DNA of 64,000 bases from Branchiostoma floridae. Taxonomy: Eukaryota > Chordata > Leptocardii > Amphioxiformes > Branchiostomatidae. The DNA lies in contig NC_049992.1 of the NCBI RefSeq assembly GCF_000003815.2, positions 16,126,019-16,190,018 of the forward strand. The letters are read 5' to 3'. The notes beneath the pieces are model-generated. The model had not been told where the DNA came from, made no database searches, and saw only the letters and a program-made list of their open reading frames with translations. Each line of letters opens with the position of its first letter. Positions within the stretch are counted from its first letter, which is position 1. Position numbers and translations under genes: made by a program. This document shows positions 1 to 64,000 of this stretch, piece by piece.

Positions 1-352
1 GAATAAAATTTTGATATTATCCAAAAGAAGAGTTTGAACCTTCATCTATTTATCATATCCTGGATGTCTAACCTTCACAAACGTATCTACAATGCATAGT
101 TATTTCAAAATCTGTCATCAGGGAGTACTGCCATATGTGTATGCTCTTTTTAACTCAGATTTTGTCCCAATGTTAGTAGCTCACTTGTAAAATGTATAAA
201 TCTTAGATTAAAGGTAGCAGAGTCCAGTGCCCTGGACTGTGCAACATGGAGGAACCTAACAAATAGAAGCAAGGGTTCAGTTTCTGCCCTGCGCATCTAG
301 GCAGGTAGGAATGCAGTTACAGCTGCTTCAGGTTGTTTGTCTCCACCTGCAG

Positions 353-1376
353 GTAAAAGTGTTGCCCAGGTGTCTCTCCGCTGGCTGCTGCAGAAGGACG
401 TGGTGTCTTCGGTCATCATCGGGGTGAAGACTCTGCAGCAGTTGGAGGACAACATGGGGGCCGCAGACGGCTGGGAACTCACACAGCAACAGGTATTAAA
501 GGATCACAGTGGTCACAATCGTCATAGGCCATCATATGATTTTAATGTTGTACGATTCTCGTGCTGGCTGTAACTAACTAAACTCTAAGACAGAATTTGT
601 GGAATAAAGACATTGAATGACAATGAATTTTGCATTACACATGTACAAGGATCCCAAGGATGCCCTCTATTTGCAATCGTACCGCAACTGTGCAATGTAC
701 ATTGCGTTGACCACCCCCTAAGAGTAGCAATTGGTAGAAAAAGTACTCTTGCTTATTGGTACTATGGGCAGTAATAGACAGGTGGAAAAGGGGAACTTTT
801 GTTGAACTTCTGAAAGTTGTATCTGTTTGATGTCTGGTCATTGTTTTTTCATAGCTCATCTATGTGCCTATTATTGCAGAAAATTGATACTGGAAAAGTC
901 TTTGTGAATTTTTAATACTGGAAAAGTCTTTGTGAATTTTCAATACTGCGTTGGCTTACACGAGTTTCATACAGAAAAAAGAAGTAATCATGATTGTGAC
1001 AAAACAGTTTTCAGTCATGAAAAAATTTGGACAGGATTATCAGCTTTTTACAGGGGTAATATTGAATAGTAAACAAACTTTCACATATACTTATATATTC
1101 ATACAAAGCTCTTGCAGGAATTGACCTCAGAAATACTTGGCACAACTCCACTAAAATGTATACGCAGATGGTATTTCTGACTTGAGTGATCTGCTTGCAT
1201 ACAAAAGAATGTTGCATACATGTCATTTGTAACAGATAATATGTCCTGATGGTTCTGCCTGTATGTTGTTGTTACTATAGATGGATGACCTGGATGCAGC
1301 CAGTGCTGTGGAGATCCCCTACCCGTATGAGATGGTCTGGAGGGCCAACAAGGCAGCCGGCAGACAGAGGCCATAG
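353..1376 (+). CDS. Aldo/keto reductase, C-terminal two exons (5' part outside window)
   Basis: Two coding exons are visible: 353-492 (acceptor AG at 351-352, donor GT at 493) and 1281-1376 (acceptor AG at 1279-1280, stop TAG 1374-1376). Their phases agree. The first encodes the C-terminal part of the aldo/keto reductase TIM barrel: an SVAQVSLRWLLQ helix, then SVIIGVKTLQQLEDN, the segment that in this NADPH-dependent family contacts the adenine 2'-phosphate side of the cofactor. The second encodes MDDLDAASA followed by PYPYEMVWRANK and a short basic tail. The pattern resembles bacterial-type YajO-like reductases more than vertebrate AKR1 enzymes, but the catalytic Asp-Tyr-Lys-His exons lie upstream of the window, so substrate cannot be judged. 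A polyadenylation hexamer AATAAA lies at 1523-1528. The left 352 bases are intron. Confidence 0.88.
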
Positions 1377-1528
1377 AGCGGACAACAGCTTCTAGAACTA
1401 AGAATTACTATTGATGGCAGGGTCACGCACACCTATGGCCACACCGATAATGCTAAATTGAAATTCAACATGAAGAGAGTCTGAGGGCTGTAATTTTTAA
1501 CTTGATACACACAGTTTTAGGGAATAAA

Positions 1529-3094
1529 GTATCATGGAAGTTTACCTCCCAGCCTTCAATTTTCATCTTGACCACTTGCTAGATTTTTACCATAGAATAT
1601 CCATGGACCAAGGAAATACATGTAAGTTGGTGAAATGCACAGAAGGCTGGATTAACTTGTCTCTATTGTAATCACTACATAAACCTTTTCTGACCAGTTT
1701 TCTCATCTTTTTTTGTTCGAATAGTTCAGAAGTAATCCAAGTCAGATACTCTACAATGAGTTTCACTTGTCTTAATCTAGAAAACATTTTCTCTTTTTTT
1801 AGTCGGTGATATCAAGGATGTCTTATGTAATGTCCTTGGTAATTTGTAACATGTAGACAGTCAAAGGTGTGTTTAAAAGAAATCATGATACATCCAAAAT
1901 GATTACACAGTCATAAAATTAAGTAAAATCTAATATTTCCACTAGACTTTGCAATAATAATCAATTTGTCTTTGTCCCTACTCTGAAAGAGTGAGTTAAA
2001 TGGAAATCATGCTGTTCAAGTAACATTTTACTCAGAACTGTAACATTTTCCATGCATTTAGTTACCATATCAGCACCACACTTATGATAAGAGCTTTAGC
2101 AGTAAACCGTTGGTGTCTATTCAATTTGCTTTTATAATAAGAATGGATGAATAACAAGGAATTAAGGTTCTTTATTCACCACCAGAATCTGTATACAAAT
2201 GACAGTTTACAATACTGACTGGTACACTGCTGTTGTGTGGATTGCATATAGATCCTGGTTGTAAAAAAAATACACATACCTTGTTCTCCAGTGATTTTCC
2301 AACCTAATGACATCATTTACGGACATACACACTGAATGATGTATTATGTGGTAAAGAATTGCACTGTTTAAATGGAACCTGGAAGACATATATATGAGAA
2401 ATTAATCATTCTTTATTCCACTGATGTGTGGTATATCCAAAATATACATCAAAAAAGTGTGATTACCGCTATTACTGTGATGACCTGAAGTCTCATTCCC
2501 CTCTCAATCCACTATTTGTTAATGTGCATTGCAGCATAAATAAAAGGATAAAGCATTTAATGCTCTTTTGTTGTCTTTGTGTGAGATACGGTTACAGTTA
2601 GTCTGAATTCAAGCTATGGCAGAAGTTGAATGAACATATCACAATGTAAAATTTGGGGTAAGTCCCAATCGAACTTGGTGTTGGTTACGTAAAGTTTAGT
2701 CTTTTCCACAATATCACAATGTAGGGGACATCCATTGCTGTTCCACATACTTGTTTCAAAAGAGCAAATGTATGATTAGACCAGTTCTTTGACAATAAAT
2801 TAGGTTGTTAGGGTGATACTTCAATGTGAAGAACAACAGTAGAAACAACCTAACATCCCATTTTGTTTCCCAAGTTGCAAAATGGCTAAATCTAGGAATG
2901 AGAGGCACTTTCAGAACAGGAAAACGGGGTGACATGTAGTGGTCTTCCGTCTATCATGTTAAGTCTATTTGGCACATGGACAGTGGCACAAATTAATATA
3001 AATTCTCTATCCACATAACACAAAAATGTCCCTTGTGTTAAAGTTGGCATAACCTTATTTTATCCAGTATGTATTCTAGTAACATGTCTTTGAT
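1529..3094. other. AT-rich intergenic stretch between convergent genes
   Basis: I recognise no gene here. It lies between the 3' ends of the aldo/keto reductase (+) and B3GALT6 (-), so it should hold both 3' UTRs. TTTATT (AATAAA on the minus strand) at about 2412-2417 could be a poly(A) signal for the B3GALT6 transcript. Confidence 0.5.
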
Positions 3095-4636
3095 TTATGG
3101 TACTCCCTCTTTCCTGGTACAACATTTGGATGGAGGGCCACTCCAGTCATATGTGTAGGACATTCTGTACTGTACTTCTGTGTGACACAGTCTCCCACTG
3201 CTCTGTAACTGGTGATGCTTTTCTCTCATCTGATCCTCCGACTGCTTGTGTGTCACCAGGTACTGATTACTGCAGCCACGGGACTTGTACTCTGTGTCGA
3301 ACCTGGGAAACAAATAAAGTTCCATATGAATCATCTAAAGCAAACACCAGCAATATAGGTTTCTTACATATACAAGCAATGGGATAATTTGCCTTTACAT
3401 AGTCATACTATATTATCAAAAACATTTAAGGCAGAGAACTATATAGCTGTAGCAATATGATATGACAATAGATCCCTTATTATGTCTAGGGCAGCTAGTT
3501 ACCTCAGTTTTTTTATCCAGTCTTTGATCAGTAAATTTTTTAACATTACAGAAGGATACATTTATATTACATGAAACACAACACTAATTTGTTCCACTTG
3601 ATTACAATAATGATAATCATTCTCCTATGCAGAGCCTTACAAGAGGCCTATACAATATAACTTGGGAGGCTCTTTTGGGGTTTCCACTTCTTGGATGTGG
3701 CCTCTAACCAGCTCTTAGCCAATCAATCAGAGAATCAACTAGACAGTTTCTCTTGGTCAAGTTTATCTCTGAGGCTTTGCGTACGAGAATTTAAACTGTA
3801 TGCCCAACCCACCTGGGGTCATGTTCCCTCTTCACCTCCAGTGGTGCGAGCCATGTCCCCAGGGAAACATCCTCACTGTGGTACATCTTCAACCACTCTA
3901 TGTTCTGGGCCACAAACTGGACCAAGTCTGCTGACAACACGTAGCCTCCTCCCAGAGCGTACGGCAGATAATAATCACACAAAACCCACTCCCCTTCCTG
4001 CCAAGGCCCGCGTCTTTTTACTCTCGCCCTTCCGTTAAAGAAACCCCAGTACAATCTTTCCTTGCTTTTACCCTTCAGTTCCTCTTGGATGAGATCTATT
4101 CTTGCAAACGTATCATCGTCTGCCTTCAAAATGTACTTGAAGTCTACATTCTCGTTCAGCCATTTGTACATCAAGAGAAGTTTTCTTGGGAGGACATCGT
4201 AAGAGTCTTGTAAGTCTGGCAGGAGCAACAAGTCTCCATTCTCCTCGTTTTCTTGTTCTAATTCTGCCTTTTCATCCGCATCCAGTGCTCCTGTTCCTAT
4301 AACAAACCTCTGCAGAACATCATCCCCGTATGTAAACCAGGTTTCTCGTATTGCGTTCCTTTTCTCAACATATTTTGGCCCTGTCATTATAAGCACCACC
4401 AGAAATGCTTCATACTCCTTGACAGTGACTTCATCCTGGTGATGTCTGTTTTTATCGCCTCCACCATCAGAATGACCACCTGAAGTTCTGATGGCCTTCT
4501 GCTTTTCCAGCACTTTGTACTGTTCATATGTCATGTTGCAGTTCAGCAGGTATAGGGTGGCGAAGTACAGGAGGATGAAGATGAGGATGGCGACTGCGGG
4601 GGCTGGGACCCGCCTGCGGCACAACCGGTGGAGCAT
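3095..4636 (-). CDS. B3GALT6: Beta-1,3-galactosyltransferase 6-like (galactosyltransferase II), two coding exons
   Basis: Golgi type II enzyme that adds the second galactose of the GAG-protein linker tetrasaccharide. Exons on the minus strand are 4636-3813 and 3302-3095 (stop TAA), giving 343 residues against 329 in human. The chosen start is ATG 4634-4636. The longer frame begins upstream of a pyrimidine-rich tract ending in AG at 4649-4648, which looks like a 3' splice site. Seen in order: short basic cytosolic tail, one membrane segment (about residues 13-31), a stem, then a GT31 domain with RNAIRETWF, the metal-binding DDD (residues 173-175 in KADDDTF), [20 protein letters not shown] and [11 protein letters not shown]. 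Exon 2 supplies the conserved C-terminus ([31 protein letters not shown]). The intron splits an Arg codon after HDP. A 5S-derived SINE begins about 30 bp upstream of the start-exon acceptor. Confidence 0.95.
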
Positions 4637-4678
4637 CACACATACATCTGAGGAACAGAATGCGGTTACCAATAGTCA

Positions 4679-4950
4679 TTAATAATAATAATAATAATAT
4701 TGGGTGTATTTTGCAGCCAGTAGGTACCCAAAGTGTGGGTAATGAGGCTGTTTAACGTGGTCGAGGCACCTCCTCGAGCACAGGACCCCCGTTTTATGTC
4801 CCTCCCGAAAGATGATTTCGTGGAAAGCTTCATGAGGCTACAGCAATCCGGACGCACTTGGTTGGTACCCCATCCAAGTACTGTCCAGACCGCGCGTTGC
4901 TTAACTTCCGAGATCGAGGGATCGGGTGTATCAACGCGCCATGCGGCCGT
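4679..4950 (-). mobile_element. 5S rRNA-headed SINE with (ATT)n tail
   Basis: Read on the minus strand from 4950, the first ~115 bases resemble 5S rRNA: a CGATCTCGGAAGTTAAGCA-like internal control region and CAGTACTTGGATGGG. A central body follows (GGGGGTCCTGTGCTCGAGG), then GAGGTGCCTCG, GCCTCATTACCCAC and GGGTACCTACTGGCTGCAA, ending in ATT repeats at 4681-4698. The same body and tail occur in the copy at 25904-26152. It lies just upstream of the B3GALT6 start exon, and its tail abuts the presumed branch-point region. Confidence 0.85.
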
Positions 4951-5228
4951 AATTAAGTGTTCGCCAACTCGTAAAACCGTTCTCAACAGAATTTTTTGAC
5001 CGAATCGCTCGGTCCTCTTCAGTTATCCAACCCAACTACTCTGGACATAAGACTTACCATTAGGTCTTAAGTTGCTGTAAGGGCAGTTTTACTTGTTGGG
5101 TTCTGCGGGTAGAATCAGGAGAAACTTGGTCAAGGGTGAAGTTTCTTTCAAAGAGCGACCTTTTTTCTGTGTTTGAGCAGAACAATCTCCTGTTTCTTAA
5201 CTTACTTTGAATGGTAATAAACTAGACC

Positions 5229-5301
5229 AAGGAGGTTATATTGAATGTAACCTACTTGACTAAACCAAGGAGGTTATACTACTAGTAGTTAAAACCTCCT
5301 T
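5229..5301. repeat. Two tandem ultra-short palindromic insertions with 9-bp flanking repeats
   Basis: Imperfect hairpins at 5229-5257 and 5267-5301 both open with AAGGAGGTTATA. The second closes with AACCTCCTT; the first ends AACCTACTT. Before, between and after them stand three related 9-mers: AACTAGACC (5220-5228), GACTAAACC (5258-5266) and GAATAGACC (5302-5310), with 7/9 matches between neighbours. The layout looks like two serial insertions, each duplicating 9 bp. Related hairpins occur at 36461, 36549 and 45555. Confidence 0.7.
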
Positions 5302-6194
5302 GAATAGACCATGTGGCTTTCTGATGGACATGCATTTTTAAATGTATTTTAACCTGCTTTCCAGTGGGGAGTCTGATATCTGCCCAGCCACAGTGCACGG
5401 GGAGGTGGGGTTTACCCAAGAAAAATGTCGGAAAAACATCGGCGCCTGCCTGTGGGAATATGATGGTTTTTTGTCGGAATTTACGGTGATCCGTCTTGCC
5501 CTTTGGATTTTCGTAGGAAAACCGTATTCCAATGTCGATTTTCCAATGATATAACGGCACTTATCCGATGGACTTTTAACTTCCGACATTAATCTGATGG
5601 CCTTCCGACGACAGTTAATGGTTTCATGTCGGGTTTTTTTTCCTACAGAGTTCCGATGCAGGTCACCTAGACAACAAGTTAACAAACGTGGCAGATGGGA
5701 TTTCCCCGCTTGGATGTGGCCATGGCAACGCCACTGAGAGACGAATAGCTTCTTTATTGGTTACCATGGCTACTGAATGATTGACATCCGTGATCGTCGC
5801 GATTTGTTTTGTTTTCTCAGCTGTGGCGTTAAGAATATGAATAATTAAAGAAAAAAGGTAACTTCAGACGATCACTTTGAACCCAGAAAATGTGGTTTCG
5901 ACCCCTTGATGCGACATTATTTTTTAATGTTTTCCCGAAGGGCAAAACACATTGGTTTGACCAAGGAGCTTGTTTTGACTCCACTTTTGTTGGGGTAGAC
6001 AAACAAAACAAAGCTGGACAGCTCCTCAAAAGGTATATAGGGTAGGCCCGAAGGCTTCCCCTAGCAGAATGGCGATCCAGGCGACCAAGCCAAGATAGAG
6101 CAAACATCACACTTCAGATTAACTTCATCAGCGTGAATAACTGCTAACACTATGCGCTACCCCAGGTGATGTGGAACAATAATTCACGCAAGCA

Positions 6195-6660
6195 GTTGTC
6201 TATGCTCGCATACTTTAGAATGTGGTTTATAAAATGGCCACATTATGTATTTTTCACAAAACTGTTCATAAAGAAACTGATTTAAGTGATTTTGCCAAGA
6301 ACAGTCGCGTATATTTCATGGTGCGTCAAACCCATTCACAAAACATGTTTATTATTAGAGGAATTCAATAAATAAAAACATTTAATAAATTATGTTAATG
6401 AGGTCCTGAAAATTCAAGGATGTACACACCACTCATGTACTAAGTTGTCTACGCTTGCATACTTTGAATGTGGTTCTTAAAATAGCCATATCATAACCTT
6501 TTCACAAAACTGTACAAAAAGAAACTGATTTAAGTGATTTTGACAAGAACAATTGCGTATATCTCATCGTGCGCCAAACCTGTTCACAAATCATGTTTAT
6601 TATCAGAGCAATTCAATGAATACAAACCTTTTGATAAATTATGTTAATGAGGTCCAGTTA
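6195..6660 (+). repeat. Two-copy tandem direct repeat, period about 249 bp
   Basis: The segment beginning GTTGTCTATGCTCGCATAC at 6195 recurs from 6444 as GTTGTCTACGCTTGCATAC. Similarity continues through GAAACTGATTTAAGTGATTT to AAATTATGTTAATGAGGTCC. The copies differ by scattered substitutions, so the duplication is not recent. No coding potential seen. Confidence 0.85.
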
Positions 6661-7174
6661 ATGAGCATTTTCTATTGCTGAGCCGTCAACCCAGTTGCTT
6701 ATCATAGGTAGATGGACCAAAAAATGAAGACCACACTTTCTTGATTAAAGCACCTTTGTTTGGGAAATAAAAATGTTTTCTGACTGATCTGTTATGGACC
6801 TCCTACCTTCAACTACTATTGTACTATGTACATGTGCAACATATCTCTTGCGTATGCGGAAACCTTCTGGCGTCTTTCATACAATTTTTGCAGATGATTG
6901 CGGGACGTCCAGAATTTTTTTTTTAACGTTATGTGTTCTAATTCTGCGGAAGATTGCAGGACGTATTGCGGAAGATGCAAAACGTCGGCAGAAACTTGAA
7001 GCGCATTTCATGGCTGTTACCGATGACACATCTTTTATAAAATCGTTATGTCATCCACTTGCGTGAAAATATCTTCATGGCTTTCATGGACCCATTTCGA
7101 CACACAGTATTAAACTACGGTGATTCAGAAAAAATACTACCAATTATCGGACAGTGGTTATCTTTTCTTTTTAT

Positions 7175-7826
7175 NNNNNNNNNNNNNNNNNNNNNNNNNN
7201 NNNNNNNNNNNNNNNNNNNNNNNNNNNNNNNNNNNNNNNNNNNNNNNNNNNNNNNNNNNNNNNNNNNNNNNNNNNNNNNNNNNNNNNNNNNNNNNNNNNN
7301 NNNNNNNNNNNNNNNNNNNNNNNNNNNNNNNNNNNNNNNNNNNNNNNNNNNNNNNNNNNNNNNNNNNNNNNNNNNNNNNNNNNNNNNNNNNNNNNNNNNN
7401 NNNNNNNNNNNNNNNNNNNNNNNNNNNNNNNNNNNNNNNNNNNNNNNNNNNNNNNNNNNNNNNNNNNNNNNNNNNNNNNNNNNNNNNNNNNNNNNNNNNN
7501 NNNNNNNNNNNNNNNNNNNNNNNNNNNNNNNNNNNNNNNNNNNNNNNNNNNNNNNNNNNNNNNNNNNNNNNNNNNNNNNNNNNNNNNNNNNNNNNNNNNN
7601 NNNNNNNNNNNNNNNNNNNNNNNNNNNNNNNNNNNNNNNNNNNNNNNNNNNNNNNNNNNNNNNNNNNNNNNNNNNNNNNNNNNNNNNNNNNNNNNNNNNN
7701 NNNNNNNNNNNNNNNNNNNNNNNNNNNNNNNNNNNNNNNNNNNNNNNNNNNNNNNNNNNNNNNNNNNNNNNNNNNNNNNNNNNNNNNNNNNNNNNNNNNN
7801 NNNNNNNNNNNNNNNNNNNNNNNNNN
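7175..7826. other. Assembly gap, 652 N
   Basis: Run of N. Open frames that cross it are artefacts. Confidence 1.
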
Positions 7827-8044
7827 GATGAGTAGTCAGTGTAGTTACGCCCGAGGATTGTTCGGCAGGCGCGTCTCTGTACAAGTTCCAAGGTTGCGGT
7901 CTGTTTGCTTGTAAGACTGTTGTGGTACACTGGTGCACAATATTCCAGAATAGGCCTGATAAATCCACAGTACACCGTTACCAAGTCAGCCACCGGTAGT
8001 CCGAACGTCTTAAACAGTTTCAGATTGTACCCATGGGGAAGCAA
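7827..8044 (-). pseudogene. Non-LTR retrotransposon reverse-transcriptase fragment
   Basis: The minus-strand frame entering the gap reads FGLPVADLVTVYCGFIRPIL, then EYCAPVYHNSLTSKQ and LELVQRRACRTILGRNYTDY. This is the conserved region after the palm domain in Jockey/CR1-type LINE ORF2 proteins (LV.VY..FIRP.LEY..PV...L, then LE.VQ.RA...ILG..Y). It is cut by the N gap and has no start. Just upstream on the same strand, TSLWNKLPR resembles a LINE C-terminal motif but is in an unexpected order, suggesting rearrangement. Confidence 0.75.
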
Positions 8045-8873
8045 GTCCGAGGAAGCTTATTCCATAGCGATGTCAGGTTGATCCGTCTTCTACTCGTATG
8101 GTCTGGCCAATGCTTGACTTTGTCTTTTTTATCTTGTAAATAACTATAGTCTGTGTGGACTGTCTTTGGCTGAGTTCATGTTAACTTTGGAAACGTGTTA
8201 GTCCCTAGATTAGTGTTAGTATTAGAGAGTTAGTGTTAAAGTGACAAAACAAACTTTTGAGAAAAACAGTGAAACATTAATAAATCAACAGGAAATCAAA
8301 GTCAACAGGAACAAGACGGATAAATCAATAGATAATATAAGATAAATCGGTTCTTCCGTGACAGCACATCTCCATCCTCAAACTTTGACGGTATTGACAA
8401 ACCTGAAGAATGGGAATACACGACATTAGTCATGATCAACATAATGCACTGGTCAACTAGCCACCGAAAGTGACAGTGGTTTCAAAAAGTGGGCATCCTA
8501 AAAAAATTGTTAAATTACCCTAGTTAAAAAATGTAACATAAAAGGAAATATGTAATCAACAAAACAGTATCAACTCTGTAGCTCGTTTATTCATATCGAG
8601 ATATTCCTACATTATCCTGTTAATCGGGGCCTGACGCCTGTCATGACCTCAAGTGACCTCCAGTCGGTGCGTTAAAACCGACACATTTCCAACATCTATT
8701 GGGAACGCATCGGAAGACTGACGGAAAAACAATGGGCGGGCGCCATTGATTTGGCCTGATTTCTGGATTTCTGTCGGATCCAACATCGGAAAATCTGAAT
8801 GTGAAAATCCGACACAAATCTTACATAATTACGTTACCAACCCATTGACAATCCGACCTCCCCGTGCACTGTG

Positions 8874-9350
8874 CTAGCCCAGGAAGCATGGAAGGTCGAG
8901 GGGAAGGGGTCTCCAGATCTGGTACAAAATTTGTTTATCTTAAACGCTATTTCTTTCCAAACATGTGCAATAGAAACACCAATGCATTCTACAGATTACA
9001 AGACACCCATATCTCTTTTGAGGTGTTAACAAATTGGACCTTTCGAGCTAAAGATGATGAAATACAGCGTACTTACACACCAACAACTTCTCGACACGTT
9101 TTGACCTGGGAAACAAACAGACATATCACTTCCTGGATTCGTCCAATCCTTCGATGGGGAGAAAAAGAAGATTACTTTACGCAGGATTCTACGTTCTCAA
9201 ATGCCAACATATGATCGAAAGTATGCACAAAGATATCTTAACTTTTTTATCACGTACATAATAATAATTATTCCGTACCATAAGCGATATACTTCTGGCG
9301 AACTTCGTGACTACTCTTACCCCATTGTCGTAGTGGTACCTACTCATAAC
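8874..9350. other. Intergenic sequence, no gene recognised
   Basis: Lies between the right end of the CACTA-like element and the presumed UBE2J2 promoter. A 116-codon open frame (8864-9214) shows no familiar motif and starts inside the transposon end, so I do not call it. Confidence 0.5.
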
Positions 9351-9503
9351 TGCGCATGCTTATCACCAAACGTGACGTCATCAGAAAAGTACTCTTCGGA
9401 GTGACGAAAAGTCCTGGATTTTGGACGTTTTTTCCGTCCTTTCCTGGCGAACATAAGGGACTTCAGCCGACTTGTAGCAGGTAGAGTGGCCCCTTGTCTC
9501 TTC
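9351..9503 (+). promoter_or_regulatory. Probable UBE2J2 promoter / 5' UTR with CRE and NRF1-like sites
   Basis: A palindromic TGACGTCA (9373-9380, a full CRE/ATF site) follows TGCGCATGC (9351-9359, NRF1-like). The sequence is then locally GC-richer up to the 100-N gap. The first recognisable UBE2J2 exon is downstream on the plus strand and lacks the N-terminus, so this is the best candidate for its promoter. The assignment is inference. Confidence 0.4.
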
Positions 9504-9603
9504 NNNNNNNNNNNNNNNNNNNNNNNNNNNNNNNNNNNNNNNNNNNNNNNNNNNNNNNNNNNNNNNNNNNNNNNNNNNNNNNNNNNNNNNNNNNNNNNNN
9601 NNN
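9504..9603. other. Assembly gap, 100 N (probably unknown size)
   Basis: Exactly 100 N, the usual convention for a gap of unknown length. The missing first coding exon or exons of UBE2J2 may fall here. Confidence 1.
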
Positions 9604-10162
9604 ATAGTCGAACCTCAATAATGCTGACAACCTTAGACATTTTAAATGTTAAACATCAAGCATAAGGAACACCACGCTACCATATGCCGTCGACCTCTTA
9701 AACGCACAGTACACAATTAAGTGTCACATTTTGATAATTACTAATCAGATGGACATCCTCTGTGTCATTAAATAAATACACCACTACTTTCCCATAACAT
9801 TTATGTTATATAACCATTACTCTCAAATACAACTGACTATAAACATACATACCATCCACAAAAAAGCAATAAATATTTCATGGAGGTATGAGGTCCCCGA
9901 ACTCTAGTTGAATATTGTTTACCTGGATGTCTAACCTTCATAAAAGGGTCTGCAGCTGTTATTGTGTTTGATAGTGGTGACTGACAGCTTATTATTTTCA
10001 AAACATTTGCCTTACATTTGGCAGTCTTGGGAATACTTGTAACAAGTTCATGCTACTTTTATGATTAAAAAAAGTACTGCTGCATCATATTGTGTAAATT
10101 ACTGTAATATTACACAAATTTGTTTTTTAAGTAATATTACTTTTTTTCTTTACTTTATACAG

Positions 10163-12228
10163 GCATTATGTTGTGAAAGGTCCAGAGAACTCTCCATATG
10201 AAGGTCAGTAGTTTTACTTTTTAGTATACTCTTTATGCAGTTATACAGATCTTAGGTTTACAAAAAAAATCAGTAAAAGATAGATGATACAAGATTTAAA
10301 GTTAACCTTTTATGTTGCCATATTGCCATTAATGGCACATGTTCCTGTTGATGGAGTATTTTTGGTACTTGCAGCTCTGTTTTGAGTTCCGTGTCATGTT
10401 TACTGTTATTGATCGCAGGCGGGCAGTACCACGGGAAGCTTGTGTTCCCCAGGGAGTTTCCCTTCAAACCTCCCAGTATCTACATGATGACTCCAAACGG
10501 ACGCTTTAAGTGTAATACCAGGTATGTCACAGATGGTGTGTTGACCATAACTTTGTACTGTCACAACTTTTATCTTTTCTAATAGCAAAGTGACCTAATA
10601 GTATCCCTTGTCAATCAGAATTTTATGCTTGTCAGAGGATCTGCTCCACAGTGTAAGGGTGTCTATTGTTTCCAATTTCTTTTTTTTTTAGTGCATCCAA
10701 ATTACACTTGGATGCATGCCTGGCTAAAAACCTGATGTTGATGCTCATTATCATGTCTTTTCCACTCGCTTTAGGTTGTGCCTGTCCATCAGTGACTTCC
10801 ACCCAGACACATGGAACCCTGCTTGGTCTGTGTCTACCATACTCACTGGCCTGCTTAGCTTCATGGTAAGAACTTGGTGAAAACCTTTTCTTGCAGATTG
10901 TGCAAGAATCCTTATCTTGTTCTACAAATTTTACTATAATTGAAATATTATAGAGAAGAACACATATTTTCTGATACAACAGCACGTGAAACTCAAATAC
11001 TGTTGATTAATATATGTTGTAAAATGTTGTTTTAGGTAGGACATCGACATTATGTCCAACAGTCGTAATGTATAACCATTGGCTTTGTTACATTTTGTAG
11101 TTGGAAACAACCCCAACACTTGGCAGTATAAACACATCTGATTATGTGGTAAGTACACCCATTCCTTTGTAGCAACCTGATAGACAAGAAGATTTGCATT
11201 TGCTGTCAGCAATTGCCTGGATTTCTATTTATGCCTGTAAGATAATGATATATTTGAAACATTATTGACATACTGCCATGTTCTAACTTTACATCTGTTA
11301 TAACATGTTATTGTGATAGTAAAATATAGATACTCGTGTTTTTCAGAAAAGACAACTGGCCCTACAGAGTGGACCATACAACCTGAAAGACAGAACTTTT
11401 TGTGAACTCTTCCCAGAAACTTCTGAGGTTTGTGCTTTCACAGTTGTTATTGCATAGTTAGAACAAACTATGTAATGCTTTTTTGTTGTTGAACGTGTGT
11501 TATACAAATGTACATGTTGAGAGAGAGCACCAGGTGTATTACTGCCCAAAATGTCTTTTAAAGCTTGCAGACTAGTTGGCCAATCGATTTACGTGTTATG
11601 TTACAGGGACTTTCAAAGGGACCAAAAATCATTAAACTTTATTTAAAGTAAGACTCTTTTTCGACAACCACAACTTTATTTTCACCAATGTTTTTGTGAC
11701 GGTCTGTCACCTTCCTTATAGGGCAATTCTGACTGGTTCACAGCATCTTTAATTAATGACACCTACATGTATTGCTGCCGAACAATGTGAACCAGTCAGT
11801 ATTGCCCTAAGGAAGCTGACAGTCAGGTACTGAAACATTGGCGATTTGTGGTATTATGAAAACAGTCTCTTGATTTAGTAACATACCAACCTGATGAAAC
11901 TTTTCATGGACCATAATCATGTGGGAAGTCGAGTATACAGAAGGTATATCTTCTATCGTTCTGAAATATTTTCTGTCTTTTGCATCCTCTGCAGGACATA
12001 AGAAGAGATCTTGCCAAAAGGGAAGCAGAACTGACCAGAGCGCACGAGGCAGCGAGTAGCGGAAACTCCTCCGCGGACCCCAGACAAGACAACGGTGGAA
12101 TCCCCAACCCAGCTGGCGCTAATGGCGGCATGATCGGCAGCACGTTGGCCAACATTTTTGTAATCGTAGGATTCGCTGCATTCGCCTACACAGTCAAATA
12201 TGTGTTAAGAACGATGGCGCACCAATGA
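10163..12228 (+). CDS. UBE2J2: Ubiquitin-conjugating enzyme E2 J2-like, tail-anchored (5' exons missing)
   Basis: ER-membrane E2 that hands ubiquitin to E3 ligases in ER-associated degradation. Six exons with consistent phases: 10163-10203, 10419-10521, 10775-10865, 11101-11148, 11347-11427, 11995-12228 (stop TGA). The protein starts inside the UBC fold at [15 protein letters not shown], then [41 protein letters not shown] (the Cys of LCLS is the catalytic residue in UBE2J2), [13 protein letters not shown], and [13 protein letters not shown] divergent Ser/Gly/Asn linker follows, then a C-terminal membrane anchor ([20 protein letters not shown]), nearly identical to the human one. About 199 residues are visible; roughly 43 N-terminal residues are absent and may lie in the gap at 9504-9603. 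The 3' UTR holds a TA-flanked MITE; a possible poly(A) signal is at 14143-14148. Confidence 0.96.
11704..11822. repeat. Imperfect foldback in UBE2J2 last intron
   Basis: The arms CTGTCACCTTCCTTATAGGG with AATTCTGACTGGTTCACA and the inverted TGTGAACCAGTCAGTATT with GCCCTAAGGAAGCTGACAG enclose a short AT-rich loop. It looks like a short MITE or solo foldback. Confidence 0.7.
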
Positions 12229-12299
12229 TGTACAAAGTACCTGTACAGTAGGTAAGGGGGTGGGGGGTTACATGGACAGCATTTAGAAGAAACGTACTA

Positions 12300-12464
12300 C
12301 AGTCAAACTTGTCCTGAGCAACCACTCAAGGGACTGAGCAAAAATAGTTACTGAGGCCAGTTGGTTGCTCCTGACAAGTTTGTTGGTTGGCAAAAAGGCG
12401 GTTTTCTTATCACAATATATACCTTAGTACCTGTACCAAGTGGTTGCTCGAACAAGTTTGACTG
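12300..12464. mobile_element. 165-bp TA-flanked MITE (CAGTCAAACTTGT family) in UBE2J2 3' UTR
   Basis: Terminal inverted repeats CAGTCAAACTTGTCCTGAGC and, at the other end, GCTCGAACAAGTTTGACTG, flanked by TA at 12298-12299 and 12465-12466. This is the signature of a non-autonomous Tc1/mariner-type element. It is related to the element at 20449-20931. Confidence 0.8.
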
Positions 12465-14647
12465 TACTTGAAGGTAATGGTTGTAGCTAGACCAGTTCAG
12501 TTAGAAACTGTATACTACCACTGGAGGTACACAAAATAGTGTTGTACCAGTAATTAGAATGATGATGACTGTTCCTGTTTTAAATGACATCAAACTCCAA
12601 AGTGTCCATCCTTAGAAGTAAGATGGAAAGAAAATAACAAAAAGGATTTGTTCATTATTATATCCCAAGTTAATCTTTAATTGAGATTGGCAATGTCAAA
12701 GTTTTTTGTCATTTTTGCTGTCATGAGAGGTGAGAAGAATTAGTGACTATTTGCCCATCCTACATTACTGGATCTTAGACAAGTTTTAAATTATACACAG
12801 ATATATACAGCAAGTTTGGATAGCCAAAAAAATATGGTGATGTCTCGGATGATATATGAAAAAAAAAACCATCTCATTGACATCGTTTGCTTTTGGTAAT
12901 TATGAAATCTTCATTGAATCCCTGGTCCTTTGCTTCGACCGTATATTTTATCAATTTTACTTTCTGCATCACAGATACTGGTGTGCTAGTATTTCTCAAT
13001 TTCATTCCTTTGCTTGGATTGATTTTGGGACAAGTACATGTATTCCCCAAATGCAATCCATGATAGGACTGTTGCTTTAGTGTCAAGTATATCCAGATGT
13101 GGAAAAAGCAGATAAACTGTTGTAAAGAGTTAGTAAAACATTGCAAATTGGGCTTTGGATGTGACAAATGTTTGAAAGAGAAATAATATAAGTTAAGCCC
13201 ATTTTTGTAGTCATGGATTTGTCCTGAGGTTTAGAAGGGGACATGGGTTATTGTTAGGATGTTGCAGTATGGACACAGAAAGGACACAACTTCAATGTTC
13301 AATTATTGAGTGACAACAGTACTCTGTTCTGTTAGAACTACAATACACTGCATATGATTTAACCATGCTCTGCATGTAACATGTTATATTCCTGATTATA
13401 TCCTGTACTTGTGATGCTGTACTTTTCTTGCACAATTTATTCTGCCTGTTCTAACATGTATTATTTGTCTTATTATGATAAAATTAATATGGCATGTAAC
13501 ATCAACATTCTTAATTCCACCAGATGCCATCACACCACCACATGAGAAAAATAGATGAATTCAATGTGATTCAAAAAGTTGTACCACTACAGCTTAACTA
13601 ATCCTGGTGTATACACTGAAGATATTTCGGTGTTGAAGACAATCTTGAGAAGGCCTTTATGACGATGTTTTTGTATGTGGCAGTATTTTGGCACCAGGTG
13701 GAATTATGAGAGTTTATGTTACAACTCAAAGCTGCAGTTTTTGTTACTTTCAAGTAAAGAAAGATGATGCAGACTGTATTTTCAGGAGTTTATTTGGTGT
13801 ATTTACATTGCTTCTTCTCCTTGGATATTGGAGTGAAAAACTACAGAACCCCTTAAACACCTTGTTTGTTTTGAGGAACTTCTTGATTGTATGTACAGTA
13901 ATATATTGATGACTTTCAACTTTGCTCAAAAATATACCCGGAGAAGTGTGCTTTCACAGTCCCTTGTCATTTGTACAGTAGATTCAAAAGCTCGGAGATC
14001 TACAATTGAATGGTCCTATACCCTATAGTAACTATCTTTCCAGTAAGGCTAGAGTTTGTTTTGTTTTGTGACAACTGTCTGAACACCCTGTACACAAAAT
14101 GAAAATGAACATTTCTCTAAAGTCAACAAATTTTCCTATTGCAATAAAACCTAGGAATATACATTGTACCTTAGTACCAGTATCCCAACTGACTTGTAAC
14201 CTTTTATTTGTCCTGCTTGAAAAACAAATGTACCTACTTAAACTCTCATATAAACTCTTTTTTTTAAACTGGAAAATATGTGACACATTTATAATTGGTT
14301 TTTGTTAATTAACGTTCAGCTTACTGGAAAATATATTGTGTTTATGAAGCATTTTTTCAAAGAGTCATTGAATCTAGTTTAAATACATATGTAGTTTCCC
14401 ATATTTTCAAGATGCACCGAAGTGGTGAGTATTAAAGTAGGACCTGGGAATTTTACATCGTGTTGGGAAGTAAAGTTATATATCTTGCAACAATGGTAAT
14501 TGATAAAAAAAGATTTCTACTCGTCAACACCAATATTTTCACCCATACGGAAGCTTATTTAGATGAAACAAAGTGTTGCTGGAAAGGCGATAGCCTGGTA
14601 TCCAAATGTATTTAGCTGCCAAGACCTCTTATAGCCAGGTATCGAAC
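12465..14647. other. AT-rich 3' UTR/intergenic sequence
   Basis: No gene recognised. Part is probably UBE2J2 3' UTR (AATAAA at 14143-14148). Only short unsupported open frames occur. Confidence 0.5.
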
Positions 14648-14937
14648 TAGCCTCCTTCACCGGCGTCTCTGGGAGGGAAGCTTGGCAATTTTTTTTGGGG
14701 GGGAAATTTTTTTTTTTGGGGGGGGGGGGCGGTAGGTTGATTCGCGATTTTTAACCGGGAATTTATGCCGGGAAAGGAATATATGCCGGGGAAGGATATA
14801 CACCGGACAGCTTGTACGGGCTAGGCGAAATTGGCTTCCCAGTACGCGAATCAACCTACCGCCCCCCCCCCCCAAAAAAAATTTCCCCCCCAAAAAAAAA
14901 TTGACAAGCTTCCCAGAGACGCCGGTGAAGGAGGCTA
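14648..14937. mobile_element. 290-bp foldback element with homopolymer-rich arms and 9-bp target duplication
   Basis: About 98-bp inverted arms run from TAGCCTCCTTCACCGGCGTC to its complement ending GGAGGCTA. Each arm contains adjacent T- and G-runs (A- and C-runs in the other arm). The element is bracketed by identical 9-mers GTATCGAAC at 14639-14647 and 14938-14946. Long arms plus a 9-bp duplication fit a Mutator-like (MULE) MITE; the class is inferred from these two traits only. Confidence 0.85.
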
Positions 14938-15623
14938 GTATCGAACACTGTTGTAGCTGCGAGTCATCTTCCTTTTGCGCAAATAGAGTGAGAAGAAGAA
15001 GAGATTCGGCAGCTATAACAGGTTGGGAGACCACGCTACAAATGCAAAACACACCTCTCATGTGTATTTAAGCACCCCAAAGCAAAGTATATGGCTGGTA
15101 AAACTGCCTGATGAGATGTTCATCATCAGGCTAAGGTAGACTCTCCCATACCGGGTCCTGGAACCATGGCCGAATCACTATGTTTTCGTACCTGTTGGGA
15201 GAAATACATCTGATCAATTACAGAGTACATACTGTTGAGAAGATTAAACTAGATCTATGCATGTAGATAACAGCCGGTTTTTGCTAGTAGTGGGATCAAA
15301 GACGTTATCTACATCAGAGCTTTACAACCATCACTAAACAGAGACGATGGGCGCCATAGGCTTCCTGCAACTTATGATCCCTACTCACCGGGTCACATGA
15401 GCTATCTACATAACTTGACGTCAGGGATTTTTCATTCCCTGACAAAGACTAGCTGATCCAATTTTTGTGTTTGGAAACTACAGTTCAAATTCTTCCAGAA
15501 TTCAAGTAATGTAGGTAAGGTTTTGATGTTTCTATGTAAACGATTAGGATTACCTTAAATAGTAAATTGATTTTTAAAAAGGCGATACGTGAGAAACAAC
15601 ATAAGTGGACGATGATACGTGCA
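14938..15623. other. Intergenic sequence with a small hairpin
   Basis: No gene seen. ATGTAGATAAC at about 15259 and GTTATCTACAT at about 15303 form inverted arms with a ~35-nt spacer, perhaps a MITE relic. Confidence 0.5.
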
Positions 15624-18236
15624 TTACTCTATTCCCAGGAGTCTCTTGATGTCCTGGTGCAGCCTGGAGGGGGGAGTCTTGTAACTGTAACGGCGGTACG
15701 GCTGTCCGTCTCGACCAATCAGGAACTTCTCAAAGTTGTACGTGATATCGTTACGCTGAAAAAGAATAGGCCATACACGTCTGTTGTTGCAGTTGTAACA
15801 GCGACACCTAGCTGCAATGTAAAGTATGACCCATCAACAGTATTACCATGAGTAAGGAGACGGATCGATAATTACCTAAACGTTTGTATGCGAGAATGTA
15901 CTAGTTATGTACAAACAAATTTATTAGTTGGTGATTTACCAAGGAGAAGAAAATGTTCATTGGATTGTTTTATGTCTACATATTTCCCCGATCATATCAG
16001 TAATTGCACTTGACATGAACGCTGATGATGAGAGACTAAAGAAACCGACGTCTGTTCCTTGAATTGCTAGAATCCATAATTATATTTCTTTGTAAACTTC
16101 TCCACGTTTGCCTTGTTTGCTCGAGTATCAATGTACTAACGAACCGTTTAACTTACTTTGACTGGGTTCCATGTGATTTCTGACGACTCAGCGACCAGCA
16201 TAGTGTTATCATCGCTGGGGTAGGGTAGTCTGTCTTTCAGGAAGTCGAACACGCGGTGGGTCCGGGACCCGTTCACATCGCACTTCACGAACAATTGGAA
16301 ACTGGGCTGGTGACGGACAACATTCATAAATATACATAACATATCAACATCTAAAGTATACATACTATGGGTCCATCTGCATGCATTTGAAGCCTAATAA
16401 ACGGTTACCTGTGGCGACTATTACATTGCTTTCCCTGCTTACATTACTTGCAGGAAAGTTTTACAACATTGAAGTATTCAGCACCAGGGACAGCATCACG
16501 CTGATGATCGGCCGTCACAACAATGCATAACACTTACACTACAAACCTACAAACAGGACAGGCCTTACAACAGTCATCATGGCTGTTGTATGGTACCAGT
16601 AGGCCTTTGTGTAGGTAAAACACCTACAGTCACGTTAAGGGTAGTTAGTGCCATAACGTAAAACAACTTTCATATGGTATATACTACCATTTCATAGCAC
16701 CATTTAGCTAACTCATTTAAAGTTTGTTCTTTGGATGTGACGCTGTTAGAATACGTCACTAAATTGAGTGCAGGTCCACATTCTTTTTAAATTTCTGTCT
16801 TAAAGAAAACAAAAACAAAGCCTACCTGAAATGGCGGTCCGGGCCGGACGTATCTCAGACACTTCACAATCTCGTCATTCTCAAACGGCTCGCTGTGTCC
16901 GAATTGATTACAGCAGAACGCTAAGATGACCAGGCCGTGTAGGCCGTACAGATGCATCAGGTTGTTTAGCTGTCGGAACAGGAACGTACTAAACGTTACC
17001 GTACAATACGTTGCAAGTGAAGGAATGTGATTCTTCTGATCCATATACAGAAGAGCGCCCAATCAAGACAATATACTACAATCCTTCCGCAGTATTCCAT
17101 CTGTAAAAAAACCTTCGAGTTCAGTACCCTCCGTCTGTACTACTTTTACAGATCTTGCTCAACCCCTAAACGTAGTGGATATTTTGGTGTTAAAGTTTAG
17201 TGTTTCCAAACTTTATTCTGTTGCTTGCGTTTTTGTTATCTTGGCCCTTTTTCGCTGATAAACAACACTGTCCCTTAAAGGTCTCAACCCCACTTATATC
17301 CTTTCACGTCACCCTTAGCTGTATTGATTGATTGTGCTTTCACACGGAAACCTTAAGACATGTGAATGGGCTACAAGAAGTATCCGATACATAAAGATAA
17401 TTGATTACAGCAGTGATAATTGAAAAGGGGTCAATCATAGCATTATCTGCGATATCGATTTAATGACTGTAGGCTACTGTTGGCATTTTGCAGGTTCATG
17501 TACCAATAAATTTCTTTTGTTTCTTTTTTCTTTTTAATAGGGGTAGTATGGTGAAAGTATTCTGAAGCATTCAAATTTCATTGATAATGCATAGTGAAAG
17601 ATAATGCACAGAAATTCGATTACAATAGAATTTTTGTCTAATCCGGATGAATTAAAGGCAAATTTCGTTATAGAGTATGTTCACCACCAAAAGAGCGTAA
17701 CAGGATTGAAATTTAGAACATTAATAGAACAGAACATTAGCAGGGTAAAATTCTTATGATGACAAGGCACAGAACACAGTCACCTTAATTTGTTCCGACA
17801 GTAGAAATCGGAGCACTTGAAACATTACCCGATAAAAGCAAAGCGTTTCAACCAGGTGTGTACATTGTAAACAGAAACGAGAACACCCAAGACTGAACTT
17901 CTATTCCCTAGATAATTTCTATTCCCTATGCACCTTACAATCATATCCTATCGAAATGTGTGGAGTGTTAGCCGTTACCTGAGTGAACTCCCGTGTTGTG
18001 AGGTAGCAGGCTGACGCCACGTTGGTTACCAGGACGACCTTGCCCGTGTAGCGAGAGAAGTGGATGATGTCCCCGGCACCAGCCCCGCTCAGGGCCTGGC
18101 CAGACAGGTCGAAGAAATTGCGGACGTGCTGGGTCGATGTGCTGATGGTGTTGTGGCCCGGACCAGGGCCCGTGATGTTAGCATACACCCAGGATCCGTC
18201 CATCTTTGAGTGGTGGTAATTGTTCATCATTGCCAT
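15624..18236 (-). CDS. Glutathione peroxidase, cysteine form, four exons
   Basis: Thiol peroxidase reducing H2O2 or lipid hydroperoxides. Minus-strand exons 18236-17979, 16969-16826, 16306-16157 and 15755-15624 (stop TAA) join in phase to give 227 residues, the size of GPX3-type proteins. Seen in order: KMDGSWVY near the N-terminus, GKVVLVTNVASACYLTTREF with Cys77 where selenocysteine stands in vertebrate GPX1-4, the GLVILAFCCNQFGHSEP loop (Gln108), LRYVRPGPPFQPSFQLF, VKCDVNGS, and RNDITYNFEKFLIGRDGQPY. The family's usual WNFEKFL is YNFEKFL here, so the tetrad Trp is Tyr190 while Asn191 is kept. ATG 18236 has an in-frame stop 18 nt upstream; an untranslated or signal-peptide exon further upstream cannot be excluded. 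Confidence 0.93.
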
Positions 18237-20448
18237 GCTGGTTGCATCAGTTTACAAAGATGACGATATCCTCAAAATAAATACGATGAGGGACAAAAAC
18301 ACACCTGTGGCAGCTGACGAAAGACCAGATAACCCCAAGCGCGGTCTTAAAAAATAATTTGAAAGTAGACAGCAGTTAAGTTACATAGTGGCCTTAGAGG
18401 TCATCTGATGTTTTTATCTAATAAACAAGTCCTTACGAGTCTTTCACTTCCGATCAACAGTTCTGAAAAGGTTGGTCACGAAAGGCTACGATCCTGGAGA
18501 AAAATAAGCACAATCTCAGACCTGCATCCGACGATCTGCAGATTTCCTCTGAAGACTTGCCTGTCCGGGGTATCCACGGGCGTCCCAAACCTTCAAGACA
18601 GTGATGCCACCTTCATCACAATCTGACAAACAGTCAACAACAAAACCTACAAACGCTTGTAAAAATCTCAGAGGTAGACAGTCTCCAGCTTTTGGACCAT
18701 TTCCAAACACACCCCTCGTCCTCCACTCAGAGCGCTATTTTGTTACTCCCCTGGGTTGTAAGGTATGTTACAGTGTGAAGCCTTCCCAATCCAGTGGAAT
18801 GTTAAATCTTTATGACATGATATGGCGGGTGATGAGAGAACAAAAGCGTGAATACAAAGGAAACGCCATGACAAAGGATATACCATGAATATTTCACGAC
18901 GAACATGAAAGGTTTTTCAGGCATCGCGCTTCATCACTGGATAAAACAATAGGCTTCTGACATTGTATCCGTAGTAACACGTCTATGACGCAAGGTCACT
19001 TTGAAGAATACAAATTAACAGGTTCTTAGTCAAAATTGACGTCAGTCATTTCATACCTGTGCGTTCCTCTGCAGTAGGCTGTTAAACAATGTTACTTTGA
19101 AACTCTACTGTACTACATGATAAAAAATTATGCAAATGACTTTCTGCATGATTTATGCTTGGTTATGTACACCTTTAACTAACTTACACAGGTCACAATG
19201 TTGACAATCCAATCATTCTCACACTAATTATGCAAGACATTTTCACATTAAATATCCAAATTAGAGACTTATTTTATCAATCGGTATCTGCATTTCTTCC
19301 ACCTGTTACAAACTACATGTTACATGTATTTGAGTCCTATAATGGAAAACACTGTAAATTTAGATTTTACTCGTTATTAAGCATGCTGACCACAAATATC
19401 CCGAAACAGACACACAGGCACACCAAAAATATACCTCCATTTTTCATGAAGGTGACAATACATACTAAGCAATTCCTTTTAGGAACAAATCTTGATCATA
19501 ATACTAATCACACAACTTTAGGATCAAGAAATATGACACTGACACCCAACATCTTCATATAGCAATGTTTCTTTTCAAATCATCTTCCTCTGCTACTGGT
19601 ACACGATGTATTTAACACTCAGTTCCATGGAATGTACAGGCAAAAATACTAGTATGTACATGTATAGACTGGCCCGTACTGTTCAACATTATAGTAGGTA
19701 TGTTTTCGCCTGTACTCTTCAACATAGTAGGTATGTTTCTGTAATAGGAAAACTACTATCCTGTAGCAATCTATGACTTACGAACTGCCTAGAAACAATA
19801 TATGGTCTCTATTAAAGTTTATACATATTTATTACGGAATGCTCACTTACAAAGGTGTTACTATAATGGCAAAGGCAGTGTCAGACTGACAGTGTGAAAA
19901 CACAAAGTATTACATGAAAATTAATGCTTGTATATCACCAACCTGATATAACTTTCAAAGTGGATTTTACAGCCATTCATTTCTGACTGTGATTTCATTT
20001 CTACTTATTCAAAAGTTGACAAGTAAATGCAAAACTTTCCACATTCATCTGATAGTTTCATGAACCAAAAGTCACATTTTCAAAAATGTGCCACTGGAAA
20101 TGTAAGACTGCACCGAGGGTTTGTAACTTTGCAACATGTTTTTTTAAACTGCCTTTGAAACATAGAAACAATCAAATCAGAGTCTTATTTTGCTACCTCT
20201 TTTAATAGTACAAAATACTGTAGCTAAAGTAGTCATTCCCACAACTTTATGACTGTAAGTGTTAGAGCCTCCAATATCGCATATCATGGCAGTGAAAGGT
20301 TGTGTGGCTCAATGCTGCTTGTTGTTGTGAGAAACTTTCTTATAAACAGCTACATTTGGCGACTAATTGAGTGCAACAAAAGTAAATGTTTTGTTAAATA
20401 AGCTAAAGACTCTAGGGGCAGTGGGTTGTTTGTGTCTTGTGCATGGTA
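18237..20448. other. Intergenic sequence upstream of the peroxidase gene
   Basis: No gene called. An exon-like minus-strand block (about 18627-18525, between a pyrimidine-rich AG and ATGCAG|GT) encodes DEGGITVLKVWDARGYPGQ and could be an upstream exon, but I cannot link it by phase or homology. Confidence 0.4.
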
Positions 20449-20931
20449 CAGTCAAACCTGTCTATAGCGGCCACCCAAGGGACTGGAGAAATATGGCCAC
20501 CATAGACAGGTGGCCGTTATAGAGAAAAATGTTGATCAATTGACCATGAGCAAGCTACACATGATTTCAGTTCCCACTAATCTTTCTCACCAAGTAACAT
20601 TGTCTCGATCGGTAAATTCACCGACAAAGACTTGCACTTAAATGCTCAAGGCATGCATACCTTCTGCTACCGCCAAAATGACCCTGTCAGGAACTCCAAA
20701 TCCTCGCAAACAATTTCAAACTTGGTGCAGGGTGACATAAGGCTGCAGTATGGTTGCGATAGGCAGTGTTTCTGTATCAACGGGACCGGAAAACGTGTGG
20801 CCGTGGCCGCGTTGGACAGGTGGCCGCTAAGCCTATTTCTTAATCATTACGAATCCAAGGGACCGACAAAAAGTGGCCACTATGGCCAGGTGGCTGCTAT
20901 GCAAAGGTGGCCGCTAATACAGGTTTGACTG
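20449..20931. mobile_element. 483-bp TA-flanked MITE (CAGTCAAACCTGT family)
   Basis: The inverted ends CAGTCAAACCTGT and ACAGGTTTGACTG are flanked by TA (20447-20448, 20932-20933). Inside, GGTGGCCGCTA-like motifs repeat near both ends. It is a non-autonomous Tc1/mariner-type element, longer than the relative at 12300-12464. Confidence 0.85.
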
Positions 20932-21672
20932 TACTGGAAGGTTGAGCCCATCCCTCTCCTTCCTCCAGGTGTTTCAATGTACCTTCCAACTGAAGTCAGG
21001 TACCCATTTTTACACCTGAACTGCCAAGTATCAAAGCTATGACCTCTTTACCTTGTGTGAAGTCTAATCACTTGGATACCAACGCCACAAAGTTTGATAA
21101 AGTCAAATATATGATATCATCAGTTTCAAATATATGATATCAACAGTTTCAAATATCAAAGAGTTTGAACAGTGCTGTTTTCATCATAGTCTATTACTAC
21201 ATACAAACTGTCAAATAAGTAATGTCTGAAAACATAGGACTCTTTAGGGCTAGTACTGCAATACACAAATAGCACATGTACCATGGAATAAGACATGAAA
21301 GTATAGACAAGATGCATTTGTCATATATGACCTTAGAGTAAAGGAAAAACATGAGCATAGTAAAAAAATAGAGAAAAATGAACTTTCTAGTATTACACTA
21401 TTGTACATATAACAGTCAACATATTTGCATCTCTTTATTTCTTGTCATGTAAAGGTTTCACCTACTTTCTTGCCATGTCAACATATCATCTATACTGTTG
21501 CACTTTAATGCTATCCTATTAGTTCACAGTCTCTAGGTTATACACATGGAATGACATGTACAAGTTGCAGTTCAAGTCACTGATAGTATCTTTGGCTTTC
21601 CATAGAAAAATAAATCTTGACTCTCTTGACGACAGAGACATCTGAATGCCTGATGGTCTCACCACATAGTTT

Positions 21673-24600
21673 TCACCTGACACCCAACAAGCCAGTTCCT
21701 GTAACAAGATAGTGCATGTGAATGAAGAAGGAATCACATCCAACTACGATTGATTTTATCTATAAGCTATGAGTACTGTACTAACAAATAATTTCCTGTC
21801 AAATATCATTTTGATAAATGATGCATACAAAAGCACATATTTGATATTATAACATGCCATTCAACATATAAAAATTTTAGATAAGAAAAACTACCTTTGA
21901 ATCCCTCTTCTGGTACACTTGCTGCAGAAAAACAGAAAGACAGTCAATTTGAGATATTCAACACCAAGGTAGACTCTTTATTGGTGACTAAAGCTTTACT
22001 ATGATTTCAATTCTCTATGCATACTGTGGTCCACAGTTTTGGTAAGGGCCTAGTCACAAACATCACATAATCATTGTTAGGATAGGTATGTTCTGCAGTC
22101 TTTTTATAAAAAAGGCTGTCTTACACCCTTGTTGGCAGTTAGTTTTGTCATTAAATTTTACTGCATGAAAATTATATGATGGCCAATGACAAATATGACC
22201 GCACCTTGACAACAGTTGGGTGACAGTTTCGAAAAGTGTACCACTGAATCATAACAAACCTTTAGCAAAGTCTTCAATCATCATGGGGTCCTCGACAGGT
22301 TCGTCCACCTTCAGGAGCAGAACGCTGCCTGGTATGACGTCCAGACTGCCCAGGGTGGCCACGTCGTCCACCAGCATGCGCCCGTTCAAAATGAGGTGTT
22401 GGTCAAATGGAGCCACAGAGAAGGCATTCATGACCTGCAGAAATACAGTTTTAGTTTTTACAAACATTTAAAACTACTAACATAAAACTACTTAATATGT
22501 AGTACTGTAAATGCATTTAAGTTTGCGGGGATTTAATTTCGCGGTAGCGGGAAAAAGGACTTTTCGCGGTGGTTTTAAGTTCGCGGTAACACCATAGACT
22601 GCAGTCTAATACTATAATAGAAAAATGTTCGCAGTGGTTTTAAGTTCGCGGTGAAGTGGTAACCGCGAAAACCGCGAACATTTATCCACCGCAAACATTT
22701 CTGCATTTACAGTATCTGAAGAAGATCCATGATAGCTATTGTCAAGGAATATGAGCATGAGTGGTTTACTTTTAGTTTACTACAGAATCTAGACACAAAT
22801 GATCTTTTGATAAAAAGACGAAAACATCCTGATTTAACTAAACATGTGTCATGACAAAAACTGCAAAACAACGACACTTCGNNNNNNNNNNNNNNNNNNN
22901 NNNNNNNNNNNNNNNNNNNNNNNNNNNNNNNNNNNNNNNNNNNNNNNNNNNNNNNNNNNNNNNNNNNNNNNNNNNNNNNNNNNNNNNNNNNNNNNNNNNN
23001 NNNNNNNNNNNNNNNNNNNNNNNNNNNNNNNNNNNNNNNNNNNNNNNNNNNNNNNNNNNNNNNNNNNNNNNNNNNNNNNNNNNNNNNNNNNNNNNNNNNN
23101 NNNNNNNNNNNNNNNNNNNNNNNNNNNNNNNNNNNNNNNNTTTAGCAGCTGAAGTAATGATAATACCTTTTATTTATCATTTACAACATTAAATTTTTCC
23201 AAATATGAAATTATGTCAAGTTTCTGAAAAAAAATTAATGAGTACTAAAAAGTATTGAAAAGTATTAGCAATGATTATCTTACCTGAATCTTGAGGTCGC
23301 GTAACGTCTGTCCAGATGAGATGGTGAACTGTTTCTCCCCCCGTGTGCGTCGGTGGCGCGAGCTGCGCCGCACCTGGTTGATGCTTGCAGCAGCCGTGCA
23401 GTTTGCTGTGACTTCCTTGGCTATTTTCCTCTTCTTAACAGTGTTCATCTAAAGAAATGTACAAATTACAGTCACTGGCCTTCAAGGATATGGTTCTAGT
23501 AAACAGGCAGTCACTATAGACAGGTTTCTTAATGCAATGGGAATAATAATCTAAGGAACCACAAAAAGGGATCATTAGGTAGAGGTAGTTATTACCTGCA
23601 TGTATGCAGGTATGGTTTTGATGCTGGTGGGAACTTTTCGGTAGCCGGGGATGTAGGGCGCTGTATCTCGTGAACGGATGGTGCGAGCACGACGATTTTT
23701 GGTACGTGGGTTGGGGGTGGTAGCCTAACACTCAGGTTTGATTTTGGGCCTCCTGGCGTTTGAACTTGACATTGCAGGTGGCATTTTTGGTGTTTTTGGG
23801 GCACTTTTGGCGCTGTGTGTCCAGAACGATACGCGCGATTGCGACGATTTTTGGTGCATGGGTGGGGGGTTGTTGCCTGTTGCCTAGGATTGACTTTGGG
23901 CCTTGTCGCGTTTGAACTTGACCCGGCAGGTCGAATTTTGTGTCCGAGAGGGGTGTTTCCGGAGTTATATCTTCTGAAAGGCTGGTGCTGGCGCGATGAT
24001 ATTTGGCACATGTGTCGGCGGTGGCTGAATAATGCTCAATTTTGATTTTGGCGCCCTTGGTGCTTGAACTTGACATTTTAGGTTACCTTTTGTGCGGGCA
24101 CGGGGCGTGCGCTGTATCTCCGGAACGCAAGGTACCATTGTGTTGCTATTTGGTACGTGAGTTGTTTGTGGTGTCCTGGTGGTCAGGTTTGATTTTGGGC
24201 CTCCTAGTGCTTGAACTTGATACTGTATAGGTTGATCCTGTTTTTGTGTGGTTGGGGCATCCTCCCAATATCTGCTTGGTTTTAAAAACAGATTATGGTT
24301 GGGTGTAGAACCATCATCTGGCCTGGGCCACCTTCAATGTATCAGGTTACTTAGTGGCACTGACAGTTTGCCAGATGACGGGAGTGTACAAGATTATATA
24401 TCTGTTGGTCAGATATAATTGGAGTTTGCTTATTACTCTTTGTGGTGTTTCTAGAGCTGTATAGTACTGAGTTTTAAGTTTCGGTACAAGTTCCTTTACC
24501 CTGTTGGCAATCATGGTTGAACTTGAACTTAAACAGAAGAAGATGCAATTTTCTAATGTGGAGGAGAACTGTATAGAGTGTGGGCATAAGAGAAAGGTAT

Positions 24601-27600
24601 GTGTATGATTTGTCCTGTGTTTCTTTTTGTTTCTTTGGTAATGCCATTTCCATACTGTATACAGGTAATTTGTTGTTTTGGGCTAGTCATATTCGCTTGG
24701 TTTTTGGGCCTGCTTAATCTATGGTACAGGCAGGGTTAAGTGGTGGAGGCTTAGCTTTGTTCTGTTTTAAATTCAGTATCGTTGGTTGCATTTTGTCGCG
24801 GCAAATATATGATGAAATTCCCCTTCTAAGCAACTGCTCATTGGTTTGCGGGGATGTTTGCTGGGTGTTTGCTCTGACTACAACAGCTTCTGAACTTTTC
24901 AAAGCTTCCATTGCCAGTAGTCTGTGTAACACAAACTCCGCTGTCCAGGGCTGTAACTGGCCCCTCCCCGCGGGCCGGCGGATGTTTGGCGGGCTGCTAT
25001 AAGCGAGATTTAATCAGGCTACATTGCCAGCAGCTTGCCATCTATAAATGGGATTGACAAGGACATTTTTCATAGTAAATTATGCTGTTAAATTTGGCTT
25101 AGATACTACAGGAGATTCAGGTTTGGGTTGGATGGATTGAATGAAAATATCATACCACCCTGGGGAGTAACTGTTGCTGCTGCATCATGGGGGCCAGCAC
25201 TATTCATATTGTCTAATGTCTATGGAACTACAGATAAAAGTATCATTGGTCAAATTATGCAAGTAACATTCCGATGTCAAGTGAATAACACCCCAGAAAT
25301 AAATCTTTAATGAATATCATTGGAAGAACACAAACCAAGGAGACTTAGCAGCTGCATTAGGTCAGTACATTGAAATAGGAAGATATTAGTATATCATGTG
25401 ACAGAGTAACTACATGTGCATGGGCCATCTGAGACAAAAAAAGGTAGCGTCTCAACAACTTCAAAGTACTGTGGTTGGTTACATACTTAAGAAATCCAAA
25501 ATAAGTAATGTTCATCCATGTCCAAACTTACAAATTCAGAAAATGGAATTTCAGAGTCAGACTTTTGCATGGTGCACAACCAACACGGTAAAAAGCTCAT
25601 TTTTCCAACCACGTACCACAGACAAAAAGGCAAAAATACCCAATAGGTCTACAGAAACCCAATACATTTCATGCAGGCCTGAGGTCTACGAACTCTTGTT
25701 AGTACAGGTTTGACTATTACACTTTTTTTCTTGCAGACAAAACTGAAAAAAAATAAAATAAGATAGGCCACCAGTGCTTTCTTCCATCCTGCAATCCCAA
25801 CATGTACAAATCACAACAACCTGTACCAATCCAAACAATTACTTTACAAATTTGTTTCTCTATGTCCTTCATAGACTCAGAAATGTTAACTCATATTTGT
25901 ATACGCTACAGCCGTGTGGCATGTTGACACACCCGATCCCTTGATCTCGAAAGTTAAGCAACGTCCAGTCTGGACAGTACTTAACTGGGAGACCACCCAA
26001 GGATGACCGGATGCTGTAGATTCGTCTTTCAGAAGGGATGTAAAAAGGGGGTCCCATGTTCCAGGAGGTGCCTCGAGCACATATCAGCCTCATTACTCAA
26101 ACATTGGGTACCTACTGGCTGCAAGTAATACACCAGATAAATAAATATACACATGTACAAAGTATTTTTGGAAAGTAGGTTTAAGGATTTTCAAGAATCA
26201 CCTGCTGAAAGTCTGGATCATTCTCCTCCTCGGATGATGACAAGTTGAGCTCCGCCCGCTGAAGGCTGGCCATCTTCTCCTCCTTGGAGGTGATCTTCCT
26301 GATGTAGATGGTGGCGCTGGAGTACTCTCTCCTCTCCTGGTCCTCCTGGAGAACCCGCGCTTCAAGGCACTCCTCACACAGCGCTGGGGAACAGGGGAGC
26401 GAATGATACCTCACACTCGGAAGCCATCTTGGATAAAACGTTCAAGATTTCAACACAACCAAGAAAACCAACCAACACACCAAGCCAAAAGTCAGCATTA
26501 AGAATGTGGTCCCAAAAGTGACCCATCTTGAGAAGATGGGGCCAGTGATTGACCAACCTGATGAAACTATTCACAGTTGAAAACCATCATAATGGTCCTA
26601 AAATAATGCTAAAGGCATTTTGGCACCAAATTTGTATCGGCTACAGGGTTATGGGGAATGCCAATACTGCCTCTGTAGTATGCAATTACGACTGAAGTAC
26701 TTGCCAACATATTGGTAGCCCTGAGGCAGATAGCAAGACTAGCAGGTATTTCAAACTTTGGTTGTGTAGCTAGAGACAGCTCTTTTGTCTGACACTTCTT
26801 TACCAATAGTTTGAAGAATGTTGATGTTGACCAATAACATTGAGATACTATTCCTGGCATCTGGTCATGATCTCACCTGGTTTTGACACTAGCCTGTCCA
26901 CATCCTCCCTAATAACTCTAATGGTATGGTCCACCAGGAATGTCTTGGAGATGATGGCCCACTCAGCTGGCCACACTAGTAATCCGCTGGTGGGGGGAAG
27001 AAATAGTACCATTATTGGTCGCTCAATCAATCATTTAATCATCAAAGGCATTTTCATGCACAGTCTACACTGCTCAATAAGACCAGCCAGGGACTGTTTA
27101 TATCAGGTTTAAGTGGAAAGGTAGTCACTTTGGACAGGATTCTTGATGCTTGTGTCAATGGAAAAGACATCTAAGGGACCACCAATAGTCACATTGCGCA
27201 GATGGTCTTAATGTAGAAGTGGTCACATATACAGGTTTGACTGAAAAGTGCATAATTCTACACTTCTATAAAGTTCTATACAAATACAGGGTCTACAATG
27301 AATAATGTCCATCAAATATTGTGTATATTGTACTGTTAAGAATTTGGTTTATTCCACAGGACATGCTGACAAAATTATTCAAAATGTCTGCAAAATCACT
27401 ATCTGGTAACTCTACGTAAACTTTCCCACTCATCAGTTGGCTAGTACATAAACTACCAGTAGTCAATAGTTGCTCAAGAGGAACAATGGAAGTTGATTCT
27501 GTTGTACTTACGGGTTGGAAGGGTCGGTTCCTATAAGTTCTGGTCTGTACAGCAGACCCATGTGCGGACAGAGTAGCGACACGTTACCTATGTTACTAAC

Positions 27601-30600
27601 TGGATCATATCTCAACGGTTGCCTGGAAGAGAAGTAGGTACTGATATTACTACATTTGTTGACTACTTACACAAAATGTGTTAATGTGTTGGAAAAAATA
27701 CCATTGCTTTCTCAAAAGCTCTTACACATTACAACAATTAACAACATCCCAGTTACTACTCAAAACCTTTTATGTACTGCCAGAAAGTCTGCTAAAGGTA
27801 GGATACAAAAAAAACTGATGAATAATATAAAATCATTCAATAAATACTTAAGTCTTTTAAACCAAGATGACTTACATGTCACTCACTCACTCAATATCTG
27901 GTTTAATGTCTGTTGTTTCCCATCCCTTGGGGGTTAGACGTCAAAGTTCTTTATAGTTTAAACGAGCTACTTACTTGATGAATTGTCTCCATTCCTCCAC
28001 AAAGACTTTGCTAACTATGTAAAACTCTTGAGCTTGCTGTAACAAGAAATAGATAAAGGTTTTTGATAGACTCTCTAACAAGAACGACATGTGAAAGAGT
28101 TGAACAGTTGAAAATTTGGGCAAGTCAAGTTAATCCAAATTTTCTTCATACGTGACTGATGAACCTCTTCAATGATATGGGTAAGTCAAATATTTTATTG
28201 AAATGACAGCAGGGCTCGAAATTCATTTTTGGGATTAGGTGCACTGGTGCACCCAGATTAAAAAATTGGGTGCACCAAAAAAATTTGGGTGCAGCACTTG
28301 AATTTAAGTAGAATGTCAGAAAAACATTATAACAAAACTTAGTTACATGCTATCAAATTCTTAAGCAAGTACCATGATAGACATTTTTATTATCTTTCTA
28401 ACACTTAGATGTCAAGAATATGATGTATACTAGTATACTTTGATATCTTTACATACATACACCCAAGCAAATATTTGGGTGCAACCTGTGCACCCACAGA
28501 AAATAATTGGGTGCACAGCTCCAATTCTGGGTGCACCTGGGTGCACATGCACCCAGTACTTCGAGCTCTGGACAGTTAAACTTTGCTTCAGAATACAATA
28601 ATTCCTGTTGTATCTTCCTACCTTCTTGTCCCAGGCAGGTCTGTTCTTGTCCTGGTACAGTTGGAGCAGAGCAGCCTTCTGTTCTGCAGCCATCAGCTTA
28701 TGGAGCTCCTCTCTCTGCTCACCTTCTTTGTCCTTCAGCTGGAGAAACACATGAAGGTTCACCTTAACATCTAACTTTAAGGTATATCCTCAGTGTCTCA
28801 ATCTGACAGGTAGCCGAGAGCTGCTACAAAAGACACAATCTGAAGGAGATTCTTCGACGATAACCAAATTTTCACACATTCTCCTTTTATTTTTGTTGGA
28901 ACTGATTAATGTGATTAGATGTGATTAATTGCTTTATACAACAATTAAAAAAAAAATGATATTGCAGAAGAAACATACATGCACAGGGAGGGTGGTGGTG
29001 GGGTTTGGGGTTGGTGCAGAAGCTTTTGTGGCTTCCCCCCAAACACAGAAACTAGTCAAAAGGTTTAAATTGCACTTGTCAAAACTATACAAAACTTACA
29101 AAAGTGATTAGAAACAAGGCCATGAAAACCATCACACTTCAGATTCCTCACTTATTTCATATAGGACTACAACTATGGAAATATTGTAGATATACCTTTA
29201 TCTGTTGCAGTGCAGTTACATCCTTACAACATCAAATTGTGCACAGCACAATACAGTTATTCAATGAGTCAGACTTTCTTGTTTGGTATGTCCATGAAGG
29301 TTAGAAATCTAGGTAATACAATACACAATTTAAAAGTTCTTGTATCCTCTGAATAGATCTTGTAGAAGGTCAGATGTTTCAGATAACAGGCTATTATGTT
29401 TCATCAGTGACTTTTCTGTTTTGAAGAAAGACCAGTCTTACAAGACAGGCCTGGCAGACACTCTGGCTGCCCCTGAACCCGGGTACGTTGGTGAAGTAGG
29501 CCTGGAGTCTCCTCCACACGGCTTCAGACACCAGTCTGCGACAACTCTCATCCGGTAGGAGGTTGCCTGAAAAATACAAGAGTCAATTTTAGTACAATGC
29601 TTAACTTTTTTCCACCACGAAAGTAAACACGGATCAAATTTTTAACGACCACTGTCGCCTTCTTCAGGATCAATAGTGATGACCAATCACTTCAAAATGT
29701 AAACTCACTAGAGTTACGGACACGTGATCTTATTAACACGTGATCTCGCGGATACGTGTCGTCAGCAATTGGTCAAACGTGCCAGGAAGTTTATAACACC
29801 CATCGTCTCTCTTCAGTGATGGCTGGAGTCCATACCTCTTATAAAGTGGTCCAGTTCAGTGACAAGTATTCTCACTCATTTGATCCGAGTGTAGTGTTAG
29901 AAGAAAGTTTAGAATAGTAATATGACTACTACAAAAACAGATAAGCTTCGTGATAAAGAGTCAATTTTGTTAACCCTTGTCCTACCAATGTCTACTACAA
30001 CCAACACAATTCTTATGCATAGATGAGTGCCTGAGGGAAAAGGAACTTACCGTGATCACAGATGATGTCCTCATTAAAAATTGTGATGTCATCATCTCCA
30101 TTCTCCATGCTGCCATGGTTACTGCCTTGGGAGGACTTCGTACCTGCAAAATATCAAAATTAATACTGTAAAACTGCTGTTCTTTTTTAAAAGGTCAAAG
30201 AAAAGTCTCAACATCTGACAAAAACATATTGCTCCAGACCCCATTACACCCACATGACTGACCGTTACCTATTATTTTTCATTATTCATAAAGTATCCAA
30301 GTATCCATCTCTTTACATATCAGAAGAAATGAAAGCTTTAGTTTTTATGTCTCACACAAGTAACTGAAATATTAAAACACATCATGCAGAAAGTCACTAA
30401 AAATAAAAGTAATAGCGTCTACAAAAGTATTGACAGCTATACATCACAGACTTTAAACTACCGGACACATAGGAGAATTCTTTTACACAACCAGCAGTTA
30501 CTTACATTGCTTACGTTTCAATGTCTCTCAGACACCTTTGTCAGAGCTCCTAACTGAAGTTCTTCTTCTCACCGCTATATGTAGCCGATGTTAGAAGCTC

Positions 30601-33600
30601 TGACGGAGGTGAGACATTGAAATGTAAGCAATGTAAGTACCTACTGGTTGTGTAAAAAGAATTCTCCTATATCCTATTTTCTATCGACCTGATGAAACTA
30701 TTTTCGGCTTAAAACTACCGTTTCTCAGTGAAGGTATAAAACAAAGCCTGTACCTTGTGAGGATGTGGGTTCACTCCCGTCTGCCTGTGTGCCATTCTCC
30801 CCGTTCCCCTGGCCCTGTGAGTCAGGTGCCAGTTTCTCCATGGCCAGTTGTCTCCACACTCTCAGGGAATCTTTCCCCACCCAGTATGCCTTGTTCCTGT
30901 ACAATCATTGATTGTACAAATTTACTATTGATATTTTGGCATGAACCCCACCTATTGTTAGACTACTCCATGTTTGATCATAGTGTAGTAACAGACTGTA
31001 CATATTCCTTAAGGTTACCCAGTATTTTGACAAATGTACTACATGTATTTGTCTTTCCTGACTGTTCCACTGCCCATGTACTGCATGTTAAGTTACACAT
31101 GTAATTCCTCCAGACACACCAGTATATGTTATCCCTCCATGTGCAATAGTACTCGACTGTACAAACACTAGTCTTAGTGGTTGACAAATGTACCATTGTT
31201 GTTGTTGTTTTTAATAAAAAAAATAAAAATTAAAAAATGCCTTGTTCCTGTTGCCGAAAACAGCTTAATCATCAATCTATCCCACCGAAATGCCTTTAAG
31301 TTAGGATTTCAATTTTGTCATTTTGTCAGTTTGCATTCCTCTTTCACCACAGGTAAATTGTTGTGGCAACGAAAAATTTGACAGGTGTCTCAACAAAGTT
31401 TATAGATAAAGAATGACAAATTCATGGTTAGTACCTTCCTTGCACTGGAACAAAGCTCAAACTTTTCAACAACGACTTTTATTCTTTCTTACTTTCTGTG
31501 TGTTTTGTTGTCTTTTCAAAACTACTTTTACATCTTGCACCATATCCTGATTGTGAAATAAAGGATCTTATGTCGTACCTGTGACGCGAAAACGTTTGAT
31601 ACGGGTGTTCCCTACTGGGCCGTACGCTTCTGTATCGCACAGGTTCGAAAGGCGTATCACACAGGCTTTCTTCAAGTAAATGGAACCATTTCGAGCGGGC
31701 CGAATACGGCTCGGTTGGCAATTCGAATACCTGATTCGGACGTTGGAACATTGCTGTTGCAACACTTTTGGTTCGAGGGCACCAAATTTGTTCAACTTCT
31801 GGCGCATTTTGCATCAAAACATGGGTTTTCTCAGGTGGGTATGACATAAATAAAATACAACACGGTGTATTCCGCATCACCCTCGGTCCCAGCCCTCCCG
31901 TCGGGCAATCCGACCCGCGGTCGGGCTGATACCTCGGGTGATACGGAATACACAGTGTTGTATTCTAGACATACAAATCTGCTTAATGATTGTCGTAGAA
32001 AGTAAAGAAAGGAAAGGGTGCCAAAAAGCAGTTACTCAAGCAACTGGATATGATTTTGGAAACGATCAGACGTCTCAGACAACCATCTGGTGTCTTTCGT
32101 CCGTGACACTGGAGAAATGTTGTTGGAGAGAGTTTGTATTTTTAATTTTTATATTTATTATCCTAGCTGTGAATTGATATGGAATAATAAGGAAAGGGGG
32201 TTACGAAAAATGTTGGAGTCTTTAAAAAAACTGACCTGTCCACCTTCTCCCTGTTGGCACTGGTGATGAACTTGTGGTCCTCTGCCACCCGAGCCTTGGC
32301 ATGTAACTGTGCACAGGTTTGTCTCACACACTCCCAACACAGGGACGCATCACTGTGGGTAAAACACAGTATTGTACCATACGCAGCACTAACAATGTGT
32401 CACACACTCCCAACACAGGGACGCATCACTGTGGGTAAAACACAGTATTGTACCATACGCAGCACTAACAATGTGTCACACACTCCCAACACAGGGACGC
32501 ATCACTGCAGGTAAAACACAGTGTTATACCATACGCAGCACTAACAATGACTCACACACTCCCAACACAGGGACGCGTCATTGTGGATAAAACACAGTAT
32601 CGTATCATACGCAGCACTAACAAAGACAAGCTGAATTGGCAGAGATTCATTTGATACTAACATCTGACAAGATGTCCAAGACCATGTTTGAAACCTAAAG
32701 CGAGTGTCTCACATGATTCCACCAAATTGCATGAGGCATTCATAGGCATAAACCTGCACGCTATTCAGTGCAGGGCTGTCTTCAGTATCTGTCCCTCCAT
32801 CCTGAGACGGAATTTTTTTTGTTGGTAAGGACAAGTTTCAAACCTTTTGTCCAAATAATCTAAATTTCATGACATGTTATTTTTTTTTGGCTTAGCATAA
32901 AATGTCAGATTCTACAACGAAAATAAACAACATGGGACTATGTGAGGTACAGAAAAAAATTTAAAGCTGTAGACAGCCCTGACCCAGTAAGATCCTTGCA
33001 TAAGCAGTCAACACTAAAATTACTCACTCTGACAAGTGTGGCCCTCCACCATACTTAGAATAAAGCATCTCAGCCTGTGAACAAAACATAACTTTACTGA
33101 CAATCCCTGAAGATAAAAGGTAGAAAGAAAGGATTTGACACATTAGGAAAGTACAGGTTTGATAACTGTTTAAAATATACTATCAGGGCTAAACCATCAT
33201 TTTATCTAGCAGTACTTTCTCTCGAAATATTTGTCAATATAGGGTTAGGATTTATATGAACAGTTTGACTATGAAATTAAAAAGTAGAGCAACTCACTGC
33301 TTGTTTGCTGATTCTCTTCATATCAGACACTTTGTGTGGGTCTGCCCTGAAGGTGAAACATGTTATATATAATATAGTTAAGATTAGAAAAAAAATTGGT
33401 TCAAGGTTTTAATCGTTAAACTGCCGCACCCGGATATATCCTGCACACATATGCATGTCCTGTGTGCCGCACCCGGATATATCCGGGATAGCGTATTCCC
33501 CCGAAGTAGCAACTTTGCGCACAAACCCCGGAAGTCAGGGACTTTGGCCTTGTTCGGGGGGTTCTTTTTGGAGGTCAGCAGCCAACCCTGGCACTGATAG

Positions 33601-36600
33601 CATTTTATAGTGCTGAAACTCTGGCAGTTTAAGGGTTAAGGCCTAAATACACAGAACACACACTCAAGAAAGTCACCGTCGAGCATCACACACCAGGCTC
33701 TGACTTGGAACTCACAGGACAAGCAAAAGAGGGGAATGCCCAAGAACAGCTGGAGAAGGGACACTGAGGAAGAGATGAGGAGCATAAGTAACAGCTGGCA
33801 CGACCTGAGAAGAAAGGACCAGAGATGTGTGCAGTGGAGGGCGATCATCGGTGGCCTATGTTCCGCCCAGAACAAAGGGCCCAACACAGAACCAGACAGC
33901 AAAATCCACACAACGAAACACAGAAAACACTTGTGGTATGTTAAAACTATGCGACCTACTAACTGACCTTCCATGAGTACATGTGAGTTTGGAGTTGTCC
34001 ACCCCGCGAGGGGCGTTGGATTCACTCAGCCACTCCCTCAGCCAATCTGTACTGATCCACTCATATGTTTCTCCTGGGAAGACGGAATGATTCTTGAGAG
34101 TCAATATAGAATATGACTGAAGGCAACACCTCAAGTAACACTAAATTGATTACCACAAAACTACAAAAAGACATCTAAGCATAAAGAACTAAAATATCTG
34201 TAATGCGAAGTACTGTCATTGCTTCCAATGCATGAGGCTGTTCTCATTTGATTTCAGTCATAAGTTCTCAATACCTACATTTTCTACAGTATCGAAGCCC
34301 ATACAGAAAAGTACTGTACTTTTTCTAGACTCTAAATGGAGACAGGTCCCTTCAGTTTAGACTGATAAAATGAACAGAAATCATACACATGTTCATCGTG
34401 GGAACTTACCCTCCTCAGCTGGCATGAGGTCACACAGTTCTGTAATCTCCTGATGCCTGGCCTTCCCTGATACTACACTCTGTTGCTGTAGTGAGAATAT
34501 AAAAAAAACAATGTTACACAGCCACATATACAGCACATAATGCCATTGACATTTGTTCAACTAAACACCACCAGTTGCTGACACTGGTGGGGCCTATAAT
34601 GTCGAAAAAATGTCTATCGGACAGAAGACCCTCCAAAGACATTCCAAAACGGGAGAACCCGAAGGAGACATTTTAAAAACTCAACTACATATTTTTAACC
34701 CGTGAAAGACATTTTGTTTACATCCTCTCTCAACACGTAAGGAAGGGACTCCCCTCGGAGACCATCCATTATTTAGAACAATTAGTACTCATTAAGTCGT
34801 TAGCGTCTTCCTGATAATTAATTGCTCCCCGCCCTCTGTGAAAGACAAGTACTTTTTGCTTTGTGCCTGCCCCCAAGCGCCCAGTGATGCCGTAATGCCG
34901 CGGCCCGCCGGACTGCCCGTCTCCGAACTGCCACGGCTAGAGATCGCGTAACCAATGCTAAATGCCGCGGTAAAACCCTTACCTGACAGTGTCCAGTAAC
35001 TTATGGTAAAAAAATCCTCGGTCAACTTTGATCGTCGTTGGGACAAGGTGAAGACTTACTTTGTCACTTGGTCAGGCATAAACATCGGATACCGTGACGT
35101 TAACAGTGAAAGTGACTTAACGTTACGTTTGATAGCTGTGAACTGTAAATTTCGTTATGAAAATATGAGTAGATTTTTGTTGATGTTACGTTACATTTTA
35201 TTGTTCACCAGGCTAACGAAACATTAATATTACGCCTGCCTGTCGACGTAAACAAATAAAAATCAACCGAAAACGCGGCAGATAAAACAGGGAAGTCCCG
35301 CTTGGACCACGCACGCAGCGCTGCGATTCATCATTTGTTTACCCTTCAGGACGGCTTGCTATGCAAATGACTTAGGCATGACGTCACCGCTCCGATTTTC
35401 CCCGACCCAATTGTCGGCAGTCCGAGGAAGAACCGATCTGCCTCAGATTTCCGACAATTCCCATATTTGGAAGTTGGAACACTCGGGAGGATTGTGCAGA
35501 CGTCATCTTCTCCTGCAGGACCGTGGGAAGCGGCAAGATCAACCGAACATGCCCCGCCTCCCTGTCAAAATTGATTTATGGGCCCGCGAAAGACCGGTCT
35601 GCGATCAAAAACCGGCGGGAAAACAGAGTGTGGTGAGGTTGAAAAAGGACCCGGGGCCTCCTTGAGTGAACGTTGTTGGTCTGATAAAAGCTCCTTGGTT
35701 AGAAATACCGTTTTAGCGACAAAGTGCCACACGAAATTACCCTTACAACATACTTAGATTTCAGCTCTTCTTTTGCTCTCGGTTTTAGCTGTACATGTGG
35801 AAAAAGATTTGGGCACAAGACGAACGATTTGCTATCTTTTCTACGTCCTCCTTTCTTATTAATCTGCGTGTTTCAACTCAGAAATGCTCCAGATAGGTTG
35901 AAACCATGCAGATGAAGTACTAGAATTAATGAGGTTATATGTTTATGTACTGTTTTATGTGTTAAAGTTGGAGACGCTAACAGCGCGCGCTGAGGAAAAC
36001 AAAGGCCGTTTGAAAGCAAAGTGTAGCGAGTTTATTGTGCATCACGTTTTCTTTTGTTATCGATAGCACTCATTGAATAACATATTTGAAAATACTACAT
36101 GTACTATGTTTTTGTATAACATCGTAATATACATTTGTGACGGAGTATTAACAGCTTTTATTAACGCTTTTATACATACAGGTGCGTAGAATAGAAGTGC
36201 ACAAGGAAGAATGCTGCAAGCCGACTTGTGTCTAGCCTCCGCCAGGCCCTTCCGACGTGGGTACGGGGATCGAGAAAAAAATCGGAAAGTTGGTCAGGGG
36301 AGTCAGTCCCCGCTAAGGATAATGGATTCCCCTCTGGAGCTGCGCGGCCGACCAACTCCTCTCGTAGCAAAACTCCCGGCCTGGCAAATTATTCTCCATG
36401 TAACAGCCAGCAGAGTTCTACCGAAGTTCTGCCGAAGTGTTTACGTCATTGAATTCTACCAAGGACGTGATATAACGTCCTTGGTTCTACAAGTACTTTG
36501 ATGGTCGGGGTAGTCCTAACACTACATTATGACCTTCTTGTTTTTACTAAGGACGTTATAATAACGTCATTGTTTTTACTAACACTGTTCTCCCTGTTCA

Positions 36601-39600
36601 TCGAATTGTTCCGTTCAATTGATATAATGAATGAATGTACAGGATGTTTGTTTTACCCTTTAGCAATAGTCAAATTAAATGCAAATCAGGGTGAAGTTTG
36701 TTCCCATTTGCGGCATGGCATTTACAAATATCTTGCTTTCCACTTGGAGGTATTCAGTCCAAAAACATTATGCCGAATTGCATTTCAAGAACGCGTGGTG
36801 TTTGTAATATATTTGTCAGTCGACTTCGCACTCTATATTACTTTTGAACCAATTTTTAATGCCATAGAAAATATCAAAGTTTCCGACTTTTTACTGGGGC
36901 CACTGTCAAGAGAGGGCCGGTGCACGCAGCTGGACTGGTACCCTCACGTCGTCAACGTAAACACCGTGATGATTGGCGTGGAACTGTGAACTGGATCATT
37001 TGTTTGGTTCTTCATGCTTATGCCTTGTACGTTTTGTTCATAACATTATGCACATATGGATTAGTTTTAGATTCCGTTTATTCCAATTCGAGATTGCAAC
37101 ATATTCCCAAGGAGCTTTTATCAGGCCTTGATATTCCTAATTCGGCTATTGTGGACTGTGAAAAGTAGTCGACGACTGGAGGCTGACGGCTGGGTGTACC
37201 AACTACTTTGAAATAATCACATAAATTCTGATGATTCAGAAAGTTTCCTATGTCAAGCCATACCCCAAAATCCGCAGTTTCCTTTTTCTGTTTTATCACA
37301 AACCTACCGTAGACCTGTAGTAGAATCGTTGTCCGATGCAGCTCAATCCAATAGGTGACTTACCTTAGTTCTTATAGATGTGTGTTGAAGAGTATCAAAA
37401 TCATCGTTCGTGATGGAAATTTTGTTGTGTTTTGTAAATATTTTCCAGATTTATCGATATGATATATGTTAGAGGTTAGTGTGTGTGTATATTAGATATG
37501 TATTGTTATTCAAACATCAAAACGCGTTCCCAAGTACACCTTGGGCTTGTAGTACGTACGTACGAACGTAACATGTGTTAGTAAGTTGTTAGCAAAAGGC
37601 AAGTCAAACAACCTCCCTGGTCGAATGGATTTACAAAAAAAAAAAACAGAACAAACACTAACAAACAGAACTTGACCAAAACAAAATGACAATCCTAGGG
37701 ATAACACCCAACGGTATGAATAGCTTTTCTCCAAACGTCGTACCTGAAAAACAAAATGAAACATACGAGTTACCAGATGCAACTAATGCTATTTATCAAT
37801 CTGGGGCCCTTTGCTAAAATATGGACTAAAATAATCAACTTGTGATACTGTAAAGATGTGTCTGTTCCAGGCGTTTTTGTAGACATGTTGTCTTATTCAA
37901 TCTCGGAGGGTGTGAAACAATGGATCTGGATTTGGCGTTTGTTCCACACTTGAAACATTTCTAGACGCAAATCTAGAGGCAGACAGAGGTGTGTATTGTA
38001 CTTGTAATCTTGGCCTTGTTTAATTAGATATTTGAGAATGAAAATAAGCACGCGATTTTTTCGACGTTTGGTTTTAAAATGTCGATATGATATCTAAATC
38101 TTCGTATTAACTGCAAGGTCATGTATAAACTGTCAAAAGTCTGTGAAATTGTCTTGTTGTGACATCCATCTTGGTTATTGTCATGCATAGTCACAACCGC
38201 GGGCCCCATTGTCTACAAGATGGAAATACGACGATGGTTGACTTTCCTCTTCTTCGGATCCCAAGCCAAAACAAGAAATCCGGTCAGACCAAAGGTCACT
38301 TTGACTTGAATTCGTAAATCATGGATCCGGAGCGAATATACAAATTTTTGTTCGATCGTAATTCGCATTAAGAGATATTAAAAAAAAAATAACACTTTTT
38401 CTTGGTTTCTGAACAGGTTTCGGACAAATCTACGAATTGTTTTCTTAGTTTTCAAACAGTTTTCTTACAAATTTACGATAGCGAATACGAGTAGTTCGTG
38501 CATCATTTAGAAGACAAATGACAATTCAGGCCTCTTTTCAACTTTCTTGCTACCACGGCGTACAGTGAAGAAAACTCGAAGGGTACCGGGAAAAAAAATC
38601 TCTGTTTTAGACGTACATCGTATATGGAAATGTTGCCCACCGATTGAAGTTCGTATTGAACAAAATACTAGTATTTTTTAAATGATCTGAATGAAGAGGC
38701 TGTTACATGTACCAAGTCCTTGCATGTACATAGATACTTTTCAAGATGGCGGCGGTGACGGTTGCGTCGATCGCACGCTCCAGCTGAAGCAAACTTTTTG
38801 CATCTTTACCTTAGATTTCATCCAGTATTTTGCTCTCTAGAACTTTCTAAACGTAGTTATATATATCTTGAGAGTTTTTAGCTACTCCAGACCTCGGGGG
38901 TAAGAGAAATACGCCGATACAAGTTTCGCGAAAAACCCAAGCCGAGTTGGAGACAGACATCATGGCGGACGACTTTGATCTCGGTGACCTTTATGCCACA
39001 CTTGGACTAACGCCGGCAGCCTCCCGAGAAGAAATCTTGGACGCGTACAAGAAAGAACTCATCGCATATGAATCAACAGCTAAGAACAGCCGAAAGACCA
39101 AGGTCTTCAAGGAGGTAGGCAAAGCCTTTTCTGTCCTCTCAGACGCGTCACGTAGGAAACAGTACGATGACAGCAACATTATCCCGGACACCCCAAAGAC
39201 CAGAAGTAGAAGAAAATCACTCAAACATGCTGAAGAGTACCAAGTAATTGAAAACCGGCAGAGTATCACGGTTTACTTCCCCAGGAACACTGCCAAGTCT
39301 TGGCTCGACTCGTGTGAAGAGTACTATGGCACTCAAGCTGTAAACGACGGAGATCAAGGCTATCAAATCAAAACTTCCCATGTTGATCCCAAAACTGGTC
39401 TCCCCGTCGGCTCTGTAAGCATCAAAATCTTCGAAACAACACAGAAAATGCTGATACAGGGGTCTGCATACCTACTATGGTATTCGGAAGTATTCCCGGA
39501 GCTCAAAAAGAAACTTAGCCAAACTCAAAACAACCATGGCTCTGCCAATGTCCAACAAGCGTCGGTAGGAGTGGAACACGTCTCCACGTCCGTAACGCCA

Positions 39601-42600
39601 AGTTCAACTGATATTCCCCTATTATGTTCATCCTGTGACCAGCCTGTGATGTCTGAAGTTTGTAACACATGTACCACTGTACCCAAGGTTTTGTTTGATG
39701 TAAATAGTAACGAAACACATGAAGACACTCAGAGCGTTGTACTTGATGACGACAGAAATGAAACGGGTGAAAATGTCAATGGCAATGATGAGATCAAGAA
39801 GGATCCGTGTAGTTTGACTGACTTGTCTGTCTTACAAGACAGTATGAACAAATTAGAAGCCTGTCTTGCAAACTCTATTTCGGACAGAAAATTATTCGAA
39901 GACTTTGTGGCACAAAGAATGAACACAATAGAAAGTAAGATGAAAACCCAGGTGTGTATTGAAGTTCCTTCTACTGACAAAAAGCAACTTCAGGATGAAA
40001 TCGCGCAGCTGACTGAAGCAAAGTGTGAACTTCAAAACCAGCTCGATTCACTCCAGCTGAAGTACGATGAGCTAGCTCTCGCTGTCGGCATGTTACAAAC
40101 GACCGCTCCTCTTAAAACAACAGAAACTCAGACCACAGACGAGTCATCAGAACGTGCTGAAAAGTTACTCCGTGAGGTAGCTACAATTAGCACCCAAAAC
40201 AGATTCCAGGTGCTGGCAGATAACAATGGCGTGTCTGGCAAGGAAGCGCGTACCGACATTTCAAACAGAAGCGCGAAACGTCGTGACCACGGTGCCAAGC
40301 CTACAACAAAGCAGACCTCCTGTGTGGACAAAGTCAACACCAATCAACACAACAAAACAGCTGAGACAAATCAACAACACAGAGAACTACCACCAGACGT
40401 ATTAATCCTAGGGGACTCAAACACAAAAGGTATCAAAACGGACCTCTTGTGCCCAAACAAATGTGCGAAAAGTGATGTGACGTACAACATAACACAAGCG
40501 ACAGAATACGTGGAACAAACAACGTTGCCGGACCCTCATGTGATTTTGTTCCATCTTGGCACGAACGATGCGCGAGATACGCGGGACGCAACATCAGTCT
40601 CCGAGCGCTTCCGTAAATTGGTACACATAACGCACGAGAAGTACCCCCGCACACAAATCGTCCTGTCTTCCATTCTGCCCAGAGATGACCCTGACCTCCA
40701 ACAAGTAGGAGATAACGTCAACTCCTTTCTAAGGGTCATCTCTGAGGAAACCAAGTATGTACATCTGATTGATAATAGTAATCTGTCAGATATGGGACTG
40801 ATCAAGCGTCGACTCTACAGCCATGACGGGTACCATCTGAACAGATTTGGGATACGAGTACTGGCGGCCAATATCAAAAGAGTAATCAACCCGTTGATAG
40901 GACTGGGACAATACACTAACAGAGGCGCTAGGCTCAATCAATCGCCTACACACAACCAAAGCCCCGACGCCGTATCCCCCGGGATCTCCACAACGCACGG
41001 TCAGGGACAAAGGCCACACCCCATCGCTACATACGAGCGAGACTTCCCAAGGCTCAACCAAACGCTCGTAAATGGTCCATCAGTTACGAGAAACTATTCT
41101 GACGCTCTAAGACAAGGACAATCATCAAGTGCACCCCAGGCCACCGGGGCACCTGCTGCATCGAGACCCACACCCCTTTCAGGACCTCTACAGAGTGCAA
41201 GTCAAGGCCAGTCCTCGCGTGGAAGTGTTAACGCGACCTTCGAACGTTTTGCACCGGCGGCTCAAGAATCTCCCCCGCCTGTGCGTCCGTTCTTCCGACC
41301 GAATCAGCCTTCAGGACCCTGGAGAAGCCCCCCTCCCCCGTTCAACCTGCCTCCTTCACCGTGGGGATTCCTGCCGCCAAACGTCCAAGTACCCGGCCCA
41401 CATTCACGGATGAACTCTCCTCCTTGGCCTTGGCACCCTGCCATGATGTGGCCACCAATGGTTACCAATAACATGTGGTAGGAACTTTCTAGTGATATTC
41501 TTGGCCTTTTTCAATTAGTAACGAAAATTCGGGGCTATCATTACTATGTCTACCAAATTGTGCCCATCAATTGTCTCAGCTACAGTATCATAGAATAGTT
41601 TTATCATGTACATATAGTTGATATGCACTGTATTTTACCTAGTGTTTAGTACGATTATTATACATAATTCACCGTATATATGAGTATATATAAAGTAACG
41701 GAGTTTTATCATTGGTTCAGCTTAACATTTTAGCTATGACATTTTAGATCTTGTCACTCTCATGAGTTAAAGTATTTTGATGATTAAGGTAAAGACGCAA
41801 TTCTCTTGAAAATCTCATTGATGAAAATGTTCAATGGCGGAAGCAAATGCTTCGCCGCCTGGAATGTTCACGGTCTAGGTTCTAAATTAGAGGATGTAGA
41901 GTTTTTAGACGAAATTCGCAAATTCGACTTCTTTTCGTTACTTGAAACATGGAGCACTCAAAACACAAAAATCAACATCGCTAACTATAGTTATTTTCAT
42001 CTATTCAGAACAAAAAGCAAACGAGCGAAACGCTCATCAGGGGGAATTATATTTTTCTATAAAAACAAATTCAAAAATCATGTCAAAAAAGTACCTTCTA
42101 AGTCGACTGATGCCCTCTGGGTAAAGATAGACCGTAACGTCTTAGGACTTACGAAAGATCTTTTCATATGTTCAGTTTACCTAAGCCCAAGCGCTTCTTC
42201 TACTCATAAAAATGCCGATAACCATATATTAGACATACTAGAAGAGGAAATAAGTAGATATAGTTCAGAGGGGTTCGTCTTATTAGGGGGAGATCTAAAT
42301 GCGCGTATTGGTAACCTACGTGATTACGTGGATAGCGAAATTAACATCGACGGTTTTCCCGCCAGCTCCTCGAACCAAGTTAGTGATAGGCAATATATGG
42401 ATAAGTCACCTCCAAACAAGTTTGGCCGGCTTTTGAGTGAGCTTTGCATACAAGCAGACCTCAGAATATTAAATGGCAGGGTGGCTGGGGACCTGCAAGG
42501 TAACTATACCTGTCACCAACCAAACGGTAGTAGCACGGTCGACTACATAATTTCCAGCCAATCGTTTCTGCAAAACATTTTATTATTTCAAATTCATCCG

Positions 42601-45600
42601 CTAACTGTCTTTTCAGATCACTGCCTGATATCAGTCTTCATTAAATCAAACACAGACCATCAAAACCAGCATGAAAAACAACAAAAGCGTAAAAGAAATC
42701 CCGCTCCAAAACGATTTCATTGGGATGATAAATCTGCACAGAAATTCAACCACATCCTTTCTCAATCTCATTTTATCGATAGACTGAATTCACTCTCATC
42801 ACAAAATACGAAGGACACAAAATCTAATGGAGAAATAGAAGCCTTTGTTTCTGAATTTAGTTCAATCCTGAGAGACGTTGGTTTCAAATCCCTATCAGTA
42901 CAGATAACTAAACATAAGAAACACCCGCAGCTACGACAAAATAAACAATGGTTTGACAAGAGTTGTAACGAACTAAAACGTGAAATAAAGAACCTAGCAT
43001 ATTTACTATCCAAACAACCATTTAATTCCGACATAAGGGGAAGATATTTCAAAAGAAAGAAAGAATTTAAAAAACTGATAAAAAAAGAAGAAAACAGACT
43101 TTCACAAACAAATCATGACCCAATTGTCTTCCCTCAAAGACAAAAATCCAGGCGCCTTTTGGAACTTAGTTAATAAGCTAAAACCGACGAAAACGCAAGA
43201 AAATAACCAAATCTCAGAAGAAGAGTGGTTTGAACATTTTAGCAATTTAGACAAACTCCCTAATAATGGTACAAACGACTCTCCAATTCCGGAAAACGAT
43301 CAACTAAATCCGTCGTCCTCCGCTACTAATCCATCTGTTCTAGATTCCCCTATAACTTCAGAAGAATTATATAATGCCATTTCAAACCTCAAGAACAATA
43401 AATCGAGTGGAAATGATTTGATCTTAAATGAAATGTTGAAATTTGGTAAATCGGTACTTCAAACGCCACTCCTGCAACTTTTTAACAATTGTCTGCAAAA
43501 CGGGTATTACCCACAGGAGTGGTCCCTTAGCCACATTGTTCCAATTCACAAATCCGGCGACCCATCTCTCCCAGACAACTACCGCGGAATTTCCATAATT
43601 AGCTGCTTAGGTAAACTATTCTCCTCTATATTAAAAAATCGCTTAGTTAGTTATGCCGAAAACAATAGTCTTTTCAAACCCCACCAGGCAGGGTTTAGGA
43701 AGAACTTTAGAACTACAGATAATCTTTTCGTGTTAAGTACATTAGTTAGCAAGTATCTAAGTAAAAATTCCCGTCTCTTTGCATGTTTCGTAGATTTTAG
43801 TAAAGCGTTCGACTCCGTCTGGAGAAATGGCCTCCTTTACAAATTAAACAAGTTAGGTATACAGGGCAACTTTCTTCGAACTATCAAAGACATGTATTCA
43901 AAAACTACAAATCGTGTGAAATACAGTCAAGGTCTGACTGAACCTTTTGTCACAAACTGTGGTGTCAGACAGGGTTGTAATTTAAGCCCAACTTTATTCA
44001 ATTTATTTTTAAGTGATATTACATCTGTCTTTGATAATGATATTTGTAACCCTCCAACGATGTACAGTAAGCGTGTCTCTTGTCTATTGTATGCAGATGA
44101 TTTAGTTCTTTTCTCTGAATCCAAACAAGGTCTACAATGTTCTTTGAATAGACTAGAAGAATACTGTCAAACATGGCACCTAAATGTGAACCTTAGGAAA
44201 ACAAAAATAATTGTTTTCACTAAGGGTGGTCGTATACCAAAAGATGTGTATTTCATGTATAAGAACAATCCTGTTGAAATAGTGACAAACTATTGTTATT
44301 TAGGTATTGTTGTCAATTCTGCGGGTACTTTCAAGGCGAACAACAAACACTTGTACAGTAAGGGTCTGAAAGCTTTATTCGGGATAAATCAATCCCTAGA
44401 CAAAGCCGATGCTCCTTTGTCTGTCAGAAACAAACTTTTTGATACATGTGTTAAGCCCATAATTCTCTATGGATCGGAAATCTGGGGTTCTGTTAAAAGC
44501 CCCAAATCCTGTCCTATTGAAACAATACATCTAAAATTCTGTAAGCAAACCCTACACGTGCCAAGATCCACAAGTGGCCTCGCCGCTAGAGCCGAGTTAG
44601 GGAGGTTCCCCATTCATTTGGAAGCCTCCCTAAATGCTATTAAACACTTAATTAGACTTCGCCAGAAAGTACCAGCAGACAGTTTCCAGTCAGACGCTCT
44701 TTCTTGCCAGATAGATTTAGACAAGGCTGGAGCCAAGTGTTGGGCGTCAGGAGTTCGCCAATCACTGGAGGAATGCGGCTATGGTTATGTATGGCATTGT
44801 CCTCTACAGCACAATACAAATTCGTCTCAAATTATCAATTCTATCAATCAGCGTCTGAAAGACATTTATTTTCAAACTTTTCTAAGAGAGATACACAATG
44901 ACAACAAAGGTGGATCCGCTAAAAACAAATTGAGGTCTTACAGACTGTTCAAGTCCACTTATAATGTGGAACAATACCTGGATATTGACAATATTCGGCA
45001 CAGGACGGCCGTCACAAAACTACGAGTCAGTTGCCACAAATTACACATCGAAACCGGAAGACATAACCGCACTCCTCTAGAACAACGAATATGTAGATAC
45101 TGCAATCTAGATAAGTTAGAAGACGAACACCATTTTGTAGTAGAATGTAGTTTGTACAAGAAAGAGAGAGCTGAACTCTACAGACTAATAGAATCCATGT
45201 TCCCCCACTTCATACAACTAAGTAATATAGACAAATTTATATTCCTTATGAATCTAGACAAACCTTTACTTATAAAGCATATCTGTTCTTACATTTTCAA
45301 TATCACAAAGAAACGAGAAGAAGCCGAATGTACGCAGTAGAATACGATCCTTGAGTAGTGTAGATTCATTGTATCATTATATCATGTTGTATCATTTGTT
45401 GTGACCTGTACTAAACCCAGTGGGTATGAATGTACAATAAAGGTCTTCATTCATTCATAGATACTTCAGTCACTGAGCCAGGCACGGGAGACAATGATGA
45501 ATGTCGAAAAGTATTTGCACAACAAAGAAGGTCAAAGCAGTCCTTGGTCTTATCAAGGAGGTTATATTCAATGAATATAACCTCCTTGGTCTTATCAAAA

Positions 45601-48600
45601 CAAGTTGCTTTGTTTTTGTCTTCCTATGCATGACACTGGTTAGAACATGTTTGCGAATTAGCGCTAGAAGACCCTAGAAGAAGGTCGTGAAGATTGCATG
45701 CCCCACGACTCTGACCGTTGGAAATGGTTCTAACATACCGGCAACGGGAATTGTCTAGCCCCCACCAAGCCTTCATATGGGGGTACCGGGATTGTAGAAT
45801 TTGGCAAAAAACAACAACGGGAAACTGGCCTGGGGCCTGAGTCAGTCCACGCAAATGTTAATGATATGTTTCCCCTCTACACGGCCGGCCACTCCTCTGA
45901 TAACAACTCTCATAGAAACGCTAAAAAAAAAACTTAGCACGGACGCCACTAGAACGTGAGATGGGTGATATTAGCCCTTGAAATATTTTTTTTAAATCCT
46001 ATAAATTGCCAATCAAACATAAGACGTTTATATTTTTCAGAAACGTGAAATTAATACGTTGATAATAATTACGTGGAGAATTTTTAAACAGATACACAAT
46101 GTTTTTCTTTATCGCATTACTCAATTTACTGATATTTCTGGCGCTAGCGCACGTGAGGTAGACTCAAGCCCGCTGCCAATCACGTCCTAGCAACCGCCGG
46201 TCCTATAGCAACCATCTCCGCTTTTCCCGCCTTTGTGTCGATCGGCGTGTCTGATGTTGTTTCAGAAGTGACGGCGAAAAGGTCCTCAGCAAGAATATTA
46301 ACCTGATTTTATTTTCAACGGTGATATTATGCGTGAGAACTTGAATATGAGTAACTTAGTCTTCGATTTGATTAAAAGCAATGTTTTTTTTTTGCCTGAC
46401 TGTACGTAACACTTGTTGTCCACGCCTGAGAGCGGCGCGGCTTTGTCCACGCCGTATGAGTGCCGTGCGGCGCTGGACTGACGAGGAAAAGTAGTTTGTC
46501 AACTTGACTGTTGAATGTCATATATTGTACCAAAATAAAGAGAAGAGACAAGATATTTGAAAGACATTCTTGTAACATTCAAAATACATTCAAAGGACTG
46601 TCACATTGTCATGCCGTGGGACGGTGTCAAACAGCCTGACGACATAACGCCCGGGTGAGTGGGACGCAGATAATGAGCTTTATTTCCAACGGCAAATACG
46701 GACAATATATTTCGGGAACACGGTAGATTTAATAGTTACTTGTACAGATATTTTACGGAAATGCAAAAAAAAGGACAGCCGCTCGGAGTATCACTCAACT
46801 TCGACGCCTAGGCAAGGCATGGCATGGCATGCAGGAAACGATCACCTGCGGATATTTTTGCATGACAACTCAGCAATCAGCGCTNNNNNNNNNNNNNNNN
46901 NNNNNNNNNNNNNNNNNNNNNNNNNNNNNNNNNNNNNNNNNNNNNNNNNNNNNNNNNNNNNNNNNNNNNNNNNNNNNNNNNNNNTTGGAAAGACATTCTT
47001 GTAACATTCAAAATGAAACTGAAAAGGACAGTCACATTGTCGCATGTGGCATCAAAGGGCGAACATGGCATAACGTCTGGAGAGTGGGATTTTACCAAAT
47101 ACTTTGTAAGTCCAGTTTATAGTTTGGAAGTTTGTGTAACGCTCCGTTGCCTGCCGTGGCGGTCATTTTACACGGCCTAGTGGCTTCAGATCACGCACAT
47201 GTTTAATAGGAAGGTGAAATGAGGACAGATCGCTCGGTGCCGTGTAGGGACACCGATCGCAAAGGAACGTCTCTCGCGGTGCGCGGTCACCAGCTAATAA
47301 ATTGCCGCCCCTCCATTTTGACTGGGCCAGTCAGTCAGGCGGGCCGCTCGAAGCGTATTCAGGCTACTAACGGGGGCGTGATTTTCGTTAACATGCGAGT
47401 TTTCACAGTTTTTCTCCAGACATTTGGAAGACATTTTTCTGAACAATGGAAAAAACAACACACACGCCCTCCCAAAAAGACCCTGTAAAGACATTCTCGA
47501 ACCCCAGAAAATACATTCTTGGAAAATGTCTCGAAAATATCCGGAAAAATCAGAATGTCTTTGGAGGGTTTTCTGTCCGATTGACATTATTTCGACATTA
47601 TCGGGCCCACCAGTGTGATCGGCTGCTTTTAACATCTACTAGCCACCATCAATGACAAAAGAATTATGGCACTGTTTTTATAACAAATTTGATGATGACC
47701 ATGGAAATGTCTTTCTCCTGGGTATTATGGGTTTGTAAGATTGTCAAACAGGTGATTGTAAAATGTTGTAAATCTCACAAGCCCCCTCCCACCAAGCCAA
47801 GTCTTGCCTCACCCACAACCACCACATTAAGTAATATATATACAGTTGTGTAATAGATAATACATACTCTCATGTCCTTCATCTCCCTGACCCACTCCTC
47901 AAACTTCTGGTTGTCCCTGTGGACCATCTGCATCAGCCTGTCAGGAATGGCTGTTTCCACAGGCAGGGGGTCACCTATAACCTCACCTGGAACCATACAA
48001 AAGTCAGGCAAACTGAGTCACTCTATCTTCTAACAACACATGTATTGAAGTGGTACACAGAAACTAGGAAACACCTAAATAACAAACGAAGATACCAATG
48101 ACATGCAGCAGATAGAGCCAAACAATCTCTGAAAATGTACACTGATTGACTGAAACTGTATTTTGGAATATTGGAAATGTTTTCTGAATATCTTAAACTG
48201 TGCCCTATCTTGAACTGTATTTTTGTGTAGTACTATGTCCTTGTCTATACTATACTGAGTGAGGTAGTAGTAGCAGTAGTGGTGGTGGTGGTGGTTGTAG
48301 CGGTACATGTACATACATCTGTACCAAAGATAAACAAACATATAGACTTAAATTTAAATACACAGTCTTCACATTCAACAGCAAGTCACAAAAAGGTGAA
48401 GAAAATTGGTGCCATAAAAACACCCAAATTAAACTGAACTCTGGTAACATTTTCAGTTTCCTTACCTTCTGGCATCCTCCTGTTATACACCAACATGTAG
48501 GCATTTCTGGAGGCATGACTTCCTTTCTGCAGTTTGGGCTTCTTAGGTTGCTTCTGGCCTCCCTCTGGGTACATAGTATAAAAGCCTTTATTTCAAAACT

Positions 48601-51600
48601 AAATGTCAAAATGACTGAGCTACACTGTCCAAACACATGGGGTGTTGTACGTGCTTACCTTGTAGTGCCTAGTGATTAATTTGTTTACTTTTTCAGGAAC
48701 AGGGTAAACATGTAGGAAGGGTTGCCAGTCCTTCCCCTCTAACGTGCTTGAGACACCTCCCACAACATGAGACCCCAATTTTTTATGTCTCTTTCATAGA
48801 CGGATGCAGCCCCAACCGAGATGCCTTCTCAGGATTTGAACCAGGGTCTCCTAGCTACCAGCTAATTGGAACCAAGAACTCAACTGTGAGAATACTACCA
48901 CCTGAGCTATAGGGACGTCCCTAACAAAAGGGAGATAATCTTTTCCAAGCCACTCAAACTGTACACATTGCAACTGTCACTGAGCTCACTGAAAAGAGTC
49001 ATGAGAATATATCAATTTTTCTATGCATGTCATTGACAAAAACATGAGTAAAACTGATTTATATCAAACAGAATGTTTCGACTCAGAGATCAAGATACAT
49101 CTAGAAAGGCATAAGAACATATGCATTTTTGTAACTGACAAAAACAAGAATAAAATTGACTTATTGTTCCAAGATCTACAGATCTGTACATCAATTCAGA
49201 AAATACTAATTCTAGTTCCAATAAATGATAGTATAGTATACCAATGTCTTCTTCACAGCCCAGCTGTAGTTTCTTCCCCTCCATCTTCTGAATCTCCTCA
49301 TCGTTGAACTTGTACCAGCAGCTGCTGGCCTTATCTTTAATGTGAGCGATGTAGTGCCCGCTGTACGCGCTGTGCCCGCGGTGGATCAGAACTGCCTGCA
49401 GCTCGTACACAACCTCGTTTTCTGGGGAACAGACGCGTGGGATGTTACAGATGCTTCAGGAAGGTTACATCAAATCATTCTTGCGATAAAATACATATCA
49501 TTGCTCCAGTCAGTCTTGTCACATTCTGAAAATGTTTCCAATTAAAACCTCTGATGACCGTTTCCAAAATCATATCCTGTTGCTTGAGTAACTACTTTTT
49601 GACATATATTATTACCTGGATATCTAACCTACATTGACGTTTCCAGCGCCAAGTTAATGATTTGGGTTTTTATTTTTTACGAAGCAAATTGCAGCAAAAA
49701 GGGAGAAACATTGCCACCACATTCCGGTAATAGTTTACACTATGAAAGTTACTTACCATGCAAAACAGACTTCGTAAAAGGGAGTGCTTACTGACCTGGC
49801 TTTCGCAGGTACCTGCTCATGTCCAACACTTCTGGGAACCTGACATAGTTGTTAAGCTTCTTCTTGTGTCCAGTATTCCTGACAGGAAAATGGACAAAAG
49901 TGCTACCATTATGTGTCATCATTATGTTCTGTAAATGCATTTAAGTTCGGGGGGATTTAATTTCGCGGAAACAGGAAAAAGGACTTTTTTCGGTGGATTT
50001 AAGTTCGCCGTAACACCATAGACTGCAGTCTAATACCATAATAGAAGAATGTTTGCAGTGGTTTTAAGTTTGCGGTGAAGTGGTCACCGCGAACATTAAT
50101 CCACCGCGAACATTTCTGCATTTAAAGTATTGGTTACATTCAGAAAAATATGTTTCTATGACTATTTTACTCATTGTCAACAGCAGTGACCATTTTCATT
50201 ACTTAATAAAAATCACATTGTACATTCAGATATTTCTACCATGACCATAATGACAGGCAGTAATTGAAATGAAAAGAAATAGCCAAAGGCCTTTACTTAA
50301 CCCTTAAACTGCCAAACCTGAATATATCCGGCACACATATACATGTCCTGTGTGCCACACCCAGATATATCCGGGATAGCGTATTCCCCTGAAGTAGCAA
50401 CTTTGCGCGCACGTAGCGCACGAACACCGGAAGTCAGGGACTTCGGCCTTGTTTGGGGGGTTCTTTTTGGAGGTCAGCAGCCAACCCTGGCACTGATAGT
50501 ATTTTATAGTGCTGAAACTCTGGCATTTTATAAATAAGTTATTTGTACCTGTCAAAAACGAATCTCAGCAGTTGCAGGTTAAGAACCCGAGGCAGAGACA
50601 GGAGTGTGATGAGACGGGCTGCGTTCTGTTTACTCTGACAGAAACTACAGAAGTACTGGTTATCCCCCTCCAGCTTCTCCTCCTGTAAATACAAGAAATG
50701 AAAAAAATACATCATTCCATGAAACATCTTAATTTTTGCAAATTTTCTGCTTGTGAATTGCTTGCTGATTCTGTCTAATACATTTTCCCCACAGGCTCTT
50801 AATCTTATAAGGAATAAGACATGCAGATAGCAGGAAACTGAAGACAGGAAATGTGATAACCTTTTCTAGGAACTCTGAACTAACTTCCTGTCAGTGTTCC
50901 CTATGTGCCAATCTAATTCATTCATCACATGCAAACACACGGACACACCAAAAACCTCAGTGTACAGAGGTACATGTTACAACAGCGCTGATAAGAGCTG
51001 GTTATTGCTATCTGAACTGCAGTTAGAACAAAAGCATTTCAACTAAGTTACTTCTGCTCTTTCTGGTTTATAAAGCAATGTTTTTACAATATATTAGGCC
51101 ACACCAATTTAATTTCTTGGTTCACAGATTTTTTCATAAAAAATATGGAGCGAAAGGGCGAAATAAAAATAAAAATTGTAAAATGGTTGGGGTGAAGGTA
51201 AGGGCTAATCCAAAATATAAAGAATAAAAAGTTTTCAGCTTGAAAAAAGTACAAAACCACTATTACTGTACAGTAACAGCACCTTTTTGTTGATTTTAAG
51301 GAGCTTATGATATAAAGACCAATTTGCTATACCGGAAAGTTGGTGAATGGTTTCATTAATGGTGAAAATTTGCTGAATGGTAATTTTTATTTTTATTTTC
51401 TTTTCCAAAAAATCAGAGCGAGCGAATCCGTGAACCAAGAAATTAAATTGGTGTGGCCTTACGAAAGAAAATTTCCTCAGTGCATGAGACCGTGAATTAC
51501 TATTGATGACAACAAATAAGCGGAGACAAACACACACACACACATACACACACTGAAAACAATACCTTCATACCTCAAGGAGGTATAAAAACTGACAAAA

Positions 51601-54600
51601 AGTATGTGAAGCTTAGCCTATACCTGTAAGAACTCCTCTACACACTGGCTCAGGTCTGTGTGGCCCTGAATGTTCAGGTCCAGCTCATAGAACTGGGACG
51701 GACGAGACGAGCCCTGGAAACAACGATTGCACCTGCAGCAAAGTAGGAAGCAAACATTGCAAAATAAAATTCAATGTTTTATGAAGTCTTGCCATAGGTC
51801 ACCTAAGGTCAGGGAAAACCGTCAGGTGCGGTACGTACCAGGTCACAATGCACTGGAAAAGTATATACATGTAAGTGCGAACTTCATTGTATTTGTGTCA
51901 TTTAGCCTCTAGCCACTGACGAAGCTGTACATAGCAAAACCAGTTTGGCCGACAGGCTGAATAAAAGTTCAAAACTTGAACTATGCGGCTCCAGATGTCT
52001 TACTGAGGGACGACTGCAGTGTGCAAGATGTTGGTAGCTTGAGGAATGAATCCACTCTACTACATATCATAAATTCAACATTTTACTTTTGATGTAATGT
52101 TTATCAATGAGTGATTTAGATTTACCATGCGGACTTGAATCTTAAAATTTTGTTGCTCCGCAGATGTTGTAATGGGGATAAATGTTACGAAGGCCTTTAC
52201 AATTTAATGTACTGTCAGTAAGAATCATCAGATAAAGTTCCAGTTACAAGTCCATATAAAGTACAGGCACAGACGCCACACCTTGCCAAGGCTTATGCAA
52301 ATCTGTTACAATTGTCTCACACAATATGTTGTTGCTAATATGACATAACTCCTATCTAATGTGCACTCACCTTGTCACATAAGCATATTGCCCTCTGAAC
52401 TGTTGCATAATATCTCGAACCCAGGGGTTTGGTTGGTACCTGGTGCTGTCCTCTAGCAGAGACATCAGTAGCTTGGAAAACTCCTGTGCATCCTTCAAGT
52501 GAAACATGTGACAAAACACTGTAATGCAGCACAGTTCTAAGTCTAAAACGTTTTGTTTTCAAGCTCATCAGTTTGCATTTACAAAATGTATATTTACTTC
52601 TTGTATTATATTTTCCTCCTCTCTTGTACATAGAGAGTCATGGTGCCTTTCATACATTTTGTAAATGTATGTTTCGAACTACATGTACAAAATTTCACAT
52701 ACCTGTTGCAAAGCTGTGTCCAGCCCAAGGCTTTGAATAAAGGCTGATGGATCTATGTACCTGTGTCGCAGAAAATAGTGATGTTATGCACAAGTTCACT
52801 ACTCTAATTTACAGTACACTTCAATGGTACTTTTTTTTCTAGAATCATTTCAAATACATTGTAGAAATAAACTGTTATGTGTGGCTGTAAGAATAACTGT
52901 GCTACCTGCGACTGCTGTTCTGTAACAAGGCAAAGATAAACTGCAGATGTCCACACACAGTGGTCGGCATCAAGTCCTCATCCTTCTCCATGGGAGGGGG
53001 CGGCTTTTTCGGGGATGTGGGAGGGGAGCCGTCTTTCTTGGGGGATCCTGTATGTGCAAAAACAGTATTATAAACAGTATTATAAACCATCACTATAAAT
53101 CTATTTAGCGCAGGTCTTAGCCAACCCACAGTACAGTACTAAAATGAAGACAAAATGTACAAGGTACCATGCTGGTGATTGGAGTCATTTGCCAGTTATG
53201 ATTTGCCTAACTAGGAGAATCAACCAAATTTTAGAAGCAGGTTCTCCAGTTACCCTACCCTGTGGACATAGATGTCCCTGTAGCTCAACTGGTAGCAGTC
53301 TTAAAGTTGAGCTCTTGGTTACAATTAGTTCAGAGACACTGGTTTAAATCCAAAAAAGGACATTCTTGTTAGAGCTGCATTCGTCTTTTGGAAAGGGTGT
53401 AAAATGGGGGTACCGTGTTCTAGGAGGTGCCTAAAGCAACCCCTCCCTGTAAAAAATATACCCTGCTACTGAAAGAGCAAAGAAACTTGCTGACCTGTGT
53501 GCCACTAACTACAAGGTAAACAAAAACAACAACAACCTACCCTGTAGACAGCCTGTAGTGGATGATACCACATCCTCCCCATGGGCAGAACCAGTCTGTT
53601 TCCTCGGAGAGGGGGGTGATGACTTAACTGGCGAGGTCTTCTTAGGGGAACTTGGAGGACTTCTGGTTCTCCTGTCGCCTAGGAAATAAAAGCAGTTCAC
53701 GTAAATGTCATGAAAAACTGTTACCATATCATATACCTTGCATACTGGAAGGTACACTTCACTGTATAAGAATATTGATAATGCAGGAAGTAGATTTCCT
53801 TGCAATTGCTTTATAGGCATGGACAACTATAATGCTTTCTATGCAATAAAAATCAACCAGGTGACAATCATTACATCAGCACTTTTCCAAGAAAGGAAAC
53901 TTTTATCCGACTTGCTGCACTGTCTTGTCTTACATCAAAAGGGTGATTTGATGTTTCAAAAACTCTATATGTATTTCCAAACACACTCTGGTTATGCTAC
54001 CTTTGGGAATATCAGGTTCCAGGTACTGGTACATGGCTGAGCGGAACTCTTGGTTGTGGAACCACACCTGTAGGACATAATTAGACAATTACAAGTATCT
54101 TCAGCTACATCGATGTACATCTAGAGCATCTTTTAATTCATCAACTAGAAGACTCAGTATCTTTAGTATTTATCTAGTTATGCAAATATGAGGCAAAGTA
54201 TTTTTTCCACAATGGATACAAAAACTATTGACATTAAAACATTCATTGTTTTTCAAACGTATATATGTAAATGCCCATACCTGCAGGAATGTGTTGACAT
54301 AACATGTGGCTCCCAGGTTCTTTAGGCCAACAAAGGAACCCTGGGAACAAAAGAAAACAATAAATTATGTTAATGTCAGACAGTATTCCAATGTCTTCAT
54401 TACACAATGCAGCTCCCTTTTAGAATTAATTACAATGATTGATTGATTGCCCAGTGACTAAAGTCATTGATACCTCCAACAATACACACCATTAATACAC
54501 ACTTTCACACACAACCCAATACACACTTTTAGATTGACATAGATGTAGCTTATGCAAATTTGAGGCACACCGTTTCGACGTACTCTCCTAGAAACTCCTC

Positions 54601-57068
54601 CAGCAACTCTCAAGCACAAGGAACCAAGAGTTAAATACCAAGAGAGACTATTGACTCTAAAGCAAACCATGTGTTACTCAGCACCAAGAGGCCACGTCTA
54701 GCGAAATAATAGACGTTTAACGAGGACAACAACAACAACAACAAAATAACTTAATAGATTTCTCAGCTACTTTATTTATTTATTTATTGATCTTATAGGG
54801 TGGTCCCTTCAGTCAGCAGACTGATTTCCAAGGAAGCCCTGTAAACTTGCATGATACTATTTTGGATATAAGTAAAAATCTGCAGTATAATTGTAATGAT
54901 GGGGAGTATGATGATGATGATGCAGTATAATTATAAATATACATTGATGTTATTCTAAAAACTGAATATGCAGTAACCTGGAAGATGATTGGATTGCTCA
55001 GTATACAGTGTTTAGCTCAACAGTTTCAAAATGATAAGTTAATGATGTAAACCAGTTACCTCAGCCCTCCTCTCGTTGTTTGGGTCCTCTATCTCTTGGA
55101 ACGCTTCATCGTCAATCTCCCCCAGCCACTGGGACTCACCCAGACCAACAAGACAGTTGGGATTGTTCTTACAGTTTCTCCTGAAATAAAAGAGAGAAAA
55201 ATATACAGGCACATGTTATATGTTTTTTTGTGTGTGTGTTCATTACGCTGTGCTAGGGAAGAGTGAATTAACTGTTCTACAAATATATCTTTGTTTACAT
55301 TCACACCAATTTCTGTATCACTATCTGTATCTCATCTGCATAGCTCTTTGGCATAATACAGGCACATGGCACAGCAGCAGCTAGTTATATACCATTATAT
55401 TTATTACACTGAAGGAACTATGACACCTCACTTTTTGCACAACTAGTTGCAAGCCATTTGTTGTGTAGCAGGTTATATTACATTATTACTGATTTAAGAA
55501 AGACAGATTATGTCCATATGATTGCAGCTAAGATAGTGATGTTTTGTGTGCTTGGTGCAACTTGCACTCCTGGAACCTTCACTTTAAATTTTTGATGACT
55601 TGCAGTTGTCAAATATGTAGAAACGTTAATAAACACATTGACAACTCAACTTTTCCAATGGCAAAATTTAAAAAAAGGAACAATTATCAATGAGCGAGGC
55701 TATTGACACACCCAGTGTGTCAATAGCCTAAACAGGCTATTGACACACTGAGTGTGTCGATAGCCTGTTTAGGCTATTGGCACACTCAGTGTGGCGATAG
55801 CCTGTTTAGGCTATTGACACTCCCAGTGCTAGAAACCACTAAAATGAGGAAATCTTACGATTATATTTGACAATCAACACTCTGAAAAATACAAATGGCA
55901 TCCTGTGTCCATTATCAACCCAAAATACGATCTTTTTCACGTGTTTACGGCACAATTTTAAACATCGGAATCTGCTATCATATAGGGTGCTAGTCTTACT
56001 GTCACCGCATGTGATCATGGCAGCCATGTTGGATCGGTCAGGAACACGTTTTCAGCTGTGTTTACCGACGAATTCCTGCCGTATTGGAGAATTTTCGGCC
56101 TCACAACTTATATCACTAAGGAAGCGAAGTTATAGTTGTTGTTTTACCTCCATTATTTTTAATGTGAAAGCTTTCAAAGAAATATTCTTCCGAGTCGCTG
56201 CCGATAGCGCCGGAACCACGCGGCCGAAAATTATGACATGTTTTGTGGTCAGTGTTATTTTTGGTTTATGATGTTAACAGAAACTTTAAAAGTTGTTTAT
56301 ATATAAAATATTCTTATATCAAATGGATGTTTAAAAAGGGACAAGAAAAATTGAAAAAAAAATTTTTTAAAACTCCGGCGCAGACTCGAACCGGGTCAGA
56401 ACTGTTATCGTGAATTCCCGGGTCCACGCTCTATCCACTTCGCTACGCCAAACATACACGATTACGCCTGTATTAACAGGTATCCAAATGTAGGGCATAA
56501 CTTGAATACGTCCGTTCATTCAAAGATTCAAAGATTCCAATGTCTAATCTCCCGAACAATGTCTAATCAACTATTGCTTGTGTAAAATATTGCCGGAAAG
56601 GCATGTTACAAGCTCTGATTGGCTGACTGGCATCTCGGTGTGTCAATAGCCTGTTTGGCTATGAGCACACTGAGTGTGTCAATAGCCACAGCGATTATCA
56701 ATAATAAAAATCTTTCAACAAATATTATATATCAGAATCCCAAATTGCTCACCATGTTTTCTATAATTCTTTTCAACCTCCTTGGTATAAGATGTCCATA
56801 CGCAAATGTGGGGGTAGGATTTTTTCCCTGGAAATATTATCAAGAGGAACTCCTCTCCAAGCGCAATTATTTTGATGTTGACATTTTCTGATATAGGAAG
56901 TGTAGTCAAACTACATGGGACTTACCGGCCATCCCTGGGACAAGCCTTGAGTCTGATTCTGTAGGCCGTCTCTACGTTTTGTTGTGAGATCCTGGCGGGT
57001 TCCGTGGTGTCCGCCCACTGCCAGGCCTGTCTGTTAGGGTTTTGAGTCTGTCTCGACTTGGGAGGCAT
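21673..57068 (-). CDS. USP48: Ubiquitin-specific protease 48, 31 coding exons
   Basis: Cysteine deubiquitinase. Minus-strand exons: 57068-56926, 55180-55060, 54340-54281, 54067-54001, 53678-53541, 53047-52906, 52760-52703, 52492-52371, 51732-51624, 50682-50549, 49878-49796, 49421-49242, 48564-48466, 47986-47868, 34485-34410, 34073-33968, 33346-33298, 33074-33028, 32352-32236, 30896-30754, 30143-30051, 29566-29442, 28738-28622, 28036-27975, 27622-27512, 26986-26877, 26383-26202, 23448-23284, 22434-22260, 21921-21895, 21698-21673. All have GT-AG borders and matching phases: 3,306 nt, 1,101 residues (human about 1,035). Cys box [13 protein letters not shown] has Cys101; His box [11 protein letters not shown] has His415. 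Then come DUSP-like segments ([29 protein letters not shown]), an acidic tract, and a C-terminal ubiquitin-like domain ending GTGLLGVR. Exons 5-6 insert an SPKK-rich segment into the catalytic domain. Poly(A) signal at 21439-21434. Gene symbol rests on near end-to-end similarity. Confidence 0.97.
22505..22712. mobile_element. 208-bp TA-flanked MITE, copy 1 (USP48 intron 28)
   Basis: The ends CTGTAAATGCATTTAAG and TTTCTGCATTTACAG are flanked by TA (22503-22504, 22713-22714). The interior is rich in TTCGCGGT and its complement. Two more copies are at 49929-50127 and 63744-63951. Confidence 0.88.
22882..23140. other. Assembly gap, 259 N, in USP48 intron 28
   Basis: Run of N between exons 28 and 29. 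No coding sequence is missing, because exon phases join across it. Confidence 1.
23610..24240 (+). repeat. Diverged tandem repeat, about four units of roughly 150-160 bp (USP48 intron 27)
   Basis: Each unit runs GCGCTGTATCTC..GAACG, then a CGATTTTTGGTACGTGGGTT-like block, then GGTTTGATTTTGGGCC, GCTTGAACTTGACAT and a short spacer. Units begin near 23650, 23811, 23950 and 24108 and are well diverged. G+T-rich on the plus strand. Not recognised as coding. Confidence 0.75.
24241..25903. other. USP48 intron 27 sequence without a recognised element
   Basis: Nothing assigned. A plus-strand open stretch at 24513-24599 ([20 protein letters not shown], then IECGHKRK, then a GT) looks superficially exon-like but has no partner exon. 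Confidence 0.4.
25904..26152 (+). mobile_element. 5S rRNA-headed SINE, second copy (USP48 intron 26)
   Basis: 5S-like head (CACCCGATCCCTTGATCTCG, AAGTTAAGCAACG, GACAGTACTTAACTGGGAG), central body with TCGTCTTTCAGAAGGGATG and AGGAGGTGCCTCGAGCAC, and tail GGGTACCTACTGGCTGCAAG ending in an ATAAATAAATA tract. Same architecture as the copy at 4679-4950, in sense orientation. Confidence 0.88.
28210..28570. mobile_element. hAT-like MITE with GGGTGCACC internal repeats (USP48 intron 23)
   Basis: The ends CAGGGCTCGAA and TTCGAGCTCTG are inverted, with GACAG directly on both sides (28205-28209, 28571-28575). TGGGTGCAC and its complement recur many times inside. CAG...CTG ends suggest hAT, but a full 8-bp duplication is not evident. 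Confidence 0.65.
29635..29955. repeat. Repeat related to 59690-59812, containing a hammerhead-like core motif
   Basis: On the minus strand, TGATCCTGAAGAAGGCGACA followed by GTGGTCGTT (about 29688-29650) matches the plus-strand block at 59695-59733. A second shared block (AACAGATAAGCTTCGTGATA, about 29934-29953) matches 59792-59812. The two blocks are in opposite relative orientation here, implying a foldback or composite structure. Confidence 0.55.
30472..30667. mobile_element. 196-bp foldback MITE with TA duplication (USP48 intron 20)
   Basis: About 57-bp inverted arms start GGAGAATTCTTTTACACAAC and end with the complement finishing GAATTCTCC. TA flanks both sides (30470-30471, 30668-30669). 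Tc1/mariner-type by its target site. Confidence 0.88.
30901..31236 (+). mobile_element. Short A-tailed retroposon at the USP48 exon 20 acceptor
   Basis: A 336-bp segment ends in an A-rich tail (31215-31236) and is flanked by a perfect 15-bp direct repeat ATGCCTTGTTCCTGT (30886-30900 and 31237-31251). Tail plus long target duplication indicate LINE-machinery insertion. The duplicated target spans the 3' splice site and first 11 bases of exon 20. The family is not recognised. Confidence 0.8.
31854..31964. repeat. 111-bp palindromic MITE-like element (USP48 intron 19)
   Basis: AATACAACACGGTGTATTCC followed by GCATCACCC is mirrored by GGGTGATACGGAATACACAG and TGTTGTATT. The centre is GC-rich with CCGTCGGGCAATCCGAC. 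Confidence 0.8.
32324..32627. repeat. Four-copy 76-bp tandem repeat overlapping the USP48 exon 19 acceptor
   Basis: Copies at 32324-32399, 32400-32475, 32476-32551 and 32552-32627 keep an exact 76-bp period. The first covers the first 29 nt of exon 19 (which starts at 32352) plus its acceptor and adjacent intron. On the minus strand the AG acceptor is kept in copies 2 and 3 but is AA in copy 4. Confidence 0.93.
32771..32981. mobile_element. hAT-like MITE (CAGGGCTGTCTTCAG family), USP48 intron 18
   Basis: The ends CAGGGCTGTCTTCAG and GTAGACAGCCCTG are inverted. The element shares its left end and CCATCC-type interior with 60458-60686. The flanking 8-mers match only partly. Confidence 0.7.
33416..33635. 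mobile_element. TTAA-target MITE, copy 1 (USP48 intron 16)
   Basis: The interior (CCGGATATATCC, GATAGCGTATTCCCC, TTCTTTTTGGAGGTCAGCAG) matches 50301-50535. Right end GGCAGTTTAAGGG is followed by TTAA (33636-33639); the left end reads TTAAACTGCC. CCC...GGG ends with TTAA are typical of piggyBac-type elements. Confidence 0.8.
33655..33966 (+). pseudogene. LINE ORF2 C-terminal fragment (USP48 intron 16)
   Basis: The plus-strand frame reads [17 protein letters not shown], then [20 protein letters not shown] and GLCSAQN. This is the RPK..WRR...E....W.......D...WR..V..LC signature at the C-terminus of many LINE polymerases. No upstream RT domain is present, so it is a 5'-truncated relic. It ends about 40 bp from the exon 16 donor. 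Confidence 0.75.
36461..36571. repeat. Two ultra-short palindromic insertions (22 and 23 bp)
   Basis: 36461-36482 is AAGGACGTGATATAACGTCC plus TT; its flanks AATTCTACC and GGTTCTACA share TTCTAC. 36549-36571 opens AAGGACGTTATA and closes TAACGTCATT; it is flanked by identical GTTTTTACT (36540-36548 and 36572-36580), a perfect 9-bp direct repeat. Same family as 5229-5301 and 45555-45587. Confidence 0.75.
38962..41481 (+). CDS. LINE ORF1 protein: J-like domain, Cys motif, coiled coil, SGNH esterase, Pro-rich tail
   Basis: 839 residues from ATG 38962. Domains seen in order: residues about 8-70 resemble a DnaJ J domain ([40 protein letters not shown]) but lack the HPD loop that activates Hsp70. 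A conserved-looking [14 protein letters not shown]...[15 protein letters not shown] block follows at about 100-185. Next is a CSSCDQP...CNTC Cys motif, a coiled coil (about 285-380), and then an SGNH/GDSL hydrolase with ILGDSNTKG (nucleophile Ser), HLGTNDARD (Asn block) and SHDGYHLN (catalytic Asp-His). The last ~170 residues are Pro/Ser/Gly-rich. CR1-group ORF1 proteins often carry an esterase; the J-like module is unusual. Role inferred: RNP chaperoning or membrane/lipid interaction during retrotransposition. Confidence 0.92.
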   Translation: MADDFDLGDLYATLGLTPAASREEILDAYKKELIAYESTAKNSRKTKVFKEVGKAFSVLSDASRRKQYDDSNIIPDTPKTRSRRKSLKHAEEYQVIENRQSITVYFPRNTAKSWLDSCEEYYGTQAVNDGDQGYQIKTSHVDPKTGLPVGSVSIKIFETTQKMLIQGSAYLLWYSEVFPELKKKLSQTQNNHGSANVQQASVGVEHVSTSVTPSSTDIPLLCSSCDQPVMSEVCNTCTTVPKVLFDVNSNETHEDTQSVVLDDDRNETGENVNGNDEIKKDPCSLTDLSVLQDSMNKLEACLANSISDRKLFEDFVAQRMNTIESKMKTQVCIEVPSTDKKQLQDEIAQLTEAKCELQNQLDSLQLKYDELALAVGMLQTTAPLKTTETQTTDESSERAEKLLREVATISTQNRFQVLADNNGVSGKEARTDISNRSAKRRDHGAKPTTKQTSCVDKVNTNQHNKTAETNQQHRELPPDVLILGDSNTKGIKTDLLCPNKCAKSDVTYNITQATEYVEQTTLPDPHVILFHLGTNDARDTRDATSVSERFRKLVHITHEKYPRTQIVLSSILPRDDPDLQQVGDNVNSFLRVISEETKYVHLIDNSNLSDMGLIKRRLYSHDGYHLNRFGIRVLAANIKRVINPLIGLGQYTNRGARLNQSPTHNQSPDAVSPGISTTHGQGQRPHPIATYERDFPRLNQTLVNGPSVTRNYSDALRQGQSSSAPQATGAPAASRPTPLSGPLQSASQGQSSRGSVNATFERFAPAAQESPPPVRPFFRPNQPSGPWRSPPPPFNLPPSPWGFLPPNVQVPGPHSRMNSPPWPWHPAMMWPPMVTNNMW
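41821..43173 (+). CDS. LINE ORF2, endonuclease half (frameshifted copy)
   Basis: 450 codons from ATG 41821. APE-type endonuclease motifs are seen: [12 protein letters not shown] (N box), SLLETWS (E), [19 protein letters not shown] (GDLN), STVDYII (DYI) and [11 protein letters not shown] (SDH catalytic His). The linker region follows and the frame ends at TAA 43171-43173. The RT portion continues in another frame from about 43115, so the element's single ORF2 is split by one shift within 43115-43173. It would nick target DNA in a working copy. Confidence 0.92.
   Translation: MKMFNGGSKCFAAWNVHGLGSKLEDVEFLDEIRKFDFFSLLETWSTQNTKINIANYSYFHLFRTKSKRAKRSSGGIIFFYKNKFKNHVKKVPSKSTDALWVKIDRNVLGLTKDLFICSVYLSPSASSTHKNADNHILDILEEEISRYSSEGFVLLGGDLNARIGNLRDYVDSEINIDGFPASSSNQVSDRQYMDKSPPNKFGRLLSELCIQADLRILNGRVAGDLQGNYTCHQPNGSSTVDYIISSQSFLQNILLFQIHPLTVFSDHCLISVFIKSNTDHQNQHEKQQKRKRNPAPKRFHWDDKSAQKFNHILSQSHFIDRLNSLSSQNTKDTKSNGEIEAFVSEFSSILRDVGFKSLSVQITKHKKHPQLRQNKQWFDKSCNELKREIKNLAYLLSKQPFNSDIRGRYFKRKKEFKKLIKKEENRLSQTNHDPIVFPQRQKSRRLLELS
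43115..45340 (+). CDS. LINE ORF2, reverse-transcriptase half with C-terminal Cys/His motif
   Basis: 741-codon frame in a different phase from the endonuclease half; its nominal start is only where the frame opens. RT motifs: [20 protein letters not shown] and [14 protein letters not shown] (block 2), [22 protein letters not shown] (catalytic Asp), [19 protein letters not shown], and [13 protein letters not shown] (YADD active site). After the thumb, a [19 protein letters not shown] motif (C-x2-C...H-H...C), common in Jockey/CR1-group elements, precedes the stop at 45340. Apart from the single shift the frame is undamaged, so the copy is young. Confidence 0.94.
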   Translation: MTQLSSLKDKNPGAFWNLVNKLKPTKTQENNQISEEEWFEHFSNLDKLPNNGTNDSPIPENDQLNPSSSATNPSVLDSPITSEELYNAISNLKNNKSSGNDLILNEMLKFGKSVLQTPLLQLFNNCLQNGYYPQEWSLSHIVPIHKSGDPSLPDNYRGISIISCLGKLFSSILKNRLVSYAENNSLFKPHQAGFRKNFRTTDNLFVLSTLVSKYLSKNSRLFACFVDFSKAFDSVWRNGLLYKLNKLGIQGNFLRTIKDMYSKTTNRVKYSQGLTEPFVTNCGVRQGCNLSPTLFNLFLSDITSVFDNDICNPPTMYSKRVSCLLYADDLVLFSESKQGLQCSLNRLEEYCQTWHLNVNLRKTKIIVFTKGGRIPKDVYFMYKNNPVEIVTNYCYLGIVVNSAGTFKANNKHLYSKGLKALFGINQSLDKADAPLSVRNKLFDTCVKPIILYGSEIWGSVKSPKSCPIETIHLKFCKQTLHVPRSTSGLAARAELGRFPIHLEASLNAIKHLIRLRQKVPADSFQSDALSCQIDLDKAGAKCWASGVRQSLEECGYGYVWHCPLQHNTNSSQIINSINQRLKDIYFQTFLREIHNDNKGGSAKNKLRSYRLFKSTYNVEQYLDIDNIRHRTAVTKLRVSCHKLHIETGRHNRTPLEQRICRYCNLDKLEDEHHFVVECSLYKKERAELYRLIESMFPHFIQLSNIDKFIFLMNLDKPLLIKHICSYIFNITKKREEAECTQ
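45555..45587. repeat. 33-bp perfect palindromic insertion with perfect 9-bp duplication
   Basis: Perfect 16-bp arms (AAGGAGGTTATATTCA and its complement) around a single central base. Flanked by identical GGTCTTATC at 45546-45554 and 45588-45596. Best-preserved member of the ultra-short palindrome family. Confidence 0.85.
46556..47060. repeat. Direct repeat flanking the 100-N gap
   Basis: TTGAAAGACATTCTTGTAAC and downstream sequence (46557-46660) recur as TTGGAAAGACATTCTTGTAA from 46985, with shared blocks CACATTGTC and CATAACG. This may be a subterminal repeat of the CACTA-type element or an allelic duplication at a misassembled join. Confidence 0.7.
46885..46984. other. Assembly gap, 100 N, inside the CACTA-type element
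   Basis: Exactly 100 N, probably unknown size. Confidence 1.
48700..48920 (-). mobile_element. tRNA-headed SINE sharing the 5S-SINE body (USP48 intron 12)
   Basis: On the minus strand: A box TAGCTCAGGTGG (48909-48898) and B box GGTTCAAATCC (48842-48832), both canonical Pol III promoter elements. These are followed by GGCTGCATCCGTCTATG and GGGAGGTGTCTCAAGCACGT, the same body found behind 5S heads at 4679 and 25904. Confidence 0.88.
49929..50127. mobile_element. MITE copy 2 of the CTGTAAATGCATTTAAG family (USP48 intron 10)
   Basis: Matches 22505-22712 along its length (GGGATTTAATTTCGCGG, ACACCATAGACTGCAGTCTA). The right flank TA is kept (50128-50129); the left TA is lost and the right end is mutated. 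Confidence 0.85.
50301..50535. mobile_element. TTAA-target MITE, copy 2, beside the USP48 exon 10 donor
   Basis: Left end CCCTTAAACTGCC directly follows TTAA (50297-50300). The interior matches 33416-33635. The right end has decayed (GGCATTTTATAAATAAG), and the USP48 exon 10 donor GT (50548-50547) lies within about 15 bp. Confidence 0.8.
51097..51458. mobile_element. 362-bp PIF/Harbinger-like MITE with TTA duplication (USP48 intron 9)
   Basis: Inverted ends GGCCACACCAATTTAATTTC with TTGGTTCAC and the complement finishing GGTGTGGCC. TTA flanks both sides (51094-51096, 51459-51461). The 3-bp TTA target fits Harbinger-type elements. Confidence 0.8.
53271..53475 (+). mobile_element. tRNA-headed SINE, second copy (USP48 intron 5)
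   Basis: A box TAGCTCAACTGG (53281-53292), B box GGTTTAAATCC (53341-53351), then the shared body TCGTCTTTTGGAAAGGGTG and AGGAGGTGCCTAAAGCA, ending near ACCCTGCTACTGAAA. More diverged than the copy at 48700-48920. Confidence 0.83.
55698..55830. repeat. 37-bp palindromic tandem array (USP48 intron 1)
   Basis: About 3.6 units of 37 bp, each containing GGCTATTGACACAC and its inverse GTGTGTCAATAGCC followed by a TGTTTA-type linker. A related half-array lies at 56637-56687, about 0.9 kb away, so the two may mark the ends of one element. Confidence 0.85.
56374..56452 (-). pseudogene. tRNA-like sequence (tRNA pseudogene or SINE head)
   Basis: Minus strand: TTTGGCG, then TAGCGAAGTGGATAGAGC (A-box-like), a GTGGA/TTCAC anticodon-type stem, GGTTCGAGTC (B-box-like) and CGCCGGA, which can pair with TTTGGCG over seven positions including two G-T. 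A TTTT run follows immediately. The T-arm is two bases short and the anticodon loop has eight bases, so a functional tRNA is unlikely. The plus-strand label would be an intronic passenger of USP48. Confidence 0.5.
56637..56687. repeat. Palindromic repeat related to 55698-55830
   Basis: GTGTGTCAATAGCCTGTTTG followed by GAGCACACTGAGTGTGTCAA and TAGCC; same unit as the array at 55698. Confidence 0.8.
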
Positions 57069-57700
57069 CTTGTTCCTCCTCCACCTTATCTTCTACTCCT
57101 GATAGAATCTTCGCTCGTAGAGAAAGCAGCTTCTTACACAATCGGGTTATAAGTAGTCAGGATCTCCTGTTTCCTTTGTTGTTCAGTTCGCACTACTGTT
57201 AAAGGTGCAAAATGCACCGAATTTGCCGAAAAATCAAGCTATGTTCGTAATCCCCCTGACAATAATTCCTCAGTCGGCCATGTTGTTCTACACAATTGTG
57301 ATCCTCGCTCTCATTGGTTGGTTGGATAGATTGTTTATGGTCAAAGCCAATCACAGATGAGGTAACAGAATTTTGAGCTGTTTCTGAACTCCCGCCAAAG
57401 AGCTGAACTTTGACCACCAAATCATAAAATAAAATGGAATAAAATTATCAGCGATTTGCAAAAGATCAAACCTTTGAATCACAGAAAATTCTGTCTCAGT
57501 TGTATTCAGCAGAAGTGAAATATGAGACAATGATGTATTCCCTTTTGACCTCTAGTGACCCCCTGCATGACATCAAACATGGCGGATGTAAACTGTTCGG
57601 TTGCCATAGACGTGTAGGTGGTCCCTTCTTTCCAATTTTCGCCATATTTCTTGCTTTAGAGAACTATCGCCCAACGCATTATGGATCATAAGGTCTCCAG
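57069..57700. promoter_or_regulatory. Divergent promoter region of USP48 (-) and LEKR1-like gene (+)
   Basis: Only about 630 bp separate the USP48 ATG (57068) from a probable LEKR1 leader-exon donor (CTCCAG|GTAGGT at 57700/57701). YY1-like motifs face each direction: AAACATGGCGG (57575-57585, plus) and AACATGGCCGA (about 57285-57275, minus). CCAAT-type sites lie at about 57314-57318 (ATTGG) and 57350 (CCAAT). No TATA box is evident. Start-site positions are inferred. Confidence 0.55.
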
Positions 57701-59361
57701 GTAGGTACACATACCTTTATATTTCCTTTAAACACGTCCGTTGGTAAAGAATTGAACCATAAACGCGACATTGTTTAACACCTGTTAGTTACTATTTGTA
57801 AGAACGCCATTGAGGTCAAAGGGATGGAATCACGGCCGATATTATGTATCGGTGCCAAGTACTTGCATGTAATATTTACTAAATTGTACTGTTATAAATT
57901 TGTTTATGATTTTTGTGTGTGGATATTGGAGTCTAGGAATCTGAAAGTGTCACGATATCAGAGTTATGCGAATCGTTGCTTACAGTAAACATGTCAACAT
58001 GAGCGGAAACTTTGTTCCATCATGTAACCACAAAATAAGGCAGTTTTCTCATATTTCACATACCTACGGTGTCAGTTAGCATGGCTTTAAGGCTGACACT
58101 GATGTTAAAAAAACTAAAACTTGTTTTACTGTAGTGCAAGATTGGAAATGCAAAACTACCCAAGGCTATACTACATTTAGATCATGACAGAAGGAGATAT
58201 TTTGTTTTGCAACTTTCTCGAGTATGTACATGGTGTAAAGATCAAGTATTCTAGCCACTTATGTCTTGTCGAATTTCCTATTGTTGATTTAGTTCAACTC
58301 TAAGACAGCATACAGCAGTCTGTTTACCACATAGACAACGCATTTTCTTCTGAAAAAAAAAAGGAATTCCTTCTGTTTTTAAGTACACAAACATGTTTGG
58401 TCAGAAAAAACGTTGTATCGACCGTGACAGTTTATTCTAGGATATCACTTTTCAAGCGTGGGGTATTCAGTCGTGTTGACTTAATCTCCGCGAGATGTTT
58501 GGTTGAGGAAAACTAAGTCAAAATCAACTATGATGTTAGCAACTGAAAAACTTTGAACTGTAACATTGCGATTGTTACAAGGGAGATTGGCTACACTTTG
58601 GATTTCATGATTGAGCAAGATGTTAAAAATCTAGAGATTGGATGAAACAGGTCAGTGATTTTGAAAAAGGTTTCAAAGGGTTACTTTTGTGGATTACAAT
58701 GGAACTTTGAGTCAAAATGTGATACATGTATCAACAACATGTAGCCTGGGTGTCATCTTATACTAGCTACATGTAGTTAACCGGGGCTCCCATTCTCAAC
58801 CCTAGAATTAGTAGAACAGTATGGGAGCCCCAGTAAACTAAAGCTACAATGGTACTCAGGCTAAGAGGAATGTAGAAAACTTGCTGCCACTCAGATGTCC
58901 AAGATCACTCCTGAAAGAGAGATTATGTGCGTTAAATCTAGTCTTTTTGTTACAAATTCTGTGTGATTACTACTGGCGGGTATGTCAAAATACTAAAGGA
59001 GTACGTATACTGTGTTTATAAGATTTTAGCTTGAACTCATACATACTCAAGTAATGTACTTCATCAGAGACATACTTTTCTGTGCTATGTCATAGATGGC
59101 AACTGTCTCATTGCACAGCATAGATTTATTGGTATGCAGATTAAAAAAGCTGTTGGCTTATAAATATCAGCACCAATCTTGGATCCTAGTTGGCTAAAGT
59201 TAGCTGCCAATGCCAGAAGAGCTCTTGAAACTACATGTTTCGTCACTTCACTGCACATTGATCCCATTAACAAATCCTCACAGCTCTGTCATGTAGCCAC
59301 TCTGCTGGAGTAGGTCACCCTTTGTTGAGCTGATTTGAAGAGACTTTAATTTTTGCACCAG
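57701..59361 (+). other. Probable first intron of the LEKR1-like gene
   Basis: Between the inferred leader exon and the start-codon exon (acceptor at 59360-59361). No coding sequence or recognised repeat seen. Confidence 0.45.
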
Positions 59362-59406
59362 GGAAATACTACCAGCTCTGACCTGAACCGTGGGACTGAA
59401 TCCAAG

Positions 59407-62400
59407 ATGGCCGACCCTAAAGGAGCCTACATCATCCAGAGTGACAACCTCGGTAGTGCTGACAATAACAGCTTTAGGGGCAAGAGGGGTACGAGACATG
59501 TAGCGATGTCACCGATTTTAGAGAGGCACGTTCCGGAGCACCCTCTTCCTGATGAGTTACAGTTGATGGAGAGAGACGACACCATCTGTAAGTTCTGTGG
59601 AGTCAGCTACTTGATTCACCATGAGATCAAGAGACTTGAGGATCAGGTAAGCTATAAGTTAACAAATTCTCCTACTTTCTGGAGGGATTGTTATTGATCC
59701 TGAAGAAGGCAACAGTGGTCGTTGAAACTTGATCTTTGTACACATTTGTATTAGAAGAGGTTTAGCAGTGTACTATGATTACTACCAACACAGATAAGCT
59801 TCCATGATAAATTCTCCAAGGCATTGCATTTGTCTTCTGCTATACAAGCAATCGCGATGATGTCACAGTGACGCAGTGGTAGGCAAAAAGCAGGTGTTTG
59901 GTAAAATATTGATTTACATATTAACCAGTAATTTGATCTGCTAATTTAGATATCAAGTTTTAATCCAATCTACTGACGTCCTTGTAGGCACCAGTCGTCA
60001 AATACCCCGGATATAAACAACAACAGCGATCGCTCGTATTGGAGCTAAAAATGTTTGTTTGCATTTGGTTTATATGACTGTTTTATTTGCCAGGTGCACC
60101 ACATTGGTAACAAAGTTTAAACAAAGATGAACTCTCTGATGTACTCAACAATGAATAATTTTGAATGTGTGTTATGCTTTTGTGTTTATCTCAGGTCTAG
60201 TACAGTTTAGGACAATACTATACAAAAAAATATAATTCATAAATAAAACTGTACACATGCTTGAATTTATATAGCAACATTCTAACATTTCCAGGTGAAG
60301 TATTTGGAAGAGGAACTTGAGCAGCACACAGACTGTGAGGAGCGTGATGAGAGACATCGTAATGAGTACAGCAAACTGCAGGAGATCGCTGAGGACATGC
60401 AGAACAGACTGGGGGCAAAGGAGTCCAGGTAAAACTCGCACTTTCTAGTCTTTATAACAGGGCTGTCTTCAGTTTGAATTTTTTTTCCATCCTCCTCATT
60501 GTTTGGGAGTCATGATGTTGCTTTTCCTTGTTAAATCTGTTATTTCAAGCGTATGAAAACACATTTGTATCAATTTCAATGTACTGAAGTTCAGATTTTT
60601 GGGACGGATGGGGTGGAATTTTTTGTCCATCCCAACATGCAATTTTCCATCCCAGAACAAAGGGATCGGTCCTGGAGACAGGCCTGCTTTATAGTAAATT
60701 ATAACGCTAGTTCACACTTATCATCGGGGTAACCTATATCCATTGTATCTAAAACAGGGTACTTTACTTAGGGATATCAAGTCAACAGACATTGGTTCCA
60801 AATTACTCTATTTTTAAAACATTGTAGTTTGAAGGCACCATTCGTCATGATGATGATGATTCTTCGACTTATAGCACCTAAGCACCCTGTTTTTAGATAC
60901 AACAGATATAGGTTACCCCTTGGATAAAGGTAAACTAGCATAGAATAAATTTGGGATGGTTCTCTTGAATGATCTTATCAGGAACTTTGTGAGGAACAGA
61001 ATCTATGCTGAGGTAACTAAAAATATCTAACTGTTTCACAATGACTAACTTGATGCAATGGTAGATAGAATTGTACAAGTACAAAAGTCTTCATGTTTAT
61101 GTGTCTTCTATTAGACTCATGTTAGTGACAAAGTATTCAGTGCCAAGGACAAGGTGTTGGTGCGCGAGTGTTCTCACTTGCAAAATAGTAAAATACTACA
61201 AGTAATACGATGTGATTCTAAAGCTGTTGCATATGTTACTTGATAATTCACTTCACATACTGACCGCCACAACTAGGACAGCCTTATTAACCGCAAGGGT
61301 ATCGACTGGCTGTGGTTCAAGGTAAAAATAATTTCTGTCTGTCTCCTGTTCTAGTATTGCATCCCTGACACAAGACCTACAGCAGAAGGCTGGTGAGCTG
61401 GACAGACTGAGGGAACAGTGCACACAGAGTGAGGAGAAGGCATCAGAGCAGGCAACACTGGTAGAAAAACTCAGGTTAGGCTTCACTTCTCTCATTTTTT
61501 TATCACACCATTTCAAGGAGTTGGTTCCCTTTCTTCAACAAAGTGTAGGTGAAAAAAATTCTGGGATTGGTTAACTAGCAGTATTTCCCCATACTGTAGA
61601 GAAAGTTCAAACAGTGCCAAAATTTGCTGAGACACTTTTCATTTCAGTGAGTGAGTGAGTTATTTCTTTTCAACTATAGAAAGAGAACTAGAAAGGTAAC
61701 ATTTGCAAGCAAATACAGAGGAAAAACAACATGTTTCAATTCTGTGAAGGTAAACATAATAACTAAGAAGTTTTTAGATGCACATTGATGAATGTTGGTT
61801 TTTCTTGTCTTGTCCTAGGAATAAAAATGGAGAACTCCACACCAGGTTACCCGAGCTCCTGTCGTCTGTGCGGAACCAGAGAGCATGTCTACAGAACATA
61901 CAGACATTTGTACACCAGCGGGACAAGGTTGTACAGGACACAACAACGCAGCTGACAAAACTTCTCACTAATATGGGCATTGTAGAGATGCAAGGTAAGG
62001 TGGTGTTGGGGTCTTTGGATCACTATACAAAGCGCTAAAGCTAAAGTTGCCCATACATCATTGTGTTGCGTTGGGCCCAGTGAACATGTCTATTTCATAT
62101 CCATGGGGCCATACATAGGTCACTACTACAGTCCACTGGTGGTGTACTGTGTTTAGCCTCCATACTCTTCCTCTTAACAGTATGTACCATTTTTAAAGAG
62201 TCGTTGGTATGACCAGACTCCAGCATCCAGTCTTAAGCTTCCTTGGTGGTCTCAAATCCAAGTACTGACTGGAGGCAACCTAAGCAATATCACATTGTTA
62301 AGAGTGGAAATATTCTGAATAACGCAGTCTGTATAATATAGACATCTAATGCACTATTTTAGCACATTTACATCATTATTTCATAAACTGAGCCGTTAAA

Positions 62401-63682
62401 AACAGCGCGGGAATGAGTTGCACAAGGATTCCAGATCAAGTCCTTATTTTGGGGGGGTACAATAATAAGGAATATCCTCATGCAACTTGTCTCTGGGCTG
62501 GTTTTAACCGCTCATAGTATCAAATTATGATGTAAATGTGAGAATACAGTGCAGTAGATGTCAATATCATGCAGATTGCCTTATTCAGAATATTTCCACT
62601 TTGACGCTGTAAAATTGCTTAGGTTGCCTTTAACTTCCGAAATCAAGGGATTTGGTGTGTCAATGCGCCTCGACCGTAGTCTTGTGGATCAATATACTAC
62701 TGCAGTAGTACCGGTCCTAATCACATTGTGAGATGCAGTCATGATTTGCTATTGTTGATCTATACTAATCTTTAAGTTATCATGTCTTGATAACCAAAAA
62801 GGCAAGCTCCCTACCCCAAATGTGTGCTTGCACGGTTTGAATTACATTGTTTCCCTGACTTGCCCAATTTCTCCAAACTTCAGAAATGGAGAACCTTAAA
62901 AAACAGATTGAGGACCTGACTCAGCAGAAGTCCTGTGAGTCAGCGGAGTTGTCCAGACTAACACAGGAGCTGCAGAAGGCACAGGGGGACGTGGGCAGGC
63001 TACAGGAGACTGAACAACTCGGGAAGGACCTCCGGGGGAAGTTCAGTGAACTGCAGAGGGAACATGAAGGTAGGAAGGAACAGAAGCAAGGAGTTGTAAT
63101 GTGTACCTACATTTTTTTTATTATTTAAGGCTGTGTAATTCTTCTAGAAGAAGGGGAGAAAGAATTTTTGAACCCTAACTTGAAAGTTCATCATTCTGTG
63201 TTGGTAGAAGTCACTCTGGATAAAGTTTAACTTGTACTTCTGACACAGAATTTAATCATTCCTTGACACAAAGACTTTGAAAATATTTTTGTTTGAAGTT
63301 GGAGTTTATCTTCATGCAGAATTTCAAAACCCCACCTCCACCATCCTTTGAATGCCATCTCCAATATATTAATCTATAATTTGAAAATATAAATGTCCCA
63401 CCTCTTTAAGCTTAGATTGTAAAATATTCTGTCGACTAGATATAAAAGTAGTTTATTGCATAAATGTGTGTCATCAGCAAAAATGAGAGACTGTTGCATG
63501 ATTGAATATAGTTTGTTCATACTTGAAATGAAATGAAATGAATTGCTTTTAACACTGTGTGTTAAGATATACCATCCTAATCTGCTTCTTCTTCTTCTAG
63601 CCATGAAGAACCAGCAAGACAAAATAGAGCAAAGTTCAAGAACTATCTCAGCCGAGTTGGCTCAGTACAAGGAGTTGGTCAG
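59407..63682 (+). CDS. LEKR1: LEKR1-like coiled-coil protein, first six coding exons (3' part outside window)
   Basis: Coding exons with agreeing phases: 59407-59646, 60295-60428, 61355-61474, 61819-61994, 62884-63069 and 63601-63682, about 312 residues so far. The start ATG sits in CCAAGATGG, 45 nt after an acceptor (exon start 59362). Residues 40-80 (ERHVPEHPLPDELQLMERDD, then TICKFCGVSYLIHHEIKRLE) match the N-terminus of vertebrate LEKR1 and include a C-x2-C with a following His pair, possibly a small zinc site. The rest is heptad-like Glu/Lys/Gln-rich coiled coil (VKYLEEELEQHTDCEER; ENLKKQIEDLTQQ; RLTQELQKAQGDVGRLQE). The molecular role of LEKR1 is poorly known; I infer only a structural coiled-coil protein. 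Confidence 0.9.
60458..60686. mobile_element. 229-bp hAT-like MITE with 8-bp target duplication (LEKR1 intron)
   Basis: Left end CAGGGCTGTCTTCAG, right end GGAGACAGGCCTG, flanked by CTTTATAA (60450-60457) and CTTTATAG (60687-60694), 7 of 8 matching. Same family as 32771-32981. It lies 30 bp beyond the exon 2 donor. Confidence 0.82.
62219..62690 (-). mobile_element. 5S-derived SINE head split by a foldback insertion
   Basis: On the minus strand, 5S-like sequence begins near 62690 (CTACGGTCGAGGCGCATTGA, TTGATTTCGGAAGTTAA), is interrupted at about 62628, and resumes at 62273 with CAGTACTTGGATTTGAGACC to GATGCTGGAGTC near 62219. The SINE body is missing or too diverged to see. Confidence 0.75.
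62274..62628. mobile_element. 355-bp foldback MITE inserted in a 5S-derived SINE
   Basis: Ends GGCAACCTAAGCAAT and ATTGCTTAGGTTGCC. A second inner inverted pair, GTGGAAATATTCTGAATAA and TTATTCAGAATATTTCCAC, is followed by GAGCCGTTAAAAACAGC with its counterpart, so most of the element can fold. No clear target duplication. Confidence 0.78.
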
Positions 63683-63743
63683 GTAGGGTTGTGCTTTAAC
63701 ACTCCAGTTACAAACTTGCTTCATTTTGCAACTTCTACAGTTA

Positions 63744-63951
63744 CTGTAAATGTATTTAAGTTCGCGGGGATTTAATTTCGCGGTAGCGGGAAAAATGACT
63801 TTTTGCGGTGGATTTAAGTTCGCGGTAACACCATAGACTGCAATCTAATATCATAATAGAAAAATGTTCGCGGTGGTTTTAAATTTGCGGCGAAGTGGTC
63901 ACCGCAAAAATCGCGAACATTAATCCACCGCGAACATTTCTGCATTTACAG
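63744..63951. mobile_element. 208-bp TA-flanked MITE, copy 3 (LEKR1 intron)
   Basis: Ends CTGTAAATGTATTTAAG and TTTCTGCATTTACAG with TA on both sides (63742-63743, 63952-63953). Same length and interior as 22505-22712. Confidence 0.88.
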
Positions 63952-64000
63952 TATACCAGACTACAATGTTTTGACTCAGCATCCATGAAACAAAAAAAAT

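Follow-up and report, generated by a model that had tools for sequence, protein, structure and literature searches.

Tiny palindromes between 7-bp duplications in amphioxus DNA, probable excision footprints of P-superfamily transposons

The window, the whole 64-kb stretch of Branchiostoma floridae DNA that was analysed (positions are those of the window, with no strand assigned), contains five tiny palindromes which an initial annotation had pointed out. All five were recovered, at 5228-5258, 5266-5302, 36460-36483, 36548-36572 and 45554-45588. The last of these, 35 bp in length, reads CAAGGAGGTTATATTCA-A-TGAATATAACCTCCTTG, two stubs of 17 nt, one from each end, and 1 further nt, and lies between two copies of GTCTTAT (45547-45553 and 45589-45595); its arms are the terminal repeat of a 1.6-kb family described below, and it was parsed by way of L064, which is identical to it in sequence. 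The inserts of 24 bp (36460-36483) and 25 bp (36548-36572) have CAAGGACGT-type arms; the former is flanked by ATTCTAC (36453-36459) and GTTCTAC (36484-36490), identical at 6/7 bases, and the latter by TTTTTAC on both sides (36541-36547 and 36573-36579, 7/7). The remaining two, of 31 bp (5228-5258) and 37 bp (5266-5302), form a tandem pair with unlike centres, bordered by ACTAGAC (5221-5227), ACTAAAC (5259-5265, common to both inserts) and AATAGAC (5303-5309), each at most one base from ACTAGAC. A further clear copy, overlooked in the initial annotation, was found at 37108-37130 between two copies of ATATTCC (37101-37107 and 37131-37137, 7/7). It is a 23-bp asymmetric, non-palindromic insert, CAAGGAGCTTTTATCAG-GCCTTG, the long left stub of which is the terminal repeat of an 8.4-kb P-type element on C19. 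A decayed copy at 1813-1838 (flanks GTGATAT and GTAATTT, 5/7) is probable on weak evidence. An unbiased scan of the window for 9-bp direct repeats with at most one mismatch, enclosing a 16-80-bp insert with inverted ends, yielded 3 matches, whereas 6 Markov shuffles gave 0-1 apiece; the matches at 36540 and 45546 were already annotated copies and the third, at 55709, is an unrelated palindromic tandem repeat. With 2 mismatches allowed, 12 matches were obtained, against 0-2 in Markov shuffles.

A genome-wide search with the arms of the annotated palindromes gave 115 exact matches, and its reversed-pattern control gave 0. In the genome copies the insert runs from CAAGG to CCTTG, with C as its first base and G as its last, and the flanking target duplication, in those read with their flanks, is 7 bp and not 9. 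An exact 7-bp duplication was present in 40/55 non-redundant exact-arm copies and an exact 8-bp one in 2/55, none of the 55 displayed an exact duplication of 5, 6, 9 or 10 bp, and cross-pairing the flanks of the same copies, which served as a null, produced a match in 2/2970 cases. The 9-bp duplication originally proposed is two bases too long. Its 9/9 scores at 36549 and 45555 were obtained because the bases adjoining the heptamer are by chance identical to those at the edges of the insert, and its 6/9 for the copy at 36461 becomes 6/7 at 36460. The genome-wide excess of flanking repeats anticipated at 9 bp does exist among the exact-arm copies, and is strong, at 7 bp. The 40 reconstructed sites define a palindromic target motif, TnnGTnWnACnnA, which we take to be similar both to the Drosophila P target and to the targets of hAT elements.

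The arms of an 8442-bp element on C19 gave 333 short genome matches and exact short matches of the C11 type numbered 3, with 0 in the reversed control of each, so that exact-arm short matches amount to about 450 (115 + 333 + 3), some being overlapping members of compound copies. The duplication statistics given above cover the 55 exact-arm copies, and the 333 C19-type matches are an arm-pattern count. Chance palindromes or an assembly artefact could be invoked for sequences of so short a length, which is all that speaks for them; the counts refute this, control patterns read backward having given 0 against 115, 333 and 3, and 26/28 shuffled pentamers likewise 0, and we attach practically no probability to it. 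The two exceptional pentamers, ACAGG (3) and GACAG (31), resemble the tandem satellite at L008. No exact match to the arms was returned from viral contigs, and nothing relevant stood among the papers listed for the arm sequence itself; a search on small MITEs contained no transposon paper among the matches listed, and none was found that combined a 7-bp target site, hAT and MITE.

The initial annotation had suggested looking for longer elements with the same kind of ends and a transposase, and both were found. From the centres of the short copies the parent end was conjectured to be TTCAGAAGG or something close to it, and a pattern search then located it. A non-autonomous family (the 1.6-kb family) is represented by nine copies of 0.7-6.7 kb in which both ends were read, each with an exact 7-bp duplication except for 8 bp in L082. 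Their ends are CAAGGAGGTTATATTCAGAAGG, from which one end of a C19 copy differs by one base and of which L085 is a diverged variant; the inverted repeats measure 28-31 bp in seven copies. L082 has a single 14-nt subterminal pair, 86% complementary, whose members lie about 85 and 131 bp in from the two ends. Among the end types of this first family, T1 is the one anchored in long elements. An autonomous partner was not found, the candidates including a 3.3-kb copy on C18, which contains an N run and extra sequence instead, and a 6.7-kb copy on C19, roughly 5 kb of which is other sequence, including a 478-aa ORF that lacks a Pfam match.

Two full elements were located, one of 8442 bp on C19 (inverted repeats of 31 bp, exact 7-bp duplication CTCTAAC) and one of 8684 bp on C11 (38 bp, AAGTCAT). 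Both display, in this order, PF21787 (RNase H-N; E 9e-22 on C19 and 7e-21 on C11), PF21788 (GTP-binding insertion; 2e-5 on C19, and 6e-4 on C11, under the curated cut-off) and PF21789 (RNase H-C; 3e-8 and 3e-7), and both are predicted from these domains to encode a P-type transposase with its RNase H split by the GTP-binding insertion. PF21787 was found at three loci. As in the P superfamily, the terminal repeats of both elements start with CA, at lengths of 31 and 38 bp against 31 bp in Drosophila P, and the target preference is palindromic; the duplication, 8 bp in that superfamily, measures 7 bp here, in the two large elements as in 40/55 of the short copies. No THAP domain was matched in the ORFs scanned, which a separate upstream exon could escape. 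In its place these ORFs contain PF12560 (RAG1_imp_bd), a RAG1-like N-terminal domain of the importin-binding, cysteine-rich kind, in the same ORF as the P-type transposase in L089 and in an overlapping neighbour ORF in L090, and the large elements also have another ORF, convergent and about 350 aa long.

The presence of this gene bears on whether the short copies could be footprints or mini-derivatives of hAT-type elements. The hAT terminal rule is YARNG, with which CAAGG termini are compatible; hAT excision is not known to leave 13-18 nt of each end. The target motif and the 7-bp duplication of hAT7 in Puccinia (PMC12730594) would also agree with a hAT origin, which was nevertheless dropped because a P-type gene with its GTP-binding insertion lies inside the two large coding elements with such ends, and we give it next to no credence.

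The short near-palindromes are 21-48 bp long and consist of two end stubs, mostly of 13-18 nt, joined by 0-3 nt of microhomology or by filler. For the C19 type, 49 of the 50 matches listed, among 333 counted, were parsed. Among these matches listed, 28/49 are purely two end stubs with an overlap of 0-2 nt, and 46/49 retain at most 18 nt on either side of a repeat that measures 31 bp and that the search pattern would admit in full on one side. The stub-length statistics are bounded from below because the exact-arm searches demanded 13-15 nt per side (at least 13 nt, and 15 nt for the C11 type). At L002, a paralogous copy that lacks the insert carries the heptamer once, with 6/7 bases identical; it is the one usable paralogue among the empty-site candidates in other repeat copies, those for L020, L056 and L067 being ambiguous.

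This stub anatomy and these joins resemble published Drosophila P-element junctions, and the tiny palindromes are therefore best read as excision footprints, that is donor-site scars, of P-superfamily DNA transposons and not as the smallest of mobile elements; we hold this to be highly probable. We infer that a P-type element with CAAGG... inverted terminal repeats would insert, duplicating 7 bp, and that its transposase would later cut one strand at the element edge and the other about 17 nt inside the repeat, so that some 17 nt of repeat would be left single-stranded on each broken chromosome end. These overhangs would be inverted copies of each other, and alternative end joining may fuse them, either at a microhomology of 0-3 nt or with short filler, sometimes templated, the expected product being duplication, stub, inverted stub and duplication. 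In Drosophila, P transposase is described as cutting 17 bp inside the 31-bp repeats (PMC7776569), and the P{wa} junctions from spn-A mutants given in Table 1 of PMC2895639 include products that retain an 8-bp duplication and up to 17 nt per end, joined by 2-3 nt of microhomology or by templated filler. The amphioxus copies are like the footprints presented there in having a duplication on both sides, partial inverted-repeat ends and joins by microhomology or filler; they differ from them (8 bp, a laboratory transposon) in their 7-bp duplication, in their end sequences and in lying on natural chromosomes, where exact-arm matches run to hundreds and more decayed copies also occur. A literature search on P element excision with 17 nucleotides at the donor site found no paper. 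The asymmetric copy at 37108-37130 and the empty site at L002 were both counted in favour of excision, and the insert at 5266-5302 would represent a second insertion and excision into the same heptamer as that at 5228-5258. The initial annotation had offered deletion products of a 9-bp-duplicating transposon as one possibility; two fused terminal-repeat stubs derived from a transposon are indeed what is observed, and that transposon duplicates 7 bp.

Several findings count against the excision-scar reading. The anatomy of partial ends within a duplication is incomplete in 13/55 exact-arm copies, which have no exact duplication at any tested length (5-10 bp), although in one of them, L001, a compound copy of 50 bp is enclosed by a 7-bp pair that matches exactly. 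Bases unexplained by the two known ends occur in 25/55 T1-type copies and, among the matches listed, in 21/49 of the C19 type. Identical centres recur in 12/55 exact-arm copies and in 10/49 C19-type matches listed. The stubs, mostly 13-18 nt, are not strictly of 17 nt and include some of 20-21 nt: lengths of 20+20 and 21+21 nt occur among the T1-type copies, and the three exact C11-type scars keep, by our reading, about 20-21 nt on one side. Finally, 20 of the Drosophila junctions in PMC2895639 were joined at long microhomology, which removes almost the whole of the stubs together with one copy of the duplication, or more, a class that is invisible to the exact-arm searches used here.

One alternative, also raised in the initial annotation, is that the hairpins of 21-48 bp are themselves minimal mobile elements, which the P-type transposase would move in trans, with a 7-bp duplication at each landing. 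They share their kind of ends and their duplication with the full elements, they exceed in number the long copies found, one centre does appear at several unlinked sites (the 12/55 and 10/49 just given), as amplification of one mini-element could also bring about, and both the empty site beside L002 and the two unlike centres on one heptamer at 5221-5309 are compatible with it. Against this, the centres vary as repair junctions do, with 33 distinct ones in 55 exact-arm copies and 26 in the 49 C19-type matches listed and parsed, the filler looks like end-joining products, the copy at 37108-37130 is not palindromic, and the stub lengths are near the P transposase cut. The recurrent centres fall on short microhomologies (GA, GAA, G), comparable to the commonest short-microhomology product described in Drosophila, a 30-bp palindrome with an AT junction and 14 isolates (PMC2895639), and hairpins of this size have no room for the internal sites, beside the 31-bp repeats, that P transposase is described as binding (PMC7776569). 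Mobility of the tiny units is unsupported, and we regard it as improbable. The short units are like MITEs in being short and abundant, with inverted ends and target duplications, and unlike them in that their internal sequence differs between most copies; nothing observed shows the units to have been inserted in that form, and the L002 empty site fits either reading.

Another alternative is that the short copies arose by internal deletion in gap repair, through incomplete copying of the sister followed by end joining, or by slow trimming of palindromes. Three copies point this way: the 44-bp L033, which by our reading retains about 15 nt from some 21-35 nt inside the right end, a 103-bp copy on C9 with right-end sequence, and the 731-bp copy of the 1.6-kb family, which is an internal deletion. 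Such a process would be expected to leave broad, asymmetric ends, whereas the observed stubs cluster at 13-18 nt on both sides; 115 matches have a centre of 0-20 nt, against 19 forward matches with a centre of 22-82 nt, several of them compound; and no element of 76-8000 bp with such ends and an exact duplication was found in 276 kb scanned, from which those crossing a locus edge escape. This explanation appears very improbable.

The large elements, taken as the source of the excision scars, resemble members of the P superfamily/THAP9 such as Drosophila P and zebrafish Pdre2, as described in PMC7776569 and PMC10983969, in their P-type RNase H with GTP-binding insertion, their CA termini and their internally deleted non-autonomous relatives, and an inverted repeat of about 31 bp is shared with Drosophila P by two of three end types here. 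They differ from Drosophila P, as presented in these sources, in duplicating 7 bp instead of 8 and in being about 8.5 kb long instead of 2.9 kb, and from P/THAP9 in having a RAG1-like N-terminal domain, no THAP in the scanned ORFs and the convergent ORF. Duplications of 7 bp are also described for hAT7 and Kyakuja, the latter with 5'-CA..TG-3' ends, but these are fungal and have other transposases (PMC12730594). As in N-RAG-TP of Aplysia (PMC8355894), a transposon-encoded protein is similar to the N-terminal part of RAG1; this part lies here in, or overlaps, a P-type transposase ORF, in possible contrast to N-RAG-TP.

New or unusual in this system are the many natural scars, the 7-bp-duplicating P-type family and the RAG1-like N-terminal domain associated with the transposase of that family, a feature that bears on the origin of that part of RAG1. 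Transib elements lack the RAG1 N-terminal region. We tentatively suggest, at somewhat less than even chance, that P transposons with a RAG1-like N-terminus, a convergent gene and 7-bp duplications form a type that could be a source or sister of the RAG1 N-terminal region, and that thousands of junctions would be readable. The scars far exceed the surviving coding elements, with about 450 exact-arm short matches against the three PF21787 loci. If the excision reading is true, the abundant tiny palindromes of an animal genome would be a fossil record of transposon excision, in which the repair junction is kept at each site, and germline end joining, with its microhomology and filler, could therefore be read from assembled DNA without experiment.

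All five short palindromes claimed by the initial annotation are real and were located in the window, which belongs to a 513-Mb genome of 431 contigs, at 5228-5258 and 5266-5302 (the first and second members of a pair in 5221-5309), 36460-36483, 36548-36572 and 45554-45588. A search for CAAGG...CCTTG between exact 7-bp repeats added a sixth, asymmetric copy at 37108-37130. When the window and 200 kb of random sequence (20 loci) were scanned, exact 7-bp repeats were found around six CAAGG/CCTTG inserts, as compared to none for repeats of 6, 8 or 9 bp and one for repeats of 5 bp. Shuffled-pentamer controls in the same sequence gave no match for 26 of 28 pentamers; the matches of the two exceptions, ACAGG (3) and GACAG (31), look like the tandem satellite of locus L008. 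The pair in 5221-5309 may reflect insertion followed by excision, twice over, in one heptamer. The copy at 45554-45588 recurs at L064 with identical flanks over the 38 bp read per side (C7:7053544-7053654 compared to window 45516-45626), probably through a later duplication that carried it to a second chromosome.

An initial genome-wide pattern search, with the centre between the arms fixed at 8 nt, returned eight copies; with a centre of 0-20 nt, the arms of this first family gave 115 matches, and the reversed-pattern control none. Exact-arm copies read with their flanks numbered 57 (55 fetched from the genome, plus one each from the window and L015), and removal of two as repeats of another locus left 55 among the matches listed of the 115, a sample biased to young copies because it was selected for perfect 12-bp arms. 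The duplication, previously described as 9 bp long, proved to be 7 bp: among the matches listed, 40 of the 55 copies displayed an exact 7-bp duplication, two an exact 8-bp one and 13 neither, while 44 had at most one mismatch at 7 bp. The genome-wide comparison of flanking repeats that the annotation had proposed, made on exact-arm copies, did reveal a strong excess, but at 7 bp; left and right flanks taken from different copies matched exactly in two of 2970 pairings. A palindromic preference is common to the 40 reconstructed target sites, with T at -3, G-T-n-W-n-A-C, and A at +3.

Longer elements with a transposase, which the annotation had also proposed to look for, were found as two full elements carrying a P-type gene. 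A genome search with PF21787 (P-element RNase H, N-terminal half) identified three loci among 10 scored candidates, two of them in full elements; at the third, L091, element ends were not found within the 6 kb read. The element on C19 measures 8442 bp, has a 31-bp inverted repeat starting CAAGGAGCTTTTATCAGG and is flanked on both sides by CTCTAAC; that on C11 measures 8684 bp, has a 38-bp inverted repeat starting CAAGGAGGTTGAATAAGGG and is flanked on both sides by AAGTCAT. In both, PF21787 is followed by the GTP-binding insertion PF21788 (scoring below the curated cut-off in the C11 copy) and then PF21789, and the proteins they encode share 46% identity across the ORFs compared, in an alignment that takes in an other-frame low-complexity stretch of L090, one of the two large-element loci. 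Both elements also hold a convergent second ORF of about 350 aa on the strand opposite to the transposase (L089:7274-8362, minus strand; L090:43-1098, plus strand), 54% identical between them and without a Pfam hit at E 0.05.

In their N-terminal part, the two transposase regions match PF12560 (RAG1 importin binding) with E values of 7e-8 (32.8 bits) and 7e-10 (39.3 bits), the cut-off being 23.3. This PF12560-like domain lies on the N-terminal side of the P-type transposase ORFs, at L089:2292-4595 and L090:5748-6509, in L090 on a separate, overlapping ORF. When the L089 protein was compared by sequence with solved structures, RAG1 came out as the best match, though not a significant one (E 0.22). 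RAG1 N-terminal-like sequence composes the Aplysia transposon N-RAG-TP (PMC8355894); among the papers listed on N-RAG-TP and on P elements, amphioxus, RAG1 and THAP9, no title or abstract opening states a link between a P-type transposase and a RAG1-like N-terminus.

The centres of the commonest short copies, TATATTCTGAATATA, resembled two TATATTCAGAAGG... ends fused at a 3-nt repeat. Searching the genome with this longer end yielded inverted pairs 0.7-3.3 kb apart, and more when mismatches were tolerated. Both ends were read in nine copies (L076-L082, L083+L084 and L085), all of them flanked by an exact duplication, of 8 bp in L082 and 7 bp in the others; a single end was seen in each of L086 and L087. 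Most copies are about 1.57-1.6 kb long, and their aligned pieces are roughly 92-99% identical (about 83-88% for L077). All ORFs in L077, a copy without insert, are of 87 aa or less, and in L076 and L083 ORFs above 155 aa are absent except for frames crossing an N run. The element of this family at C19:14606212-14612883 (L083+L084) has about 5 kb of extra sequence, which holds a 478-aa ORF with no Pfam match. As the 1.6-kb copy L082 aligns to the C11 element (69% over 183 bp at positions 243-423, equally far from the end) and to the C19 element (73% over 62 bp), we interpret the 1.6-kb family as a non-autonomous relative.

The window copy at 37108-37130 (CAAGGAGCTTTTATCAG, then GCCTTG) has as its long arm the exact end sequence of the C19 element. 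Both C19-type arms were present in 333 short matches genome-wide (control, 0), and 49 of the 50 matches listed were parsed, one compound copy being excluded. Among these listed matches, 28 consist entirely of two end stubs (pieces of transposon end) with 0-2 nt overlap; the longest stub on either side is 14-19 nt, and at most 18 nt in 46 of 49, in a 31-bp repeat of which the pattern allowed up to all 31 on one side. In the first family, 30 of the 55 copies, among the matches listed, can be split completely into ends of types T1-T3 that overlap by 0-3 nt, T1 alone being anchored in long elements and T2 and T3 deduced from the short copies themselves; scar length peaks at 31-34 bp. C11-type arms gave three exact copies (control, 0), which by our reading keep about 20-21 nt on one side, so that the cut is not strictly at 17. 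Exact-arm patterns miss stubs below 13 nt (below 15 nt for the C11 type). At L015:6972-7019, C11-type stubs enclose an 11-nt filler, TTGAATATATT, which resembles the neighbouring repeat.

In 200 kb of unselected sequence, 16 arm-like candidates were detected with an arm list drawn partly from already-seen copies. Eight had a duplication within one mismatch, spread over four of 20 loci with five of the eight in L015, and roughly extrapolate to some 8,000 (without L015) to 20,000 scars per genome. In the 10 kb of L015 (C4:720395-730394) lie its five duplication-supported scars and one compound copy, far more than in the remaining 19 random loci.

Other repeats were also encountered. Window 38872-45340 (plus strand) is a non-LTR retrotransposon with an 869-aa ORF1 carrying DnaJ (PF00226, E 2e-11) and GDSL lipase domains and an ORF2 region with endonuclease and reverse transcriptase; a DnaJ domain in ORF1 seems unusual. 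A 4257-bp element at L007:1713-5969, presumably hAT-like judging by its ends (TAGGGCTGGGTACCGG), has an exact 8-bp duplication, GTCATGCC. The window further contains a 111-bp near-palindrome at 31854-31964 (AATACAACACGGTGTATTCCG...) and a tandem repeat of a 37-bp palindromic unit at 55697-55828 (AGGCTATTGACACAC...), and inverted TGGGTGCACC units build repeats at window 28245-28518 and L017:9049.

Drosophila P transposase makes one cut at the 3' edge of the element and another, in the opposite strand, 17 bp within the 31-bp repeat (PMC7776569, PMC10983969). Excision sites sequenced from Drosophila spn-A mutants (PMC2895639) include junctions in which the duplication encloses, on both sides, as many as 17 nt from either terminus joined through short microhomology or filler; the commonest short-microhomology junction tabulated there (14 isolates) is a 30-bp palindrome, and in 20 junctions a long microhomology accompanies near-complete loss of the stubs, a class invisible to our arm-based searches. 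The amphioxus short copies match these junctions in their anatomy, in the length of their stubs and in the way they are joined. Beside the L002 scar, a paralogous copy has no insert and a single heptamer, 6/7 identical, with an adjoining 2-nt indel. Counting against excision are the 13 of 55 first-family copies lacking an exact duplication, the recurrence of identical centres and, among the matches listed, the extra bases at nearly half of the junctions (25/55 first-family, 21/49 C19-type). Were the short units instead self-mobile hairpins, which appears very improbable, the asymmetric scar at 37108-37130 and the compound copies would be harder to accommodate, as both fit end joining better. 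Because of the match to Drosophila in anatomy, stub length and junctions, and of the P-type gene inside elements with such ends, we consider it very likely that the short palindromes are excision scars of P-type transposons.
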